Notes: generated from the sequence alone by a model not told the origin. Shown: positions 1 through 64,000, counted from the stretch's first letter. The stretch: 64,000 nt of DNA from Cetobacterium somerae (GCF_022430525.1 NZ_CP092519.1:1056454-1120453), one strand, 5' to 3'. Numbers and translations are program-made.

Positions 1-852
1 TGCTGGTGGAGTAATTCCTAAACCTATAAAACTTAAAAATGCTTCTGTAAAAATTGCTGATGGTATTTGTAAAGTTAATGTAACTATTATCGAACTCATA
101 CTATTTGGTAAAAGATGCTTGAAAAGTATTCTTCTATTTGAAGCTCCAAGTGTTCTAGCAGCTAAAATATACTCTTGTTGTTTTAATTGTAAAATCTCAC
201 CTCTCACTATTCTTGCCATTCCAATCCAGTATGATAGTGCTAGTGCTAAAACTATATTTAAAAATCCACCTTTTTCAAAAGTAACCATAATTAAGATTAC
301 ATATATTGTCATTGGAATAGAGTAGATGATATCTACAACTCTCATCATGAAGGTATCAACTCTTCCTCCAAAATACCCTGATACTCCTCCATATAAAATC
401 CCAATTATTAGATTTAAAAAAGAGGCTATAAATGCAATTGCTAAAGAGTAACGTGCTCCATACATAACTCTCACAAAAATATCTCTTCCTAGTTGGTCAG
501 TTCCAAACCAATGAGCTGCACTTGGAAATCTATTTGTCATGCTTAAGTTAGTTTCAAAGATACTATATTTTGAAAAAATTGGAACTACCACAGCCAGAGT
601 TGTTATCAGTATAATAAATATTAATCCTACTATTGAAAGTTTATTTTGTTTTAATTTTCTCCAAGCATCTTCAGCGAAAGTAAAACTTTTTCTAGTTATT
701 TCTTCTTTCACTTTTTCATTTTCACTAGCAAATGTAAAATCTAATTCTGAACTTTCCTCTTTATTTTCCACATTGGTATATTTTACAGCTTTAGAAGAAA
801 ATATCTCTTCTCTAAAATTAGCAAAATCTACTTCTATATTTTTGTAAGCCAT
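1..852 (-). CDS. oppC: Oligopeptide ABC transporter permease OppC (3' end missing)
   Basis: Inner-membrane permease of an oligopeptide/dipeptide ABC importer, the second permease that pairs with OppB. The reading frame is open from the ATG at 852 to the window edge (284 codons), so the C-terminus lies outside. A long cytoplasmic N-terminus is followed by EDAWRKLKQNKLSIVGL and a first membrane helix, which is the usual OppC start, then AHWFGTDQLGRDIFVRVMYG, typical of OppC/DppC. The EAA loop (AARTLGASNRRILFKHLLPN) that docks on the ATPase is present. The ATG has a GGGAGG site just upstream and lies 9 bp after the oppB stop, so the two are co-transcribed. The substrate-binding protein and ATPases are not in the window, so peptide versus other substrate cannot be fixed. 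Confidence 0.9.
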   Translation of the reverse strand, partial: MAYKNIEVDFANFREEIFSSKAVKYTNVENKEESSELDFTFASENEKVKEEITRKSFTFAEDAWRKLKQNKLSIVGLIFIILITTLAVVVPIFSKYSIFETNLSMTNRFPSAAHWFGTDQLGRDIFVRVMYGARYSLAIAFIASFLNLIIGILYGGVSGYFGGRVDTFMMRVVDIIYSIPMTIYVILIMVTFEKGGFLNIVLALALSYWIGMARIVRGEILQLKQQEYILAARTLGASNRRILFKHLLPNSMSSIIVTLTLQIPSAIFTEAFLSFIGLGITPPA

Positions 853-861
853 ACTTCCTCC

Positions 862-1782
862 CTATTTATCAAGTTTAATTCTTGGATCAATAACCACATA
901 AAGTAGATCTACAATAAGGTTACAAATCATTAAAAATGCACTATAAAATATTGTTACTCCTAAAATAACTGTGTAATCTCTATTTGTTATCGTTGTTACA
1001 AATTCACTTCCTAAACCTGGAATTGCAAATATTTTTTCAATAACAAAACTTCCAGTTAAGATCCCTGCTACTAATGGTCCTAGATATGTTACTATTGGAA
1101 TAAGAGTGTTTCTTAAAGCGTGTCTTATAATTATTCTTCCCCTGCTTAGCCCTTTTGCTCTTGCTGTCCTTATATAATCTGATTTCATAACCTCAATTAA
1201 CTTTGACCTAGTTAGTCTTGCTATAAAAGCTATTGAATAACCTGATAAAGCGACACTTGGTAAAATATAGGACTGCCAACTTTTAAGTCCAACAATTGGA
1301 AACAGTTTTAGTTTTACTCCAAAAATATACATTAAGAAAACTCCTATTACAAAACTTGGAATAGTTACACCAAATGTGGAAAGTAACATGCAAACAGAAT
1401 CTGGCCATTTATTAAAATTCAGTGCTGCTAAGATTCCTAAGGATATTCCAATAGTTAGGGATAATACCACTGCGACTAAACCTAATTTTGCAGATGTTGG
1501 AAATGAATAACCTATTATCCAATTTACTGTTCGGCCCTCTCTTTTCATACTAGGTCCTAAATCTCCCTTTGATAAATCTTTTATATAAGCTATGTATTGC
1601 TCACCTAAAGGTTTATCTAGTCCAAATTTTTCTTCTAATTTTACTTTGATTTTTGGAGGTATATTCTTTTCCCCATCAAAAGGGCCTCCGGGCATGAGTC
1701 TCATTAAAAAAAATGTTAATGTGATAACTAAGAAAAGTGTAAAAATTGTTGTTAAAATTCTTTTTAAAATATATAGGACCAT
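862..1782 (-). CDS. oppB: Oligopeptide ABC transporter permease OppB
   Basis: First permease subunit of the oligopeptide importer, 306 residues, the normal length for OppB/DppB. It starts with a membrane helix followed by RLMPGGPFDGEK, the periplasmic signature of OppB, then DKPLGEQYIAYIKDLSKGDLG. The cytoplasmic EAA loop is IRTARAKGLSRGRIIIRHALRN, close to residues 205-226. About six membrane helices are visible. The ATG at 1782 follows GGGGG at a normal distance. It is the first gene of the operon visible here and is followed closely by oppC. The gene directly upstream (1936-2634) is separated by a terminator, so the operon's promoter should lie in 1783-1890, but I could not pick one reliably in this very A/T-rich stretch. 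Confidence 0.92.
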   Translation of the reverse strand: MVLYILKRILTTIFTLFLVITLTFFLMRLMPGGPFDGEKNIPPKIKVKLEEKFGLDKPLGEQYIAYIKDLSKGDLGPSMKREGRTVNWIIGYSFPTSAKLGLVAVVLSLTIGISLGILAALNFNKWPDSVCMLLSTFGVTIPSFVIGVFLMYIFGVKLKLFPIVGLKSWQSYILPSVALSGYSIAFIARLTRSKLIEVMKSDYIRTARAKGLSRGRIIIRHALRNTLIPIVTYLGPLVAGILTGSFVIEKIFAIPGLGSEFVTTITNRDYTVILGVTIFYSAFLMICNLIVDLLYVVIDPRIKLDK

Positions 1783-1894
1783 TCTTTTTACCCCCTATTA
1801 AAAATTTAAAAAGATTATACATCTTTATTTTATTTTTTGCAAATATTTTTTTATTTTTATTTTTTTTAAAACTTTTTTTTATTTTAAAGTATAA

Positions 1895-1932
1895 AAAAAA
1901 CTTTATCTAAATTTTTATAGATAAAGTTTTTT
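1895..1932 (-). terminator. Rho-independent terminator of the DUF554 gene
   Basis: A perfect 15-bp stem (AAAAAACTTTATCTA at 1895-1909 with TAGATAAAGTTTTTT at 1918-1932) and an 8-base loop. Read on the minus strand the stem is followed by an unbroken T run, so it ends the transcript coming from 2634. Confidence 0.85.
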
Positions 1933-1935
1933 AAT

Positions 1936-2634
1936 TTATAATCCTATAACTTTTATAAAAAATGTTAGTATCGGAACAATTAATATTGCAGGAAGATAAT
2001 TTGCAACTTTTATTTTTGTTATTCCAATTATATTTAATCCTAACGCTATTATTAATAGTGATCCTACACTTGTTATTTCTGATATTGTATTTTGTGTCAG
2101 AATTGGTTCTAAGTATTGTGCTAAACCTACCAATAATCCTTGAAAAATAAAAACAAATATCGAAGAGAATAATACTCCTATTCCAAGTGTTGCTGCTAAC
2201 ATTGTCGATGATATTAAATCTAAAAATGATTTTGTATATAACATTTGATTATCTCCAGTTAATCCTGCATTCAACGAACCAACAATAGTCATAGCTCCTA
2301 TACAAAACAAAAGACTTCCAGTAACAAATCCCTGAGTTACTGAAACTTTAGAATTTTCATCTTTTTTTACTTTTCTTTCAAAATATTCTCCTACATTTTG
2401 AATTTTTTTATTTAAATCAGTTCCCTCTCCTATAATCACCCCTAGTATAATTGATCCTATTAAAACCAATGGATTTTCACCTTTTAAAGTTCCAGAAATT
2501 CCTATTGATAGAGTACATAACCCAATTCCTATCATAATAGAGTTAGTAAATTTTTCTGAAATTTTACTTTTAAAAATTAAACCTATAAAACTACCAATAA
2601 TTACAGCTAAGGTATTAACTATTACTCCTAGCAT
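1936..2634 (-). CDS. DUF554 family membrane protein
   Basis: A 232-residue integral membrane protein of the DUF554 (YqgA-like) family. It starts MLGVIVNTLAVIIGSFIGL, contains GIGLCTLSIGISG near residue 36 and EGTDLNKKIQNVGEYFERKV near residue 70, and has about six hydrophobic helices, all typical of the family. Its biochemical role is unknown; transport of a small solute is often guessed but nothing here proves it. The gene lies 19 bp downstream of the EIIC-like gene at 2654 and probably shares its transcript, ending at the terminator 1895-1932. The family call is firm, the function is not. Confidence 0.85.
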   Translation of the reverse strand: MLGVIVNTLAVIIGSFIGLIFKSKISEKFTNSIMIGIGLCTLSIGISGTLKGENPLVLIGSIILGVIIGEGTDLNKKIQNVGEYFERKVKKDENSKVSVTQGFVTGSLLFCIGAMTIVGSLNAGLTGDNQMLYTKSFLDLISSTMLAATLGIGVLFSSIFVFIFQGLLVGLAQYLEPILTQNTISEITSVGSLLIIALGLNIIGITKIKVANYLPAILIVPILTFFIKVIGL

Positions 2635-2653
2635 CTTATCACTCCCCTTTATT

Positions 2654-3682
2654 CTAATTTTCTATTTTCATATCCCCATCTTTTATAAGCTCTCTTTTTC
2701 TAAGAAAAATTGATATCAAGTATGTTACCACACCTGGAAGTAAAATATAAAGAGTGATTATCAAAATAATAGTTTCCACTCCTCCTCTTCCAATTTTATT
2801 CATAGTTATATAACTTTCGAGTACTCCTACTAATCCACTAGTTCCCATTCCTGCTCCTGCAAAACTATTTTCCATTTTAAAAACTATTGTTACAAGTGGA
2901 CTTAAAATAATTGACGCTAATATTTGTGGTATCCAAATTCTCCAGTTTTTAACTATATTTGAAAATTGAAGCATCGATGTTCCAAATCCTTGAGCTACTA
3001 ATCCTCCCCAACCATTCTCTTTAAAACTTGTCACTGCAAAGCCAACCATTTGAGTACAACACCCCAGTGTTGCCGCTCCAGCTGCGAGTCCTTCTAGCTT
3101 CAACATCATTGCTATAGCAGCGCTACTAATTGGTAAAGTTAAAGCCATTCCCATAAATACAGATATCAATATTCCCATAAAAAATGGGTGTAACTCTGTT
3201 GATTCCATAACTAAAAATCCTATTCCAGTCATTAATTTTCCTAAAATTGGTCCAACACTTGTTCCTACTAATCCTCCTATTAAAATTGTTACTGCTGGTG
3301 TCAAAACTATATCTAACTTTGTTTCTTTTGAAATAATTTTTCCAAATTCTGCTCCAATAAGTGATGCTATATATGCTCCAACAGGTCCTCCTAAAGAGTA
3401 TCCAATCATGCCTGTAAAAGTCGATGAAAACAAAACTAAAGGAGGTGCTTTTAAACTATATGCTATAGCTACTCCTATTCCAGCTCCAGTAATATCTCTC
3501 GCAATAGGCCATATAATTTCTGTTAAAAATTTTATGTTTAATTGTTGCCCTAGCATATTTAAAATTGATCCTGTTATTAAAGTTGAAAACATCCCTAGAG
3601 CCATGGCCCCCAGTGCATCTACAAAATATTTTCTCCCTGATAATTCTACATCTTTTCTTTTTAAAAATTCACGTATCTTCAT
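2654..3682 (-). CDS. PTS-EIIC-like membrane protein (PTS_EIIC_2 type)
   Basis: A 342-residue polytopic membrane protein. After a short basic N-terminus (MKIREFLKRKDVELSGRKYF), glycine-rich helices with LGGPVGAYIASLIGAEFGK and AGMGTSGLVGVLESY match the family often labelled PTS sugar transporter subunit IIC (PTS_EIIC_2). No EIIA or EIIB domain or gene is nearby, and the usual EIIB phosphorylation cysteine context is absent, so it may not work as a phosphotransferase permease. It is the first gene of a two-gene unit with the DUF554 gene. Family assignment is from recalled sequence character; the substrate is unknown. Confidence 0.75.
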   Translation of the reverse strand: MKIREFLKRKDVELSGRKYFVDALGAMALGMFSTLITGSILNMLGQQLNIKFLTEIIWPIARDITGAGIGVAIAYSLKAPPLVLFSSTFTGMIGYSLGGPVGAYIASLIGAEFGKIISKETKLDIVLTPAVTILIGGLVGTSVGPILGKLMTGIGFLVMESTELHPFFMGILISVFMGMALTLPISSAAIAMMLKLEGLAAGAATLGCCTQMVGFAVTSFKENGWGGLVAQGFGTSMLQFSNIVKNWRIWIPQILASIILSPLVTIVFKMENSFAGAGMGTSGLVGVLESYITMNKIGRGGVETIILIITLYILLPGVVTYLISIFLRKRELIKDGDMKIEN

Positions 3683-3775
3683 AATGGTATATTATATCAC
3701 AACAAACCTAAAAATGTCATTTTTTAACCATATCAGAACTTTTCTCTCCATAATCCCTCTATATTTCTGACTTGT

Positions 3776-3805
3776 TTGACACCTTATATTTTTCAATGCT
3801 AAAAT
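3776..3805 (+). promoter_or_regulatory. Promoter of the YjeM-like transporter gene
   Basis: TTGACA (3776-3781), 18 bp, TAAAAT (3800-3805), about 35 bp upstream of the ATG at 3839. An AAGGAGG ribosome site follows at about 3827. Confidence 0.7.
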
Positions 3806-3838
3806 AATATATCACTTTATTATTTAAGGAGGACATTT

Positions 3839-5377
3839 ATGAGTAATCATACAAAAACAGATCAGAACAAAATGGGAATGACAGCTCTTGCATTGATGAT
3901 TTTCACATCGGTTTATGGATTCGCTAATATCGCCCTATCCTTTTTCAATATGGGATACTCTGCGATACCTTATTTCCTCTTATCAGCAGTTTTATACTTT
4001 ATTCCATTCTCTCTAATTATTGCAGAGATGGCACAAGCTTTTAAAGATGACCATGGTGGAATATACACTTGGATGGAAAAATCTGTGGGTATTAAATGGG
4101 CATTCACTGGAATTTTCATGTGGTGGATATCTTATGTTGTATGGATGGTTGGAAAAGCAACTAATATGTGGATTCCTCTATCATTTGGTATCTTTGGTAA
4201 AAATATTTTTACAGATGCTAACGTTATGGCATGGACAGGATTAAAATCATCTCAGTTTTTCGGAATTATTGGAATTATATTCATGATTTACACTACTTAT
4301 GTGGCTATAAAGGGTATTAAAGGAATTTCAAAGGTTGCATCAATCGGTGGAATTGCTGTTATAGCTTTAAATATTCTTCTATTTATTGGAGGAATTTTAG
4401 TTCTTTTAACTAAAGGATTGACTTTTGGAGAAACTAGCTTTAATCTATTTACTTCACCTAATCCTAACTTTGCAACTCCTGTTGCTTCATTAGGATTTCT
4501 AGTTTATTCAATCTTTGCTTTTGGTGGAATGGAAGCATCTGGTGGATTAGTTGATAATGTAAAAGATAAAAAATCATATATTGGTGGATTAACTTTTGCT
4601 GGAGCAATTATCTCTATTGGATATGCTATTGGAGTATTTTTAGTTGGAACATTTACAAACTGGGCTGATATTATGGGAGCTACTGATGTAAATGGTGAAG
4701 CAATTGTTAATTATGCAACTGTTACTTATGTTATTGTTGGACAACTTGGACTTACTATTGGAAAAATATTTAATATGAGTAACCCTGAAATCTTAAAAGT
4801 TTTATTCGCTAGATTTGCTGGATTTGGAATGTTCTTTGCATATGTTGGTGCCTTCTTTACACTAGTTTATGCGCCATTAAAACAGATGATTGATGGAACA
4901 CCTGAAGAGTTATGGCCATATGGAATTGGATCTGATGACCCTGTTACTAGAACGCCTAAAAAAGCTTTAACTATGCAAGCTGTTTTCGTTGTTGTTATGA
5001 TTGCACTTGTAGCTTTCGGTGGATCTGGAGCATCTAAATTCTTTGCAACTTTACAAGGAATGACTAACATTGCTATGACATTACCATATATTTTTATCTC
5101 ATACGCTTATATTAGATTCTTAAATAATGATAGTATTGAAAAACCTTTCCAAGTTTTATCAAAAAATAAAAGTTTTGGTATTTTTGCTGGATGGGTAGTA
5201 ACTTTAGTTGTTACTTTTGCAAATATATTCTCAGTTATGGATTTAAATGGCTCAGATGTTGGAATTTTTGGAATAAATATTCCTGGTGTATATGATGAGT
5301 TTATTATTGGACCAGTTATTTTCTCAATAATTTCATACTTAATCGTTCATCACTATGAGAAAAAAAGAAAAAAATAA
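3839..5377 (+). CDS. yjeM: APC-family amino-acid antiporter, YjeM-like
   Basis: A 512-residue, roughly 12-helix transporter of the amino acid/polyamine/organocation superfamily, glutamate/GABA antiporter branch (GadC/YjeM). The N-terminal helix pair has SVYGFANIALSFFNMGYSAI, the YjeM-style variant of the APC GIGxG region, followed by EMAQAFKDDHGGIYTWMEKS, the conserved EL.....GG.Y.W segment. It is expected in the inner membrane, exchanging amino acids. It has its own promoter and ends at a strong terminator, so it is monocistronic. The exact substrate is not evident: no decarboxylase gene is adjacent, so an acid-resistance role cannot be claimed. Confidence 0.85.
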   Translation: MSNHTKTDQNKMGMTALALMIFTSVYGFANIALSFFNMGYSAIPYFLLSAVLYFIPFSLIIAEMAQAFKDDHGGIYTWMEKSVGIKWAFTGIFMWWISYVVWMVGKATNMWIPLSFGIFGKNIFTDANVMAWTGLKSSQFFGIIGIIFMIYTTYVAIKGIKGISKVASIGGIAVIALNILLFIGGILVLLTKGLTFGETSFNLFTSPNPNFATPVASLGFLVYSIFAFGGMEASGGLVDNVKDKKSYIGGLTFAGAIISIGYAIGVFLVGTFTNWADIMGATDVNGEAIVNYATVTYVIVGQLGLTIGKIFNMSNPEILKVLFARFAGFGMFFAYVGAFFTLVYAPLKQMIDGTPEELWPYGIGSDDPVTRTPKKALTMQAVFVVVMIALVAFGGSGASKFFATLQGMTNIAMTLPYIFISYAYIRFLNNDSIEKPFQVLSKNKSFGIFAGWVVTLVVTFANIFSVMDLNGSDVGIFGINIPGVYDEFIIGPVIFSIISYLIVHHYEKKRKK

Positions 5378-5395
5378 TATTATTTTATAAATTAA

Positions 5396-5431
5396 AAGGT
5401 ATCTTGATAATTTCAAGATACCTTATTTTTT
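5396..5431 (+). terminator. Terminator between yjeM-like gene and DUF1847 gene
   Basis: A perfect 12-bp stem, AAGGTATCTTGA (5396-5407) with TCAAGATACCTT (5413-5424), loop of 5, then ATTTTTT. The minus-strand side also has A/T-rich flanks, so it may work for the convergent DUF1847 gene too. Confidence 0.88.
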
Positions 5432-5434
5432 ATA

Positions 5435-6055
5435 TTAAAATAGTTTTTTCTTATAGTATGCATCTGCTTGATATATCGCTGCCACTGGATTATGACATAA
5501 CACTCTATCTTTTACTGCAAATACAGTCACTGGTGCTTCTGAATGTTTTATAAATAATGTGTCGTGTCCTACACAAAGACCAAATAAAATATTTAAATCT
5601 GTTTGCTCTTCATTTAAATGTAAAGCTTGTCCAATAGGATTACACATAATATCATTTTTTACGTAAGTTTCTTTTTCCTCTTGAGGTATTCCTAAAAATC
5701 CTTTTAAGATAGCTCCATTTTTACAAATTACAGAAACTACTTTTAATCCGTGATGCTCTAATATCTTTACGAAAGTTTTAGCTTCTTCGTGAAGACCTGT
5801 GCAGAAAGCTAATCCTATACGCTCATATCCACATTTTTTTGCAAAAGCTATAGTTTCTTGTACACGAGTCCAGTTTGTATTTCCTTCTGCTTCAACAAGT
5901 GCTGACTGAACTGCAATTGTTAAATCATCTCCTACATGTAGATCTTTTGCTCTATTTTGCATCTCTTCATTTCTACTAGGGCAAAATACCTTTGGCATTT
6001 TCTCTTGATCTTTTGATAAACAACCTCTTGTCATACATTTTGCACAAATACTCAT
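5435..6055 (-). CDS. DUF1847 cysteine-rich protein
   Basis: A 206-residue soluble protein of the DUF1847 family. The N-terminus carries Cys4, Cys7, Cys12 and Cys25 (SICAKCMTRGC...FC), a likely metal-binding knuckle. The body contains RIGLAFCTGLHEEAKTF, NIMCNPIGQALHLNEEQTDLNILFGLCVGHDTLF and a late HNPV motif, with several conserved Cys and His. These proteins occur mostly in strict anaerobes and have no assigned reaction. It lies 43 bp downstream of the TauE/SafE gene and shares that operon, which hints at sulfur or thiol chemistry, but that is inference. Confidence 0.85.
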   Translation of the reverse strand: MSICAKCMTRGCLSKDQEKMPKVFCPSRNEEMQNRAKDLHVGDDLTIAVQSALVEAEGNTNWTRVQETIAFAKKCGYERIGLAFCTGLHEEAKTFVKILEHHGLKVVSVICKNGAILKGFLGIPQEEKETYVKNDIMCNPIGQALHLNEEQTDLNILFGLCVGHDTLFIKHSEAPVTVFAVKDRVLCHNPVAAIYQADAYYKKKLF

Positions 6056-6098
6056 TTTCTCTCTCCTAACTCATTGTTTTTGTTTTTATTTTTAATAC

Positions 6099-6884
6099 TT
6101 ATAAAACTCCTAGATAACTCATTCCGTTATAAATACTAATCAAAATTATTCCTACAACCATACATAAATATATTTTGTCCACACCTTTTAATGAAAGTTT
6201 TTTTGAAATTATAGGACCAACTGTACCTCCTATTACTCCTCCTGCAACCATCATTACAAATGCTAGCCAAACAAATTCAGGTATCCCTTTAAAAATTGTT
6301 TGAGCTACACTTACTCCCTGTGAAAACAATATTATGTAGATAGAGTTTATTGCTGCCTCTTTTGAGTTTAAACCAAAACATAGATATAAAATCATTAAGT
6401 TAATTGGTCCTCCTCCAATACCTAAAAATGCAGATAATGCTCCTAAAAGAAATCCAATTCCTAGAGATACTGTTGTATTTTCTATATTAAAAGGTGTAAT
6501 TTTAGATTTTTGAATAGTGAATATTAATACACCAACTGTAACTGCTGCTAAAACAAAAGATTGAACCGCTCCAGCCATATTTGGATCTCCACTTACAACT
6601 CTCACCCAATCAAACAACTGCTTTCCTAAAAGACCTCCAATAGCTGCCCCAATAGCTAAAGGTGTTCCTCTTTTTTTCTCAGGCCTTACCCCAGCTTTAC
6701 TATTACGATATAATGTCATTGTTGTCATTCCAAGTACAGTACATCCTGATAAAAAGCTAATTGTCGATACCTGCATTGTTCCCAAAGCATCAAGAATTGG
6801 TTTAATAATAACTCCTCCTCCAATTCCACTTATAGCTCCTAAAATTGATGCCCCAAGACAAACTACAAAATATAATATTTCCAT
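6099..6884 (-). CDS. TauE/SafE family sulfite or organosulfur exporter
   Basis: A 261-residue membrane protein with two homologous halves, each opening with the family's glycine motif: GAISGIGGGVIIKPIL in the first half and GALSAFLGIGGGPINLMILY in the second. About eight helices are visible. Members move sulfite, sulfoacetate or similar anions across the inner membrane. The start at 6884 has a GAGGGG ribosome site. It has its own promoter in the gap upstream and is followed by DUF1847. The substrate is unknown; placement next to a periplasmic-type FAD/FMN reductase is suggestive but not proof of a shared pathway. Confidence 0.87.
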   Translation of the reverse strand: MEILYFVVCLGASILGAISGIGGGVIIKPILDALGTMQVSTISFLSGCTVLGMTTMTLYRNSKAGVRPEKKRGTPLAIGAAIGGLLGKQLFDWVRVVSGDPNMAGAVQSFVLAAVTVGVLIFTIQKSKITPFNIENTTVSLGIGFLLGALSAFLGIGGGPINLMILYLCFGLNSKEAAINSIYIILFSQGVSVAQTIFKGIPEFVWLAFVMMVAGGVIGGTVGPIISKKLSLKGVDKIYLCMVVGIILISIYNGMSYLGVL

Positions 6885-6922
6885 ACTACTCCCCTCGTAC
6901 TATTTTATTTTTGCTTTGTTCA

Positions 6923-6952
6923 ATTTTATCTGATTTTTGACTTATACGTCAA
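6923..6952 (-). promoter_or_regulatory. Promoter with overlapping palindrome, TauE/SafE-DUF1847 operon
   Basis: On the minus strand TTGACG (6952-6947), 18 bp, TAAAAT (6928-6923). The -35 box is one half of the perfect inverted repeat TTGAC-N6-GTCAA at 6937-6952, a possible operator placed to block polymerase. Confidence 0.55.
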
Positions 6953-7006
6953 CACAATGTTTTTGTATTATTTATTTTGTTTATTTTTTAATCTTTAGCA
7001 GCTTTT

Positions 7007-8770
7007 TTAATTCACTTTTTGTAAATTTTTAGCTGCACTTTCTCCTGAGATTTTTCCAAATACTGTAATATCTGTAATAGCATTACTTCCTAAACGATTT
7101 TTTCCATGGATATCTCCTGTAACCTCTCCAGCTGCAAATAACCCCTCTATTGGATTTCCATTTTTATCTAAAACTCTACCTTTTGAGTCAATTACTAATC
7201 CTCCCATTGTATGATGAATTGCTGGAGTATTTTTTAGAATATAATATGGACCCTCTGTAAAAGCTACAAGTCCCCCTCTTTTATTAAACTCTAAATCCTT
7301 TCCATTTTTAGCATATTCATTATATTTTTCAACAGTAGTTTTCAGTTCTTTTGCATTTATTCCAAAATGTTTAGCTGCTTCATCAATAGTATCTGCCTTT
7401 ACTAGGATTCCCCTTCTTAGTAGTGCTTCATATTCTCCTTTATGATGAATCGCTACTTCTGTTTTATCCAGTTGAGCTTGATCCCAGAACAGATATCCTA
7501 CTCCACCAGTTTGTTTTGTTATAGCAAAAGATATCACATCTCTTCTATCTAACTCCTCAACAAAACGTTTTCCCTCTTTATTAACTAAAATTGCACTTCC
7601 GGCTAATCTTACATCTCCTGTATAAAGAAGCGCCCCATTTTCTGGATCACAAACAGGATAAGTTTGAATAAACTCCATGTCCGTTGTCGCTGCTCCAACT
7701 TTTTCTCCCATTACAATTCCATCACCAGTTATTCCAGTCGTATTAGTAGAAAGAATTTTTTCATCCATTCTTGGATCATGTTTTTTTCTCATCTCTATAT
7801 TTGAACCAAATCCACCACTTGCTATAATTACTCCATTTTTTCCCATAAAGTTATGTGTCTCTGTTGGTGTTAAAGCTTTTACTCCAACAACTCTATTTCC
7901 TTCTGTTATTAATTCCACTGCATTCATCTCTAAATAAACTGGAATTCCTAACTCTTTTGCTTTTGTCATTAATTTTCCAATAACCTCTACTCCACTTGCT
8001 CCATTTGGAACTAAACTTCTTTTAATTGAATGTCCACCAAAAAACATCTGTCTATCTTCAAATACAACATTTACATAATCTTTTAACCACACAGCTCCAT
8101 TTAATGCATTATCAGCTAAAACTCTTACAAGATTAGGATTACTTTCGTTATCCCCACCCTTCATTGTGTCATTAAAAAATTGATCTTTACTATCCTTTAA
8201 TCCCTCTTTCTTTTGTACCCAGTTCTCTGGTGCTGCATACTCCGCTCCTGAAATAAGTGTATTTCCTCCAGGAAAAGCCATTTTCTCTATAACAGTAACA
8301 TTAGCTCCATTTAGTTTTGCTTCTATCGCTGCAATTAAACCAGCTCCACCAGCTCCAATAACAACAACATCCTCTTTATGTTCTATCACTTTATCAGTAA
8401 ATTTTTCTTTTACCTCTTTCACTCTTCTTAAGTCTTTTTTATACCCCGATGATTTTATTGCATTATTTATAGCTGCAATAATCCCTCTACTTGTACCTGT
8501 TGCACCAGCAACTGCATCTACTCCAAGTCCTTGTGTCTGCAAAACTTTTTTAGGAATAATATTTGCAGGTGCCTCTGATATTATTGGTGTATCTGTATTT
8601 GAAATTACTTTTACATCCTCTATTTTATCTTTAGAGAGCTTTACCTCTACTTTTATCTCACCTTTATATCCATTTGCACTTCCTAAGTATGTCCCTTCTT
8701 TAAAATTTTCTCCCATACTTAGATTCCCCATAACTACCATCAATGATAGTAATAATAATCTTTTTTTCAT
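7007..8770 (-). CDS. Secreted FMN- and FAD-binding reductase, fumarate/urocanate reductase type
   Basis: 587 residues. A signal peptide (MKKRLLLLSLMVVMGNLSMG) is followed by an FMN-binding domain of about 25-105 with DAVAGAT (Asp85-Thr91), the pattern in which ApbE attaches FMN to Thr. Then comes a flavocytochrome-c FAD domain from about 130, with GAGGAG at 139-144 and a second FAD contact GEVTGDIHGKNRLGSNAITD near the end. VEELDRRD carries the Arg that acts as proton donor in fumarate reductases, and HHTMGG matches the substrate-binding His loop. There is no haem-binding CxxCH. This is the layout of soluble periplasmic ene-reductases (fumarate, urocanate, acrylate or cinnamate type) used for anaerobic respiration. 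The true acceptor is not decidable by eye. Confidence 0.85.
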   Translation of the reverse strand: MKKRLLLLSLMVVMGNLSMGENFKEGTYLGSANGYKGEIKVEVKLSKDKIEDVKVISNTDTPIISEAPANIIPKKVLQTQGLGVDAVAGATGTSRGIIAAINNAIKSSGYKKDLRRVKEVKEKFTDKVIEHKEDVVVIGAGGAGLIAAIEAKLNGANVTVIEKMAFPGGNTLISGAEYAAPENWVQKKEGLKDSKDQFFNDTMKGGDNESNPNLVRVLADNALNGAVWLKDYVNVVFEDRQMFFGGHSIKRSLVPNGASGVEVIGKLMTKAKELGIPVYLEMNAVELITEGNRVVGVKALTPTETHNFMGKNGVIIASGGFGSNIEMRKKHDPRMDEKILSTNTTGITGDGIVMGEKVGAATTDMEFIQTYPVCDPENGALLYTGDVRLAGSAILVNKEGKRFVEELDRRDVISFAITKQTGGVGYLFWDQAQLDKTEVAIHHKGEYEALLRRGILVKADTIDEAAKHFGINAKELKTTVEKYNEYAKNGKDLEFNKRGGLVAFTEGPYYILKNTPAIHHTMGGLVIDSKGRVLDKNGNPIEGLFAAGEVTGDIHGKNRLGSNAITDITVFGKISGESAAKNLQKVN

Positions 8771-8871
8771 TTAAAAACTCCTCCGTATCTATACTAGTAT
8801 ATTTAATAATAATATATTTGCTTCTAAAAAACAACATTTTATCGTTTTTTTAAACTTATAATTTTTAAATA

Positions 8872-8905
8872 TAAAAAAAAAGTAATATATACTAGATATA
8901 TTACC
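8872..8905 (-). terminator. Terminator of the xyl operon
   Basis: Stem GTAATATAT (8882-8890) with ATATATTAC (8896-8904), loop of 5; on the minus strand it is followed by eight T. It sits 14 bp beyond the xylB stop. Confidence 0.75.
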
Positions 8906-8918
8906 TTAAAATTTTTAA

Positions 8919-10367
8919 TTAATTATTATTTAGTATTGGATATAACTTTTTAAATAATTCATATTTTTCTCTATATTTACTTTCTACTATTTTATTTGGA
9001 GTTTTTGAGCTCATAACCTTTACTAAACTAGAACATGCCGTATTCACATCTTTATATATTCCATCTCCTACCATAGCAAGTATCCCTGCACCATAAGCTG
9101 GCCCTTCAGTTGAGTTCACTACATCTACATCCACTTCAAAAATGTTCGCAATTATCTGTTGCCAAAATTCACTTTTAGCTCCACCGCCACTTACTCTAAC
9201 ACTTCTTATATCAATATTCATATCTTTAATTATTTCCAAGGTATCTTTCAAACCAAAAGTTATTCCTTCTAATATCGCTCTAGTTATATCTCCTCTTTTA
9301 TGTTGAATATTTAATCCTGTTAATGATCCTCTTGCAAAAGGATTATTGTGAGGAGTTCTTTCTCCCATTAAATATGGAAGAAAATGTAAATTTTTATCAA
9401 AGTTTGCTTCTTCTGCTTCTAATAAAAGTTTATTGTAATCTTTGGTATTTTCAATATCTTCAACCCACCACTTTAAAGATGCTGCTGCTGATAACATCAC
9501 TCCCATTTGATGGTATTCACCATTCCCATGACAAAATGAGTGCAATCTTCCCTCTTTATCTACAACACACTTGGAGCTACTTGCAAAAACTACGCCTGAA
9601 GTTCCTAAGGCAACAGATAAAACTCCTTCTTTAACTGCTCCTACTCCTATTGCTCCGACAGCTTGATCTCCACCTCCTGCGACTATTTTAATATCATTTT
9701 TTAAACTTAACCTATTTTTCAAATCCTCTTTTAAAGTTCCTACAACTTCATAAGATTCAAACAATTTAGGTAACTGAGATTCTTTTATCTCTAAAAAATC
9801 TAATACCTTTTCAGACCATCTTCTATTTTTTACATCTAGTAGTAACATCCCTGATGCATCAGACATATCCGTACTATATATTCCACTTAATTTAAATGCT
9901 AAATAATCTTTTGGTAAGAGAATTTTCTTTATTTTTTTAAAATTTTCTGGCTCATTTTTTTTTACCCAAAGAATTTTTGGAGCCGTAAATCCTGTTAAAG
10001 CAACATTTCCTGTTAACTTTAAAATGTCCTTATTAAAATAACTATTTATTTCATTACACTCTAAAGACGTTCTTTGGTCGCACCATAATATTGCTGGACG
10101 TATAATCTTATCTTCCTTATCTAATAAAACAAGTCCATGCATCTGCCCACTAAAACTAATTGCTTTTACCTCGTTCTCATACCCCATCACTAATTCTTTT
10201 AGTCCTTCAAAAGTTTTATCATACCACTCCTCTGGATTTTGCTCACTCCAATTCTCTTGAGGATAGTATAATGGGTATTCTTTGCTAACTTCTTTTTTTA
10301 TTTTTCCTTTATCATCAAGTAAAAGAAGCTTTACTGATGATGTTCCCAAATCTATTCCTATATACAC
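8919..10367 (-). CDS. xylB: Xylulokinase XylB
   Basis: Phosphorylates D-xylulose to xylulose 5-phosphate with ATP, feeding the pentose phosphate pathway. 482 residues, normal for the FGGY carbohydrate kinase family. The N-terminus MYIGIDLGTSSVKLLLLD is the phosphate-1 motif; SFSGQMHGLVLLD carries the xylulokinase QMHG substrate motif; ILWCDQRT and, late, RVSGGGAKSEFWQQI (adenosine motif) are all present. Catalytic Asp lies in GGGDQAVGAIG near residue 233. It is the last gene of the xyl operon, 12 bp after xylH, and ends at the terminator at 8872-8905. Confidence 0.95.
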   Translation of the reverse strand: MYIGIDLGTSSVKLLLLDDKGKIKKEVSKEYPLYYPQENWSEQNPEEWYDKTFEGLKELVMGYENEVKAISFSGQMHGLVLLDKEDKIIRPAILWCDQRTSLECNEINSYFNKDILKLTGNVALTGFTAPKILWVKKNEPENFKKIKKILLPKDYLAFKLSGIYSTDMSDASGMLLLDVKNRRWSEKVLDFLEIKESQLPKLFESYEVVGTLKEDLKNRLSLKNDIKIVAGGGDQAVGAIGVGAVKEGVLSVALGTSGVVFASSSKCVVDKEGRLHSFCHGNGEYHQMGVMLSAAASLKWWVEDIENTKDYNKLLLEAEEANFDKNLHFLPYLMGERTPHNNPFARGSLTGLNIQHKRGDITRAILEGITFGLKDTLEIIKDMNIDIRSVRVSGGGAKSEFWQQIIANIFEVDVDVVNSTEGPAYGAGILAMVGDGIYKDVNTACSSLVKVMSSKTPNKIVESKYREKYELFKKLYPILNNN

Positions 10368-10379
10368 AATTAAGCCCTC

Positions 10380-11555
10380 CTATCCCTTTTTTCTTTTACT
10401 TAAAATGTCAAATAAAACTGCCAAAAGTAAAATTAATCCTTTTACAACATATTGCCATGAAGGCTCTACATTCATCATGCTCATTCCATTATCTAAACTT
10501 GCCATAACTAAAGCACCTAAAATTGCACCTAAAACTGTTCCTACTCCTCCTGAAGTACTTGCTCCTCCTATATAACATGCAGCTATTGCATCTAATTCTG
10601 CATTTGTTCCTGCTGAAACTGATGCTGCAGCAAGTCTAGAAGTTAATATTAACCCAGCTATTGCTACTAATATACCATGAACAACATATATAGAAATTTT
10701 TACTCTATCAACATTTATACCTGAAAGCCTTACAGCTTCTTTATTTCCACCTACTGCATACATCAATCTTCCGAAAACTGTTTTTTTAGCTATAAATGAG
10801 AAAATTGCTATAAATATTATCAAAATCATTACGGGAGTTGGGACTCCATAATATTGATTTAAAAGAAATACTCCTGTTAACATCAACAGTGATTTCCAAA
10901 GTATTCTTATATACATATTTGTTTCAGATTCTACTTCAAGTTCATTTTCTATTTTATTTTTTCTATCTAATATACTAGAGAATATCATGAAACTGATCAA
11001 GATAAGTATTATAATATAACTTACAAAATTAGGTATATAGCTTTGTCCAATTAATTTAAAAGAGGAACTTACAGGTGCAATTGTTCTTCCTCCTGTTATA
11101 CCAACTAGAATTCCTCTAAAAGCTAACATTCCAGCCAAAGTTACTATAAAAGATGGAATTTTTAAAGATACCCAAAATCCATTCCAAATACCAATTAACA
11201 TTCCCAACAATAAAGTTATAATAACAACAGGAACTACTCCAAGACCTAATTTTACATTCAATATTGCTGCAATCCCACCTAATAAAGCCATTGCAGATCC
11301 AGCGGATAGATCTATTTCATTTGAAATAATAACAAAAATCATACCTATTGATATCATCCCAGTTATAGACATTTGCCTAAATAAGTTTGAAATATTTCTA
11401 GCTGTTAAAAATTTTCCATCAGTAAAAAAAGAAAAAACAATCCATATGAAAACAATTGATAATATAATCATGAATATATTTTGACTCAATATATTTTTTA
11501 AAAAACTTTTTTTATTCTTTAAAATTTTCCCTTCTACTTGCATTGTGTCATTCAT
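10380..11555 (-). CDS. xylH: Xylose ABC transporter permease XylH
   Basis: Inner-membrane channel of the high-affinity D-xylose importer XylFGH. 391 residues with about ten helices. It shows the ribose/xylose permease signature ISNEIDLSAGSAMALLGG (near residue 63) and GGNKEAVRLSGINVDRVKI, followed by AACYIGGASTSGGVGTVLGA, the usual C-terminal pattern. A hydrophilic stretch of about 25 residues around 198-222 (DRKNKIENELEVESE) is typical of XylH rather than RbsC. It follows xylG after 2 bp, so the two are translationally close, and precedes xylB. Confidence 0.93.
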   Translation of the reverse strand: MNDTMQVEGKILKNKKSFLKNILSQNIFMIILSIVFIWIVFSFFTDGKFLTARNISNLFRQMSITGMISIGMIFVIISNEIDLSAGSAMALLGGIAAILNVKLGLGVVPVVIITLLLGMLIGIWNGFWVSLKIPSFIVTLAGMLAFRGILVGITGGRTIAPVSSSFKLIGQSYIPNFVSYIIILILISFMIFSSILDRKNKIENELEVESETNMYIRILWKSLLMLTGVFLLNQYYGVPTPVMILIIFIAIFSFIAKKTVFGRLMYAVGGNKEAVRLSGINVDRVKISIYVVHGILVAIAGLILTSRLAAASVSAGTNAELDAIAACYIGGASTSGGVGTVLGAILGALVMASLDNGMSMMNVEPSWQYVVKGLILLLAVLFDILSKRKKG

Positions 11556-11557
11556 AT

Positions 11558-13087
11558 TTAACTCCTTCCTATTGCTATTTCCATTATTTTCTCTTGCGTT
11601 AAATCTTGATTATCTAAAATCCCTTTTATCTCTCCTTCATGCATAACTAAAACTCTATCACTTAAACCTAAAACTTCTGGTAATTCTGACGAAATAACAA
11701 TTATCGATATTCCACTTTTTACCAACTGAAATATATATTTATATATCTCATATCTAGCACCTACATCTATTCCTCTAGTTGGTTCATCTAATATCAAAAC
11801 TTTAGGTTCAATTAATAAATTTTTTCCTATGACAACTTTTTGTTGATTACCCCCACTTAAACTGCTAATTGCTATATCTAAACTTGGTGTTTTAACCTTC
11901 ATATTTTTTGTCATTTTAACTATATCTGAAAGCTCTTTATTTTCTTTTATAAAAAAATTATATAAACTATAATTTCTTATATTTGATAAACTCATATTTT
12001 CTCTTACAGAAAGTAACCCTACTATTCCATCCTTTTTTCTATTCTCTGGAACCATTGCAATTCCAAGCTTAACTGCTTCATTTGTACTTTTTATTTCAAT
12101 ATTTTTTCCAAAATACTTTATTTCACCACAATATTTACCTTTATAAGCACCATAAATACTTGATACTAACTCCGTTCTTCCAGCACCTATAAGTCCTGCT
12201 ATTCCTAGAATTTCTCCTTTTCTTAAATCAAAATTTGCATTTTTAACTCTAAATTTATTTGAAGAAAAATTTTCATAAACATTAAAATTTTTCACTTCTA
12301 AAATAGGCTCTCCTATTTCATGAGATTCATATGGAAATAAACTTCCTAACTCTCTTCCTACCATCATTTTTATAATATTTTCTTTTGTCAAATCATCTTT
12401 ATCTTTAGTTCCAATCATTTTCCCATCTCTAATTACAGCTACTTGATTTGATAGCTCCATAACTTCGTTTAATTTATGGCTTATATATATACACGTAACA
12501 CCATTTTTTCTTAAATCTTTTAAAATTTCAAAAAGTATTGTAACCTCTTTATCTGTTAAAGGAGCAGTTGGCTCATCTAAAATTAATAACTTTACATTTT
12601 TTAACAATGCCTTTCCAATTTCAACTAATTGTTGTTCTCCTATTCCTAAATCTTTTATTTTAGTATTAGGATCTTTATATAAATTAAGTTTTTCTAAAAC
12701 TTTTTTTGCTTCTTTACACATTTCATTAAAACTCATCAATCCATATTTAGATTTAAAATTTCCTAAAAACATATTTTCCACTATACTTAATTCTTGTATC
12801 AAATTTAACTCTTGATGTATTATCGCAATTCCTAAATTTTCAGAATCCCTTATACTATTATTTTTTATTTTATTTCCATTAAATAAAATTTCTCCTGTAA
12901 AGGTACCATAAGGATAAATACCACTCAAAACCTTCATTAAGGTTGATTTTCCAGCTCCATTTTCACCGCAAAGAGAGAGAATTTCTCCCTCTCTTACAGC
13001 TAGACTTAAATTATCTAGAGCTTTAACCCCTGAAAACTCCTTAGTTATATTTTTCATTTCTAATATATTTTTTTTCAAGGTTATCAC
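11558..13087 (-). CDS. xylG: Xylose ABC transporter ATP-binding protein XylG
   Basis: Energises xylose import. 509 residues with two ABC domains in tandem, as in all sugar importers of this class. First domain: Walker A GENGAGKSTLM near 41, LSxGE-type signature as IGEQQLVEIGKALL, Walker B LLILDEPTAPL. Second domain, from about 265: a degenerate Walker A GLIGAGRTELV, signature LSGGNQQKVVIGKNLL, Walker B VLILDEPTRGID. The degenerate second Walker A is normal for the family. ATG at 13087 has AAGGAG upstream. It lies 9 bp after xylF and 2 bp before xylH. Confidence 0.94.
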   Translation of the reverse strand: MITLKKNILEMKNITKEFSGVKALDNLSLAVREGEILSLCGENGAGKSTLMKVLSGIYPYGTFTGEILFNGNKIKNNSIRDSENLGIAIIHQELNLIQELSIVENMFLGNFKSKYGLMSFNEMCKEAKKVLEKLNLYKDPNTKIKDLGIGEQQLVEIGKALLKNVKLLILDEPTAPLTDKEVTILFEILKDLRKNGVTCIYISHKLNEVMELSNQVAVIRDGKMIGTKDKDDLTKENIIKMMVGRELGSLFPYESHEIGEPILEVKNFNVYENFSSNKFRVKNANFDLRKGEILGIAGLIGAGRTELVSSIYGAYKGKYCGEIKYFGKNIEIKSTNEAVKLGIAMVPENRKKDGIVGLLSVRENMSLSNIRNYSLYNFFIKENKELSDIVKMTKNMKVKTPSLDIAISSLSGGNQQKVVIGKNLLIEPKVLILDEPTRGIDVGARYEIYKYIFQLVKSGISIIVISSELPEVLGLSDRVLVMHEGEIKGILDNQDLTQEKIMEIAIGRS

Positions 13088-13096
13088 TCCTTAGTT

Positions 13097-14101
13097 TTAT
13101 TTTCCATAGATATCTTTTTCTGTATGGAAGCCATCTTTTACTATCGTTTCTTTTATATTATCTTTTGTTACTGCAATTGGTTCTAATAAAACTGCTGGTA
13201 CATCTTTTTGTCCGTTATTTACTGTTGTAGTTGTTCCTAAATTTTCATTTTTTATCATTTTTACAGATAATTTTGCTGCCTCTTTTGCAAGTTTAGGAAT
13301 AGGTTTATAAACTGTTACAGTTTGTGTTCCTTCTGCAACTCTTTTTACTGCAGCTAAATCGGCATCTTGTCCAGAAATTGGCACTTTACCTGCCATGTTC
13401 TGAGCAGCTAAAGCTTGGATTGCACCTCCTGCTGTACTGTCATTTGAAGCAACTACTGCATCTATTTTATTATCATTTGCAGTTAAAGCATTTTCCATTA
13501 TTTTCATAGCTTCTTCTGGTAACCAATCTTTTACCCATTGATCTCCTACTATTACTATCTCTCCACTATCAATATACGGCTGAACTGCTTTCATTTGCCC
13601 CGCTCTAAACATCTTTGCATTATTGTCAGTTGGAGATCCTCCCATCATGAAATACATTCCTTTTGGCATTGCTTCAACTATTGCTTCTCCTTGTAACTCT
13701 CCTACTTTTTCATTGTCAAAAGATATATAAGCATCAACATCTGAATTTGTTAACAATCTATCATATGCTAAAACTTTTATTCCATCCTGATGAGCTTGAT
13801 CAACAATAGCTCCCATAACATCTCCATTATTAGGAATCACTACTAACAGATCAATCCCTTGAGAGATCAAATTTTCTGCATCTCTCATTTGCTTATCAGA
13901 ATCTCCATTTGCTGATACTGCAACAACTTCTGCTCCTAATTTATTGGCTTCTTCTGTAAATATATCCCTATCTCTTTGCCACCTTTCCAATCTCAAATCA
14001 TCAACTGTCATACCTATTTTCATTTTTGCTGCTTCTAAAGATGTGTTAAGCATAGCTCCTGCTAGTAAAAAAATTCCTAATGATAAAATTTTTTTTCTCA
14101 T
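13097..14101 (-). CDS. xylF: D-xylose-binding periplasmic protein XylF
   Basis: Periplasmic binding protein that delivers xylose to XylGH. 334 residues. A signal peptide (MRKKILSLGIFLLAGAMLNTSLEA, cleavage after LEA) has no lipobox cysteine, fitting a periplasm and hence an outer membrane. Mature segments TVDDLRLERWQRDRDIF, SANGDSDKQMRDAENLI and GQDADLAAVKRVAEGTQTVTVYKP are highly characteristic of XylF. It follows xylA by 16 bp and carries a good GGGGAGG site. As the binding protein it may be expressed more strongly than xylGH, but no hairpin after it was seen. Confidence 0.95.
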   Translation of the reverse strand: MRKKILSLGIFLLAGAMLNTSLEAAKMKIGMTVDDLRLERWQRDRDIFTEEANKLGAEVVAVSANGDSDKQMRDAENLISQGIDLLVVIPNNGDVMGAIVDQAHQDGIKVLAYDRLLTNSDVDAYISFDNEKVGELQGEAIVEAMPKGMYFMMGGSPTDNNAKMFRAGQMKAVQPYIDSGEIVIVGDQWVKDWLPEEAMKIMENALTANDNKIDAVVASNDSTAGGAIQALAAQNMAGKVPISGQDADLAAVKRVAEGTQTVTVYKPIPKLAKEAAKLSVKMIKNENLGTTTTVNNGQKDVPAVLLEPIAVTKDNIKETIVKDGFHTEKDIYGK

Positions 14102-14117
14102 AACAACCTCCCCTTTT

Positions 14118-15425
14118 TTAATAAATATAATTATTTAAAATATTCTCTAACATCTCTTGTCTTCCAGAGTCATTTTTAATATCTTTTAATGTTAAAGCAT
14201 ACTTTGCTAACTCTTTTAGTGTTACTTTTCCTTCAACTATATCTTTCCCTACTCCTCTTGTATAACTTTCATATCTCTTTTCAATAAAACTTTCAAAGAC
14301 TTTATCCTCTATTAATTTAGCTGCTACTTTTAATCCTTTAGCAAAAGTATCCATCCCTCCTATATAAGCATAGAATAAATCCAAAGTATCCGTTGATTCT
14401 CTTCTAACTTTAGCGTCAAAGTTTAATCCACCTGTTGTAAATCCTCCAGCCATAAGTGTTTCATACATTGCTAGTGTTGCATCATATACATCTGTAGGAA
14501 ATTGATCTGTATCCCATCCTAGCAATAAGTCTCCTTTATTTGCATCTATACTACCAAACATACCATTTATTCTTGCTAAACGAAGCTCGTGTTGAAATGT
14601 ATGTCCTGCTAGTGTTGCATGATTTGCTTCTATATTCATTTTAAATTTTTTATCTAAATTATATGTTCTTAAGAAGTTCATGACTGTTGCTACATCAAAA
14701 TCATACTGATGTTTTGTTGGTTCTTTTGGTTTGGGTTCTATATAAAATTGACCTTTAAATCCTATTTCATCTGCATATTCTGTAGCTAAAGTTAAAAGTC
14801 TTGCTAAGTTATCTAACTCTAATTTCATATCTGTATTTAAAAGAGTTTCATAACCTTCTCTTCCTCCCCAAAAAACATACCCTTGGCCACCTAATTTTTT
14901 TGTTATATCTAATGCATTTTTAACTTGTGCTGCTGCCCATGCAAAAACATCAGCATTGCAACTTGTTCCTGCTCCATGTAAAAATCTTGGATTCGAAAAC
15001 ATATTTGATGTTCCCCAAAGCAGCTTTATTCCTGTTCTTTTCATTTCGCTTTCTATTAAATCAACTATTTCATCTAGATTTTTGAAATATTCTTCTAAAG
15101 TATCTGCTTCTGGAGCTATATCTTTGTCATGAAAACAAAAGTATTCTAACCCAAGTTTTTCCATAAATTCAAATCCGGCTTTTACTCTAGCTTTTGCTTT
15201 CTCCATAGGTGATAAGTTATCCCACTCTCTAACTAAAGTAGCATCTCCAAAAGGATCGTTTCCACCAGCAGTTAAAGTATGCCAATAAGACATCGCAAAT
15301 TTTAAATGATCTTTCATTTTTTTCCCTAATACAATCTCTTCAGGATTATAATGTCTAAATGATAATAAATTTTTACTATCTTTCCCCTCAAATTTAATTT
15401 TTTCTACCTTTGAAAAAAATGCCAT
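14118..15425 (-). CDS. xylA: Xylose isomerase XylA
   Basis: Interconverts D-xylose and D-xylulose, using divalent metal. 435 residues, the length of class II enzymes. The active-site region [12 protein letters not shown] holds the catalytic His; [10 protein letters not shown] and [15 protein letters not shown] carry metal-binding Glu residues; [19 protein letters not shown] and [20 protein letters not shown] complete the metal sites. It is the first gene of the xylAFGHB operon. The ATG at 15425 follows GAGGAGG. Its promoter and operator lie at 15447-15505. Confidence 0.97.
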
Positions 15426-15446
15426 ATAACTCCTCCTCGTTTTATG

Positions 15447-15463
15447 ATTAAAGTCAATTTAAT
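15447..15463 (-). promoter_or_regulatory. Putative XylR operator in the xylA leader (O1)
   Basis: ATTAAA-GTCAA-TTTAAT, a perfect 6-bp inverted repeat around 5 bp. Its 15-bp core is the exact reverse complement of the core of the second operator at 15532-15550. It falls roughly +8 to +24 of the proposed xylA transcript, where a bound repressor would block elongation or initiation. Confidence 0.65.
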
Positions 15464-15476
15464 TCTATTGATGTCT

Positions 15477-15505
15477 TTATTACCTTTTTTTTATTTAATT
15501 GTCAA
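15477..15505 (-). promoter_or_regulatory. Proposed xylA promoter
   Basis: Minus strand TTGACA (15505-15500), 17 bp, TAATAA (15482-15477). The -35 box is perfect; the -10 box is poor, so the spacing may differ by a base. Confidence 0.5.
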
Positions 15506-15531
15506 ATTTTTTTTAGTTTTTTTTTATTTAT

Positions 15532-15550
15532 AGTTAAATTGACTTTAACT
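15532..15550 (+). promoter_or_regulatory. Putative XylR operator overlapping the xylR promoter (O2)
   Basis: AGTTAAA-TTGAC-TTTAACT, a perfect 7-bp inverted repeat around 5 bp. It contains the -35 box of the xylR promoter, which implies autorepression. Confidence 0.65.
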
Positions 15551-15567
15551 TAATTTTATTATATATT
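15539..15567 (+). promoter_or_regulatory. xylR promoter
   Basis: TTGACT (15539-15544), 17 bp, TATATT (15562-15567), about 29 bp upstream of the xylR ATG at 15596. Confidence 0.7.
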
Positions 15568-15595
15568 ATATTAAAATATTAAAGGGGTGCTTAAT

Positions 15596-16729
15596 ATGGG
15601 ATATCAAAGAAAAGAAAAATTAAAAAATAAAAATAAAATTTTTAAATATATTTCATTAAATAAAATTTTTAACAAACAGGATATTTCAGAAAATTTAAAT
15701 TTAAGTTTTCCAACAGTTACAAAATACATTGAAGAATTTTTAGAACAAAATATTATCGAAGAGATTGGAATAAAAAATAGTAAACATAATCGACCTTCTA
15801 CAACTTATAAATTTAATCCTAACAGCTTATACTCCATAGGAATTAAACTTGAGGTTAATCGTGTTAGTTTTATTATAACTAATATATTAGGTGAAAGTTT
15901 AAGAAAAAATGAAATTCATAATAACTTTTTTAATAATCAAAATTTTGCCAAATATATTGTTCAACAACTTAAACTATTTCTACAGGGATTTGAAGAGCAA
16001 GAAAAACTTATTGGAATTGGAATATCACTACCTGGAATTGTAGATGACACTTTTAAAAAATTTGAAATAGGTACTAATTTCCAAATCTTTTCACAAGATA
16101 TGAAATTCATTGAAGACGAAATGAAACTTCCTATTTTTTTGATGAATGAAGCTAATGCTGGAATTTTTGGTGAATATATTCTAAATAATTTTACACATAA
16201 AAATTTAGCATTTATATCTATTGATACTGGAATTGGTGCTGGAATTGTTTTAAATAATAAAATATATGAAGGTGATAATTTCAAAGCTGGAGAGATTGGA
16301 CATATATCAATAGTTCCTGATGGGAGAGAATGTTCTTGTGGAAATACTGGGTGTTTTGAACGTTATTGCTCTAATATAGCTCTAATAAACGATTTTAAAG
16401 AAAACTTTAATTTAGAAATTCATACTTTAAACGATATATTTTTTAATGATTTACATACTACTCCTATTGGGCAAGAAATCTTAAAAAAATATACAAAATA
16501 TTTAGCGAGAGCTATTCAAACACTTTTACTTATTTTTGATTTAAATAAAGTTATTATTGGAGGAGAAATCTGTTTTTATAAAGATTATTTTAATTTAGAG
16601 GAAAATCTAAAAAATTTAGTGTTTAACAATCTATTTTGTAAGGATAAAAATATTTTAGAGTTCTCAAAATATGGGGAATCTTCTAATTTAATTGGTGCTG
16701 GTTTAGCTCCATTTAGAAACTGGTCATAA
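15596..16729 (+). CDS. xylR: ROK-family xylose repressor XylR
   Basis: Transcription regulator that should repress the divergent xyl operon without xylose. A winged helix-turn-helix at the N-terminus (IFNKQDISENLNLSFPTVTKYIEEFLEQNIIEE) precedes a ROK sugar-binding domain: GIGISLPGIVDD near residue 140, the GIGAGIVLNNKIYEG loop, and the zinc motif CSCGNTGCFERYC. 377 residues. I start at ATG 15596 (MGYQRKEKLK), because the in-frame GTG nine bases earlier lies inside the AAAGGGG ribosome site. Operator O2 overlaps its own promoter. The gene ends at a hairpin at 16742-16777. Confidence 0.92.
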   Translation: MGYQRKEKLKNKNKIFKYISLNKIFNKQDISENLNLSFPTVTKYIEEFLEQNIIEEIGIKNSKHNRPSTTYKFNPNSLYSIGIKLEVNRVSFIITNILGESLRKNEIHNNFFNNQNFAKYIVQQLKLFLQGFEEQEKLIGIGISLPGIVDDTFKKFEIGTNFQIFSQDMKFIEDEMKLPIFLMNEANAGIFGEYILNNFTHKNLAFISIDTGIGAGIVLNNKIYEGDNFKAGEIGHISIVPDGRECSCGNTGCFERYCSNIALINDFKENFNLEIHTLNDIFFNDLHTTPIGQEILKKYTKYLARAIQTLLLIFDLNKVIIGGEICFYKDYFNLEENLKNLVFNNLFCKDKNILEFSKYGESSNLIGAGLAPFRNWS

Positions 16730-16741
16730 TATTAGAAAAAT

Positions 16742-16777
16742 AGCTACTAATTATTAACAACTAGTAGCTGTTTTTTG
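16742..16777 (+). terminator. Bidirectional terminator between xylR and the M24 peptidase gene
   Basis: Stem AGCTACTA (16742-16749) with TAGTAGCT (16762-16769), then GTTTTTTG; the minus side also has five T, so it can serve both convergent genes. Confidence 0.75.
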
Positions 16778-16782
16778 AATTT

Positions 16783-17979
16783 TTAAAAAATATCTCCTTC
16801 TCCAAAATGTGGTGTTATATTACTTAATATTTCTGCTCCATTCTCTTTTATTAAAACCATATCTTCAATGTTAAAACCACCTAGCCCTTTTATATATAAT
16901 GGTACTTCTACACATAAAACCATACCTTTCTCTAAAACTCTTTCCTCGGCTTTAGTTATCAACGGTGCTTCCCATGTTGATGGACCTAAACTAATACTAT
17001 GCCCTAAATGCCCGCGTTCATACTGAGGATACTTTTCTTTTACATAGTTATACCCTATATTAAAAATTTCTTTTATCTTTACTCCAGGTTTCATATTTTC
17101 AATCATTAATCTTTGAGCTTCAAAGAGTCTAATTTTTAATTCTATCAACATTTGATCTTTTTTTCCAACAATCCATGATCTAGCAAAATCAGTTGTATAA
17201 AAACTAAAATTTTTATTTACTCCTCCATCATATTTAAATACTTCTCCATCTTTTAATTTTTTTTCAGAGGGTAACCCTAATATACTCGCATTTTCTCCAA
17301 TTGCAAACATACTCCAAACACTTGGCGAAACTCCATAATTTTTTACGACCTCTTTTATATAAATATCTGCTAGCTCTTTTTCACTGATATCAACTCTTAA
17401 ACTATTCATAACTTTTAACAATGCTTTATCTTGAATCTTTATTAATTCTTTAAATATTAATATCTCTTCCTCAGTCTTTACACTTCTCGAATAAATTAAT
17501 TGATTTGAAATATCCACAAATTCTATATTCGGAAATATACTTTCTAATTGAGTAAAAAAATTACTTGAAATAAAATCTTTTTCTATTCCAACTTTTATTT
17601 TCTTATTTTTAGAAGTCTCAATTATATCAACTAAAAGTTTAAATATTGTTTTTTTATCGTTCTTTTTTATAAATCTATTTTTAGATATTTCTTCCTCATC
17701 TTTCACCCCAACCCAAGTATCGTAAGCAATAACTTCATAATCTTTATCTTTAACATATTTAATAACATTATTATATTCATAATCCATTACAAGAAGTTTT
17801 GTAAACTCCTCTTTTGAATTACATCTCATCACTATTGCTGCCATTCCTGCCATTCTTGAAACTGTATGTTGATGTGATGCATAACCTGAAATATAATAAA
17901 AATTTTCAGGTGAAGAGATTATTACATAATCAATATCTTTTGATATATATTTTCTAAATTGTTTTTCTGTATTTCTCAT
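16783..17979 (-). CDS. M24-family metallopeptidase (Xaa-Pro dipeptidase/aminopeptidase type)
   Basis: A 398-residue cytoplasmic peptidase of clan MG. The first half is the creatinase/prolidase N-terminal domain (YVIISSPENFYYISGY). The second is the pita-bread catalytic domain with the five metal ligands in order: Asp in KYDGGVNKNF, Asp in TTDFARSW, His in RGHLGHSISLGPS, Glu in LCVEVPLY, and Glu in FNIEDMVLI. It cleaves the N-terminal residue ahead of proline in peptides, or may act on a special small substrate. It lies 17 bp after an AbgT-type transporter, so both are one transcription unit, suggesting that the transporter brings in what the peptidase cleaves. The substrate is not known. Confidence 0.88.
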   Translation of the reverse strand: MRNTEKQFRKYISKDIDYVIISSPENFYYISGYASHQHTVSRMAGMAAIVMRCNSKEEFTKLLVMDYEYNNVIKYVKDKDYEVIAYDTWVGVKDEEEISKNRFIKKNDKKTIFKLLVDIIETSKNKKIKVGIEKDFISSNFFTQLESIFPNIEFVDISNQLIYSRSVKTEEEILIFKELIKIQDKALLKVMNSLRVDISEKELADIYIKEVVKNYGVSPSVWSMFAIGENASILGLPSEKKLKDGEVFKYDGGVNKNFSFYTTDFARSWIVGKKDQMLIELKIRLFEAQRLMIENMKPGVKIKEIFNIGYNYVKEKYPQYERGHLGHSISLGPSTWEAPLITKAEERVLEKGMVLCVEVPLYIKGLGGFNIEDMVLIKENGAEILSNITPHFGEGDIF

Positions 17980-17996
17980 TAAAATACCTCCTCATT

Positions 17997-19550
17997 TTAT
18001 ACTAAAGGAAAAGCTCCTGGTCCTAGTGGTAATCCCAATATATACCAGATTGCAAGTAGCAGTGTCCATCCTATTAAAAATGCTAAAGAATACGGAACCA
18101 TTGTTGATACTAAAGTTCCCATACCTGCTTCGTCATCATATTTTTGAGCAAATGCCACTATCAATGGAAAAAATGGCATAAGTGGTGAAATTATATTAGT
18201 ACTTGAATCTCCTATTCTATAAGCCATTTGAGTTAATTCTGGAGAAAGACCAACCTTATAAAACATAGGAACAAAAATCGGAGCCATTAACGCCCATTTA
18301 GCTGTATCTACCGCCATAAATAAATTAATAATTGCAGTAAATATCACAAATGTAATTATTAGTGGCAATCCTACAAACCCAGTTTTTTCAAGTAATTCTG
18401 CTCCTTTCACCGAAATAATCGTCCCTAAGTTAGAGTATGTAAAAAATGCTACAAACTGACCTGCAAAAAATATCAAAACAAAAAATCCTGAAAGTCCTGA
18501 TATACTTTTAGTCATTAGATCTATTATATCTTTATCGCTTTTCAATTTCCCTGATCCTATTCCAAAAAATATTCCTGGAATTAAAAAGAACAGCATCATA
18601 AAGAAAATTATTCCACTCATAAATGGTGACTGCATTATTGACCCTGTTTGTGGGTTTCTTAAAATTGAATTTCGAGGTAAAACCATTGCTAAAACAACAA
18701 CTATGTAAATTAAAAATGAGATTAAAGCCCATCTAGTTCCTTTATGTTCTGCCTCTGTTATATCATTAGTATGTATAAATTTAGAATAATCATATTCTGG
18801 TAATCTTGGCTCAACTACTTTTTCTGTTATAAAACCACCTATAAAAGTTATTACTACAGTTGAAACAACAGAAAAATACCAATTTCCCGTTGGATGAACT
18901 ATGTAATTTGGATTAATCATAGCCATTGCTTGTGTAGAAATTCCTGCAAATACAGGGTCATTCGTTCCTAGCAATATATTGGCACTCCATCCTCCAGATA
19001 CTCCAGCAAATGTTGCTGCAAGTCCTGCAATTGGGTGTCTTTTGAAACTCATAAAAAGAACTGCACCTAATGGCACTAACACTACATAACCAGCTGAAGA
19101 AGCAATATTTGAAATTATTCCTAAAAATACTACAACATATGCTAAAGATTTACTATGTGTAGAATGCGCAGCTTTTCTAAGAAGAGTACTTAATAACCCT
19201 GTCCCTTCAGCAACACCAACTCCTAACATCACCGTAAAAACTGTTCCCAAAGCAAAAAATCCCGTAAAATTACTAACAATTTTTGGAATCATAGTTCTTA
19301 TTCCATTTACACTTAAAATATTTACTGCTTTTACCGTTGATTCAACCATCTTTTTCTGTTGTGCATCATAGATTTCATATGTTACTTGAACTCCAGATTG
19401 AGATGCGATCATAGAAATTAGTGCTACAATTATAGTCAAAATAAAGAAAATCGTAGCTGGATGTGGTAATGAATTTCCAACCTTTTCTATTCGATCTAAC
19501 CACTTCATCAAAAAATCTTTTTTCTGTTTATTAGCTTTAATACTTTTCAT
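17997..19550 (-). CDS. AbgT-family transporter
   Basis: A 517-residue inner-membrane transporter of the AbgT family (p-aminobenzoyl-glutamate or drug/antimetabolite transport). It begins with a basic segment then KVGNSLPHPATIFFILTIIVAL, a hallmark of the family, and has FTGFFALGTVFTVMLGVGVAEGTGLL, SSAGYVVLVPLGA and SSTNIISPLMPFFPLIVAF, the conserved reentrant hairpins that form the substrate site. The family is proton- or sodium-driven. Classical AbgT sits with AbgA/AbgB hydrolases; here the partner is an M24 peptidase instead, so the cargo may be a short peptide or acyl-amino acid. It is the first gene of the pair. Confidence 0.9.
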   Translation of the reverse strand: MKSIKANKQKKDFLMKWLDRIEKVGNSLPHPATIFFILTIIVALISMIASQSGVQVTYEIYDAQQKKMVESTVKAVNILSVNGIRTMIPKIVSNFTGFFALGTVFTVMLGVGVAEGTGLLSTLLRKAAHSTHSKSLAYVVVFLGIISNIASSAGYVVLVPLGAVLFMSFKRHPIAGLAATFAGVSGGWSANILLGTNDPVFAGISTQAMAMINPNYIVHPTGNWYFSVVSTVVITFIGGFITEKVVEPRLPEYDYSKFIHTNDITEAEHKGTRWALISFLIYIVVVLAMVLPRNSILRNPQTGSIMQSPFMSGIIFFMMLFFLIPGIFFGIGSGKLKSDKDIIDLMTKSISGLSGFFVLIFFAGQFVAFFTYSNLGTIISVKGAELLEKTGFVGLPLIITFVIFTAIINLFMAVDTAKWALMAPIFVPMFYKVGLSPELTQMAYRIGDSSTNIISPLMPFFPLIVAFAQKYDDEAGMGTLVSTMVPYSLAFLIGWTLLLAIWYILGLPLGPGAFPLV

Positions 19551-19692
19551 TTTGTCCCCCTTTATTGTAAATTTGCACTTAATTATAACATTTATTGTTT
19601 TTTTGTAAAGATATAAGTAAAAAGAAGATAATATAAAATAATTTACAAATATTTAAAAAAATGATATTATGAATTCAATAAATAAAATAAAT

Positions 19693-19850
19693 TTTTCTCA
19701 TATATATTCGTAATATGGACGAACGTTTCTACGACTTACCGTAAATAGGTCACTATGAGGAAAGACAAATATATCATTTGAAATACCTTTTTTTGTATTT
19801 TCATTTAATTTATTCTAGTCTTTTCTCTAAATAGAGAAAAGACTTTTTTA
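19693..19850 (+). promoter_or_regulatory. Guanine-class purine riboswitch with terminator, controlling ade and the NCS2 permease
   Basis: Aptamer: P1 TTTTCTCATA (19693-19702) with TATGAGGAAA (19754-19763); P2 TTCGT/ACGAA with loop AATATGG (19712-19718); J2/3 GTTTCTAC; P3 GACTTA/TAGGTC with loop CCGTAAA (19739-19745). The two loops are those of the purine riboswitch, which kiss. The J3/1 base that pairs with the ligand is C (19753), the guanine/hypoxanthine class rather than the adenine class (U). Expression platform: terminator stem AGTCTTTTCTCT (19817-19828) with AGAGAAAAGACT (19833-19844) and a T run. GAGGAAAGAC (19757-19766) can pair with GTCTTTTCTC (19818-19827) as antiterminator, so ligand binding should switch the genes off. 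Confidence 0.93.
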
Positions 19851-19868
19851 TTTTTAAAGGAGGATTTT

Positions 19869-21632
19869 ATGAATTTACAAAAAAGAAAAGAACTAGTTGA
19901 AGTTGCTTTAGGAAAAAGAGAAGCTGATATGGTTCTAAAAAATGGAAGTTTAGTAAATGTTTTTTCAGGAGAGATATATAAAGCTAACATATATATTTAC
20001 GATAAATACATTGCTAATGTTGTCGAGTGTAACTTAGACACTATTACTTTAGGAAAAAATATAATTGATATTGATGGAAAATTTGTATCTCCTGGTTTTA
20101 TTGATTCTCACGTTCATGTTGAAAGTAGTCATTTGACACCAGTAAACTTTGCAAGAGCAATTTTACCAAAAGGAACAACAACTATAATTGCTGATCCTCA
20201 TGAAATTGCAAATGTATTAGGTATCGATGGTGTTACATATATGATTGAAAATTCAAAAGATGTACCTATGAATCAATATTATCTAATTCCATCATGTGTT
20301 CCTTCTGTTGTTGGTCTTGAAAATGCTGGAGCTGAATTTGATGATATTGAAATAGAAAAAATGTTAGATTTACCTAGAATTTTAGGTCTTGGCGAAGTTA
20401 TGGATTTTGTGGGAGTTATTAATCAAAGTGATAGAATGACTAAAATAGTTGAAACAGCAATCAAAAAAGGGATGTTCATTCAAGGTCATGCTCCTGAATT
20501 AATTGGAAACGAACTATCTGCATATATTTGTGGCGGTCCAATATCGTGTCATGAAACTAGAGATGGACGCCAAGCTCCAGATAAAATAAGAAAAGGTATG
20601 TATATTGATGCTAGAGAAAGTTCTATCTCTAAAAATATAAGTTCAATAGTTGAAAATATTAAACATATGAAATCACCTAGAAATTTAACTCTTTGTACAG
20701 ATGATAGAGAACCAAGAGATATTTTGGAAGTTGGACACATTAATGATTGTGTTAGAGTTGCTGTAAAAGCTGGACTAGACCCTATCGAAGCTATCAGAGC
20801 TACAACTTTAAATACTGCTCAAGAGTATAAATTAGATAAAATAGGTGCAATCGCACCTGGTTACTTTGCTGATATAGTCGTTTTAGATAATTTAGTGGAT
20901 TTTAACGTTTTAAAAACTTTTTGGCAAGGAAAATTAATTGCAGAAAATGATAGCTTAGTTGTTGAGATAAACTCTCCAAAATTAGATATTGAATATTTAA
21001 ATTCAGTTTATGTTGGCGAATTAAGCGAAGGTGATTTTAAAATAAAATCTCCTATCCAAAATGGAGAGGTTGAAATTGAAGTTTTATCATATCTTACTAA
21101 AGAAAGGTCTATAACAGATAGAAAAACTATGTTAGTTAAAGCAAAAGATGGTTTTATTGATATCTCTGAAAACTCAAATTTAAATTTTGTTGCTATTGTT
21201 AATAGACATAATTTAAATAATAATATAGCTTTAGCAGTTGTTGAAAATTTCTATTTAAAAGAAGGAGGCGTTGGAACAACATACTCTCACGATAGTCATA
21301 ATTTAACAATTGTATTTAACAAACCAAATGAAGCTCTGGCTATTACTAAAAGAATAAAAGAGCTTGGTGGTGGAATTGTAACTTCTGAAAATGGAGAGAT
21401 TACTGGAATTTTACCTTTTCCAATTGCTGGAATGCTCTCAGATCAGCCTGCTGAAATTTTAGCAAAAGAGATTAGTCATATGAATACGATTCTTAGAAAA
21501 ATGGGAATTGAAAGTGCATCTCCAATAACAAGACCTAGCACATTAACTCTAATAGTAATTCCAAATGCTAAAATGAGTGATCTAGGACTTATTGATGTTA
21601 AAGAACAAAAAGTTATAAATCTATTTAAATAA
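19869..21632 (+). CDS. ade: Adenine deaminase
   Basis: Converts adenine to hypoxanthine and ammonia, a purine salvage step. 587 residues, the typical length of the AdeC (COG1001) amidohydrolase. Metal ligands appear in DSHVHVESSHLTPVNFARA (His-x-His) near residue 81, IIADPHEIANVLG, GHAPEL, and CTDDREPRDI. The C-terminal domain with GGVGTTYSHDSHNLTIV and GGGIVTSENGEITGILPFPIAGM is diagnostic of the family. ATG at 19869 follows AAAGGAGG. It lies directly behind the purine riboswitch and 11 bp before the permease, so adenine uptake and deamination are regulated together by the product-type base. Confidence 0.95.
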   Translation: MNLQKRKELVEVALGKREADMVLKNGSLVNVFSGEIYKANIYIYDKYIANVVECNLDTITLGKNIIDIDGKFVSPGFIDSHVHVESSHLTPVNFARAILPKGTTTIIADPHEIANVLGIDGVTYMIENSKDVPMNQYYLIPSCVPSVVGLENAGAEFDDIEIEKMLDLPRILGLGEVMDFVGVINQSDRMTKIVETAIKKGMFIQGHAPELIGNELSAYICGGPISCHETRDGRQAPDKIRKGMYIDARESSISKNISSIVENIKHMKSPRNLTLCTDDREPRDILEVGHINDCVRVAVKAGLDPIEAIRATTLNTAQEYKLDKIGAIAPGYFADIVVLDNLVDFNVLKTFWQGKLIAENDSLVVEINSPKLDIEYLNSVYVGELSEGDFKIKSPIQNGEVEIEVLSYLTKERSITDRKTMLVKAKDGFIDISENSNLNFVAIVNRHNLNNNIALAVVENFYLKEGGVGTTYSHDSHNLTIVFNKPNEALAITKRIKELGGGIVTSENGEITGILPFPIAGMLSDQPAEILAKEISHMNTILRKMGIESASPITRPSTLTLIVIPNAKMSDLGLIDVKEQKVINLFK

Positions 21633-21643
21633 AAGGAGATACA

Positions 21644-22966
21644 ATGCAACAAATAAAAATTGAACAAAAAAATAAAAATTTATTTGAAAAACTTTTTAAA
21701 CTATCAGAAAATAATACAGATATAAAAACAGAAATAACTGCCGGAACTACAACTTTTATGACAATGGCATATGCTTTAATTGTTCACCCACTTATTATGA
21801 GTGCTTCTGGAATGCCCATTGGTGCAATGACAGTTGTAACAGCTTTAACTGCTGGAATATTTTCAATATTTATGGGAATTTACACTAATCTTCCTTTTGC
21901 TCTAGGCCCTGCTATGGGAAGCAACGCATTCTTTGCTTATACTCTTGTTGCTTCAGGTTTAACAACATGGCAAGAGGGGTTAGGTTTAGTATTTGTTTCT
22001 GGTGTAATCTTTTTAATAATGTCTTTCTTTGGTTTTAGAGAGATCGTCGTTAAGCTTCTTCCTAAAAATTTAAAAATAGGAATTGGAGCTGTTGTAGGAA
22101 TATTTTTAATTCAATTGGGATTTGGCTCAGCAAAACTAATGGATCTTTCAAAAGGTAAAATCGCCATTGGAAACTTAAAATCTCCTGAAACAATTTTAGC
22201 TATAGTAGGTTTATTTATAATTGCCGCTTTAATTGTTAGAAAAGTTAAAGGAGCTATACTAATTGGAATTTTGTTAGTTACTATACTTGGAATTCCTTTA
22301 GGAATAACTAAAATTCCAACATCGCTGATGTCTTTACCTCCATCAATAGCTGATGTTTCATTTAAACTAGATTTTTCAAAAGTTTTAAGTATAAAGTTCT
22401 TACCTATAATGTTTGTTTTCTTTGTTGGAGACTTCTTTTCAACTTTAGGAACACTATTAGGTGTTTCAGAGAAAGCTGGACTATTAGATAAAGATGGAAA
22501 TCTACCAAATATTCAAAAACCATTTTTAGTTGATGCTATTGCCACAATTGCTGGTGCTGTTTTGGGTACAACCGTTGTTACAACTTATGTTGAATCTGCA
22601 TCCGGAGTTGCCGAAGGTGGAAGAACTGGATTAACTTCTGTAACTACAGGATTAATTTTTTTAACAGCTCTATTTTTTACTCCAATTGCTTTAATGATTC
22701 CTGCCATTGCTACAGCACCGGTACTTATTATAATTGGAATAATGATGCTTGAATCTTTAAAAGGAATTGAATATGGAGATTTTTCAGAATCATTTCCAGT
22801 GTTTTTTATGATAGCTACAACTGCCTACACAAGCAGTATTTCAAATGGAGTTGGTGTTGGGATTATAGCTTATGTATTTTTAAGAGTTTTAATTGGAAAA
22901 GCAAGGGAAATTCATATTGGACTATATATTCTTAGCGCTATTATGATATATTACTTTATAAGATAG
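21644..22966 (+). CDS. NCS2-family purine permease (AzgA-like)
   Basis: A 440-residue inner-membrane nucleobase transporter of the nucleobase-cation-symport-2 superfamily, AzgA branch (adenine, guanine, hypoxanthine). Signature segments are ITAGTTTFMTMAYALIVHP near the start, LPFALGPAMGSNAFFAYT (the conserved GPAMGxNA helix), GDFFSTLGTLLGVSEKAG, and TTYVESASGVAEGGRTGLTS, which includes the AzgA substrate motif. About 12-14 helices. It shares the riboswitch-controlled transcript with ade and ends at a strong terminator. Which purine is preferred cannot be told; adenine is likeliest given its partner. Confidence 0.92.
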   Translation: MQQIKIEQKNKNLFEKLFKLSENNTDIKTEITAGTTTFMTMAYALIVHPLIMSASGMPIGAMTVVTALTAGIFSIFMGIYTNLPFALGPAMGSNAFFAYTLVASGLTTWQEGLGLVFVSGVIFLIMSFFGFREIVVKLLPKNLKIGIGAVVGIFLIQLGFGSAKLMDLSKGKIAIGNLKSPETILAIVGLFIIAALIVRKVKGAILIGILLVTILGIPLGITKIPTSLMSLPPSIADVSFKLDFSKVLSIKFLPIMFVFFVGDFFSTLGTLLGVSEKAGLLDKDGNLPNIQKPFLVDAIATIAGAVLGTTVVTTYVESASGVAEGGRTGLTSVTTGLIFLTALFFTPIALMIPAIATAPVLIIIGIMMLESLKGIEYGDFSESFPVFFMIATTAYTSSISNGVGVGIIAYVFLRVLIGKAREIHIGLYILSAIMIYYFIR

Positions 22967-22972
22967 TTTTTC

Positions 22973-23008
22973 ATAGGAATAGGATATTTGCATCCTATTC
23001 CTATTTTT
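22973..23008 (+). terminator. Terminator of the ade-permease operon
   Basis: Perfect 13-bp stem ATAGGAATAGGAT (22973-22985) with ATCCTATTCCTAT (22992-23004), loop of 6, then TTTTT. Confidence 0.9.
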
Positions 23009-23249
23009 AATTACTTTTATAAATTTAAGACCATATTTAAAACATTTTATTAAAAAAATATATACAAATACCTACTTTTTCATTTTTTTGGACAAAAGTC
23101 AATTTTTTTGACTCTCTAATTTTAAATTTAAAACGTTCGTTTGAATTTGTCCTTATAAAGATAGAATTACACCTATAAATTAATTTAAAGTATTTAAAAC
23201 CACCTAAAATACCTTCCAAATATTTGTGTTATACTTTTTCAATTTTACT
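23009..23249. other. Non-coding spacer upstream of zupT
   Basis: About 240 bp of A/T-rich DNA with no gene I can support. The minus-strand 60-codon frame inside (23037-23219) has no ribosome site and no recognisable protein character. The only clear element is the zupT promoter at its right edge. Confidence 0.5.
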
Positions 23250-23278
23250 TTGACTTTCAAATATTTAAATGATATAAT
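23250..23278 (+). promoter_or_regulatory. zupT promoter
   Basis: TTGACT (23250-23255), 17 bp, consensus TATAAT (23273-23278), 33 bp upstream of the TTG start. Confidence 0.8.
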
Positions 23279-23311
23279 TAATTAGAAATATTTATAGAAA
23301 GGGGAATTCAC

Positions 23312-24112
23312 TTGAATAATATCTTATTTGCATTTCTTTTGACATTAGGCGCTGGGTTGTGCACTGGAATTGGAAGTTTTATTGCATTTTTTTCAAAAAG
23401 AACAAATGTAAAATTTTTATCAGTAACACTTGGTTTTTCTGCAGGTGTTATGATTTACGTTTCATTCGTAGAGATTTTTCCTACAGCACAAGAATCTCTT
23501 ATTAGTTTTGCAGGAGAGAAAAATGGAACAATTTTTACTGTATTAGCTTTTTTCGGAGGGATGCTTTTAATAGCTTTAATCGATAAATTAATCCCAAGCT
23601 ATGAAAATCCACACGAAGTAAAAAATATTGAAGATATTAATGATAAAACATTAGAAAAAAATAGAAGTTTGCATAGAATGGGTATTTTTTCAGCACTAGC
23701 TATTGCTATCCATAACTTTCCAGAAGGTTTAGCTACTTTTATGAGTGCAATTGATAATCCAACTTTAGGAGTATCTATTGCCATTGCAATAGCATTACAT
23801 AACATCCCAGAGGGAATAGCTATTTCAGTTCCTATTTATTTTTCTACTGGGAATAAAAAAAAGGCTCTCATCTATTCCTTCTTATCAGGAATATCAGAAC
23901 CTCTTGGAGCAGTCGTTGGCTATTTAATACTATTACCTTTTATGAATGATTTAATTTTTGGTATAATTTTTGCTGGAGTAGCTGGTATTATGGTTTTCAT
24001 CTCATTAGATGAACTACTTCCCGCTGCTGAAAATTACGGCGAACACCATTTAGCCATATATGGATTAATTAGCGGAATGATTGTTATGGCAACTAGTTTA
24101 TTAATATTTTAA
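23312..24112 (+). CDS. zupT: ZIP-family zinc/divalent metal importer ZupT
   Basis: Imports zinc, and often iron, manganese or cobalt, across the inner membrane. 266 residues, about eight helices, normal for ZupT. The paired metal-binding motifs are HNFPEGLATF near residue 133 and HNIPEGIAIS near residue 163, followed by SGISEPLGAVVGYL and SLDELLPAAENYGEHH. The start is TTG at 23312, placed 7 bases after AGAAAGGGG; no in-frame ATG lies nearby. The gene has its own strong promoter and ends in a long imperfect hairpin, so it is monocistronic. No Zur-type operator was recognised. Confidence 0.93.
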   Translation: MNNILFAFLLTLGAGLCTGIGSFIAFFSKRTNVKFLSVTLGFSAGVMIYVSFVEIFPTAQESLISFAGEKNGTIFTVLAFFGGMLLIALIDKLIPSYENPHEVKNIEDINDKTLEKNRSLHRMGIFSALAIAIHNFPEGLATFMSAIDNPTLGVSIAIAIALHNIPEGIAISVPIYFSTGNKKKALIYSFLSGISEPLGAVVGYLILLPFMNDLIFGIIFAGVAGIMVFISLDELLPAAENYGEHHLAIYGLISGMIVMATSLLIF

Positions 24113-24120
24113 TAATTTTA

Positions 24121-24180
24121 AAATTTAGGGAGCTCAAACTTATTTAGATATAAGATTTAAGCTGCCTAAATTTTATTTTA
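24121..24180 (+). terminator. Imperfect hairpin after zupT
   Basis: AAATTTAGG-GAGCT at the left pairs with AGC-TGCCTAAATTT at the right across a long A/T-rich middle that also partly pairs, then TTATTTTAT. Confidence 0.6.
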
Positions 24181-24184
24181 TAAA

Positions 24185-24427
24185 CTAATTATCAGATTTA
24201 TGTAACCAATCAACCTCGTAAACATCTACTTTAGAAAAAGAGGTACTCCAATTACCCAAATCATCCATTTTATTAATTAAATCTTCTTTTAAAAACTCCT
24301 CTTCTAACTCTATTTTTGCCATTTCTAAAGAAAACTTTTTTATACTTTCTAAATTTTCACTTAACTTAAATTCGCAACCAAATTCATTTGTCTTTAAATC
24401 TTGCCATACAAAAATTGCTAAATACAT
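24185..24427 (-). CDS. Hypothetical small acidic protein
   Basis: An 80-codon frame between zupT and the HMA-like gene. The product is rich in Glu, Asp, Lys and Leu, soluble, with a likely amphipathic helix in LSENLESIKKFSLEMAKIELEEEFLKED. It has no known motif and no cysteine pattern. The nearest purine-rich site (GGAGAAA) is about 17 bases from the ATG, further than usual, and stops in all near upstream codons fix the start. I do not recognise it. Codon use looks like a real gene, but the weak ribosome site keeps confidence moderate. Confidence 0.5.
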   Translation of the reverse strand: MYLAIFVWQDLKTNEFGCEFKLSENLESIKKFSLEMAKIELEEEFLKEDLINKMDDLGNWSTSFSKVDVYEVDWLHKSDN

Positions 24428-24718
24428 TTAAATTCGTTACTATTTCTCCACAAAAATCTATAATTATAGATTTAATTATTTATTTACAGAATATCTCTGC
24501 AAACGAGTCTTTTTATAATTTTTAGACTCTTTTAGTAACGATTCACCTCCATTTCTTTATAAATTTTATTCATTTATATAATTCTTGTTATTGCTATTCT
24601 AAATCTTTTATGCAATTCCTTTATAAAATTTTATTATAATTTTTTAAAGGAGACATCTATCTTAATTTGAACAATAAATTTGAAATGTAATTTTATTTAA
24701 AACCTAAGGAGGTTCATC
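24428..24718. other. Spacer between the 80-aa gene and the HMA-like gene
   Basis: Non-coding. It holds a small hairpin GAGTCT (24505-24510)/AGACTC (24524-24529) with an A/T loop, and two inverted copies of a short CGTTACT/AGTAACG word. No promoter could be set with confidence. Confidence 0.4.
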
Positions 24719-24937
24719 ATGATGAAAAAAAATATCGTTATTAAAAATTTCAAAAGTAGAGAAGAAGCCGAAAATGTAAAAACTGTTTTTGAAGGAATTA
24801 AAGGAGTGGTTTCTGTATCAATTGATTATCCTGCAAGAATTGTAACGTTAAAAACTTCTGAAGATTTTTCTGATCCAAAGATAAGAAGCCTTTTTAAAGA
24901 AAATAAATTCGAGTTTGAAATTGAAAAAATAGACTAA
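24719..24937 (+). CDS. HMA-fold small protein lacking the metal-binding cysteines
   Basis: A 72-residue protein (71 if the second ATG is used). The pattern IVIKNFKSREEAENVKTVFEGIKGVVSVSIDYPARIVTLKTSEDFSDPKI gives beta-alpha-beta-beta-alpha-beta with GV.SV.ID...... V.......S, the heavy-metal-associated (copper chaperone) fold. The CxxC that binds metal in that family is absent: there is no cysteine at all. So it is either a ferredoxin-like fold with another ligand or a regulatory domain. Strong AAGGAGG site. It has its own terminator (24949-24990) and sits just upstream of the giant gene, from which it is transcriptionally separated. Confidence 0.7.
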   Translation: MMKKNIVIKNFKSREEAENVKTVFEGIKGVVSVSIDYPARIVTLKTSEDFSDPKIRSLFKENKFEFEIEKID

Positions 24938-24948
24938 CCACAATTAAA

Positions 24949-24990
24949 AATCCAAGGTAAATATATCCTATAATTATCTTGGATTTTTTT
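24949..24990 (+). terminator. Terminator after the HMA-like gene
   Basis: 12-bp stem AATCCAAGGTAA (24949-24960) with TTATCTTGGATT (24974-24985), one G-T wobble, followed by T7. Confidence 0.85.
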
Positions 24991-25039
24991 ATTAAACATT
25001 TATCATGCAATTTATAAAGAAAAACTAGGAGGGTATTAA

Positions 25040-28000
25040 ATGAGGAAAAGGGGATTATTTTTTCTTATTTTTTTTATTTTGCTATCTAAAATAATGTTAG
25101 CAATAGACTTTAATTTAACAAGAATATCACCACAAGGGGAATACGACAATGGAGATGGTGTTGAGTATCAACTTACGTTAACCAACAACACCGCTACAGG
25201 TATTGGTGGTACACTTTCATTTCCATTAGCGAATTTAACTTCTACCTTAGATGGTGGAGGGGAAGGAATAATTTTTAACAATCTTCAAAACAGTTCCAAA
25301 ACAAACGGTAAATATACTTATCCTGGAAGCTTTTCATTTACCGGAAATTTAGAAGCAACTGGAATATTTATCGATGCTGGTGGAAGTATTACATATACAG
25401 TTAAAGGAACGATAAATCCAAATATAAATGGAACAATAGATGCTATAGCCAATTTTGTAAGTACTTCAGGAGAAAAAATTACTCAGGAAAACACTATGAC
25501 TAGAGTTTTTTACGATTTAGAAGTAAATAAAATTCCAACACTCCCTTATTATGAAAAAGGAGGAACTGTAAGCTATAATATTCTTGTTGAAAATATAGGT
25601 AAAGCTCCTATTAAAAGCATTGATATAGAAGATATATTAGATAACTCTGCTTTCGTTAGCTCTAGTATTTCAGCTACTTCTACTGGAATAGGTACAAATC
25701 CAGGAATATATTCTCCAACTGGAAACTTAATGGCTAAAGGTGCATATATAGCAGTTGGTGGAAATATTACATACACAATTACTGGACAACTAAATGACAG
25801 TTTTATTGGTACTCTTAACAACAGTGTTTCTCTCACTTCTAGAAAAAAAACACAAACTGTTGATGCTAACCCAATTAATTTAGCTAAATACAGCTATACT
25901 TTTAAAAAAACAACTTTAAATCCAGATAAACAATATAGTCCAAATGGAGCTGTAGCGTACAGACTCTTAATCACAAATACAAGTAAAGATATACCTATAA
26001 CAAATATGAGTTTATCAGATTATTTTTCTCAAATTTACTCAGTTGATGCAAATGGAAATCAAGTATTAGCATTTGATACAACTAGAATAACTGTTATCCC
26101 ATCTACAGGAACTAACTCTAGCTCTGCCGGAAATATTTCATCTAATACAGATTTGAATATAAAAAATATATCAATTGCCCCTGGAGATTATGTAAGTTAC
26201 ACTGTTAGAACATTTGTTAATCCAAATGTAGTTGGTGAGATTAAAAATACAGCTACAATTTCAGATAGAAATGGAAATACTCTTACCTCAGAAGATAGTG
26301 GCTTAATATCTAAACCTGCAAATATAGAGATTTCAAAGACACCTTTAAGCAATGATGTTTACACTCCTGGTGCACCTATAAAATATTTAATCACTATTAA
26401 AAATACAGGTCAAGGTATTGGATACAATCTAAATGTAATCGATAATATTACAAACATTAAATCTTCACTTGCAAATTCGAGTGGAGTATCCTCTCAAGAT
26501 ATCGAAGGGAATCCTGTATCTACATGGAATATCATTGCTAGTTTAGGAACTGAATCAACAAATAGCACCTCTAATCTTCTACAAAATGGAGGATTTTTAA
26601 ATAATGTTAATTTAAATGATCAAAATGTAATTCTTTATCCAGGAGAAGAGATTAATTACACTGTAACAATTATTACTAAAGATACATCAATTGGAACAAT
26701 ATCTAATACTGCTGAGATAAATGGTCAGACATCTACAGCTATTTATAATCCTGCTGAAGTAATTACTACAGGCAACGAATCCATAACAATTGTAAAAACT
26801 CCAAATCAAAGTGAATATACTCCTGGAGGAACAATTAGTTATAATATTATTGTTAGAAATTTAGATACTAAATTTGCTAATAACATCAATATAACCGACA
26901 GCCTTTCTAAAATAACTGCATTAAATACAAATGGTGAAAATTCAGCTGTTGTTAAAAGTTGGAGTTTAAACTTTATATCTAAAACAGGTAATGGAACAAC
27001 TCAAGGAGAATTTAATTATGGAGTTGAAAATCCAGGAACACAAGATTTAAATATAGTAGCTGATTTAGGTCCTAATGGAGAAGTTATTTATAAATTAATT
27101 ATTAAAGTTAATCCAGATATTGTGGGAAAAATTTATGATGATAATCCATCTGGAAATGTTGTTGAAAATGGAAATGGAATATCTATGTCTCCGTATAAAT
27201 TAGAATTACAAAAAGAAGTAAATGAGACAGAATATACTCCTGGGCAAAATGTAATTTATACGGTTACAATAAGCAATACTGGTAATGGAACAGCGGTAAA
27301 TATACCTGTTCAAGATATATTTTCAGATATTAAAACCACTCTTGTAACAGGAGTTCAAGGTCAAGCATACACAAAAACAGTCGTAACTGGAGTTATTTAT
27401 GATTCTAAGGGCAATATAGTTACATCTGGTCCAGATAAAACAGGATTAGTTAATGAATTAATAGATAAAGATTTAAATGTAAAAGCTATAATCTCTCCAG
27501 GAAATAGTATTGTTTATACTATCATAGCAACAATTAATCCTCTAGCAGATCAAAGAATCATAAATACTGCTTTAGTTGATGGAGAGCTAACAAGTGATCG
27601 AGGTATTGTTACAAGAACAACGAATGTGAGTATAAAGAAAAGTGTAAATAAAAACTCTTATCCAAATAACTTAGATTCTAATGGAAATATAATCAGCGAA
27701 GAAAATGAAACTATTATTTATACAATTGAAGTCGAAAACTCATCTGCTAGTGGAATAGCTATGAATGTTCCTGTTCAAGATAGCATTTCTACAATAGAAG
27801 CTGAACTTCTATCTGGTAATCAAGCTTTAGTTTTTCAACCAGGTTGGAAAATAGATACGCAATTAATTGGAGAAGGAACTTCTATTTCAGGAGATTTAGT
27901 TGAAGATGGAAAAGATATAAATACCAGAGTTAATATAGCTCCTGGAGGAAAAGTAGTCTTTACAATAACAGGAAATATTAATAATAATGGAACTCAAATT

Positions 28001-31000
28001 TTTTATGGATCTTTTACTAACAGTGCAACAGCTGATGGTATTACATCTACAGCTACAACATCACCAAAAGACCCATTTTTAAGAATTTCTAAATCTTCAA
28101 CAAATACAAGTTACATACCTGGAGAAACAATTGAATATTCAATTGTTGTTGAAAACATAGGTAGTGGTTATGCAAATAACGCTCAAATAATTGATAGTTT
28201 AAACAACGTTGTCGACGGAGCTAAAAATAAAGCTTTTTCATCTTGGACAATTACAGGAACACCAAAGGGATATGGAACAACAATTGGTAATATAAGTGAT
28301 AATAATGATCTAAATACTACAGTTGATATAGCTCCTGGAGGAAGTATTACTTATAATATTGTAGCTCAATTAAATAAAAATTTAACAGGAATAATTACAA
28401 ACGAAGTTCAGGTGTATGATCCTCAAAATGGAAATATCAGCACTGCTTCAGCTAGTGAGGATAATGCAAATGAAGATGGGACTATTTTTATTAGAAAAAC
28501 TACAAACATACCATCTATAATACCCACAGAAGATTTTACTTATATAATAGATGTTTTAAACAACTCTAAAAATCCAATAAAAAATATAAGAATAGTTGAT
28601 GACTTAAATAACATTATTGGTAATTTAGCTAATGAGAATGGAACTTCAACAACAGATATTACAGGTCCTGCTTTTACATCTTGGAAAATTTTCAAAGGTG
28701 GAGTATTAATAAGTACTGGAACCAATGATAAATTAGATGATTTAATAAGTAATTTAAACCCACAACAAGGTGTGGAATATAAAATTATAGCAGTCCCTAA
28801 TCCCAAACTTTTGATTCAAAAATTAAAAAATACTGCAAATGTTTATAACGGCAATGATATCATAGCTAGCAGTTTTATAGAAAATAATGTTTTAGGGTCT
28901 ACCGGCGGAATAACTCGAAGTGTAACTCCAAGCAAATATATTCCTGGTGATACCTTAACATACATAATAAAAATATCTCCAAATAGCGTTGGCTATTTAA
29001 ATAATTTTTCTGTTAACGAAGATATAAGTAACTTAAATGTAAAACTTATGAATGGAACTCAAGGAAATGTCTTTTTCAATCCTACTACAGGAAAAAATGA
29101 ATTCAATGTAGAATTTATACAAAATGAATCAAAAGTTTCTACTGGTACAGTTCCTATACCTCTAGAGAGTATCAAGCCAAATACAAATTTAGTTGGTATT
29201 GTAGACATAGCTCAAGGAGACTATTTAGTTTATAAAATAACTGGAAAAATCAGACCAGATATTTTAGGTGATATAAATTACAAAGGATTAGTTACTACTT
29301 TTTATAGACAAAATCTCTCGATTACAAAGCAAGTTGTAGGAGGAAACTATTTTCCAGGTCAAACTTTAACTTATCTTTTAAGAGTTGAAAATAATAGTAA
29401 TGGAAACGCTGGACAAGTTGACTTAGTTGATAACATTGGAAATATAAAAGTTGAAAGTTCCAAAGGTGGAATTATCCCTGCTTTTGTTCCTGGAAGTATA
29501 AAAGTTGCTAACATTTCTATTGGTGGCTATGGAGCCTCAGCACCTATTCCTGCCGATTCTGAGAATATCAATGTAAAAATTGATGTTCCAACTGGAGGAT
29601 ATATTCAATATGAAATTTCAGGAACAGTTGCAGATACTGCCATTGGAAGAATAATAAACGAACTAGATGTGGATAGTGATACTGTTTCAGCTGGAACAAG
29701 TTCTCCACAAAATAGATTTTTAGTTACAAAAACAATGGATAGGTACTTAGATGTTGATGGGCTAACAGCTGTTAATGCTGGGTATGTTCCTGGAGGATAC
29801 ATTCAATACACAGTAACTATTACAAATCAAAATGCAGGTATAATAAATAATTATCCTATAAAAGATTTAATAGGTGATATAAACACAACTTTAGCTACTG
29901 GTGGAGTGGGGAAAGCTTTTGAGTCATGGACTATTACTGCTGAAAAAGATACCTCTAATGCTACAGATTTTGGTATTTTTCAAAATAATCAAAATCTAGA
30001 TACAACAGTAGATATAGGACCTAATGGATTTATAAAATATACTATTTTAGCTAAAGTAAATCCTCTAGCTGTTGGAAACTTTTCCAACTCTGTAAATGTT
30101 AACGGTGTTATAAGAACTTCTCAAACAGCTCAAATGGCACCTGAAGTAATTTTACACACAAAGAAAGCATTTGATTCTACAGGAACTAAAGAAATAACAA
30201 ATTATGCACCTGGTGATACTATTGTTTATAAAATAGAAATTCAAAACGTTGGAAAAGGAACGGCTTATGGAAAAAGTTATTTCGACACATTGTCATCTAT
30301 AATGGCAAACGAAGCTGGAAGTGGAAGTAATAAGGTTAATCCATTTGGAAACAAATGGACAATTAACACTGAAAAATCTGGTGATATAACTTTAATAGGA
30401 GCAACTCTTCCTCAAAACAATGAAAATATCTCAATTAATAACATGATTATTTCTCAAAATGGTAGTGTTGTATTTACAATAAAAACAACAGTTGGAGATA
30501 AAATATTTGGTGATATTTTTAATACATCAACTTATGGACAAGATTCTAAAACTGCTGTACTAAAGCCATATCCAGGAGTTATATCAACAACTAATATAAT
30601 CAAAACTTTAAATGGAAATACTTTTACAGGACAGGCATATAAACCAGGAGATGCTATTACTTACGAAATAACAATTAGCAATACAGGTAGAGGTATTTTA
30701 AATGATGTTAAAATAACAGATATTTTTACAAATATATTAACAGAAGAATCTGGAGCTTCTAGTTTAAATCAAGCTCTTCAAAATATCTCAATTAGTCCTC
30801 CTACAGTCAATACAGGAGAAAACTTTGTAGAACCGATACAAGGAGATAGTTCTATCCTGGTTAGAAAAAATGCAGATATACTACCTGGTCAAACTATCAC
30901 AATAATAACTTCTGCTACAATAAGCAAAAAAGCTCTAGGAATAATACCTGAAAATTCTTTAATGGTTAACGGCGTTGAAACAAAGTCAGCTACAATTAAT

Positions 31001-34000
31001 CCTGAACAAGCAGTTCTAACAGGTTCAAAAGCATTAATTATGCCGTCTAATAGAATCTATGTACCTGGAGATAATGTTCAATATAAGCTAACTTTAAAAA
31101 ATACAGGACTTGGTTATGGAAATAATGTAGTTCTTAAAGATTTAATAGGAGAAATTACAACAGAAATTGTAGGTGGCAAACAAGGTGCTGCATTTACCTC
31201 TTGGAATATCATCTACAACGGTGCTACAGGAAGCGAGTTCAGTAATTTCACATATTTAAATGGAGCTATCAATGGTCCAGCTGGGTTAAATACAACTATA
31301 GATATTGGTCCTGGAGTTGAAGTTTCTTTTAATATAGAAGCAACTTTATCTAAAAATATAGTTGGAAATGTTATCAATACAGCAACTTTAGGTGATAAAG
31401 TTTATACATCAGAAGCTATAACATTAAAGCCTGCTAATTTATCTGATATTGAAGTAACTAAAATAGTATCAAGCCCTACATATGTTCCTGATGGGAATGT
31501 TGGATTTCAAATAACCATAAAAAATAATTCAGATACAACAATAAACAATCTATTGATAAGTGATCTAATAAGTGGAATTAAAACAGAGCAAGCAGGCGGA
31601 ACATCTAATCAAGCCTTGAAATCCGGTTGGTCAATAACGACAAATATAATTGGAGATACTGAAAATTCTGCTATAAAAATCCCAAGATTTGGTGATTTAA
31701 TAAATAATGAAATTGATTTGGCAAAAGAAACTGAATTAACTATAAGTATTGCTGGAGTTGCAAGTTCAAAATCTTTAGGTAAAATTGAAAACTCTGCTAA
31801 GTGGAGCTATAATGGATCAAGCTCTGAAACTAATAAAGTAACTATCGAACCAGAAGTTGGAAGTTTAAAGATTTCAAAAAGTGCAAATCTTTCTAACTAC
31901 ATTCCAGGAGGAACAATAGAATATACATTAAACATTCAAAACATTGGATCTGGATATGTAAATAACGGTGTAATTACAGATAATTTATTAGATAAAACAG
32001 TGCAACTTGTTGATGGAACAACTGCTCCAGCTTTTACAAATATTAAATTAATTAATCAAACATCTGGTTCAAATACTATACTTGGACCTGTAGATTTAAG
32101 TAACGGATATTTACAAAATTCAGCTGATATTTATCCTGGTGACACTGTTAAAGTTGTTATTAGTGCTTTAGTAAATGAGAATGCTTATGGACCAATAACC
32201 AATACAGCAACAGCTGGATTATCCACAGGAAGCGTAACTTTAAAATCTGTAAAAGGTATTTTAACTGCCAACAAATCTGTAGATAAACTAAACTATTCTG
32301 ATGGAGATACTTTAACATATACAATAAACTTAATAAATTCAGGTCAAGGTTGGCTAAAAGATATATCAGTAATAGATGAGTTAAGTAAAATACAAACAGA
32401 ATTTGTTAATGGAACAACTACACTGGCTTTTGAAAACTCAACAGATTTAAATCAAACTATTAATATTGCACCAAATTCAACTAAAACACTAACAATTTCA
32501 GGAACACTAAAAACTGGAACAATAGGTGATATAGTAAATGCTGCCAATGTAGACGGAAGTTTTACAAACGAAGTTATTTCTACGCCTGTAATAAAAGATT
32601 TGAATCTAACGATAACTTCTGATGAATTTTATAAAACAGGGAATGGTATAGATCCAACTGAAAAAAATATCATAAATTATACTATAATTTTAAAAAATAA
32701 CGAACAGAGTGCTGCTGCTGCAGATATAATTTTAACTGATGATATTCTAAATATTTTCGTAGGAAGTAGTCTTAATAATACCATCAAGGCTTTTAGTAGT
32801 TATAAAATTACGGAATTCAATTACCCACAAGAAGACAACATTACCTCAAATATAGAATTGAATAAGGATATTACAGATAAATCAATTTTTGTTAGTGGTG
32901 CTTTAAAAAAAGATGGGGAAATAATAATAAAGTTAGAAGCTACATTAAATGAAACAGAATTTGAAAGTCCTATAGGAAACATCATAAATTTAGCTAAAGT
33001 TTCTCAAGGAACTAAAACAAATAGTGCAGAAACGATTGTACTACCTTCTGCACCAAAACCAAGTATTACAAAAATTATAAAAAGTATAGGTGGTAAAAAT
33101 TACAATATTGGAATGACATACTCTCCTGGAGACGAATTAGTTTATGAAATAAACATTACAAATACTGGAGATGGTTATTTAAACAATACCTCTTTAACAG
33201 ACAACATTAGTCTTTTAGTCACAGAATTAGCTGGTGATAATATCGGGAATGTTTTATCTCAATATAGTTGGAGCTATATTTCTAATAGTAAAAGAACTGT
33301 TATAGATAGTGGGGCTTTCATGCCTAACACACCTTTAAATACAATGATAACGATTGCTCCTAAATCAAATATTATTATAACTTTAACTGGGAAAATCTCT
33401 GATGAAAGTTTAGGAGTAATTCCTAGTAATCAAGTTAACCTTGGAATTTTAAACTCCAGAACGCCTACAATTTCTCCAGCTTTTGGAAAGTTAGAACTTA
33501 CTAAAAATTTAACTTCAGAAACTACATATATTCCTGGTGGATTACTTAGTTATGAAGTTAGAGTTGCAAATACTGGTCTTGGATACTTAAATAATATAAA
33601 AATTCAAGATTTAATAGGAAATATCCAAACTAACTCTGTTGGTGGAAAAATATCCTCAGCATTTTCAACTTGGTCAGTTTCTGGAAAACCTGATCCAATC
33701 GATGGAATTGTATATGTTGATAACTCTTATCCTAATACAGAAAATTTAGATGATACACTAGATATTGCTCCTGGCGTTGCAGCTGTCTTCACAGTTACAG
33801 GAGTTGTTAGCAATAATATTTATGGTGATATTACAAACAAAGCAGTTGCATCAAAAGATAACGAACAACAAACTGCTAGTGTAACGGCAACAAGTAAAAA
33901 AGCTACTGTTCTATTAACAAAGTCTTTTAATAACTCAACATATTCACCTGGAGGAAATTTAGGATTCACAATCACTATCGAAAATAATAGTCCAGCTATT

Positions 34001-37000
34001 GCAGCAGGATTAAATATTCAAGATTTAATTGAAAGTATGGTAGTAGATACAATTGATGGTAGTAAAAAATTTCCTTTTAAAAGTGGATACCAAATAAATA
34101 CCTCTATCATTGGTGATTCATCAAATACATCATTAAATATTCCAACATCAGGAAATATAAATGTTACTGGAGATTTAGCACCTAATACAACTGCTATTAT
34201 TAGTGTATCTGGTTTTGCAATAGATGATGCTGTTGGAGAAATTTCTAATACAGCTACATTAACTTACGATTCTAAATCTACAACTAAAAATGCAACAATA
34301 AAACCAAATACAGGAAATATTTTAATTACCAAAACATCACCAACAACATCGTTTACTCCAGGAAAAGAGTTAATTTATAACATTAAAGTTACTAATAATG
34401 GTGATGGTTATGCATCTGGAGTTCTTGTACAAGATAATCTTTCTTTAAGTGGTGCTTTTGATTTAGCAACAATTGTAGCAACACCAACGTGGGATAGTCT
34501 GTCTAAAGTTAATAACTTAAATATAAAAAATGGAATTTTAACAGCCATTGCAGATATACACCCTGGAGAAAGTATAAACATACAAATCCAAGCGCAAGTT
34601 TTAAAAACGAGAATCGAATCTATTGCTAATACTGCAGAGGCAACGTATTTAGGAACAACTTTTGATAATACAATAGTTTTAAATTCTGTGCCTGGAATAC
34701 TAACTATAAATAAAGATCAAAGTACAGGGTTTTATGAACCTGGAAATCAACTTTACTATACGTTAACTATTGAAAATACTGGTGACGGTTGGTTAAAAGG
34801 TGTCGGTATTTATGATGATCTTGCCGCTATTCAAACTCAAGTTTTAGGTGGAGGAATTGGAGCTGCTTTTCAAACCAACAGTATTGGTGCTTCAATCATA
34901 AGTCAAGGTATTAGTACACTAACTATTGATTCAAAAGAAATAACTCAAGGTAATTTAGTTGTCAAAGGAGATATCGCACCTAATACGACAGTTACTATAG
35001 TCATTGGTGGAAATACATCTGAAAATGCTATTGGAATAATACAAAATACAGCTAGAGCTGTTCAAAATAGCATTACATACAAAAGTGACACTGTAACTGC
35101 AATACAGCAAATCCCTAAATTAGAATTAAAAAAAATAGGAGATAACATTGAATATGTAGTTGGACAACCAATAACATACACTATAACTGTTGTCAATAAT
35201 ACTGTTAACAATGCTCGTGGTGTTCTTTTAAAAGACTTAATATCAAAAGTCACAGTATTAAATTCTAATGGAGAAACTGTACCAGCATTTAAACCAGGTT
35301 GGAAAGTAAGCTATACTTCTGATTCGTTGAGTACTGTTACAGGAGTTGTTGAAGATGGAAAAGATATAAATGTAGTTATGGATATTCATAATTTTGATAC
35401 AGTAACTTTTACAATAGAAGCAATCGTAATCGACAATGCTATTGGAGCTATTAAGAACACTGTATCTGCAAGTGAATTTGGAGAACCATACTCTTCATCT
35501 TTTGAATCTTTACCAAAAGAATCAGAGATAACTATAACTAAAACACCTCAAATAGAAAAATATGTTCCAGGAGAGCTATTAACTTACGATATAACAGTTT
35601 CCAATGTTGGTCTTGGATATGGAGATAATATAATAGTTCAAGATATATTAAGTGACATCGTAGTTACTACACCTACAGGAAATATAAATGCTTTTGACAT
35701 ATCATCAGCAACTATAAAAATAAAAAATATATCTCCAAATGTAGTTACAACAATAAAAAATGAAGTTCGAGGTGTTGATTTAGAAGATCTATTAGATATG
35801 CCTCCAAACTCATCTATAACTTATGAAGTAAGTGCAGTTGTTGCTCCTAATGCCATCGGTCCTATAAAAAATATAGCTTCTGCTGCAGGAGTTTCTGTAG
35901 AAAATATAATTTTATCTGAAAATTATAAAATAGAAGCTACAATGACCCAAGAGCAAACTACCTATATTCCAGGAAAAGAGGTTCAATTTGATTTAATCGT
36001 TGAAAATATTGGTTTAGGTTTTGCTTATAATATCGATGTTAAAGAGATCATAACAAATAGTTTAACTTTAGGTATTGCTGGAAATAATTTAAAAAGTTTT
36101 AATTCTTGGACAATATCAAAGTCAGAAAGCCAGAATTCAGTTATGAATAGAGCTAATGATTTATCAAATACTGATATTGATGAAGTTGTAAATATTCCTC
36201 CAAAAGGTATTATTACTTATAAAGTAACTGCAGTTGTAAATCCTGAATTATCTGGAGATATTATTGTAGAGTCAGATGTTTTAGACTCCTTAAATAAAGA
36301 GGAGTTTAAAAATAGTGTAACATTTACTCCACCAGAAGCAATTCTATCTTTATCTAAAATTTCAAACAAAGATAACTATGGAGATGAAGATGAGTTTATT
36401 ATTTATACCTTAGCTATTGAAAATAAAGGTATCGGAAATATAAGAGATATCCAAGTTACTGATTTGATTTCATCTTTAAAAGGAAAAAATGGTAACTCTT
36501 TATTTACAGATTGGCAAATAACAGTTAAAGAAACTGGAGTTATAGCAAATGAACATATTCCAGTTAAAGACAATGAGGATATAAATAATATTTTAAATTT
36601 AAGATCTGATGCACAAAATAAAGTAGTTTATACTATAACAGGAAAAATAAATAAAGGTATTGATGATACAATCACAAATACCTTCATTGCTAAAAACCCT
36701 TTAACAGGAAAAATTGATACAGCAAGTGTTACAAACTATATAAAGAAAATCCCTGATAATGAGGGCGAATTAAAAGTTATTAAAAGAGCCCTTAAAAGAG
36801 ATATAAAAATCGGTGAAGCAGTTGAATATGAAATCACTGTAGAAAATAATAATGAATCACGATTTATAAATGTAGTTTTAAAAGACCTTATTCCTCCTGG
36901 ATTTAAATATATAAAAGGTACTACAGAGTTAGTAGAATCTGGAACAGATGGTATTTTAAATACAAATGACGATTTAACTAGTATTTCAGAACCTGTTTTA

Positions 37001-40000
37001 GGCAATGGATTAAACTTTCCATCTATCACCATGGAACCTTTTACTAAGTTTAGAGTAAGATATCTATTAAAGCCTAGTATCGGTGTGACTTTTGGAAAAT
37101 ATAAAAATCAAGCCTACATGACTTTAAATGGAAATAAAATTTCTAATACAGCTACAGCTACAGTCTCTATAATAGGTGATAGTCTTTTAGATACGGCTTC
37201 TATTATAGGAAAAGTCTTCTTTGATGAAAATGGAGATGGTTATCAAAATGATGGCGAAAAAGGAATCCCTGGAGTAAGACTTATAACTCCCACTGGAGTC
37301 ATTGCAATTACAGATAGATTTGGTAGATACCACGTTCCTGATGAATGGGTTTATAGTAAAATGGGTGAAAACTATGAAATAAAATTAGATATAACAACTC
37401 TACCAGAAAATGTGGAGATTTTATCTGAAAATCCTCAAATAAAAAGAGTTACACCTCAAGGATTAACAAAATTTAATTTCAGTGTACGAGGAATTAAAGG
37501 TAAAAATATCGAAGATAAAAATAGAATCTATTTACCAGATGGAGCTATTTGGGTTATTAATGATTCCATTGAAATAGAACCTGAATTAATTTTAAATCTG
37601 CCTGAGAGAATAGTTGTAAAAAATGGAGAGCTAACAGAAGAATTAGATTTCACATTAAAAACAAATTATGGTGATTTCATAGAAAAGTATGAAATTGAAA
37701 TATATTCTCAAGAAGATTCAACTTTATCGTCACCAATTGGAGTTATTTCTGGAAAAAAAATCTATAATGATATGAAAGTAAATTGGAATTCTAAAAAAGA
37801 GGATCGATTAGATTTTAAAACTGGAAAACAACTAAAAGTAAGATTAAAAGTCTGGGATAAATTTGGAAACTTTGATGCTACAGAAATAGGATATATCGAT
37901 CTTGTCTCTAAAAAACCGATTGTGGATTTATTTGACTACGAGAGTAAAAATGAAATATTTCTGCAAATACAAAATATCCCACTAAATACAGGAATGGCTA
38001 GATTTACTGGAGATGGCTTAAAAGATATCGAAAAAGTTTACATTGGAGAAGATGAATACGATGTAGATCAAGATGCTTTCATTGCTTCAAAGTATATGCC
38101 AAGTGATAAATACAATATCCCTGTTAAAGTTGTTGACAAAAATGGAAATGAAAGTGAATATTCATTAAAAGTAACTTTACCAGAAACTTATTATATGTCT
38201 ACAGGAATAGCTGATTTTTCAATAGGAAGAAATTATATATCTGGAAATCAAGAGGTTTTAAATGTTGACAATCCATTTGGTCCAGAATATTTTGCAGATA
38301 ATATATATAATGAAGGTAGAATAGCTTACTACGGAAGAGGAAAATATAAAGATAAGTTTAGATTTGTAGCTCATATCGATACAAAGGCTAATAGTCTAAA
38401 CGAAATGTTTAATGACGTTTTAAAAAGAGATAAACAAACATTGTTCCAAAGAGTAGAAGATACAGATTATGCTTATTATCCAACATATGGAGATAAGTCA
38501 TATATTTATAGAGATGTTGAAACTGATGGAAAAATATACTTAAAATTACAATACGAAAAATCCTCTATTATGTGGGGAAATTATAATACTGGTTTTACAG
38601 GTTCTAAATATATGCAATATAATAGAAGTCTTTATGGAGCTAAAGGTAATTATACATCAAATGAAACTACTAAATTTGGAGATAATAAAAATAATATAAC
38701 TGCCTTTGCATCTGAACCAGACTCTTTATATGGTCATGATGAATTTTTAGGAACTGGTGGTAGTTTATATTTCCTTAAAAATGGAGATATTCTATCTGGA
38801 ACTGAGAAAGTTTGGATAAAAATTGTAAATAGTAATACAAGCTTAACCGAGAAAGTTATATATCTTCAAGAAGGAAAAGATTATGAGTTTGATCCTTATC
38901 AAGGTAGAATTATTTTAAATAAACCTCTAACTGGAGTTGCATCTAATATAAATGGGGATATAATTCAAGGGTCCTCTAGTGGAAATTATTATTCGTACCT
39001 AATTGTAGATTATGAATATATTCCAACGAACTCACAAAATATGAACGAAAAAGACTACGGACTTCGTGGTAAAACTTTTATTAATGATCATGTGGGTGTT
39101 GGAGGAACATACATAAAAGAAAATAAAGAAGGTAAAGGATATACTTTAACTGGTGGAGAGGTAATTTTAAAAGCTACTGAAAACTCATATTTAAAAGGAG
39201 AGATAAGTAGAAGTGAAGGAATTCAAAGTGATAATTCATTCTTATCATTTGATGGCGGTTTAAATTTTAAAAAAATAGGTAGTGATATTGAAAACATCTC
39301 TGGAAATGCCTATAATTTCAGTGGAGTTTTAAATTTTGCTGATTTAAATCCTGAAGTTTTCTCTCCTTATGGAAATGATATAAGAGCTTGGTATGAGAAA
39401 AAAGAATCAGGTTACTCTTTTGCTTCTGATTTAGGTGATAAAGAACTTGAAACTTACGGTAGTGAAATTAACTTCAGAAGTTCTGATAGAATGAAAGCAA
39501 AAATTAAATACGAAAGCATGGAGAAAAAAGACTATTTTAACTCTTTAATTGATAAAAAAGAAACTACAGGAATTCAATTAGAATATTTAATAACAGAAAG
39601 AATATCTGCAGGATTAGCTTTTAATCACGTTAAAGAGCTTGATCAAAATGAAATTGGATCAGGAGATTTAGTTGGAGCTAGAGTAGAATATGAAATTGAC
39701 GAAGATACAACAGTTTATACAGAGGGACAAATCACTGTAAATAAAAACAGTAACTATGAAACTAACAATATTATAACTTTTGGTGGAGAGAAATCTTTAA
39801 CTGAAAAGTTAACAGTAAATGGTAAAACTAGTTTTGGAACTAGAGGAAACTATACTGAAGTGGGTACTGATTATAACTTAACTGACGACTACACAGTGTA
39901 TCTTGGATATAGTATGGATGGAGAAGAGGATATCAATAAAATTACTGGAGGACAAAGAGCTCGTTTAAATGACAAGATTAACATCTATCAGGAAAACCAA

Positions 40001-40834
40001 TTTGTAAAAGAATCTGGAAGAAATGGAGTTATGCAATCTTATGGTGCTGACTATGAAATCTATGAAGATGTTACTTTTGGAGCATCTTTCCAACTTGGAA
40101 AAATTGAACTTCCTGATAACGAAGGTGAAAGTAAAAGAAAAGCAGTATCTCTATACTCAAGAATAGAAAAAGCTGATTTTATGTTAAAAAATAAAATTGA
40201 ATACAGAGAAGAAAAAGAGGATCAAAAGATTAGGCAATATTTAACAACAAATACTTTTAACTATGTTTATAGCGATGAATATACATTTGCTGGAAAGATA
40301 AATTTTGCTTTTACAGATGATATTGAAAATTATAAATTTATAGAAAGTAGTATCGGATTAGCTTATAGACCTGTTGAAAATGATAAACTAAACTTTTTAT
40401 CTAGGTATACTGTAATTTTAAATGAAGATCCTAATGATTCAGATAAATCAAAAGCTTATATTATAGAGTTTGAATCAATTTACTCTCTAACTGAAAGATG
40501 GGATTTAGGATTAAAAACAGCTTATCGAAAAGAGCAAGATACATATATTCGAGTTTCTGAAAACTCTATAGTTATAAATAATAATTTATACTTAATAGGA
40601 TTAAAAGCTAACTATACAATTTTAAATGATTGGGATATATATGGACAATACCATTGGTTAGTAGATGAAAAAGAAAGTGATATTGCTTCTGGAGCTATTG
40701 TAGGAATTTACAAAAATATCCATCGAAATTTAAAGTTTGGAGGAGGTTACAACTTCTCTGGATTTAGTGATAACTTAGGTGTAGACGATTACAAAGCTCA
40801 CGGATGGTTTATAAATGCAATTGGAAGGTTCTAA
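25040..40834 (+). CDS. Giant DUF11-repeat surface protein with C-terminal outer-membrane beta-barrel
   Basis: 5264 residues in one unbroken frame. Residues 1-21 are a signal peptide (KRGLFFLIFFILLSKIMLA). From about 25 to 4045 run some 29 repeats of about 134 residues. Each opens with a pattern such as ITKTP....YxPGGxIxYxIxVxNxGxGY and closes with APGGSITYxI and a TSNTA-like end, the DUF11/TIGR01451 immunoglobulin-like fold. The last repeat is the most canonical (LKDLIPPGFKYIKGTTEL). At about 4054-4105 comes an SdrD-B-like unit with a calcium-type loop (FFDENGDGYQNDGEKG), then Ig-like linker to about 4380. The remainder, about 880 residues, is alternating beta strands (GTGGSLYFLKNGD, LQEGKDYEFDPYQGRIILN) ending in Phe, like outer-membrane barrels. 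Strong AGGAGGG site. Likely a cell-surface stalk or adhesin; function inferred only. Confidence 0.9.
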   Translation: MRKRGLFFLIFFILLSKIMLAIDFNLTRISPQGEYDNGDGVEYQLTLTNNTATGIGGTLSFPLANLTSTLDGGGEGIIFNNLQNSSKTNGKYTYPGSFSFTGNLEATGIFIDAGGSITYTVKGTINPNINGTIDAIANFVSTSGEKITQENTMTRVFYDLEVNKIPTLPYYEKGGTVSYNILVENIGKAPIKSIDIEDILDNSAFVSSSISATSTGIGTNPGIYSPTGNLMAKGAYIAVGGNITYTITGQLNDSFIGTLNNSVSLTSRKKTQTVDANPINLAKYSYTFKKTTLNPDKQYSPNGAVAYRLLITNTSKDIPITNMSLSDYFSQIYSVDANGNQVLAFDTTRITVIPSTGTNSSSAGNISSNTDLNIKNISIAPGDYVSYTVRTFVNPNVVGEIKNTATISDRNGNTLTSEDSGLISKPANIEISKTPLSNDVYTPGAPIKYLITIKNTGQGIGYNLNVIDNITNIKSSLANSSGVSSQDIEGNPVSTWNIIASLGTESTNSTSNLLQNGGFLNNVNLNDQNVILYPGEEINYTVTIITKDTSIGTISNTAEINGQTSTAIYNPAEVITTGNESITIVKTPNQSEYTPGGTISYNIIVRNLDTKFANNINITDSLSKITALNTNGENSAVVKSWSLNFISKTGNGTTQGEFNYGVENPGTQDLNIVADLGPNGEVIYKLIIKVNPDIVGKIYDDNPSGNVVENGNGISMSPYKLELQKEVNETEYTPGQNVIYTVTISNTGNGTAVNIPVQDIFSDIKTTLVTGVQGQAYTKTVVTGVIYDSKGNIVTSGPDKTGLVNELIDKDLNVKAIISPGNSIVYTIIATINPLADQRIINTALVDGELTSDRGIVTRTTNVSIKKSVNKNSYPNNLDSNGNIISEENETIIYTIEVENSSASGIAMNVPVQDSISTIEAELLSGNQALVFQPGWKIDTQLIGEGTSISGDLVEDGKDINTRVNIAPGGKVVFTITGNINNNGTQIFYGSFTNSATADGITSTATTSPKDPFLRISKSSTNTSYIPGETIEYSIVVENIGSGYANNAQIIDSLNNVVDGAKNKAFSSWTITGTPKGYGTTIGNISDNNDLNTTVDIAPGGSITYNIVAQLNKNLTGIITNEVQVYDPQNGNISTASASEDNANEDGTIFIRKTTNIPSIIPTEDFTYIIDVLNNSKNPIKNIRIVDDLNNIIGNLANENGTSTTDITGPAFTSWKIFKGGVLISTGTNDKLDDLISNLNPQQGVEYKIIAVPNPKLLIQKLKNTANVYNGNDIIASSFIENNVLGSTGGITRSVTPSKYIPGDTLTYIIKISPNSVGYLNNFSVNEDISNLNVKLMNGTQGNVFFNPTTGKNEFNVEFIQNESKVSTGTVPIPLESIKPNTNLVGIVDIAQGDYLVYKITGKIRPDILGDINYKGLVTTFYRQNLSITKQVVGGNYFPGQTLTYLLRVENNSNGNAGQVDLVDNIGNIKVESSKGGIIPAFVPGSIKVANISIGGYGASAPIPADSENINVKIDVPTGGYIQYEISGTVADTAIGRIINELDVDSDTVSAGTSSPQNRFLVTKTMDRYLDVDGLTAVNAGYVPGGYIQYTVTITNQNAGIINNYPIKDLIGDINTTLATGGVGKAFESWTITAEKDTSNATDFGIFQNNQNLDTTVDIGPNGFIKYTILAKVNPLAVGNFSNSVNVNGVIRTSQTAQMAPEVILHTKKAFDSTGTKEITNYAPGDTIVYKIEIQNVGKGTAYGKSYFDTLSSIMANEAGSGSNKVNPFGNKWTINTEKSGDITLIGATLPQNNENISINNMIISQNGSVVFTIKTTVGDKIFGDIFNTSTYGQDSKTAVLKPYPGVISTTNIIKTLNGNTFTGQAYKPGDAITYEITISNTGRGILNDVKITDIFTNILTEESGASSLNQALQNISISPPTVNTGENFVEPIQGDSSILVRKNADILPGQTITIITSATISKKALGIIPENSLMVNGVETKSATINPEQAVLTGSKALIMPSNRIYVPGDNVQYKLTLKNTGLGYGNNVVLKDLIGEITTEIVGGKQGAAFTSWNIIYNGATGSEFSNFTYLNGAINGPAGLNTTIDIGPGVEVSFNIEATLSKNIVGNVINTATLGDKVYTSEAITLKPANLSDIEVTKIVSSPTYVPDGNVGFQITIKNNSDTTINNLLISDLISGIKTEQAGGTSNQALKSGWSITTNIIGDTENSAIKIPRFGDLINNEIDLAKETELTISIAGVASSKSLGKIENSAKWSYNGSSSETNKVTIEPEVGSLKISKSANLSNYIPGGTIEYTLNIQNIGSGYVNNGVITDNLLDKTVQLVDGTTAPAFTNIKLINQTSGSNTILGPVDLSNGYLQNSADIYPGDTVKVVISALVNENAYGPITNTATAGLSTGSVTLKSVKGILTANKSVDKLNYSDGDTLTYTINLINSGQGWLKDISVIDELSKIQTEFVNGTTTLAFENSTDLNQTINIAPNSTKTLTISGTLKTGTIGDIVNAANVDGSFTNEVISTPVIKDLNLTITSDEFYKTGNGIDPTEKNIINYTIILKNNEQSAAAADIILTDDILNIFVGSSLNNTIKAFSSYKITEFNYPQEDNITSNIELNKDITDKSIFVSGALKKDGEIIIKLEATLNETEFESPIGNIINLAKVSQGTKTNSAETIVLPSAPKPSITKIIKSIGGKNYNIGMTYSPGDELVYEINITNTGDGYLNNTSLTDNISLLVTELAGDNIGNVLSQYSWSYISNSKRTVIDSGAFMPNTPLNTMITIAPKSNIIITLTGKISDESLGVIPSNQVNLGILNSRTPTISPAFGKLELTKNLTSETTYIPGGLLSYEVRVANTGLGYLNNIKIQDLIGNIQTNSVGGKISSAFSTWSVSGKPDPIDGIVYVDNSYPNTENLDDTLDIAPGVAAVFTVTGVVSNNIYGDITNKAVASKDNEQQTASVTATSKKATVLLTKSFNNSTYSPGGNLGFTITIENNSPAIAAGLNIQDLIESMVVDTIDGSKKFPFKSGYQINTSIIGDSSNTSLNIPTSGNINVTGDLAPNTTAIISVSGFAIDDAVGEISNTATLTYDSKSTTKNATIKPNTGNILITKTSPTTSFTPGKELIYNIKVTNNGDGYASGVLVQDNLSLSGAFDLATIVATPTWDSLSKVNNLNIKNGILTAIADIHPGESINIQIQAQVLKTRIESIANTAEATYLGTTFDNTIVLNSVPGILTINKDQSTGFYEPGNQLYYTLTIENTGDGWLKGVGIYDDLAAIQTQVLGGGIGAAFQTNSIGASIISQGISTLTIDSKEITQGNLVVKGDIAPNTTVTIVIGGNTSENAIGIIQNTARAVQNSITYKSDTVTAIQQIPKLELKKIGDNIEYVVGQPITYTITVVNNTVNNARGVLLKDLISKVTVLNSNGETVPAFKPGWKVSYTSDSLSTVTGVVEDGKDINVVMDIHNFDTVTFTIEAIVIDNAIGAIKNTVSASEFGEPYSSSFESLPKESEITITKTPQIEKYVPGELLTYDITVSNVGLGYGDNIIVQDILSDIVVTTPTGNINAFDISSATIKIKNISPNVVTTIKNEVRGVDLEDLLDMPPNSSITYEVSAVVAPNAIGPIKNIASAAGVSVENIILSENYKIEATMTQEQTTYIPGKEVQFDLIVENIGLGFAYNIDVKEIITNSLTLGIAGNNLKSFNSWTISKSESQNSVMNRANDLSNTDIDEVVNIPPKGIITYKVTAVVNPELSGDIIVESDVLDSLNKEEFKNSVTFTPPEAILSLSKISNKDNYGDEDEFIIYTLAIENKGIGNIRDIQVTDLISSLKGKNGNSLFTDWQITVKETGVIANEHIPVKDNEDINNILNLRSDAQNKVVYTITGKINKGIDDTITNTFIAKNPLTGKIDTASVTNYIKKIPDNEGELKVIKRALKRDIKIGEAVEYEITVENNNESRFINVVLKDLIPPGFKYIKGTTELVESGTDGILNTNDDLTSISEPVLGNGLNFPSITMEPFTKFRVRYLLKPSIGVTFGKYKNQAYMTLNGNKISNTATATVSIIGDSLLDTASIIGKVFFDENGDGYQNDGEKGIPGVRLITPTGVIAITDRFGRYHVPDEWVYSKMGENYEIKLDITTLPENVEILSENPQIKRVTPQGLTKFNFSVRGIKGKNIEDKNRIYLPDGAIWVINDSIEIEPELILNLPERIVVKNGELTEELDFTLKTNYGDFIEKYEIEIYSQEDSTLSSPIGVISGKKIYNDMKVNWNSKKEDRLDFKTGKQLKVRLKVWDKFGNFDATEIGYIDLVSKKPIVDLFDYESKNEIFLQIQNIPLNTGMARFTGDGLKDIEKVYIGEDEYDVDQDAFIASKYMPSDKYNIPVKVVDKNGNESEYSLKVTLPETYYMSTGIADFSIGRNYISGNQEVLNVDNPFGPEYFADNIYNEGRIAYYGRGKYKDKFRFVAHIDTKANSLNEMFNDVLKRDKQTLFQRVEDTDYAYYPTYGDKSYIYRDVETDGKIYLKLQYEKSSIMWGNYNTGFTGSKYMQYNRSLYGAKGNYTSNETTKFGDNKNNITAFASEPDSLYGHDEFLGTGGSLYFLKNGDILSGTEKVWIKIVNSNTSLTEKVIYLQEGKDYEFDPYQGRIILNKPLTGVASNINGDIIQGSSSGNYYSYLIVDYEYIPTNSQNMNEKDYGLRGKTFINDHVGVGGTYIKENKEGKGYTLTGGEVILKATENSYLKGEISRSEGIQSDNSFLSFDGGLNFKKIGSDIENISGNAYNFSGVLNFADLNPEVFSPYGNDIRAWYEKKESGYSFASDLGDKELETYGSEINFRSSDRMKAKIKYESMEKKDYFNSLIDKKETTGIQLEYLITERISAGLAFNHVKELDQNEIGSGDLVGARVEYEIDEDTTVYTEGQITVNKNSNYETNNIITFGGEKSLTEKLTVNGKTSFGTRGNYTEVGTDYNLTDDYTVYLGYSMDGEEDINKITGGQRARLNDKINIYQENQFVKESGRNGVMQSYGADYEIYEDVTFGASFQLGKIELPDNEGESKRKAVSLYSRIEKADFMLKNKIEYREEKEDQKIRQYLTTNTFNYVYSDEYTFAGKINFAFTDDIENYKFIESSIGLAYRPVENDKLNFLSRYTVILNEDPNDSDKSKAYIIEFESIYSLTERWDLGLKTAYRKEQDTYIRVSENSIVINNNLYLIGLKANYTILNDWDIYGQYHWLVDEKESDIASGAIVGIYKNIHRNLKFGGGYNFSGFSDNLGVDDYKAHGWFINAIGRF

Positions 40835-40884
40835 AAATAGTTTGATTTTATAAACTTTTTATTTCTTTAATTACACAGTAAAAG

Positions 40885-40918
40885 AAAAGCAACTCATAAA
40901 TTTATGAGTTGCTTTTTT
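40885..40918 (+). terminator. Terminator of the giant gene
   Basis: A perfect 32-bp palindrome, AAAAGCAACTCATAAA followed by its reverse complement, then T-rich tail. It is symmetrical and may also terminate transcription from the right. Confidence 0.88.
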
Positions 40919-41040
40919 CCTTTATCTTTAGATACATTACTCTAGCACCATTATAACAGATTACTGTAAGTGGAATTTCTAAACTCTCAGCTATTTTTTT
41001 AATTATTGGATAGTGTACGTTCCTGTATATTCCTTTATTT
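40902..41040 (-). pseudogene. HAD phosphatase (Cof-type) remnant
   Basis: Minus-strand frame giving NVHYPIIKKIAESLEIPL then TVICYNGARVMYLKIKEK and a stop at 40902. The YP.I..IAE.L....ICYNGA.V pattern is that of Cof/HAD-IIB phosphatases between the first and second motifs. Only about 40 codons survive, with no catalytic DxD motif and no start. It is entered out of frame from the lipoprotein leader at 41003-41104, so it is a decayed scrap. The call rests on a short stretch. Confidence 0.5.
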
Positions 41041-41104
41041 TTGAATTACTACATGCTACAAATATTATAGTTATACTTAATAACATCATTAATTTTTTAT
41101 TCAT
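41003..41104 (-). CDS. Very short putative lipoprotein
   Basis: A 33-codon frame: MNKKLMMLLSITIIFVACSN is a lipoprotein signal peptide with lipobox FVAC and Ser/Asn after it, followed by only 13 residues (SKIKEYTGTYTIQ). The ATG overlaps the end of the 36-aa gene by 8 bases, indicating translational coupling. The mature part is much shorter than any known lipoprotein family, so this is probably the 5' end of a truncated gene that runs into the HAD remnant. It may still be expressed as a mini-lipoprotein (lysis- or entericidin-like), but I have no positive evidence. Confidence 0.45.
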   Translation of the reverse strand: MNKKLMMLLSITIIFVACSNSKIKEYTGTYTIQ

Positions 41105-41207
41105 TTTTCTCACTTTCTAAAGAAGCTATCATCAACTCTATTAACTCTTCTAATGTTTTCCCTTTTGTTTTTTCTTTTAATTTTTGTTCTTTTTCACTTT
41201 TTAACAT
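41097..41207 (-). CDS. Small charged protein (36 aa)
   Basis: A 36-codon gene with a near-perfect ribosome site (GGAGGAG six bases from the ATG). The product MLKSEKEQKLKEKTKGKTLEE... is Lys/Glu-rich and ends in an amphipathic helix (LIELMIASLESEKNE). Not recognised. It is the first of a two-frame unit with the short lipoprotein frame. The strong site argues for translation, the size against a confident call. Confidence 0.45.
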   Translation of the reverse strand: MLKSEKEQKLKEKTKGKTLEELIELMIASLESEKNE

Positions 41208-41349
41208 AAACTCCTCCTTTTTATGCACCTCTTTTTTATCATATTACTCTATTATTTTATAATTTTGTTAAAAATTACATGAAATAGTTATATTTAGTTG
41301 TATAATCATAAAAAATTTACATAAAATAAAAATGCATAAAAATAAAAGC

Positions 41350-42519
41350 TTATAATTCGTCAACTGCTTTTTTTAACTGATCCAATGCTTGTTTTAAAAC
41401 ACTTTTTGGACATGCAACATTTAATCTCATAAATCCATTTAAGTTTTTATCAAATGCTGTTCCACTATTTAAACCAAGTTTTGCTTTTTCAATCATAAAT
41501 TTTTCTAACTCTGTATTACTAAGATTTAAAGCTCTGCAATCTAACCACATTAAGTATGTTGCATCAGGTGCATAAGTTTTAATTTCTGGGATATTCTCAT
41601 TACAATACTCAACTACAAAATCAAAATTGTTACTAATATATGGTAACAGCTGATTTAACCACTCCTCGCCTTCGTTATAAGCTACCTCCATAGCAACAGA
41701 AGAAAAAGAATTATTACGATGAATATCTTTTGAAAACCACCATTTATCAAAATCATTTTTTAATTTATTGTTTGGAAAAACAACGGTACAAGCTTGTAAT
41801 CCTGCCAAATTAAATGTCTTTGTTGCTGAAAAACAAGTTACTACTGTTTTTTTTGCTAAATCACTAACTGTCGCTGTTGGAATAAATTTTTTGTCATGAA
41901 AAATCAAATCTGAATGTATTTCATCGCTTATTAGTAAGACATCATTTTCTGCACAAAGATTTACAATTTTTTCAATCTCCTCTTTCTTCCATACTATACC
42001 TAGTGGATTATGTGGATTACAAAATAAAAACATTGATACTTTTTTTATTTTAGCCTCAAAATCCTCCCAATCAACAGACCACTTACCATCTTTTTCTACA
42101 AGATGATTTGTTAATACATGATTACCTGAATTTTGAACAATTTCATAAAACTCTCCATAAACTGGTGGTTGAATTAAAATACTACTTCCACTTTTACACC
42201 AAATTTCAGCCATCACTGTCATGGCAGGAACTACTCCTACAGAGAATGAACATAAGGATTTATCAATCTCCCATCCATTTCTTCGCTTTTGCCAATCACA
42301 CCCTGCTTCGAAATAACTATCTGGTCTTGAAACATAACCAAATATACCCTCTTCGGCTTTATTTTTCAAAGCATCTATAATTGGTTGAGCAGTTTTAAAG
42401 TCCATATCTGCTATCCAAAGTGGTATTAAATCATCTGTTCCAAATTTTTTTATTCGTTCATCATATTTTGCACATCTAGTATTTGCTCTAGAAATCACTT
42501 CATCAAAATTATATTTCAT
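41350..42519 (-). CDS. PatB/MalY-type cystathionine beta-lyase (aminotransferase fold)
   Basis: A PLP enzyme of fold type I, 389 residues, close to MalY/PatB. The substrate-binding start RANTRCAKYDERIKKFGTDDLIPLWIADMDF is typical of C-S lyases. FCNPHNPLGIVWKKEE, ISDEIHSDLIFHDKKFIP (the Asp that holds the pyridine nitrogen) and FSATKTFNLAGLQ, with the Schiff-base Lys near residue 233, are all seen. It breaks cystathionine or cysteine S-conjugates to pyruvate, ammonia and a thiol, so it may release H2S, as many oral and gut fusobacteria do. It is divergent from the reductase gene at 42710 and probably monocistronic. Confidence 0.92.
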   Translation of the reverse strand: MKYNFDEVISRANTRCAKYDERIKKFGTDDLIPLWIADMDFKTAQPIIDALKNKAEEGIFGYVSRPDSYFEAGCDWQKRRNGWEIDKSLCSFSVGVVPAMTVMAEIWCKSGSSILIQPPVYGEFYEIVQNSGNHVLTNHLVEKDGKWSVDWEDFEAKIKKVSMFLFCNPHNPLGIVWKKEEIEKIVNLCAENDVLLISDEIHSDLIFHDKKFIPTATVSDLAKKTVVTCFSATKTFNLAGLQACTVVFPNNKLKNDFDKWWFSKDIHRNNSFSSVAMEVAYNEGEEWLNQLLPYISNNFDFVVEYCNENIPEIKTYAPDATYLMWLDCRALNLSNTELEKFMIEKAKLGLNSGTAFDKNLNGFMRLNVACPKSVLKQALDQLKKAVDEL

Positions 42520-42709
42520 CTTCTAGTTTTCAACTCCTTTTGTATTTATAATCAGATATTAACACGAAATAACATGGTTGTAAAATTGAATATGTAGATA
42601 TATAATATAGAAAAAACGGTAATAATCTCTAGCAATAACTCTAGTTTTTCTGATAAATTGAAAATCAAATATATTTAATATTCTTAATTTTTTAAACAGG
42701 AGGTTTTTT

Positions 42710-43258
42710 ATGAAAATTTTAGTTTTAAATGGAAGTCCTAGATTAGATGGCAATACTAAAACAGCATTAAATACTATTGTTGCTGGAATTAATAAAAACT
42801 GCACAAATTCTTTGGTCGAAATTTATGATGTTACAGAACATAAGTTAAGTGGATGTATCAATTGTGATGGTTGTAAATCTAACCATGGTAATTGCGTTCT
42901 TCCTGATGAAAGTGCTGATGTAATTAATAAAATTTATAATGCTGATACTATTATATTTGGTTCTCCTGTTTATTGGTGGGGAGTATCAGCTCAACTTAAA
43001 ATGGTTATTGATAAAATGTACTCAAAAAGTGAGCAATTCCAAGAACAAAAAAAGAAAATAGGATTAGTTACTGTTGGAGCGGACGAACTTAAAGGTCCTC
43101 AATATAGAATAATTTCTGAGCAAATGGAATGTATATGTGAATACCTTGGTTGGGAACTTGTATTTTCTCATCCTATATCAGCATATGAAAAAACTGATGT
43201 TTTAAACAATAGTGACGAATTAAGAAAGTTAGGTGAATTATGGAAAAAGATAAGCTAA
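42710..43258 (+). CDS. Flavodoxin-fold NAD(P)H reductase (iron-sulfur flavoprotein-like)
   Basis: 182 residues. MKILVLNGSPRLDGNTKTAL is the FMN phosphate loop of NADPH-dependent FMN reductases; FGSPVYWWGVSAQLKMVIDK is the second flavin contact. A cysteine cluster GCINCDGCKSNHGNC (near residues 50-64) resembles that of archaeal and clostridial iron-sulfur flavoproteins, so a 4Fe-4S cluster or a redox thiol pair is possible. It has an AGGAGG site and overlaps the following SDR frame by 19 bp, so the two were one operon. Its electron acceptor is unknown. Confidence 0.85.
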   Translation: MKILVLNGSPRLDGNTKTALNTIVAGINKNCTNSLVEIYDVTEHKLSGCINCDGCKSNHGNCVLPDESADVINKIYNADTIIFGSPVYWWGVSAQLKMVIDKMYSKSEQFQEQKKKIGLVTVGADELKGPQYRIISEQMECICEYLGWELVFSHPISAYEKTDVLNNSDELRKLGELWKKIS

Positions 43259-43966
43259 AGAAGATTTGCATTATCACAGGAGGAGCTGGTGGTATCGGTT
43301 ATCATCTTTCTGAAGGATTTAATAAAAAAGGGTATAAAGTAATTGTTTTAGATATAAAAAAAGAAGAAGAGCTCTCAGAAGACATTGACTTTATTAAAGT
43401 GGATTTAAGATTAGAAACTGAAATTAAATATGCTTTTTCTAAAATCACAGAAAAATATGGAGCAGCCCATATACTTATAAATAATGGAGCTATTTCAAAT
43501 TTTAATAAAAACATTGAAGATATTTCGATTAAAGAGTTTGATGATGTTATAAATGTTAATCTTCGTGGAAGTTTTATTTGTTGTAAAGAATTTATAGAAG
43601 TGAACAAAGGACAAATCTATGGTCGAATTAATAAATATAGCATCTACTCGTTGGAATCAAAATGAAGCTAATTGGGAAGCTTACGGTGCTTCAAAAGGTG
43701 GATTAATTTCTATGACTAATACCCTTGCTATATCTCTTTCTAAAACGCCAATCACTGTAAATGCTATAAGTCCTGGATGGATACAAGTAAATAATTATGG
43801 AAGTTTATCAGAAACGGATCATTCTCAACATCCATCAGGAAGAGTAGGAATTCCTAGAGATATTCTTAATGCTTGTTTATTTTTAGCTGATACTGAAAAT
43901 GATTTTATTAATGCTGCAAATTTAGTCATTGATGGTGGTATGACTAAAAAAATGATTTATGAATAA
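43240..43966 (+). pseudogene. Short-chain dehydrogenase/reductase broken by a one-base frameshift
   Basis: Two overlapping frames together give a complete SDR of about 240 residues. The first (43240-43665) has the NAD(P) motif TGGAGGIGYHLSEGF, the acidic DI after the second strand, and INNGA. The second (from about 43632 to 43966) supplies NIASTRW with the catalytic Ser, YGASKGG with Tyr and Lys, and the usual DGGMT end. The break falls in GGTCGAATTAATAAATATAGC near 43630, where one extra A relative to an expected RIINIAS reading shifts the frame. The ribosome site for a separate second half is absent. Either a real pseudogene or a sequencing error in a short A/T run. Confidence 0.85.
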
Positions 43967-44365
43967 TAAATAATTTATAAATAAAAAAGTAGAGGGCAAC
44001 CATCACAAATCCCTCTACTTCACTACTAAATCACCTTCGAATAACTTTAAAACTTTCAATCATTTTCTTAAAAAACTTTTTAAATCTCTTAATAGTAAAA
44101 CAGTTTACTGACTTTAAATCTATTACCTCATATAATAGTTAGAAAAACAACTTCATGATTTGTTAAAATTAATTAAAATACTATTTTTCTTCATTTTTTA
44201 AAAATTAAAACATCTTTGAAACTGTGTGATGGCTATTTTTCTACTTTAAAACTTTTAAATTCTTTTCTACCTTCTAACTATTATTATAACTTTTAGACGT
44301 TTTTTTCTTAAATAAAAGTTTGAAAATTTTATTTTTTTTAAGTAATCAAAATTATTTATTATCTA
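43967..44365. repeat. Gene-free stretch holding an imperfect inverted pair
   Basis: About 400 bp with no gene. A hairpin AAGTAGAGGG/CCCTCTACTT sits near 43988-44022, with its T run on the minus strand (no minus gene lies nearby to use it). Its left arm AGTAGAGGGCAACCATCACA (about 43988-44008) has a partial inverted copy, TGTGTGATGGCTATTTTTCT (about 44223-44244). This looks like the two ends of a small mobile-element relic, but no transposase trace or target-site duplication was found. Confidence 0.3.
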
Positions 44366-44394
44366 TTGTGCTTCTTTGAAAAAAGTTATATAAT
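44366..44394 (+). promoter_or_regulatory. Promoter of the 143-aa gene
   Basis: TTGTGC (44366-44371), 17 bp, consensus TATAAT (44389-44394). Confidence 0.6.
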
Positions 44395-44448
44395 ACTCTA
44401 TAGTCTTAAAAATACTATATTGATAAAATATTCCTAGGAGAAAAATAA

Positions 44449-44880
44449 ATGGAAACAATTATAAAAGATTTAAAAAATGAGTTATCTTATAAAACTAGAT
44501 TAGAAGCTTTAGATAAAATTAAAGACTGCGATTTAAATGAGGATGAATATTTTCATATAAAAACTCTTGTAATTAAATTAGCGTTAACTGATAGAGTTTT
44601 TGCTGTGAAGCATGCTGCTTTTTTACTTTGTCAAAAAAATAAACTTAAAAAAAATAACGAACCTATTAACTTAGGAAAAAAGAATACAGGATATTCACCT
44701 AATGATGTTAGAAAAATGTTTTTAAAAATTAAAAGACAAACAGGAATGGAAACTTTGGACTTAGATCTTTTTAAAGAATACTTCCAAACTATCGCTCCTC
44801 AAATGTATGATGTTATGTCTTCTGAACATATGTATTTTGATAACTGGATAAGAGGTATTTTTAAATACTTATCTAAATAA
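44449..44880 (+). CDS. Conserved-looking 143-aa helical protein of unknown function
   Basis: An all-helical soluble protein with its own promoter, a TAGGAG site and a terminator. The N-terminal half (LKNELSYKTRLEALDKIKDCDLNEDEYFHIKTLVIKLALTDRV) has the spacing of HEAT-type helical pairs: KTRLEALDKI followed by a second helix pair. The C-terminal half (YSPNDVRKMFLKIKRQTG...TIAPQMYDVMSSEHMYFDNWIRGIFKYLSK) is aromatic-rich. I do not recognise a named family. It stands alone between a decayed SDR gene and a convergent cupin gene. Confidence 0.75.
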   Translation: METIIKDLKNELSYKTRLEALDKIKDCDLNEDEYFHIKTLVIKLALTDRVFAVKHAAFLLCQKNKLKKNNEPINLGKKNTGYSPNDVRKMFLKIKRQTGMETLDLDLFKEYFQTIAPQMYDVMSSEHMYFDNWIRGIFKYLSK

Positions 44881-44889
44881 CTATAAATT

Positions 44890-44930
44890 TAAAATACCCC
44901 TTACTATATTTAAGTAGGGGGTATTTTTAT
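44890..44930 (+). terminator. Bidirectional terminator between 143-aa gene and cupin gene
   Basis: AAAATACCCC-TTACT pairs with AAGTA-GGGGGTATTTTT; both flanks are A/T runs, so it serves both convergent genes. Confidence 0.85.
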
Positions 44931-44946
44931 ATATTTATTTTTAAGT

Positions 44947-45615
44947 CTAATTAATTTCAATTAATAAAAATTTACTATCTGTCTTAGCTTTTATTTCATA
45001 TAAAACATTATAAGGAATCACTATAATTTGATCTTCTTTTAAAATTTCTTTTTGATTATTAATAGTGATATCTAACTCTCCATCTAAATTTAAAACAAGC
45101 AATTCACCTTCAGTTTTATTATGCTCAATCTCTTCATTTTCAGATATAGCAAACATTAATGATGTTAGATTCTCTAAATTTAAAATTCTTTTACTAACAA
45201 CTCCGCCTTTAAATCCAGTCACTATATCTTTCATTAAAAGTTCTTTTGAATACTCTAAATTTATAAACCCACCGATATCTTCATGTTTTTTTACTATTAT
45301 CAGTAACATTTTAGATTTTTCTAAAGCTTTTAAAGCATGAGGAATATTTGCAGGCATTAATATCATCTCACCTTTTTTTACTTTGTGACCTATTTTATTT
45401 ATAGAGATTTCTAACTCTCCATCTAAAACATAAACTAAAGCATCTGCTGGAGCACTATGTTCACTTAACATCTCCTCTTTATCAAAAGCAAAAACAGCTG
45501 AATTTAAAGAATTTTTTAAAGCAATCATCATACTATTTATTGTTTTTTCACCATAAGGAACTAAATCCTTTAAATTTATAACTTTATTATAATCCATATT
45601 TCTTATTGCATTCAT
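44947..45615 (-). CDS. Double-cupin protein
   Basis: 222 residues with two cupin_2 domains. The first: HSAPADALVYVLDGELEISI, then KKGEMILMPANIPHALKAL. The second: EIEHNKTEGELLVLNLDGELDI then LKEDQIIVIPYNVLYEIKA. The first domain keeps His residues suited to a metal site (EHSA and IPHAL); in the second the final His is replaced, so it may be structural. No DNA-binding domain is attached. Such small cupins act as isomerases, dioxygenases or sensors. It lies downstream of the ferredoxin-nitroreductase after a 131-bp gap. Confidence 0.8.
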   Translation of the reverse strand: MNAIRNMDYNKVINLKDLVPYGEKTINSMMIALKNSLNSAVFAFDKEEMLSEHSAPADALVYVLDGELEISINKIGHKVKKGEMILMPANIPHALKALEKSKMLLIIVKKHEDIGGFINLEYSKELLMKDIVTGFKGGVVSKRILNLENLTSLMFAISENEEIEHNKTEGELLVLNLDGELDITINNQKEILKEDQIIVIPYNVLYEIKAKTDSKFLLIEIN

Positions 45616-45746
45616 TTTATTTCACCTCAATTTTTTATTAAATAAAAATTAAAACTATCTAAAATGAATTTTACCTGAATCTGAAGATAAAATATGTATC
45701 ATATGTTACTTTTTTATATAAATAATCCACATTTTAAAAAATATTT

Positions 45747-46562
45747 TTATTTCCATATAATATCAGGACTTTTCCTAGGTACAGTTCTAAAATATTTTAC
45801 ATTTGGATAACCAATAGCCATACAAGAAACTATATTTTGATTTCCATTAATTCCCAAAAACTCTTTTATACTAGAATCTCTTTCACAAGCTCTTACAAGA
45901 AACCCACTAAAAACTGATCCTAATCCAAGTGTATCAGTCATAAGTTTCATATTAGCTGAAGCTATCCCCGCATTTAGAGAATGCTCTGATGTAACTATTA
46001 TTAAAATTGGTGCTTTGTAGAATAGTCTATCATTTCCTAAAGGATTTGAAATATAATCGTTATACATTTCAATCCACATTTTGGCATATTTTATTTGTAA
46101 CTTATTTGTTGAGCTTTCTAAAACTTCTTTTCCAAAATCATTCAATATTTCTAAAGTCATTTTTCTAAGCTCTTGAAGCTTATCTTTTACTACTATATAT
46201 TTTACATTTTGCGTATTTCCAGAAGTAGGTGCAAATCTTCCAGCTTCTATTATTTTTAAAATCTTTTCATTTTCTATATCTTGATTTTTAAAATTTCTTA
46301 TAGTTCTTTTATATTTTATAAAATTTAAAAAATTATCTGATTTAATATCAAAATCATTTTTATTATATTCAATTACTTCATTCATGTCGTAATCATCTGT
46401 CGAAATAGCTTTTACTGGGCAAATAGCAATACAGTGACCACACTTTACACAAGCATTATTCTTTATCGAGGCTTTTTTTTCAACAAATTCAATATCTTTT
46501 ACTGGACAATCTTTTATACATGCTCCACAACTTATACATTTTTCAATATTCACTTTAAACAT
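45747..46562 (-). CDS. Nitroreductase with N-terminal 2x[4Fe-4S] ferredoxin domain
   Basis: 271 residues. The N-terminus binds two 4Fe-4S clusters: Cys9/12/15/19 (CISCGACIKDCP) and Cys38/41/44/48 (CVKCGHCIAICP). The rest, from about 85, is an FMN nitroreductase: YKRTIRNFKNQDIENEKIL with the phosphate-binding Arg, FAPTSGNTQNVKYIVV, and GSVFSGFLVRACERDSSIKEFLG near the C-terminus. Such fusions take electrons from ferredoxin to reduce nitro compounds, flavins or unknown cofactors in anaerobes. It lies 54 bp downstream of the regulator gene at 46617, likely in one operon with it. Confidence 0.92.
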   Translation of the reverse strand: MFKVNIEKCISCGACIKDCPVKDIEFVEKKASIKNNACVKCGHCIAICPVKAISTDDYDMNEVIEYNKNDFDIKSDNFLNFIKYKRTIRNFKNQDIENEKILKIIEAGRFAPTSGNTQNVKYIVVKDKLQELRKMTLEILNDFGKEVLESSTNKLQIKYAKMWIEMYNDYISNPLGNDRLFYKAPILIIVTSEHSLNAGIASANMKLMTDTLGLGSVFSGFLVRACERDSSIKEFLGINGNQNIVSCMAIGYPNVKYFRTVPRKSPDIIWK

Positions 46563-46616
46563 TTTTAAATCTCCCTTTTTATTAGTAATATTTATTTGAA
46601 CTCTTTTATTGTATTC

Positions 46617-48095
46617 CTATTTTTTGAACAACCCATATTTTTCAAAATTTAAAAATAATACCTCCATAAACGGAATTTCAAACCATGGAATTTTTATGTT
46701 GTTTTCATTTTCACAATGAATATTTAAATAAAAAACTGCATCAAAATTATCATTTATAAAATCATAATCTAAATCTTCGACAAAATTGTAAATATTAATC
46801 TGTTTTATATAATAATATTTTTCTAAATGTGTTTTTAAAATATCTCCATGGATACTATTAAAAGATGAATCGATAATACAAATACTTTTATCCTTCGTTT
46901 TACAACTACTATCTATAAATTCCCAACAAATGTTTTTTATATACACTAATATATTAAAAATATCTTCGTTTGATAATAGAGGAAATAACTCTATCACTTT
47001 TTTTTCAATTTTATTTTTTATATAAAAAAATATATAGGAATCAATGGCTTCTGGAATTTTATATTCAGAATAATTAAAAAACTTTTTTAAAGCGCCTTTA
47101 TTTATTGTATAAATTAAATAACTTTTATCTTCTTCATTTAAATTAATTTTTAGATTTTTTTCAATATAATTAAAAAATATACTAATATTAGAATTTATTT
47201 TTTTACTTTTTAAATATTTTTCATCTATATTTAATATAATTTCTATTAAAACTAAAAAATCTTTATCATCATTTATTTGAATACAATCTATTAATTTTTC
47301 ATTTTTTAATATTTTTAAACTTCTTATAGCATTATCAGCTAAATTTTCTATTTCTAAAATTTGTGGTTCATATTCAAATTTACCTCTTATCTTATAATAT
47401 ATTAATGTCGCAACAAAAGTATAATATAAATGAATATCAGCTTTTAGAGAAAATCTATTAAATACTTTTTTTGAACATTTTTTTATTTTCAATTCTAAAT
47501 CATAGTCTATTAAGTTTCTTATATATTCTATGCTTTTAGAATTAACAAACGTATAGTAAAACAGTGCTAAATTATAATTATCTATTTTTTTTATATAAAA
47601 GTACATTAAAAATTTAATACTAAAATCCAATATATTTTTATGATTTCCCTTTAAAACAACACCTTTCCAAGGGATACTTTCTAATTCTAAATCAAACTCT
47701 TTAAGAATACTTTTGATTTCTTTTACATCTGATAAAATAGTTAATCTATTTAAAAGAAATTCATTTGATATTTGAGATAAATTTATTTTTTGATTAAAAA
47801 TTAACTTTAATAGTATATAGTGAATTCTTTCTTTTTTACAAATATCAATTATTTTATCTGAATTTAAAACTTTTATTTTTAAAAGTTCTTTTTTTTCAGA
47901 AGGTAACTTTATTTTATTTTCACTTATCAAAATTTCAAAATTAAAATTCTTTTTAAGAACTTTATTTATTCTTAATATTGAAACTTTTATGCTTGAAATT
48001 GATAAATTCATATTTTTTTTTAATTCTTTTATTGAAACTTCGTTATTTCTAACTAAAAAATCTAATATTTCAAAATCATAACTTTTTAACCCCAT
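46617..48095 (-). CDS. Mga/BglG-like transcriptional regulator
   Basis: 492 residues, very rich in Ile, Lys, Asn and Phe. The N-terminus is a helix-turn-helix (YDFEILDFLVRNNEVSIKELKKNMNLSISSIKVSILRINKVL), followed near 105-150 by a second wHTH of Mga type (NEFLLNRLTILSDVKEIKSILKEFDLELESIPWKGVVLKGN). The long helical middle resembles a degenerate PRD region, and the last 100 residues look like an EIIB/Rossmann-like fold (KSICIIDSSFNSIHGDILKTHLEKYY). The phosphorylatable His residues of PRDs are not evident. It probably controls the ferredoxin-nitroreductase next to it. Confidence 0.75.
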   Translation of the reverse strand: MGLKSYDFEILDFLVRNNEVSIKELKKNMNLSISSIKVSILRINKVLKKNFNFEILISENKIKLPSEKKELLKIKVLNSDKIIDICKKERIHYILLKLIFNQKINLSQISNEFLLNRLTILSDVKEIKSILKEFDLELESIPWKGVVLKGNHKNILDFSIKFLMYFYIKKIDNYNLALFYYTFVNSKSIEYIRNLIDYDLELKIKKCSKKVFNRFSLKADIHLYYTFVATLIYYKIRGKFEYEPQILEIENLADNAIRSLKILKNEKLIDCIQINDDKDFLVLIEIILNIDEKYLKSKKINSNISIFFNYIEKNLKINLNEEDKSYLIYTINKGALKKFFNYSEYKIPEAIDSYIFFYIKNKIEKKVIELFPLLSNEDIFNILVYIKNICWEFIDSSCKTKDKSICIIDSSFNSIHGDILKTHLEKYYYIKQINIYNFVEDLDYDFINDNFDAVFYLNIHCENENNIKIPWFEIPFMEVLFLNFEKYGLFKK

Positions 48096-48141
48096 ATGAC
48101 TCCTTTAATTTTAAATCTTTTATTATAAATAATATCACATT

Positions 48142-48185
48142 AAAAAGCTAAGAACCCTTATATATAAAAGGGTTCTTAGCTTTTT
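48142..48185. terminator. Bidirectional terminator downstream of the thioredoxin-like gene
   Basis: Long stem AAAAAGCTAAGAACCCTT (48142-48159) with AAGGGTTCTTAGCTTTTT (48168-48185). On the minus strand it ends the thioredoxin-like transcript before the regulator gene. Confidence 0.85.
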
Positions 48186-48263
48186 AGTTATTATATCAAA
48201 ATATATACAATCTAACCATATATATTTTTAAATATTTAAAATTTTAAAATATATATAAGTTAA

Positions 48264-48503
48264 TTAGAAATCTTCTTCTTCAACTTCAAGAAAACTTTCA
48301 ATCTCCTTTAATCCAACAAATACATTTTCTTCACTGACATCATCATCTGTTGAAACAATTAAAGTTGGAAATACTTTAACAGAATACTCTTCTGCAAGTG
48401 TTTTATTCTCTTCAACATCTACATATTTAACATTCTCAAAGTCTTTTAAAATCTCAATAACCTCTTCAGATTCTTTTGAATTTTTTTTATAAAAAAGTAT
48501 CAT
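48264..48503 (-). CDS. Thioredoxin/glutaredoxin-fold protein with SxxS in place of CxxC
   Basis: 79 residues in the size range of glutaredoxins. The start MILFYKKNSKESEEVIEIL matches a glutaredoxin start (FYKKxCPYCxEV) with both active-site Cys replaced by Ser (Ser9 and Ser12). The fold's cis-proline loop is retained (VKVFPTLIVS), as is the second strand VKYVDVEEN. The C-terminus is unusually acidic (EVEEEDF). With no cysteine at all it cannot act as an oxidoreductase, so a binding or structural role is inferred. Excellent AGGAGG site; single-gene transcript. Confidence 0.8.
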   Translation of the reverse strand: MILFYKKNSKESEEVIEILKDFENVKYVDVEENKTLAEEYSVKVFPTLIVSTDDDVSEENVFVGLKEIESFLEVEEEDF

Positions 48504-48624
48504 TTCTAAACCTCCTAATTAATATAATTATAGACAGTTATTCTAAAAAATAGATTAATTTCCTACTTTTAAAATTAAAGTATCTCACTTACTACTAACT
48601 TTGTAATTTTCTAATCTTTTATCC

Positions 48625-48653
48625 TTGTAGACCTATTTTTTCTGATGTATACT
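48625..48653 (+). promoter_or_regulatory. Promoter of the helicase-nuclease gene
   Basis: TTGTAG (48625-48630), 17 bp, TATACT (48648-48653), 25 bp upstream of the ATG. Confidence 0.6.
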
Positions 48654-48678
48654 TTATCTAGAATACAGGAGGGGATTA

Positions 48679-51237
48679 ATGGAGAGATTAGGGTTTCAAA
48701 AAATAAAGACTATAAACTATTATAATCATAGAGATGATATATGCTCTAAGATTTATTATAATGAAATATTAGATACTATTGTAATTTTAGATTTTAATAT
48801 AACTGAGATTGATAACAGTGGTGTTTTTTCATATAGAGAGTACACAAACCTTCAGAATCAATTTATGAAAAAGCATAAATTTTTATATAGATTTTGTAAT
48901 GAAAATTTTAATAGAGAAAACCTATGCAAGATTTTAGATAAAACTTTAGAGATTCCATTAGTTCCAACTAAAAATGTTGGCCGTACTGGAATAGATGCAT
49001 CTTATCTTGAGCATCACTTTGAATCTGTTTTCTTTGAGCTTTATGGAGAGGATAGTTATGATCTTCTTTCAAAAGAGGAGCAGCTTATTGGATTCCAAGG
49101 TGAAAATATTTTTGTTGATTATGTTGTAGAAAAATTAGATGAAAAGATTGTAATAGAGGAAAATGGCGAAAGCTATCACCATCCACAAAAAACTGGCTTA
49201 TCTAAATATATAAAGCAGATTGAAAGACAAAATGCATTGGTTTACCAAGGATACAAAGTTTTTAGATTTTCAACTAATGAGATTGAGTTTAAAGATAGAA
49301 TGGTTGAAGAGATGAAAATCTACTTGGGAAATAAAGAGGAGTTTATTGCTCAAAGACTATTAGTTCAAGATAGAAAATATAAGCTTTATGAACACCAAAA
49401 CTTAACTCTTAATCAACTTCAGGAAATGAGAAAAGATGGAATCAAATCAACTGTTATAGTTCTTCCAACTGGAACTGGAAAATCAACTATAGCTGAAGAG
49501 GATATAAAACTATTTCTCCAGGAGAAACCAGAGGCTAGAGTTTTAATATTAGTTCCAACTATAGCTTTAAAAAATCAGTGGATAAAAAATTTAACTATAA
49601 CTTTCTCTGAAAAATTAGTTGGTGACTCTATAGATAATCAAATTTATGTTTCAACATATTCTGGAATTATAAATAGAAAAAACGAATTTAAACCTGATGA
49701 TTTCAGATATATAGTTGTAGATGAAGCTCATCATAGTGTTGCTCCAGGTATGGCTAAAATATTAAAATATTTTAATGCGGATTTTTTACTAGGAATGACT
49801 GCAACTCCAGAGCGTCTTGATAAGAAAAAATTAGAATCAATTTTCTCTACAACAGAGGTTAATCTAACTTTAAAAGAAGCTATAGAAAATGGAATTTGTT
49901 CTTCTATTAGAATCTTTAGATTAGAAAGTAATATAGATCTATCTGAAGTTAGATTTAATGGAAAAGATTATATCTCAGGAGATTTAGAAAAGAAGATTGT
50001 TGTTGCTTCTAGAAATGAACTTATAGCTGATACAATTGATAAATACTTTGGAAAAGATGTAGATGGCCTTTCTACAAAACAGGGAATAGTATTTTGTGTT
50101 AATGTAGCTCATGCATCTATGATGGCAAAACTACTTAATGAAAGAGGTATAAATGCTGCTGCAGTTTCTGGAAAAGATAGAGATTCACAAAAAAATATTA
50201 AGAAGTATTTAAATGGAGAGATTAGATTTCTTACTTCATGTCAACTTATATCAGAGGGATGGGATGCACCAAAAACTTCTGTGATAGTTATGGCTAGGCC
50301 TACAATGTCAAAAGTAATCTATTATCAACAACTGGGAAGAGGAACACGAAGAACTGAGAATAAGGAAGCACTATATCTTATAGATGTAGTTGATAACTAC
50401 TCTTTTTCATCGGTACCTTGGACCGCTAACTCACTTTTTAAAAATCCGTTGTACTCACCTTTTGGAGATGTTTTAACGGGAGTTAGATCTTGGAATGGAG
50501 AGATGATTTACCTGGAACATCTTTTGGAAAAAGAGATGGATTTACAAGAGGTTGATATAGAAACTTTTGAAAGTATCTATGGAGATTATATAAGTTCTGA
50601 AGAACTTGCTAGAGAGTTATTCCTTTCTACAGATACTATAACTGCTTGGATAAAAAAAGGAGAAATAGTTCCTGATTATTCAACTAAATTAGGAAGAATT
50701 AGTTATTATAAATTTAAACCTGAAAGAGTTGAAGAGATAAGAGTTTTAAAAAATCTGAAAAAAAGAGATGAAACTACTATTTTAGATGATTTCTGGGAGT
50801 TTATAGAGGAGGGAAGTTATAGCCTTTCGTATAAAATAATATTTATATTAGCTTTAATTAAAAATCTTGAAAAAGATGGAGAAGCTGATTTTGAAAAGGT
50901 TAAAGCTGATTATATAAGTTACTACAGAAAGCGTTTAGAGGATGGACTACCAGTGGATAAAAAGTCATGTCCATATACGGCTGAGTATTTAAATAGTGAC
51001 AAAGAGATGACAAGAAATATCATAGTTAATCCTTTTGAGAAGTTTGAAAGAAAAAGATTTATCTATTATGGAAAAGATCTTAAAAATATTGGATTTAGCT
51101 TTTACTTATGGCAAAAGGTAGATTCTGATTTTATAAAAAAATTAAAGAATAAGATGCTAAAAGATTTAGAGAACTACTATAAAGACCTAGGTGGAGCAGG
51201 AGATACATCAATTTTTAAATACAAAAATCTACTCTAA
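48679..51237 (+). CDS. Superfamily 2 helicase with a Vsr/DUF559-like nuclease domain
   Basis: 852 residues, probably a defence or repair enzyme on DNA. Residues about 134-197 form a PD-(D/E)xK-like module: QGENIFVDYVVEKLDEKIVIEENGESYHH, then KQIERQNALVYQGYKVFRFS, the R...G..V.RF. end of Vsr/DUF559 nucleases. The helicase core follows: Walker A PTGTGKST (about 263-270), DEAHH (about 348-352), GMTATPERLD, then the C-terminal helicase domain with QQLGRGTRRTE near 551. At about 638-690 there is a helix-turn-helix resembling MerR or excisionase (SSEELARELFLSTDTITAWIKKGEIVPDY). AGGAGGGG ribosome site and own promoter. No methylase is adjacent. It marks the left end of the defence island. Confidence 0.82.
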   Translation: MERLGFQKIKTINYYNHRDDICSKIYYNEILDTIVILDFNITEIDNSGVFSYREYTNLQNQFMKKHKFLYRFCNENFNRENLCKILDKTLEIPLVPTKNVGRTGIDASYLEHHFESVFFELYGEDSYDLLSKEEQLIGFQGENIFVDYVVEKLDEKIVIEENGESYHHPQKTGLSKYIKQIERQNALVYQGYKVFRFSTNEIEFKDRMVEEMKIYLGNKEEFIAQRLLVQDRKYKLYEHQNLTLNQLQEMRKDGIKSTVIVLPTGTGKSTIAEEDIKLFLQEKPEARVLILVPTIALKNQWIKNLTITFSEKLVGDSIDNQIYVSTYSGIINRKNEFKPDDFRYIVVDEAHHSVAPGMAKILKYFNADFLLGMTATPERLDKKKLESIFSTTEVNLTLKEAIENGICSSIRIFRLESNIDLSEVRFNGKDYISGDLEKKIVVASRNELIADTIDKYFGKDVDGLSTKQGIVFCVNVAHASMMAKLLNERGINAAAVSGKDRDSQKNIKKYLNGEIRFLTSCQLISEGWDAPKTSVIVMARPTMSKVIYYQQLGRGTRRTENKEALYLIDVVDNYSFSSVPWTANSLFKNPLYSPFGDVLTGVRSWNGEMIYLEHLLEKEMDLQEVDIETFESIYGDYISSEELARELFLSTDTITAWIKKGEIVPDYSTKLGRISYYKFKPERVEEIRVLKNLKKRDETTILDDFWEFIEEGSYSLSYKIIFILALIKNLEKDGEADFEKVKADYISYYRKRLEDGLPVDKKSCPYTAEYLNSDKEMTRNIIVNPFEKFERKRFIYYGKDLKNIGFSFYLWQKVDSDFIKKLKNKMLKDLENYYKDLGGAGDTSIFKYKNLL

Positions 51238-51375
51238 CCAAATTTTATTAAAGAATATTCCATCATTAATTAATTCTTTTAAATTATTACTTAATATTTT
51301 ATGAGATATTTTATAAACTAAATTTTTTAATTCATCATATCTAATAACTTTTTCAACATTAAATACGCCATAAAA
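51229..51375 (-). pseudogene. HxlR-family regulator remnant
   Basis: A minus-strand frame reading VIRYDELKNLVYKISHKIL then SNNLKELINDGIF, with stop at 51229-51231. The R(F/Y).EL......ISHK(M/I)L...L.EL..DG(I/L) pattern is the helix-turn-helix core of HxlR regulators. The N-terminal helix with its redox Cys and the C-terminal third are missing, so it is inactive. It overlaps the last bases of the helicase gene. HxlR genes usually stand divergent from nitroreductases, exactly as here, so the nitroreductase has lost its regulator. Confidence 0.6.
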
Positions 51376-51529
51376 TAATTATGCTACTATTATAGCATAA
51401 TAGCCAATACCAAAAAGGAATCTTTTATTTTATTTAGTACTTCTTACCTAATGTTGAAAATATAAATAGATTTAATAATGAGTTTTAAAATAGGATTCAA
51501 AAAAATTCAATATAAAAGGAGTGGTTTTC

Positions 51530-52183
51530 ATGGATTTAACTAATATTTTAAAAAAAAGATACTCTACTAAAAAATTTGATCCAACTAAAAAAATATCATC
51601 TGACAATTTAGAGAAAATTAAAGATTTATTACAGCTTTCTCCTTCGTCAACTAATCTGCAACCTTGGCACTTTATTTTAGCAACAACAGAGTGTGGAAAA
51701 AAAAGAATAGCAAAATCTGCTGAAGGATTTTATAAGTTTAACGAAGATAAAATTTTGGAGGCCTCTGCAGTTGTTGTTTTCGCCACAAAGGTTGATATAA
51801 CAGATGACTTTATTAGACATGCTAATGCTCAAGAGGATAAAGATGGAAGGTTTGTACAAGAACAATTTAAAAAGGATAATTATAATGGAAGAAAAAAATT
51901 TGCAAATATTCATAAATATGACTATAAAGATACTTTCCACTGGGCTGAAAAACAAACTTATTTAAATCTAGGAGTTTTTTTATTAGGATTAGGAGTTCTA
52001 GACATTGATGCAGTTGCTATGGAGGGTGTTAATATGAAAATTTTAGATGAAGAATTTAATCTTAGAGAGAAAGGATTTACAGCTTCTTTTGTTGTAGCTT
52101 TAGGATATCATGCAAGTGATGATTTTAATGCTGCTCTTCCAAAATCAAGACTTTCTAAAGATGAAATAATTGAAGAAATTTAA
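51530..52183 (+). CDS. nfsB: Oxygen-insensitive NAD(P)H nitroreductase NfsB
   Basis: FMN enzyme that reduces nitroaromatics and quinones by two electrons. 217 residues, the same length as E. coli NfsB, and close to it throughout: LKKRYSTKKFDPTKK, LLQLSPSSTNLQPWHFI (FMN and substrate face), AVVVFATKVDITDDF, EDKDGRF, and EKGFTASFVVALGYHASDDFNAALPKSRL at the end. I use the ATG at 51530, because the in-frame GTG at 51521 overlaps the AAAGGAG ribosome site. A dead HxlR gene lies upstream. It ends at the terminator 52238-52266. Confidence 0.95.
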   Translation: MDLTNILKKRYSTKKFDPTKKISSDNLEKIKDLLQLSPSSTNLQPWHFILATTECGKKRIAKSAEGFYKFNEDKILEASAVVVFATKVDITDDFIRHANAQEDKDGRFVQEQFKKDNYNGRKKFANIHKYDYKDTFHWAEKQTYLNLGVFLLGLGVLDIDAVAMEGVNMKILDEEFNLREKGFTASFVVALGYHASDDFNAALPKSRLSKDEIIEEI

Positions 52184-52237
52184 AAAATATAATTATACTA
52201 AACTACTTTTTTTCTAAAATTTGAGTATCCTAAAATT

Positions 52238-52266
52238 AAAAACCTGAGATTCTTTCTCAGGTTTTT
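52238..52266 (+). terminator. Terminator after nfsB
   Basis: AAAAACCTGAGA with TCTCAGGTTTTT, short loop; symmetrical, so it also stops transcription arriving on the minus strand from the McrBC-like operon. Confidence 0.85.
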
Positions 52267-52364
52267 ATGTATTTTAATCTTTTATTTAAACAAAACTAAA
52301 TACTATACTCATATTTTTTAAAAACTTCTATATACTTAGAAATTTCTGATAATAAGTAATTTAT

Positions 52365-52500
52365 TTAATCGCCCCATGATTCCTCATTATATATATCAAA
52401 TTCCACACTTTTCATAATCATACTTGATTTATTATCCTCTAAATTTCTCCATTCTAATTTAGAACCAATTTGATCTTCTATTTTAATTTTTCTGCTAAAT
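52365..52500 (-). pseudogene. DUF4268-type C-terminal fragment
   Basis: In a frame different from the overlapping nuclease gene, the minus strand reads KIKIEDQIGSKLEWRNLED then NKSSMIMKSVEFDIYNEES, WGD and a stop at 52365. The IE..IG..LEW..L.DKKAS.I.......DI......W pattern is that of the end of DUF4268 proteins, which occur in restriction and defence loci. Only about 44 codons remain. It suggests that the present 3' end of the macro-fused gene was pasted over, or shifted against, an older gene. Confidence 0.5.
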
Positions 52501-54271
52501 ACTTTTTATATATTCGTTCTTGCTCTGTATCTCCACATATAAAATAAATTTTTTCGATACTTCCTGGTGTAATAGAATTTAAAACAGTTTCTATAGCTAT
52601 TTTGGCTCCTTCTTCAAGAGGCCATTTGTATATTCCCATACCTATACAAGGAATTGCTATTGATTTAAATTTATTTTCTTCAACTATTTTCATTATATTT
52701 TTATAGCATCTTTTTAAGTTTTCATATCTATCAGTTTCTTCTAAATAATATTTAGGCGCTACAGTGTGTACTATCTTTTTAGCTGGAAGATTATATCCAT
52801 CTGTTAAAATTGCCTCTCCAACTTCTAATTTAGAATATTTTGAACACTCTACTTCTAATTCTTTCCCAGCGCCTGGAAAGATAGCACCACAAAGTCCAGA
52901 ACCTCTCATCATATTACTATTAGCCGAATTTATTATAATATCTACCTCTAATAAAGTTATGTCCCGTACTTGGATTTCTATTTTTGGTTCTAAACTTATT
53001 TTTGTATTTTTTAAATAATTCTCATACATTTTTTCTGTAGATAATTTAAATAATTTGATTTTTTTTCCTTGGAAGATTTCAAAAGAAACTTCTCCTATAT
53101 AACTATGTTGTGTTTCTTCTGTTGGAAACAAAAAAGCATTATAATATCTAGTTTTTTCAATTCCTACTTTTTTATAGTATGCTCTATATGATTCTTCATA
53201 TAAAAATTGTTTACCTATATCTCCTATTCCAGGAGCGTTATTTTTTAGTTTTCCTTTTTCATCAAATTCTGTTTCATAGTATTTAGCATCATATATATGT
53301 AAATCATTATTTTCTTCAAATACAATATCTGGAATAAAAGAACTACTGTAGTTATCTTCTTCATTATTAATAGATTTCCAATTTGGTTTAGGAATATTTT
53401 TTCTAAGAGTAGAATCATGTCCTAAAACATTTTGACAAACATTTTCCCAAATTGAATGGTACGATTTAGTTCCATAGATATTAATATCTTCGTAAATACT
53501 ATGTGCTTTTTCTTTTAAAATACTTCTCATTAATTTTAAAAGATTAATCTTTCTTTCTGAAAAATTTTCTCTTAATTCTAAATCTATTTTAAAAATTTGA
53601 TATTCTTCATCTCCTATTAAATCTCCATCAAAATGAAAATCAAATTGAAAGCCATCTAATCCAAATTTTCTAAACTCTTCAAAATATGCTGCTGCATCTG
53701 TTAATAATTTTTTTTGGATACTTCTAATGTAATTTTCTTGTTCCTCTTCTATATCGTGAGTGTAATAGTTCAGATATATTGGATTTTTTAGAGTATTAAA
53801 GTGATTATCTAGCTCACCTATTGTTTTATTCCAATCGATCTCTCCATCACCACAAAGTGTATGAATGTGTCTTTCATTTTCATATAATCCATTTTCTATA
53901 AAATCATCAATTAAACTTTTATATAATGAAAATAAATTTAAATATTCTTCCTCTTCATCACAATCTTTTTCCAATAATGAACTTTTAGATTTTCTATATT
54001 TTTCAAATACTTTAAAAATAGTTTTTATATAATTTCTATGCTCCACTTCTCTTCCAATATAATTTTCATAAGGATCTACTTTATATTTTGGAAAAACTAT
54101 AACTATACAATCTGTTAAAGCAATCATTCCTACAAATCTAAAACTTATACTTTGATTATCTCTGACAACTACATTACTTTCCATTAGTTTATTTAATATC
54201 TCACTATTTTCAAACCGGAAACATTCATCTAAAGCATATTTTTTTAACTCTTTAAAATACAATATTTTCAT
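52478..54271 (-). CDS. McrC/LlaJI-type restriction subunit fused to a C-terminal macro domain
   Basis: 597 residues. Residues 1-420 match the LlaJI/McrC nuclease subunit: an N-terminal domain, CGDGEIDWNKTIGE near 142 (the GxIxWxxTI motif of this group), and the PD-(D/E)xK core FIPDIVFEENNDLHIYDAKYY at about 312-332 (Pro-Asp then Asp-Ala-Lys). From about 425 to 590 there is a macro domain: VDIIINSANSNMMRGSGLCG and IAIPCIGMGIYKWPLE, which form the ADP-ribose pocket. It should cut DNA when loaded by the McrB-like GTPase/ATPase directly upstream (6-bp gap). A macro domain on this subunit is unusual; it may bind or remove ADP-ribose. No methyltransferase is linked, pointing to a modification-dependent (type IV-like) system. 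Confidence 0.82.
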   Translation of the reverse strand: MKILYFKELKKYALDECFRFENSEILNKLMESNVVVRDNQSISFRFVGMIALTDCIVIVFPKYKVDPYENYIGREVEHRNYIKTIFKVFEKYRKSKSSLLEKDCDEEEEYLNLFSLYKSLIDDFIENGLYENERHIHTLCGDGEIDWNKTIGELDNHFNTLKNPIYLNYYTHDIEEEQENYIRSIQKKLLTDAAAYFEEFRKFGLDGFQFDFHFDGDLIGDEEYQIFKIDLELRENFSERKINLLKLMRSILKEKAHSIYEDINIYGTKSYHSIWENVCQNVLGHDSTLRKNIPKPNWKSINNEEDNYSSSFIPDIVFEENNDLHIYDAKYYETEFDEKGKLKNNAPGIGDIGKQFLYEESYRAYYKKVGIEKTRYYNAFLFPTEETQHSYIGEVSFEIFQGKKIKLFKLSTEKMYENYLKNTKISLEPKIEIQVRDITLLEVDIIINSANSNMMRGSGLCGAIFPGAGKELEVECSKYSKLEVGEAILTDGYNLPAKKIVHTVAPKYYLEETDRYENLKRCYKNIMKIVEENKFKSIAIPCIGMGIYKWPLEEGAKIAIETVLNSITPGSIEKIYFICGDTEQERIYKKYLAEKLK

Positions 54272-54277
54272 AGTAAC

Positions 54278-56440
54278 CTATTCCCATTCTTGTGTATTTA
54301 ATTTAGTTAAAAACTCATCCGAATAAATACAATTTCCTATTTTATATTCTTTTACCAATTGAGAAAAACTTAATATATCTTCTGTAAACAATTTTCTTCT
54401 AACACTTATTTTATGCTTTAAAACATCATCAAATATGTACATTAAAAGTTTATTAAGATATGGTGATTCCTCTATCCAGTAAAAATCTTCATCTCCTCCT
54501 GCATCTTGACCGAATTGTGATGGATTTATAAAAAATGGAGCAATTAATCTGTCTTCATTTATTCCATTTTTAAGTAAAAAATTATTTAAATTTTCTCTAA
54601 AGTCATTCCAATAAACACCTTTAGAAACTATTTTTATGTTTTCATTGTTTGTAGAAAAATTTATATCAACAAGATATTTTTTTCCTTCATCTCCAAAATT
54701 TTCGGCATTATCATCAAGTCCTATATACTCGAAGTTCCATCTTCTTTTAAAAGCTGTATCAAGAGGATAAACTCCTTGATCTGCATTGTTCATTGTTGCC
54801 CAAATATATAGATTGCTAGGAAGTGACAAGCCTTTTCCAAAATACTCTTGATATTGACTATCATCTTCAAATTGTTCTCTTAAATATTTTTCTACTTCTG
54901 TTGATATAGCTATTGGATACTCACTTTCGCCACTTTTATTTCTATCTAAAAGCTGAAATATATTCCCAAAAACTCTATCAGCTTTAGCTCTGTTTATTTC
55001 TTCAATTATTAAAAGAAAATTATGTTCTGGATTTTGAAAAGCTTTAACCAAACTTGTCATTAATGGTCCTGGAACATATTTATATATAATATTTTCTGAA
55101 TTATTTTCACTAGGAACTGGTTTATATGTTCCCACAAATTGACCATATGTATAACCATCATAGAATGTAACTCTCTCTACTAATTTTAAAATTTCTTCTA
55201 CAGTTTCTAAACTTTTAGAATTATCATTTTCTAAGTCAAATAGTGGTTCAAAAATTTTCAAATAATCTCCTGTTACTTCTTGGATAGTTGGACGAATTGA
55301 TACTCCTACATAGTCATTTGATAAATTTTTTAATTTCCAATCAACCTTTACAATTTTTCCATCATCACTTTCTTTTGTTACAACTCCTAAAGCCTTTATT
55401 CTAACTGTAGCTGTTGGAATTCCATTTGGTCTTGTTACAAAAGCAGATTTAATAGCAATATAATCCCCTACTTTTATTCCTTTTACCTTATCTATAAACT
55501 TATCATCCCAACCATTTTCCCAATATCCATTTTCTACAAAATCATCTAATTTATTTTCAGGACCCCAAAATGCCCCTACTCCCCAATATCTTCTTTTATT
55601 TACTTCATCATTTTCATCTTCAGAATCAACAGGTACTTCTTTTATTAACTTTACCTCTTTAAATTTTTCTTTACTCTCTTTTTCTAACATATAACTTTTT
55701 CCAGTTCCAGGTGCTCCATATACAATTCTTTGATATTCCATTTTAATCTCCCCATTTTCAATTAGTTCAATATTGTCTTCAATATCTAAATTTTTTATAA
55801 AATTTTCTCCTGTTTCTATAAACTTTTTAAAAGCTATGAAACTATTAAAAGCAAATGCATAATCTTTTAACTTTCCAATTTTTTGTTCTAACTTTTCTTT
55901 TAAAACTGTTAATTCTTCAGAATTTAATAAAAAGAAAAATATTGTATCTTCTATTAAACTATTTTCAACTAGCTTTTCAATATTCTTATTTAATCTATAG
56001 ATACTTGCATCCACAGTTATTTTATCTAATTTTGTATTTTTTCTAGTAACATAAACATCTTCTAACCAAACTCTATATTTTCTTAACACATTATCTTTTA
56101 AATATAATGTCGGTGTTTGTTGTTTTGCTGTTATAAACGAAATATCTGAAGATAAATATTTTTTTAAAATATTTTCTTTTATTAAAGTGCCATTAAAATA
56201 TTTTCTTCCAAGATTTTCGCCATTATATTCTAAATTTTTTTCATCTTTTATTTCATGCCAATCATAACATTCAAACATCCCAACAATTTTTGAATTTGAA
56301 ACGGCAAAAACATATTTTAAACTAGAAAGTTTATCTAATGAAACTCTCCAAGATTTTCTTGCTATTTTGTATACTTCTTCTTGTGTCATTCCCTCTCTAT
56401 AGCTTTGGTTAACAATAACTAGTAAACATTCTTCTTTCAT
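54278..56440 (-). CDS. McrB-like AAA+ NTPase with inserted EVE/PUA-like domain
   Basis: 720 residues, the motor of the restriction module. Residues 1-120 are a small domain (YREGMTQEEVYKIARKSWRVS) that I recall from other defence proteins. Walker A is YGAPGTGKSY near 243. Between it and the rest of the AAA domain lies an insertion of about 100 residues (WGVGAFWGPENKLDDFVENGYW, KVGDYIAIKSAF) of EVE/PUA-like character, a fold that reads modified bases. YTYGQFVGTYKPV follows, then Walker B LLIIEEINRAKADRVFGN near 478 and the McrB sensor TMNNADQGVYPLDTAFKRRW near 556. It is first in the operon behind a promoter at 56481-56509. GTP versus ATP use is undecided. Confidence 0.85.
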   Translation of the reverse strand: MKEECLLVIVNQSYREGMTQEEVYKIARKSWRVSLDKLSSLKYVFAVSNSKIVGMFECYDWHEIKDEKNLEYNGENLGRKYFNGTLIKENILKKYLSSDISFITAKQQTPTLYLKDNVLRKYRVWLEDVYVTRKNTKLDKITVDASIYRLNKNIEKLVENSLIEDTIFFFLLNSEELTVLKEKLEQKIGKLKDYAFAFNSFIAFKKFIETGENFIKNLDIEDNIELIENGEIKMEYQRIVYGAPGTGKSYMLEKESKEKFKEVKLIKEVPVDSEDENDEVNKRRYWGVGAFWGPENKLDDFVENGYWENGWDDKFIDKVKGIKVGDYIAIKSAFVTRPNGIPTATVRIKALGVVTKESDDGKIVKVDWKLKNLSNDYVGVSIRPTIQEVTGDYLKIFEPLFDLENDNSKSLETVEEILKLVERVTFYDGYTYGQFVGTYKPVPSENNSENIIYKYVPGPLMTSLVKAFQNPEHNFLLIIEEINRAKADRVFGNIFQLLDRNKSGESEYPIAISTEVEKYLREQFEDDSQYQEYFGKGLSLPSNLYIWATMNNADQGVYPLDTAFKRRWNFEYIGLDDNAENFGDEGKKYLVDINFSTNNENIKIVSKGVYWNDFRENLNNFLLKNGINEDRLIAPFFINPSQFGQDAGGDEDFYWIEESPYLNKLLMYIFDDVLKHKISVRRKLFTEDILSFSQLVKEYKIGNCIYSDEFLTKLNTQEWE

Positions 56441-56480
56441 CTTTACCCACCTAAATATTTTTTACTTAAACTCTAATTTG

Positions 56481-56509
56481 ATTATACTCTTTAATATGTG
56501 CTTTTACAA
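56481..56509 (-). promoter_or_regulatory. Promoter of the McrB/LlaJI-like operon
   Basis: Minus strand TTGTAA (56509-56504), 17 bp, consensus TATAAT (56486-56481), about 40 bp upstream of the ATG at 56440. Confidence 0.7.
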
Positions 56510-56795
56510 TAATAGTTACTTTATTAATTAGTATAATAATTTTTAGTACTAAATAACTTGTTAAAATAAAATTAATATATCTATAAATTTAAATCCTATT
56601 TATTTTTCCATACCAGAGTAAAGAGAAAAGTTTCCTCTTTTTCACATCTATCATTGTATTATTAAATATATTTTTATTTTATAATGCAATATATCTGCAG
56701 AAAAAGAAAAAAACAATAGAAATATATACAAAATTATATAAAATTTACTATGTCGTTTGTGGTCTAGTCTAGATACAATACCTACAAATAAAGAA
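56510..56795. other. Non-coding spacer between the two restriction operons
   Basis: About 285 bp, A/T-rich, without a supportable gene. I see no repeat or integrase trace; the only elements are the promoter to its left and the terminator to its right. Confidence 0.5.
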
Positions 56796-56819
56796 AAGAG
56801 AGTCCGCAAAGACTCTCTT
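56796..56819 (-). terminator. Terminator of the type I restriction operon
   Basis: Perfect 9-bp stem AAGAGAGTC/GACTCTCTT with loop CGCAAA; on the minus strand it is followed by TTCTTTATTT. It lies 47 bp beyond the nucleotidyltransferase stop. Confidence 0.75.
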
Positions 56820-56866
56820 AATCAAAGCTTATTTATTGTAAAAAATAAACATTAATCTCTAAAACT

Positions 56867-57181
56867 TTATTTTAGTTTTATGTATTTTGATTTAAGTCTT
56901 TCTAAAAAGTTTGTATCTTTTTCTTCTTCAACACTTAATACTGTCAAATCTATAGGTAAATTATTCATTTTTTTTAAAATAAAAGATATTGTATCTAAGT
57001 CGTTTATCAAATTATTTGAATATTTCGAGTATATTAATAATATGTCAACATCATTAGGAGTTTTAGAAGTATCTAAAATAGATCCGTATAAATAAATATT
57101 ATCAAATGAATTAAACATTTCAATATATTCGTTTATTAAATCAATTACATTACATCTTACTAATATATCCATAAAAATCAT
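56867..57181 (-). CDS. Small nucleotidyltransferase-fold protein
   Basis: 104 residues (or 101 from the second ATG at 57172). The MNT/pol-beta nucleotidyltransferase signature is complete at the catalytic strand: YLYGSILDTSKTPNDVDILLIY, with Gly33-Ser34 and the metal-binding Asp44-x-Asp46. The third acidic residue may be in LPIDLTVLSVEEE (Asp near 78). Size and sequence fit the minimal nucleotidyltransferases of the MntA kind, some of which AMPylate a partner toxin. The gene overlaps the 3' end of the HNH gene by 23-32 bp, so it is translationally coupled to it. The partner and nucleotide are unknown. Confidence 0.82.
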   Translation of the reverse strand: MIFMDILVRCNVIDLINEYIEMFNSFDNIYLYGSILDTSKTPNDVDILLIYSKYSNNLINDLDTISFILKKMNNLPIDLTVLSVEEEKDTNFLERLKSKYIKLK

Positions 57182-58283
57182 CCATTGTTAATAAAGTTAC
57201 ACCTAAAATCTTTGAAAAGTTATTTGCTTCCATTGAAATACAACTTTTTCCATTCCAGTTGTGAAGATTAACAACAATACTATCAATTTCAGGTGAAAGA
57301 TTTATTAATGCCATTTTACTCAAACAGTATTCATAAACAAAGATTATTTTAACTTTATTTACTAAAATTTCTCTCAAGTTATTATAATTTAAAAATTCAA
57401 ATCCTAACCCTCTTGAAACAATATATTTTAAAGCAAAGTTAAGGCTTTCTAATCTTACCTTAGCACTTCTAAAACATCCATATTCATAATAAAGTTGTCT
57501 TAATCTAGGTGTATCATTTAAAAAAATTCTTTCTCCATCAGCGAATTCTATATAAGGTTTATCATTTCCTATAGAAATATTTATAACTTTACTCTCATTA
57601 TTTAATTTTGAAATTAGAATTTCTAAAGATTCAACTGAAGGAAGAAATGAACCTTCTATTGGTTCTATTCCAAACATAGAATTAATTTCCTTAGGAAACA
57701 AAATGTATCTACTTTTTTCTTTATCCAAACGAGTAGCTTTAAATTCATCAATATGAGTCAAAAATATTCTTACTATTTCTAAATTTGAAAAAGCTTTGCT
57801 TTCATGACTTTGAAATAGATTAAAGTTATTTTCTAAAAGTTTTTTTAATTTTTCATTATTTATCAATATTTTATTCTCAAATTTATTCCATAATTCTTTT
57901 TGATCATTTAAATAATATTCTTCGTATATAGTTTTATTTTCTAAAAGTAAAGGAAATACTGCAATTTTTAGTTCATTAAAAGTTTTATATTTTTCACCAA
58001 AAATTTTCTCAAATTCATCTTTTCTATTTTGCTTCCATCCTTTAACTTCATCAGATGAAAATGCAAAGTTTTTATCAAAATCTGTGTGACAATTAGGACA
58101 TAAAATAATTAAGTTTTCAAATGAATTATCTTTTGTATCGCAAAAAGGAATTATGTGTGCTCTTTCGATTATATCACCACCATCTACAAATAATTCTTTT
58201 CTACAATTTGGATTCATACATCTTCCCATCGATTCAGCATACAGTCTTCTTTGTATATCTTCCTTTGTTTTTGGTCTTGCCAT
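57150..58283 (-). CDS. HNH endonuclease with a large unassigned C-terminal region
   Basis: 377 residues. The N-terminal zinc-bound HNH domain is clear: Cys22 and Cys27 (CMNPNC), His43 in ERAHIIPF, Asn57 in FENLIILC, then Cys62, Cys65 and His66 (CPNCH). Residues from about 90 to 377 are mixed alpha/beta (SIGNDKPYIEFADGERIFLNDTP, IVVNLHNWNGKSCISMEANNFSKILG) and match no family I can name. It follows the YgjP-type gene by 22 bp in the type I restriction operon and overlaps the nucleotidyltransferase gene. This pairing looks like a small toxin-antitoxin or abortive-infection module carried within the operon; that is inference. Confidence 0.82.
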   Translation of the reverse strand: MARPKTKEDIQRRLYAESMGRCMNPNCRKELFVDGGDIIERAHIIPFCDTKDNSFENLIILCPNCHTDFDKNFAFSSDEVKGWKQNRKDEFEKIFGEKYKTFNELKIAVFPLLLENKTIYEEYYLNDQKELWNKFENKILINNEKLKKLLENNFNLFQSHESKAFSNLEIVRIFLTHIDEFKATRLDKEKSRYILFPKEINSMFGIEPIEGSFLPSVESLEILISKLNNESKVINISIGNDKPYIEFADGERIFLNDTPRLRQLYYEYGCFRSAKVRLESLNFALKYIVSRGLGFEFLNYNNLREILVNKVKIIFVYEYCLSKMALINLSPEIDSIVVNLHNWNGKSCISMEANNFSKILGVTLLTMDDFYGYISKM

Positions 58284-58305
58284 TTTACCTCCATCGCATC
58301 AAATT

Positions 58306-58959
58306 TTATTTATATAAACTTTCTCTTCTTTTCTCCCAATCTGGAAGTTTAACACTCACATATTTAAAAAAAGTCTTGCTATGATTATTGCACTTCAAAT
58401 GAACTAGTTCATGTACCACAACATACTCTATTCCATAGGAAGATTTCTCTATCAATTTCCAATTAAAAATTATCCTTTTTTTTTCAGAATTACAAGACCC
58501 CCATCTTGTTTTCATATCCCTAAATTTTATATGAGGTACTTCTTCTAATCTATCTAAATATTTTTTTGCAATAATCATGATCTTATCTTTTGCTCGTTCT
58601 CTTAACCAATTTTGTAAAAGTTCTTTTTTATCCTCCAAATCACTATTTTCTAAACAGTAAAGATGTATATATCCCCTCATGAATTTCACATATTTTTCTT
58701 TTCCTTTATGAACTTTAAGTCTATAGTTTTTCCCCAAATACTTTACACTTTCTCCACTTATATATTTTTTTTCGGTTTCATTTGTCAAATTATCTTTAAA
58801 AAACTGTATTTGCTTTTTTATCCAATCTTTTTTCTTTTCTAAAAAAGAGTCAATATATTCTTGAGAAGCCGATTCAGGAGCACTTAATTCCACAGTAAAA
58901 TCTGGCCTAACTTTCAAATTAATATTTTTTATTTTTTTCCTCGTTACCTTTACTTGCAT
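58306..58959 (-). CDS. YgjP-like (WLM/DUF45) zinc metallopeptidase
   Basis: 217 residues, M48-like. The zinc motif is His183-Glu184-x-x-His187 in VVHELVHLKCNNHSKTFF, with the third ligand in NHSKTF. RDMKTRWGSCNSEKKRIIFN upstream is the family's other hallmark. Proteins of this kind are often found directly behind hsdR in type I restriction operons, where their role is unproved; control of restriction by proteolysis is one guess. It lies 9 bp after hsdR and 22 bp before the HNH gene. Confidence 0.92.
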   Translation of the reverse strand: MQVKVTRKKIKNINLKVRPDFTVELSAPESASQEYIDSFLEKKKDWIKKQIQFFKDNLTNETEKKYISGESVKYLGKNYRLKVHKGKEKYVKFMRGYIHLYCLENSDLEDKKELLQNWLRERAKDKIMIIAKKYLDRLEEVPHIKFRDMKTRWGSCNSEKKRIIFNWKLIEKSSYGIEYVVVHELVHLKCNNHSKTFFKYVSVKLPDWEKRRESLYK

Positions 58960-58968
58960 CTATACTCC

Positions 58969-61900
58969 TTAGTACATACTATGAGCTACCATTATTACTT
59001 TTTCAATAATAGTATCATTATCAAATTCTATACCAGAACAGCTATCCTCTAAATCCCAAAGTAAATCTTCTAACTCTTGGTGTAACTTATTATGTAGTGT
59101 TGGATTTTTTGCCCAATCAACTTTGCAAGTTTCTAAAAATACTTTATCAAAATCAATTGCTAATTGCGAAAGTAACATCGTATTATTATAAGCCACATCT
59201 TCCATAACTTCAAACTTGTCAACACTATTTTCAGAAAGATTTGTGTTATATGAAATATCATTCACTCCTATTAATTGATCACCTATAAGCATTTTTAAGT
59301 TTTCATAAATTTTTTGAGCTCTAAAATTATCTTTTATAAGTTTAGGGTAACTTTCTTTTTTTAGACTAGCTCCATTCTTTAAAATATCTAAAATCTCTTC
59401 CATTGATTTCAAATAATCCTCTTCAGAAATTCTTTTCGATTTATATTCTTCTAAAGTTTTTTTAATTTTATCAGCTAATGGTTTATATAAAGCTGGATTT
59501 TCTTCATATTTTTTACTTATAGTTTTTGAAACAGCACTTCTTATAGTATCTGCTTTTGCTCTCTTTCCTTCTAATCTTTCTACCTCTTTAGCAAATTCCA
59601 CATTAAAAATATCCACAACTTTTGATAATTTATTAACTCCTGTTGCATCTATAAAAGTATCTAACATTTTTTGCATCTCTTTTTCAAATTTACCAAAATC
59701 AATAGCTTCATGATACCTAATTCTTATAGATGCTCTTAAATCATTATAAAATTTCAAGGCTTTTTTATATCGTTCTAAATCATCACCTAAATAATCATAA
59801 ACCTTTTCTGAAGATAAAGAATATTTTAAAGCTTTTGAATATTCTTTTAAAAGATCGTAAAACTCTTTTCTCAATTTATTATCCTCTAAATAAACCTCAT
59901 ATTCCTCTCTATCACTTTTATTCTTTATTTTCATAAAAAATTCTTGCAGATGTGAATAGTAACTTTTTACTCTACTTATTTCCTCTTTTATATCTATTAA
60001 AGAACCACTTATATCCTCTTCATCAAAATTTTGAAAAGTACTATATGTTGTAAGTGCTCTATCTAGATTTCCAAGAAGTCCCCTGTAATCTATTATATAT
60101 CCATAATCTTTTTCATCAAAAAGTCTATTTACTCTGGCTATAGCTTGCAGTAATGTATGATCTTTTAACTCTTTATCAAGATACAAAGTTGTCGCTCTTG
60201 GAATGTCAAAACCAGTAAGTAGTTTATCAACAACAATTAATATTTCTATTCCATGATCTGATTTAAACTCATCTTTCATTGCCGTTTCATATCTTTCCTC
60301 ATCACCATAGTTGTTGATAATTTTTTTCCACTCATTAACTACAAGCGATTTATTTTCATCTTCTATTTCTTCATTTCCCTCTCTATCATCTGGTGGAGAG
60401 ATTATAAAAGCTGTATTTATTTCTCCTATCTGTTGAAATATTTGATGATATTTTACAGCTTCATATTTAGAGCTCGTTGCAAACATAGCTTTAAACCCTG
60501 TATTTTTCCAGTTATTTTTATAATGTTCATTTATATCCATTGCAATTTCCCAAAGTCTTGTCTCACTTGAAGCAACTTCTTTAAACCTAGACCACTTTTT
60601 CTTCAGATCCTCTCTTTGCTCTTCATTTAATCCTTTGGCCAATATATCAAATCTTCTATTTAATGCATTCTCATTAGTTATATTCTGTTCCACGAGTCTT
60701 CCGTCATAAAGAAGTGGTAAAACTGCCTTATCCTTGACAGCACTATCAATAGTATATTTATGAATCATTCCTCCAAACTTATCCATAGAGTTTTTCTCTT
60801 TTTTCATTAAAGGGGTTCCTGTTAATCCTATAAAACATCCCAATGGGAATGTCTTCTTCATCTTAGCATTTAAAGCACCGTATTGAGTTCTATGAGATTC
60901 ATCTACCAATATAAAAATATTTGAATTATTCAACACAATATTTTCATTAGCTACACTTTCAAATTTATTTACAACAGTTGTAATAACTGCTGATCTATCG
61001 CTTCTAAGTAATTTAGATAGTTCACTACCACTACTTGCTTTTACTACATCCACTTCTGTAGCTTTAAATGTATCTTTTATTTGCTGATCTAGTGCTTTTC
61101 TATCCGTAACTATAATTATCTTAGCGTTATGAATTTTTCTTTGAATAGCCTTTGCTAGCATAACCATTGTTAAAGATTTCCCACTTCCTTGAGTATGCCA
61201 AATTAGTCCACCATGTCTAGAGCCATCTGAATCTGTTTTCTCTATTCTTTTAAGAGTTTTCTTTATTGCGTAGTATTGCTGATATCTCGCAACTTTTTTT
61301 ACTCTATTATCAAAAAGTGTATATTGATATAGTAAATCTATAAACCTATCTTTTTTTAAAAGAGAATAAATATTCTGATCTAATCTATTTATCATTCTAT
61401 CTTTTATAAGATTTTTTAATTCCTTTTCTAAATCTTCCTCTTCATTCCAAACTGCCCAAAATCTAGCAGGAGTTCCCGTAGTTCCATATCTAAACTCATG
61501 GGTATTCCCCGCCATTAAAAGTTGAGCAAATTTGAAAAAATGAGGTATGTTATCTTCTCTTTGATTTCTAATTGTCTGAGATATTCCCTCTTCCGCTGCT
61601 ACCGATGACTTTTTAAGTTCTATTGAAGCTAAAGGAATTCCATTTATAAAAATCACGATATCAGGTCTTTTATGTTTTTCTTTTCCATTAAGATCCATTT
61701 TTTCTACTTCAAACTCTTCTGTAAAATAAAAACTATTTTCCCCAAAATCTTTCCAATCTATATATTTAAAAGAAAAATTTTTTTTAGTACCATCATTAAG
61801 TTTTTCCTCAAGTGTAGTACCATAGTATAAAAAATCTGTAATCTCTGCATTGGCACTCATAAGACCTTTTTCTAAAGAAATATCTAATTTTTCTATAGCC

Positions 61901-62163
61901 TCTTCTATATTCTTTTCGCTAAATTTATATTTAATACCCTTATATTCATAAGAGTTTATTTTTTTTAGATTCTCTGTTAAGATACCTTTAAGCAGAACAT
62001 CCTTCAATTTATTTTTTCTTATCTTAATACACTCATCTTCTGAAATATATCTATATCCCATATTTGTAAGAAGTTCTACTACCTTTTTCTGATCATATAA
62101 TTCTGAAGTATAAATTTTAATCCCCCTCCTGTTACTATTTTTTCTCTTCAATTCTTGAAACAT
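58969..62163 (-). CDS. hsdR: Type I restriction enzyme motor/nuclease subunit HsdR
   Basis: 1064 residues from the ATG at 62163. The nuclease PD-(D/E)xK core RPDIVIFINGIPLASIELKK lies at about 163-182; Walker A WHTQGSGKSLTMV near 324; DESHRTQYG near 420; GLTGTPLM and, later, QAIARVNRLFDEK complete the helicase. It translocates DNA and cuts when HsdS meets unmodified sites. The likelier start is an ATT at 62115: AGGAGGGGG (62130-62122) is placed for it, just after the upstream stop, while the ATG at 62163 has no ribosome site and overlaps the upstream gene by 29 bp. That start gives about 1048 residues beginning YTSELYDQKK. No HsdM is in the window; it should lie beyond 64000. Confidence 0.93.
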   Translation of the reverse strand: MFQELKRKNSNRRGIKIYTSELYDQKKVVELLTNMGYRYISEDECIKIRKNKLKDVLLKGILTENLKKINSYEYKGIKYKFSEKNIEEAIEKLDISLEKGLMSANAEITDFLYYGTTLEEKLNDGTKKNFSFKYIDWKDFGENSFYFTEEFEVEKMDLNGKEKHKRPDIVIFINGIPLASIELKKSSVAAEEGISQTIRNQREDNIPHFFKFAQLLMAGNTHEFRYGTTGTPARFWAVWNEEEDLEKELKNLIKDRMINRLDQNIYSLLKKDRFIDLLYQYTLFDNRVKKVARYQQYYAIKKTLKRIEKTDSDGSRHGGLIWHTQGSGKSLTMVMLAKAIQRKIHNAKIIIVTDRKALDQQIKDTFKATEVDVVKASSGSELSKLLRSDRSAVITTVVNKFESVANENIVLNNSNIFILVDESHRTQYGALNAKMKKTFPLGCFIGLTGTPLMKKEKNSMDKFGGMIHKYTIDSAVKDKAVLPLLYDGRLVEQNITNENALNRRFDILAKGLNEEQREDLKKKWSRFKEVASSETRLWEIAMDINEHYKNNWKNTGFKAMFATSSKYEAVKYHQIFQQIGEINTAFIISPPDDREGNEEIEDENKSLVVNEWKKIINNYGDEERYETAMKDEFKSDHGIEILIVVDKLLTGFDIPRATTLYLDKELKDHTLLQAIARVNRLFDEKDYGYIIDYRGLLGNLDRALTTYSTFQNFDEEDISGSLIDIKEEISRVKSYYSHLQEFFMKIKNKSDREEYEVYLEDNKLRKEFYDLLKEYSKALKYSLSSEKVYDYLGDDLERYKKALKFYNDLRASIRIRYHEAIDFGKFEKEMQKMLDTFIDATGVNKLSKVVDIFNVEFAKEVERLEGKRAKADTIRSAVSKTISKKYEENPALYKPLADKIKKTLEEYKSKRISEEDYLKSMEEILDILKNGASLKKESYPKLIKDNFRAQKIYENLKMLIGDQLIGVNDISYNTNLSENSVDKFEVMEDVAYNNTMLLSQLAIDFDKVFLETCKVDWAKNPTLHNKLHQELEDLLWDLEDSCSGIEFDNDTIIEKVIMVAHSMY

Positions 62164-62953
62164 TTTCGTTCATAGTATAATGTACAAACTGCCTTCCTAA
62201 ATTTGTTATTTCGTATGGTTCCGTATTATCAAAAGCAGATTTTGCTAGAGACGTTTTAGTCACTGGTTGCTTTTTTGTTTTTAAAAAATTTCCATTATAA
62301 TCTGTAGGTTTATATTGTCTAATAACTCCACCCATGCTCAAATCTCTAATAATCATTTTAAATAAATCAGCTTCAGCAGAATCTTCTCTAGGAGGCTCTA
62401 AATTTTCTGAAAGATTTCTCCAAATTTCTCCTCTACTTATGTGAGGAATTTTATAGATTAGAGAAATTATTTTAAAATGAAGTTCATGATAATTCTTTAT
62501 CCAATCTATAAAAAGTCTTATCACATCATCAGAACAAAGTTTTGTTCCTGAAGAGTTAATTAAAAGGTTAGTAATAAACTTTCTTTTCTCCTCTGTTGCA
62601 GATTCATCCCATACTCTATAACTTAAATTAACTAGTTGAAGATATTCTGGTGATTCTATTCTCTCTACTATCTCCTCTCCAAAATTTGAAATTCTATTTA
62701 TTATTTCTTCTAAAGAGTTTTTTAAAGCAAGCAATTTAAATTCATGCTCTTTTAACCATTCTGTTCTTAAATCATTAGATATTTCATCTTTATTTTCTAT
62801 CGGTATACTTGCCATAGCACTTATTACCCCACCTACCCATGGAATTGCACTTAACGCAGCTAATGAAAGCTTTTCAAAAACTTTTCTTTTATTAGATGTA
62901 TTTAGTTTTAACAACTCTTGTTCATAATTTATATTTAATTCTTTCATTTTCAA
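62135..62953 (-). CDS. Unknown 272-aa accessory protein between hsdS and hsdR
   Basis: Residues about 25-52 form a hydrophobic, glycine-bearing segment (LSLAALSAIPWVGGVISAMASIP), like the membrane-inserting helix of Abi-type or toxin-like proteins. A helical coil follows (FKLLALKNSLEEIINRISNFGEEIVERI), and the C-terminal half looks like a winged helix (HISRGEIWRNLSENL...MIIRDLSMGGVIRQY...YEITNLGRQFVHY). I do not recognise a family. ATG at 62953 has GGGGGAA upstream, 19 bp after hsdS. Its position within the hsd operon and its likely membrane segment suggest a back-up or immunity function, unproved. Confidence 0.78.
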   Translation of the reverse strand: MKMKELNINYEQELLKLNTSNKRKVFEKLSLAALSAIPWVGGVISAMASIPIENKDEISNDLRTEWLKEHEFKLLALKNSLEEIINRISNFGEEIVERIESPEYLQLVNLSYRVWDESATEEKRKFITNLLINSSGTKLCSDDVIRLFIDWIKNYHELHFKIISLIYKIPHISRGEIWRNLSENLEPPREDSAEADLFKMIIRDLSMGGVIRQYKPTDYNGNFLKTKKQPVTKTSLAKSAFDNTEPYEITNLGRQFVHYTMNENVSRIEEKK

Positions 62954-62972
62954 ATATTCCCCCTTTAATTTT

Positions 62973-64000
62973 TTAAACTGTTATAACAACTCCACTTAAT
63001 AACATGCTCATTAAACTTTGTTTTTCACTTTTTAAAACAAATAATTCTTTTTCTAATAATTCAATTTCTCTATCTAAAGTTGAAAGAAAATTAGCAATTT
63101 TAGTTTGTTCTCCAAGAAAAGGGACCAATATATTTAATAATAATAAATTAGCTGGTTGAATTCTTTTAGACCCAGTTCCTGTAGCTAATATTTCTAAATT
63201 TTTATAAAATATTTCTCTAGACATAAAATAAAAAAACCATTTTTCATTTATTTCTCCTAGAAAATCAAAAGCAGGTATATCTGTCGATGATTGAAAATCA
63301 TTTAGTTCTTGTGGTATAATCCCAAAAGCTCCCTTATGTAAATTTTGCTTCCCATAGATAAATTGCCCTGCTTTTCTGAGATAATTTAAAGTTGCTCCTT
63401 CTTTTTCTTCAGGATTTACAATCCTTTTTTCCACCCCTTTTAAATTTAATCTAACAGTTATTCTTTTCGATAAAGTTTGCTCTATTGGTATAATTTTGCT
63501 CTCTTTTAAAATTTCTCCTATTTTCTGTTCTTTCCACTTGGGATAATCATTTCCATTTTCATCCCTAAATCTTAATTCTTGAGAAAATATTTTTTGCATC
63601 ATACCTTTTTTATATTTTTTCTTAGCTTCAATCAATTTTTCTTGCTTTAATATTCCTTCATCCCATTTAGATAAAATAGTAGATATTTTTATTTGCTCCT
63701 CTATTTTGGGCAAAACTATTTCTAATCTATCAAACTCCTTTTGACCTAGAGTTTTATTTCTTCCAGCTCCTCCTGGCGAAGCTAATTCTAACTTTTCTTT
63801 TCCTCTTTTTGTTTTAAAATAATATGTTATATACTCTAAGTCTAAAACATCCTTAACAGGCTTGTACATTGGAAATCTATGAGATGCAATCATTCCAAAT
63901 TCTTTTTCTGTAGTTTTTGCAATTGCTTGCTCCCAAGCAAAAACTATATTCACTATAAAAACATTAGGTTCTATCCAAAAAACTCTCTTATTTCCTAACT
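62973..64000 (-). CDS. hsdS: Type I restriction specificity subunit HsdS (N-terminus outside the window)
   Basis: Open to the window edge: the codons upstream of the first GTG (63953) read in frame LGNKRVFWIEPNVFIVNIVFAW, typical of the first target-recognition domain, so the gene is longer than the GTG-started frame. Visible: the end of the first recognition domain (GGAGRNKTLGQKEFDRLEIVLPKIEEQIKI), the central coiled coil with ILSKWDEGILKQEKLIEAKKK, the second recognition domain from about FRDENGNDYPKWKEQKIGEI, and the closing helix FLGEQTKIANFLSTLDREIELLEKEL. It sets which DNA sequence the HsdMR complex modifies or cuts. Confidence 0.93.
   Translation of the reverse strand, partial: LGNKRVFWIEPNVFIVNIVFAWEQAIAKTTEKEFGMIASHRFPMYKPVKDVLDLEYITYYFKTKRGKEKLELASPGGAGRNKTLGQKEFDRLEIVLPKIEEQIKISTILSKWDEGILKQEKLIEAKKKYKKGMMQKIFSQELRFRDENGNDYPKWKEQKIGEILKESKIIPIEQTLSKRITVRLNLKGVEKRIVNPEEKEGATLNYLRKAGQFIYGKQNLHKGAFGIIPQELNDFQSSTDIPAFDFLGEINEKWFFYFMSREIFYKNLEILATGTGSKRIQPANLLLLNILVPFLGEQTKIANFLSTLDREIELLEKELFVLKSEKQSLMSMLLSGVVITV

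Follow-up and report, generated by a model that had tools for sequence, protein, structure and literature searches.

A LlaJI-type restriction nuclease carrying a captured MacroD-class domain in Cetobacterium somerae

What is new about the gene pair described here, from Cetobacterium somerae, is that it is a variant of McrBC/LlaJI restriction in which the nuclease has captured a macro domain of the MacroD class, the restriction pair itself being of a known kind. Judging from comparison with a sister locus, the macro domain is very probably a lineage-specific acquisition, one that would have come about when, recently, the stretch from the 3' end of LlaJI to a DUF4268 gene was replaced. As to function, the explanation preferred overall, if tentatively so, is that the captured domain serves as an ADP-ribose reader or eraser on a type IV-like pair.

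The window, i.e., the whole 64,000-nucleotide stretch that was analysed, comes from a 2.97-Mb, seven-contig Fusobacteriota assembly that is 98.8% complete and whose closest relatives by search include a Cetobacterium MAG. Both genes are on the minus strand, with the motor gene at 54278-56440 and the nuclease-macro gene at 52478-54271, hence separated by 6 nt. Upstream on the same strand are a nucleotidyltransferase/HNH pair, a gene for a YgjP-type metallopeptidase, and a neighbouring type I restriction system whose own HsdM is located outside of the window.

The restriction pair

An earlier note, made from the sequence alone, had described a McrB/LlaJI pair at this location, and both reading frames are found there, with Pfam and McrB structure matches bearing out the description. 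The motor is a 720-aa, McrB-like AAA+ protein of the GTPase type, which carries AAA_5 (Pfam) and which McrB chain structures match at E 1e-10. Its layout consists of an N-terminal domain (residues ~1-125), Walker A (242-249), Walker B (~475-482), and an MNxxD motif (550-554). In terms of fold, the motor reaches a VIA Z of 29.3 to 9a5m_B (the YdjA-YdiS model) and of 17-19 to McrB of T. gammatolerans and E. coli, these being matches that span residues 231-719, chiefly through the AAA core.

As the earlier note had also recognized, the motor has an insert after Walker A. This consists of approximately 150 residues (~263-412; positions 55205-55654, minus strand) and thus is found ahead of Walker B. 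Its identity with the equivalent insert of the sister locus, L002, is 48%, versus 72-82% for the remaining protein, and this lower conservation fits what would be expected of a specificity module. The structure model of the insert is beta-rich, though of low confidence. The corresponding insert of a homologue, L058, matches Pfam EVE at E 0.0016, and because that match falls below the cut-off, 'EVE-like' is a label that we infer; the window's own insert has no Pfam EVE match, with a weak result as well from hhalign comparison. Based on the homologue's match and on domain-wise identities, the insert is a probable EVE/PUA-like reader of modified bases. McrB GTPase domains with inserts that likely encode specificity modules have been documented (PMC11090510), as too has the pairing of EVE with McrB (PMC7641849).

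The partner is a 597-aa ORF in which RE_LlaJI (residues 46-412, E 1.5e-55) and Macro (447-559, E 2.6e-33) are matched by Pfam in a single frame, i.e., the PD-(D/E)xK subunit ending in a macro domain that had been proposed. Its LlaJI/McrC-type nuclease part corresponds to residues 1-424 (53000-54271, minus strand). The nuclease motif, P314-D315...D328-A-K330, is conserved, and dN/dS for the nuclease part is 0.185 relative to L002. Residues 305-435, the PD-(D/E)xK part, are poorly modelled by AlphaFold2, and therefore no claim is made here as to domain packing.

That no methylase is linked to the pair had also been stated previously; across the genome as a whole, there are zero matches to the C5 methyltransferase family (PF00145). 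Among viral-contig LlaJI loci, a C5 methylase lies beside McrB in 41 of 49, with most of the other stretches ending near McrB. The missing methylase and the EVE-like insert in combination suggest a target consisting of modified DNA. For a LlaJI pair without methylase and with a fast-changing insert of this sort, such a type IV-like target is the most likely one, and it is reasonably probable that the pair functions as type IV-like restriction. The attack on modified phage DNA that the earlier note had envisaged is plausible to that extent.

Origin and uniqueness of the fusion

The sister locus, L002 (from a Cetobacterium MAG; it is the same locus as G010), possesses a McrB and LlaJI pair that is 79.6% identical in DNA over window positions 53000-56462. 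There, however, LlaJI is 437 aa and has no macro domain, and the next gene is a 141-aa DUF4268. Approximately 508 bp of macro sequence in the window thus occupies the place of 350 bp in L002. At the left junction (52992-53006, minus strand), homology with L002 stops at approximately 53000, which is five residues past Y419, the last invariant LlaJI residue. At the right junction (52478-52500, minus strand), there is sequence common to DUF4268 genes, AAAAATTA / AAATAGAAG, with a one-base indel, and it is inside this common sequence that the TAG stop codon of the macro domain falls. Beginning at that stop is a DUF4268 remnant (52297-52491, minus strand), that is, a decayed 3' half with a nonsense codon inside. 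Over window positions 52309-52491 it has 91% identity with the corresponding half of the intact L002 gene, and identity with the intact copy on contig C5 of this same genome (G000) is likewise 91%. What the macro sequence displaced can be read from the macro-less sister locus together with the disrupted gene downstream.

Between the window and L002 loci, dS is approximately 0.67 but the remnant is still 91% identical to intact copies, from which it follows either that the gene was broken recently or that this segment was exchanged later than the rest. DUF4268 copies also are found behind several unrelated genes in the genus, including on contig C5, making recombination at DUF4268 a plausible route. 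The earlier note had offered, as grounds for dismissing its own reading, that the macro part might be a recent frameshift or assembly join. Recent it is, but the join looks like natural recombination involving an intact domain rather than like an error of assembly: The frame is open across the fusion and lies within a single contig, and the same locus supplies the two flanks, so that a simple assembly join is unlikely. The earlier note did not notice the lineage-specific replacement. Searches for a macro donor found none, with a best identity of 42% and nothing closer in viral contigs or phages. Nor is there a match to the exact left-junction DNA in viral contigs, or similar plasmid DNA in PLSDB.

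LlaJI is present in 15 of the 98 Fusobacteriota genomes searched, with the LlaJI-macro frame seen only in this one. Searches for this architecture, as the earlier note had called for, yielded no second fusion: none in the other 388 of 389 broadly sampled genomes, none in the 49 viral-contig LlaJI loci, none in plasmids (no plasmid record covering 80% of the query), and no genuine match among phages. One phage record, MT835668, covers 81% of the query and was rejected as a second fusion as its alignment runs beyond the LlaJI stop. L064 encodes, at its positions 12984-14429, a 481-aa LlaJI with no macro domain. Surveys centred on other phyla contained no LlaJI, the 12 genomes of the genus no macro gene other than the fused one, and a literature search no paper joining McrBC, McrC, and 'macro domain'. 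The fusion, seen nowhere else searched, apparently is a single-lineage architecture.

A looser pairing of macro genes with McrBC does recur, independently of the fusion. In IMG/VR contigs L145 and L147, the order is McrB, a PF10117 McrC, a Macro-HTH gene, and then VWA, with McrC and macro ends touching or nearly so, and in L059 a related macro/VWA pair is located 3.2 kb behind LlaJI. The Macro-HTH/VWA module also adjoins other genes in L141, L142, L146, and L151 (in the last there is an ADP-ribosylglycohydrolase beside it), and given such variable neighbours its adjacency to McrBC may reflect an insertion hot spot. By tree, the fused macro domain falls outside of the Macro-HTH clade that adjoins McrBC, and the McrBC/Macro-HTH association thus is an analogy.

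The macro domain and its possible roles

The macro domain occupies residues 425-597 (core 430-595; positions 52478-52999, minus strand), is in frame, and consists of 173 codons that stay open although the DNA is AT-rich, with a GC3 (0.145) in line with that of the host. AlphaFold2 models residues ~440-597 mostly at a pLDDT of >90, and the predicted fold superposes on O. iheyensis MacroD, 5l9k, with a VIA Z of 28.6 and 1.6 A over 180 residues. NCBIfam MacroD-type deacetylase models match at E 5e-41 versus E 1.7e-5 and 8e-5 for DarG models. By these sequence and fold comparisons the domain is MacroD/YmdB-like, not DarG-like. In an ML tree the fused domain is joined, via a long branch and with support of 97/76, to the jumbo-phage macros L161/L207, a grouping which is not relied on here.

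Both ADP-ribose motifs are present, as had been noted, and residues of the site are mostly kept (Asp437, Asn448, Asn451, the GSG loop, and Tyr548 within G-I-Y548), but Cys461 stands in place of the MacroD catalytic Asp, and Phe465 in place of the His that comes after it. In O. iheyensis MacroD, an Asn/Asp/Tyr set has been proposed for catalysis, with D40A lowering kcat/Km from 2412 to 331 M-1 s-1 (approximately 7-fold) while activity remains (PMC5413906). Of that set, Asn451 and Tyr548 are there but Asp is not, and with both Asp and His replaced, hydrolysis may be weak. ADP-ribose binding by the domain, going by these residues, is likely; hydrolysis is uncertain.

A mechanism may be sketched as follows. 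The McrB ring would use its N-terminal domain together with the EVE-like insert to recognize incoming DNA on which a base is modified. GTP hydrolysis would then power that ring, with the LlaJI subunit presumably doing the cutting. Less firmly, the macro domain, sitting nearly without linker beside the nuclease, could read ADP-ribose or weakly erase it, binding or stripping what phage ADP-ribosyltransferases might place on the complex or on nearby proteins, and restriction in this manner would stay active. That selection has given the macro domain some role, whatever its kind, is only somewhat to be favoured, and a role specifically as shield or eraser is itself rather doubtful, even as it is ranked first among functional roles. 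It also has the strongest precedent for how a macro domain could benefit a restriction nuclease: ADP-ribose erasers that have no transferase coupled to them, and which occur together with vWA chaperones and genes of the restriction fold, may according to one proposal defend against viral ADP-ribosylation (PMC9503650). Conservation lends no support to a joint function, as the fusion is recent and found in one genome only.

Weighing somewhat more heavily than the shield alone is the possibility that the domain is a neutral passenger, with illegitimate recombination having put a complete macro gene behind LlaJI, resulting in harmless read-through, an unchanged nuclease, and a macro domain without selected role. 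A recent event, as indicated by the still 91% identical remnant, is what would be expected, as is a fusion that is unique among all searched loci, and the site does seem to be recombination-prone, given DUF4268 genes behind unrelated genes in the genus. The macro domain is complete, however, with a confidently predicted fold, an open frame despite AT-rich DNA, and ligand residues mostly kept, and the join is found just past the last invariant nuclease residue. An origin instead through errors of assembly or binning, by which a foreign macro gene would have been attached to the locus, is scarcely credible; while the fusion is known from one assembly only, the macro flanks are of the same locus type and in the same order as in L002, two precise breakpoints would be needed within one contig, and GC3 is host-like.

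Other roles for the domain are less probable than that of shield or eraser. That a McrBC-type nuclease is switched or targeted by ADP-ribose, either as a free signal or through ADP-ribosylation carried out by phages, following a one-step domain capture and with McrBC-Macro operons as a parallel, is unlikely. Slightly less likely still is that the domain binds free ADP-ribose, or an infection-made, TIR-type product, and thereby toggles the nuclease, as with TM-macro Thoeris effectors (ADPR/IAD). ThsA macro domains indeed bind ADPR and IAD and oligomerise upon binding (PMC11204291), and the fused domain retains binding residues with the catalytic Asp gone, but it is MacroD-like in both sequence and fold, whereas the identity that MacroD proteins share with the macro domains of ThsA is only ~12% (PMC11204291), and the operon has no recognized NAD-consuming gene. 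The genome also has no match to DarT and none to TIR_2, and there thus is no evident sign of a coupled toxin or of signalling of the Thoeris type. The earlier note had further suggested ADP-ribosylated DNA as a target, and nothing points there, the domain being MacroD/YmdB-like, DarT and TIR_2 going unmatched, and the fusion being unique and recent. ADP-ribosylated nucleic acid is a substrate of some macrodomains, among them DarG, as well as SCO6735 (PMC9411070); a domain that guides the nuclease to such DNA or RNA, or which cleans it, is highly improbable here given the gap between the DarG (E 1e-4 to 1e-5) and MacroD-type (5e-41) scores and a genome without DarT. An identity as DarG, acting on DNA ADP-ribosylation, was rejected on these same grounds. 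A putative role as sensor, or in removing ADP-ribose from DNA, accordingly is stated here only as possible.

Likeness to known systems

If the macro domain does have a role, then ADP-ribose chemistry would here be coupled to a restriction enzyme, joining two defence themes. Even without such a role, the locus represents a clean before-and-after example of how a defence nuclease captures a domain. McrB-McrC-Macro-VWA neighbourhoods provide a separate, recurrent set in which a link between macro domains and McrBC can be tested.

Among known systems, LlaJI/BsuMI (YdiR/YdiS/YdjA) shares the McrB-like GTPase with PD-(D/E)xK partner, as seen with the RE_LlaJI match (E 1.5e-55) and the best fold match, 9a5m; the Cetobacterium pair differs in having no cognate C5 methyltransferase and in having both a macro domain on its nuclease and an insert in its GTPase domain. 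With type IV McrBC (E. coli, T. gammatolerans, and EVE-McrB variants), it has in common the motor fold, nuclease motif, lack of methylase, and, putatively, an EVE-like insert, but its nuclease is of the LlaJI branch rather than a PF10117 McrC, and is fused to a macro domain. TM-macro Thoeris similarly places a macro domain in a phage-defence effector, though ThsA is a membrane effector with a TIR partner (ThsB), versus a Cetobacterium genome in which TIR_2 finds no match. MacroD/YmdB hydrolases (OiMacroD, E. coli YmdB, and human MACROD2) resemble the fused domain in fold (Z 26-29), at 29-38% identity, and in the ADP-ribose site with its Asn and Tyr, the differences being Asp to Cys, His to Phe, and the nuclease fusion. 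Lastly, in the McrB-McrC-Macro(HTH)-VWA loci (L145, L147) and the ART-less, ADP-ribose-erasing systems (PMC9503650), a macro gene is found directly behind McrC with VWA nearby, but there the genes are separate, the macro domain is from another clade, and McrC is of the PF10117 type.

A portable DUF4268 gene and its repeat

Within Cetobacterium the DUF4268 gene is portable, i.e., it sits behind differing genes. Along with an associated repeat it is seen at 7388-8316 of the sister Cetobacterium locus (L002), at 6583-8773 on contig C5 of the genome that also contains the window (this copy being L273), and as well at two further compared loci, L274 and L275. The repeat, which is GC-rich (46%) and approximately 500 bp in length, is found, whole or in part, 3' of every one of these genes (L002, L273, L274, L275). 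It is low-copy in 5 of 12 Cetobacterium genomes, is absent from the window locus, and gave no match in Rfam.

Other LlaJI loci and window genes

Close to one end of contig C2 of genome G005 (L057, 6354-11668), the McrB-LlaJI pair forms an inverted duplicate in which the nuclease is truncated; this arrangement may be an assembly palindrome. The LlaJI nuclease at 5655-7589 of locus L065, 644 aa in length, possesses a C-terminal extension of about 160 aa, which is not a macro domain.

In the window itself, overlapping genes for a small, MNT-like nucleotidyltransferase and an HNH nuclease (56867-58283) separate the McrB pair from a type I restriction system. A single ORF of 5264 aa, that is, a very large protein, occupies 25040-40834.

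Macro domains in other company

Two IMG/VR contigs, L145 (1-5446) and L147 (1-6073), display the order McrB-McrC(PF10117)-Macro-HTH-VWA, with the ends of the McrC and macro genes overlapping or almost touching. The Macro-HTH/VWA module of these contigs is also found next to different cargo, i.e., in L141, L142, L146, and L151, accompanied in the last of these by an ADP-ribosylglycohydrolase. Separately, in a genome of the same family, a macro domain is joined to an ADP-ribosylglycohydrolase (L013, 517-2022), and the HTVAP/GMGAY motif of that fusion is close to that of the window's fused macro domain.
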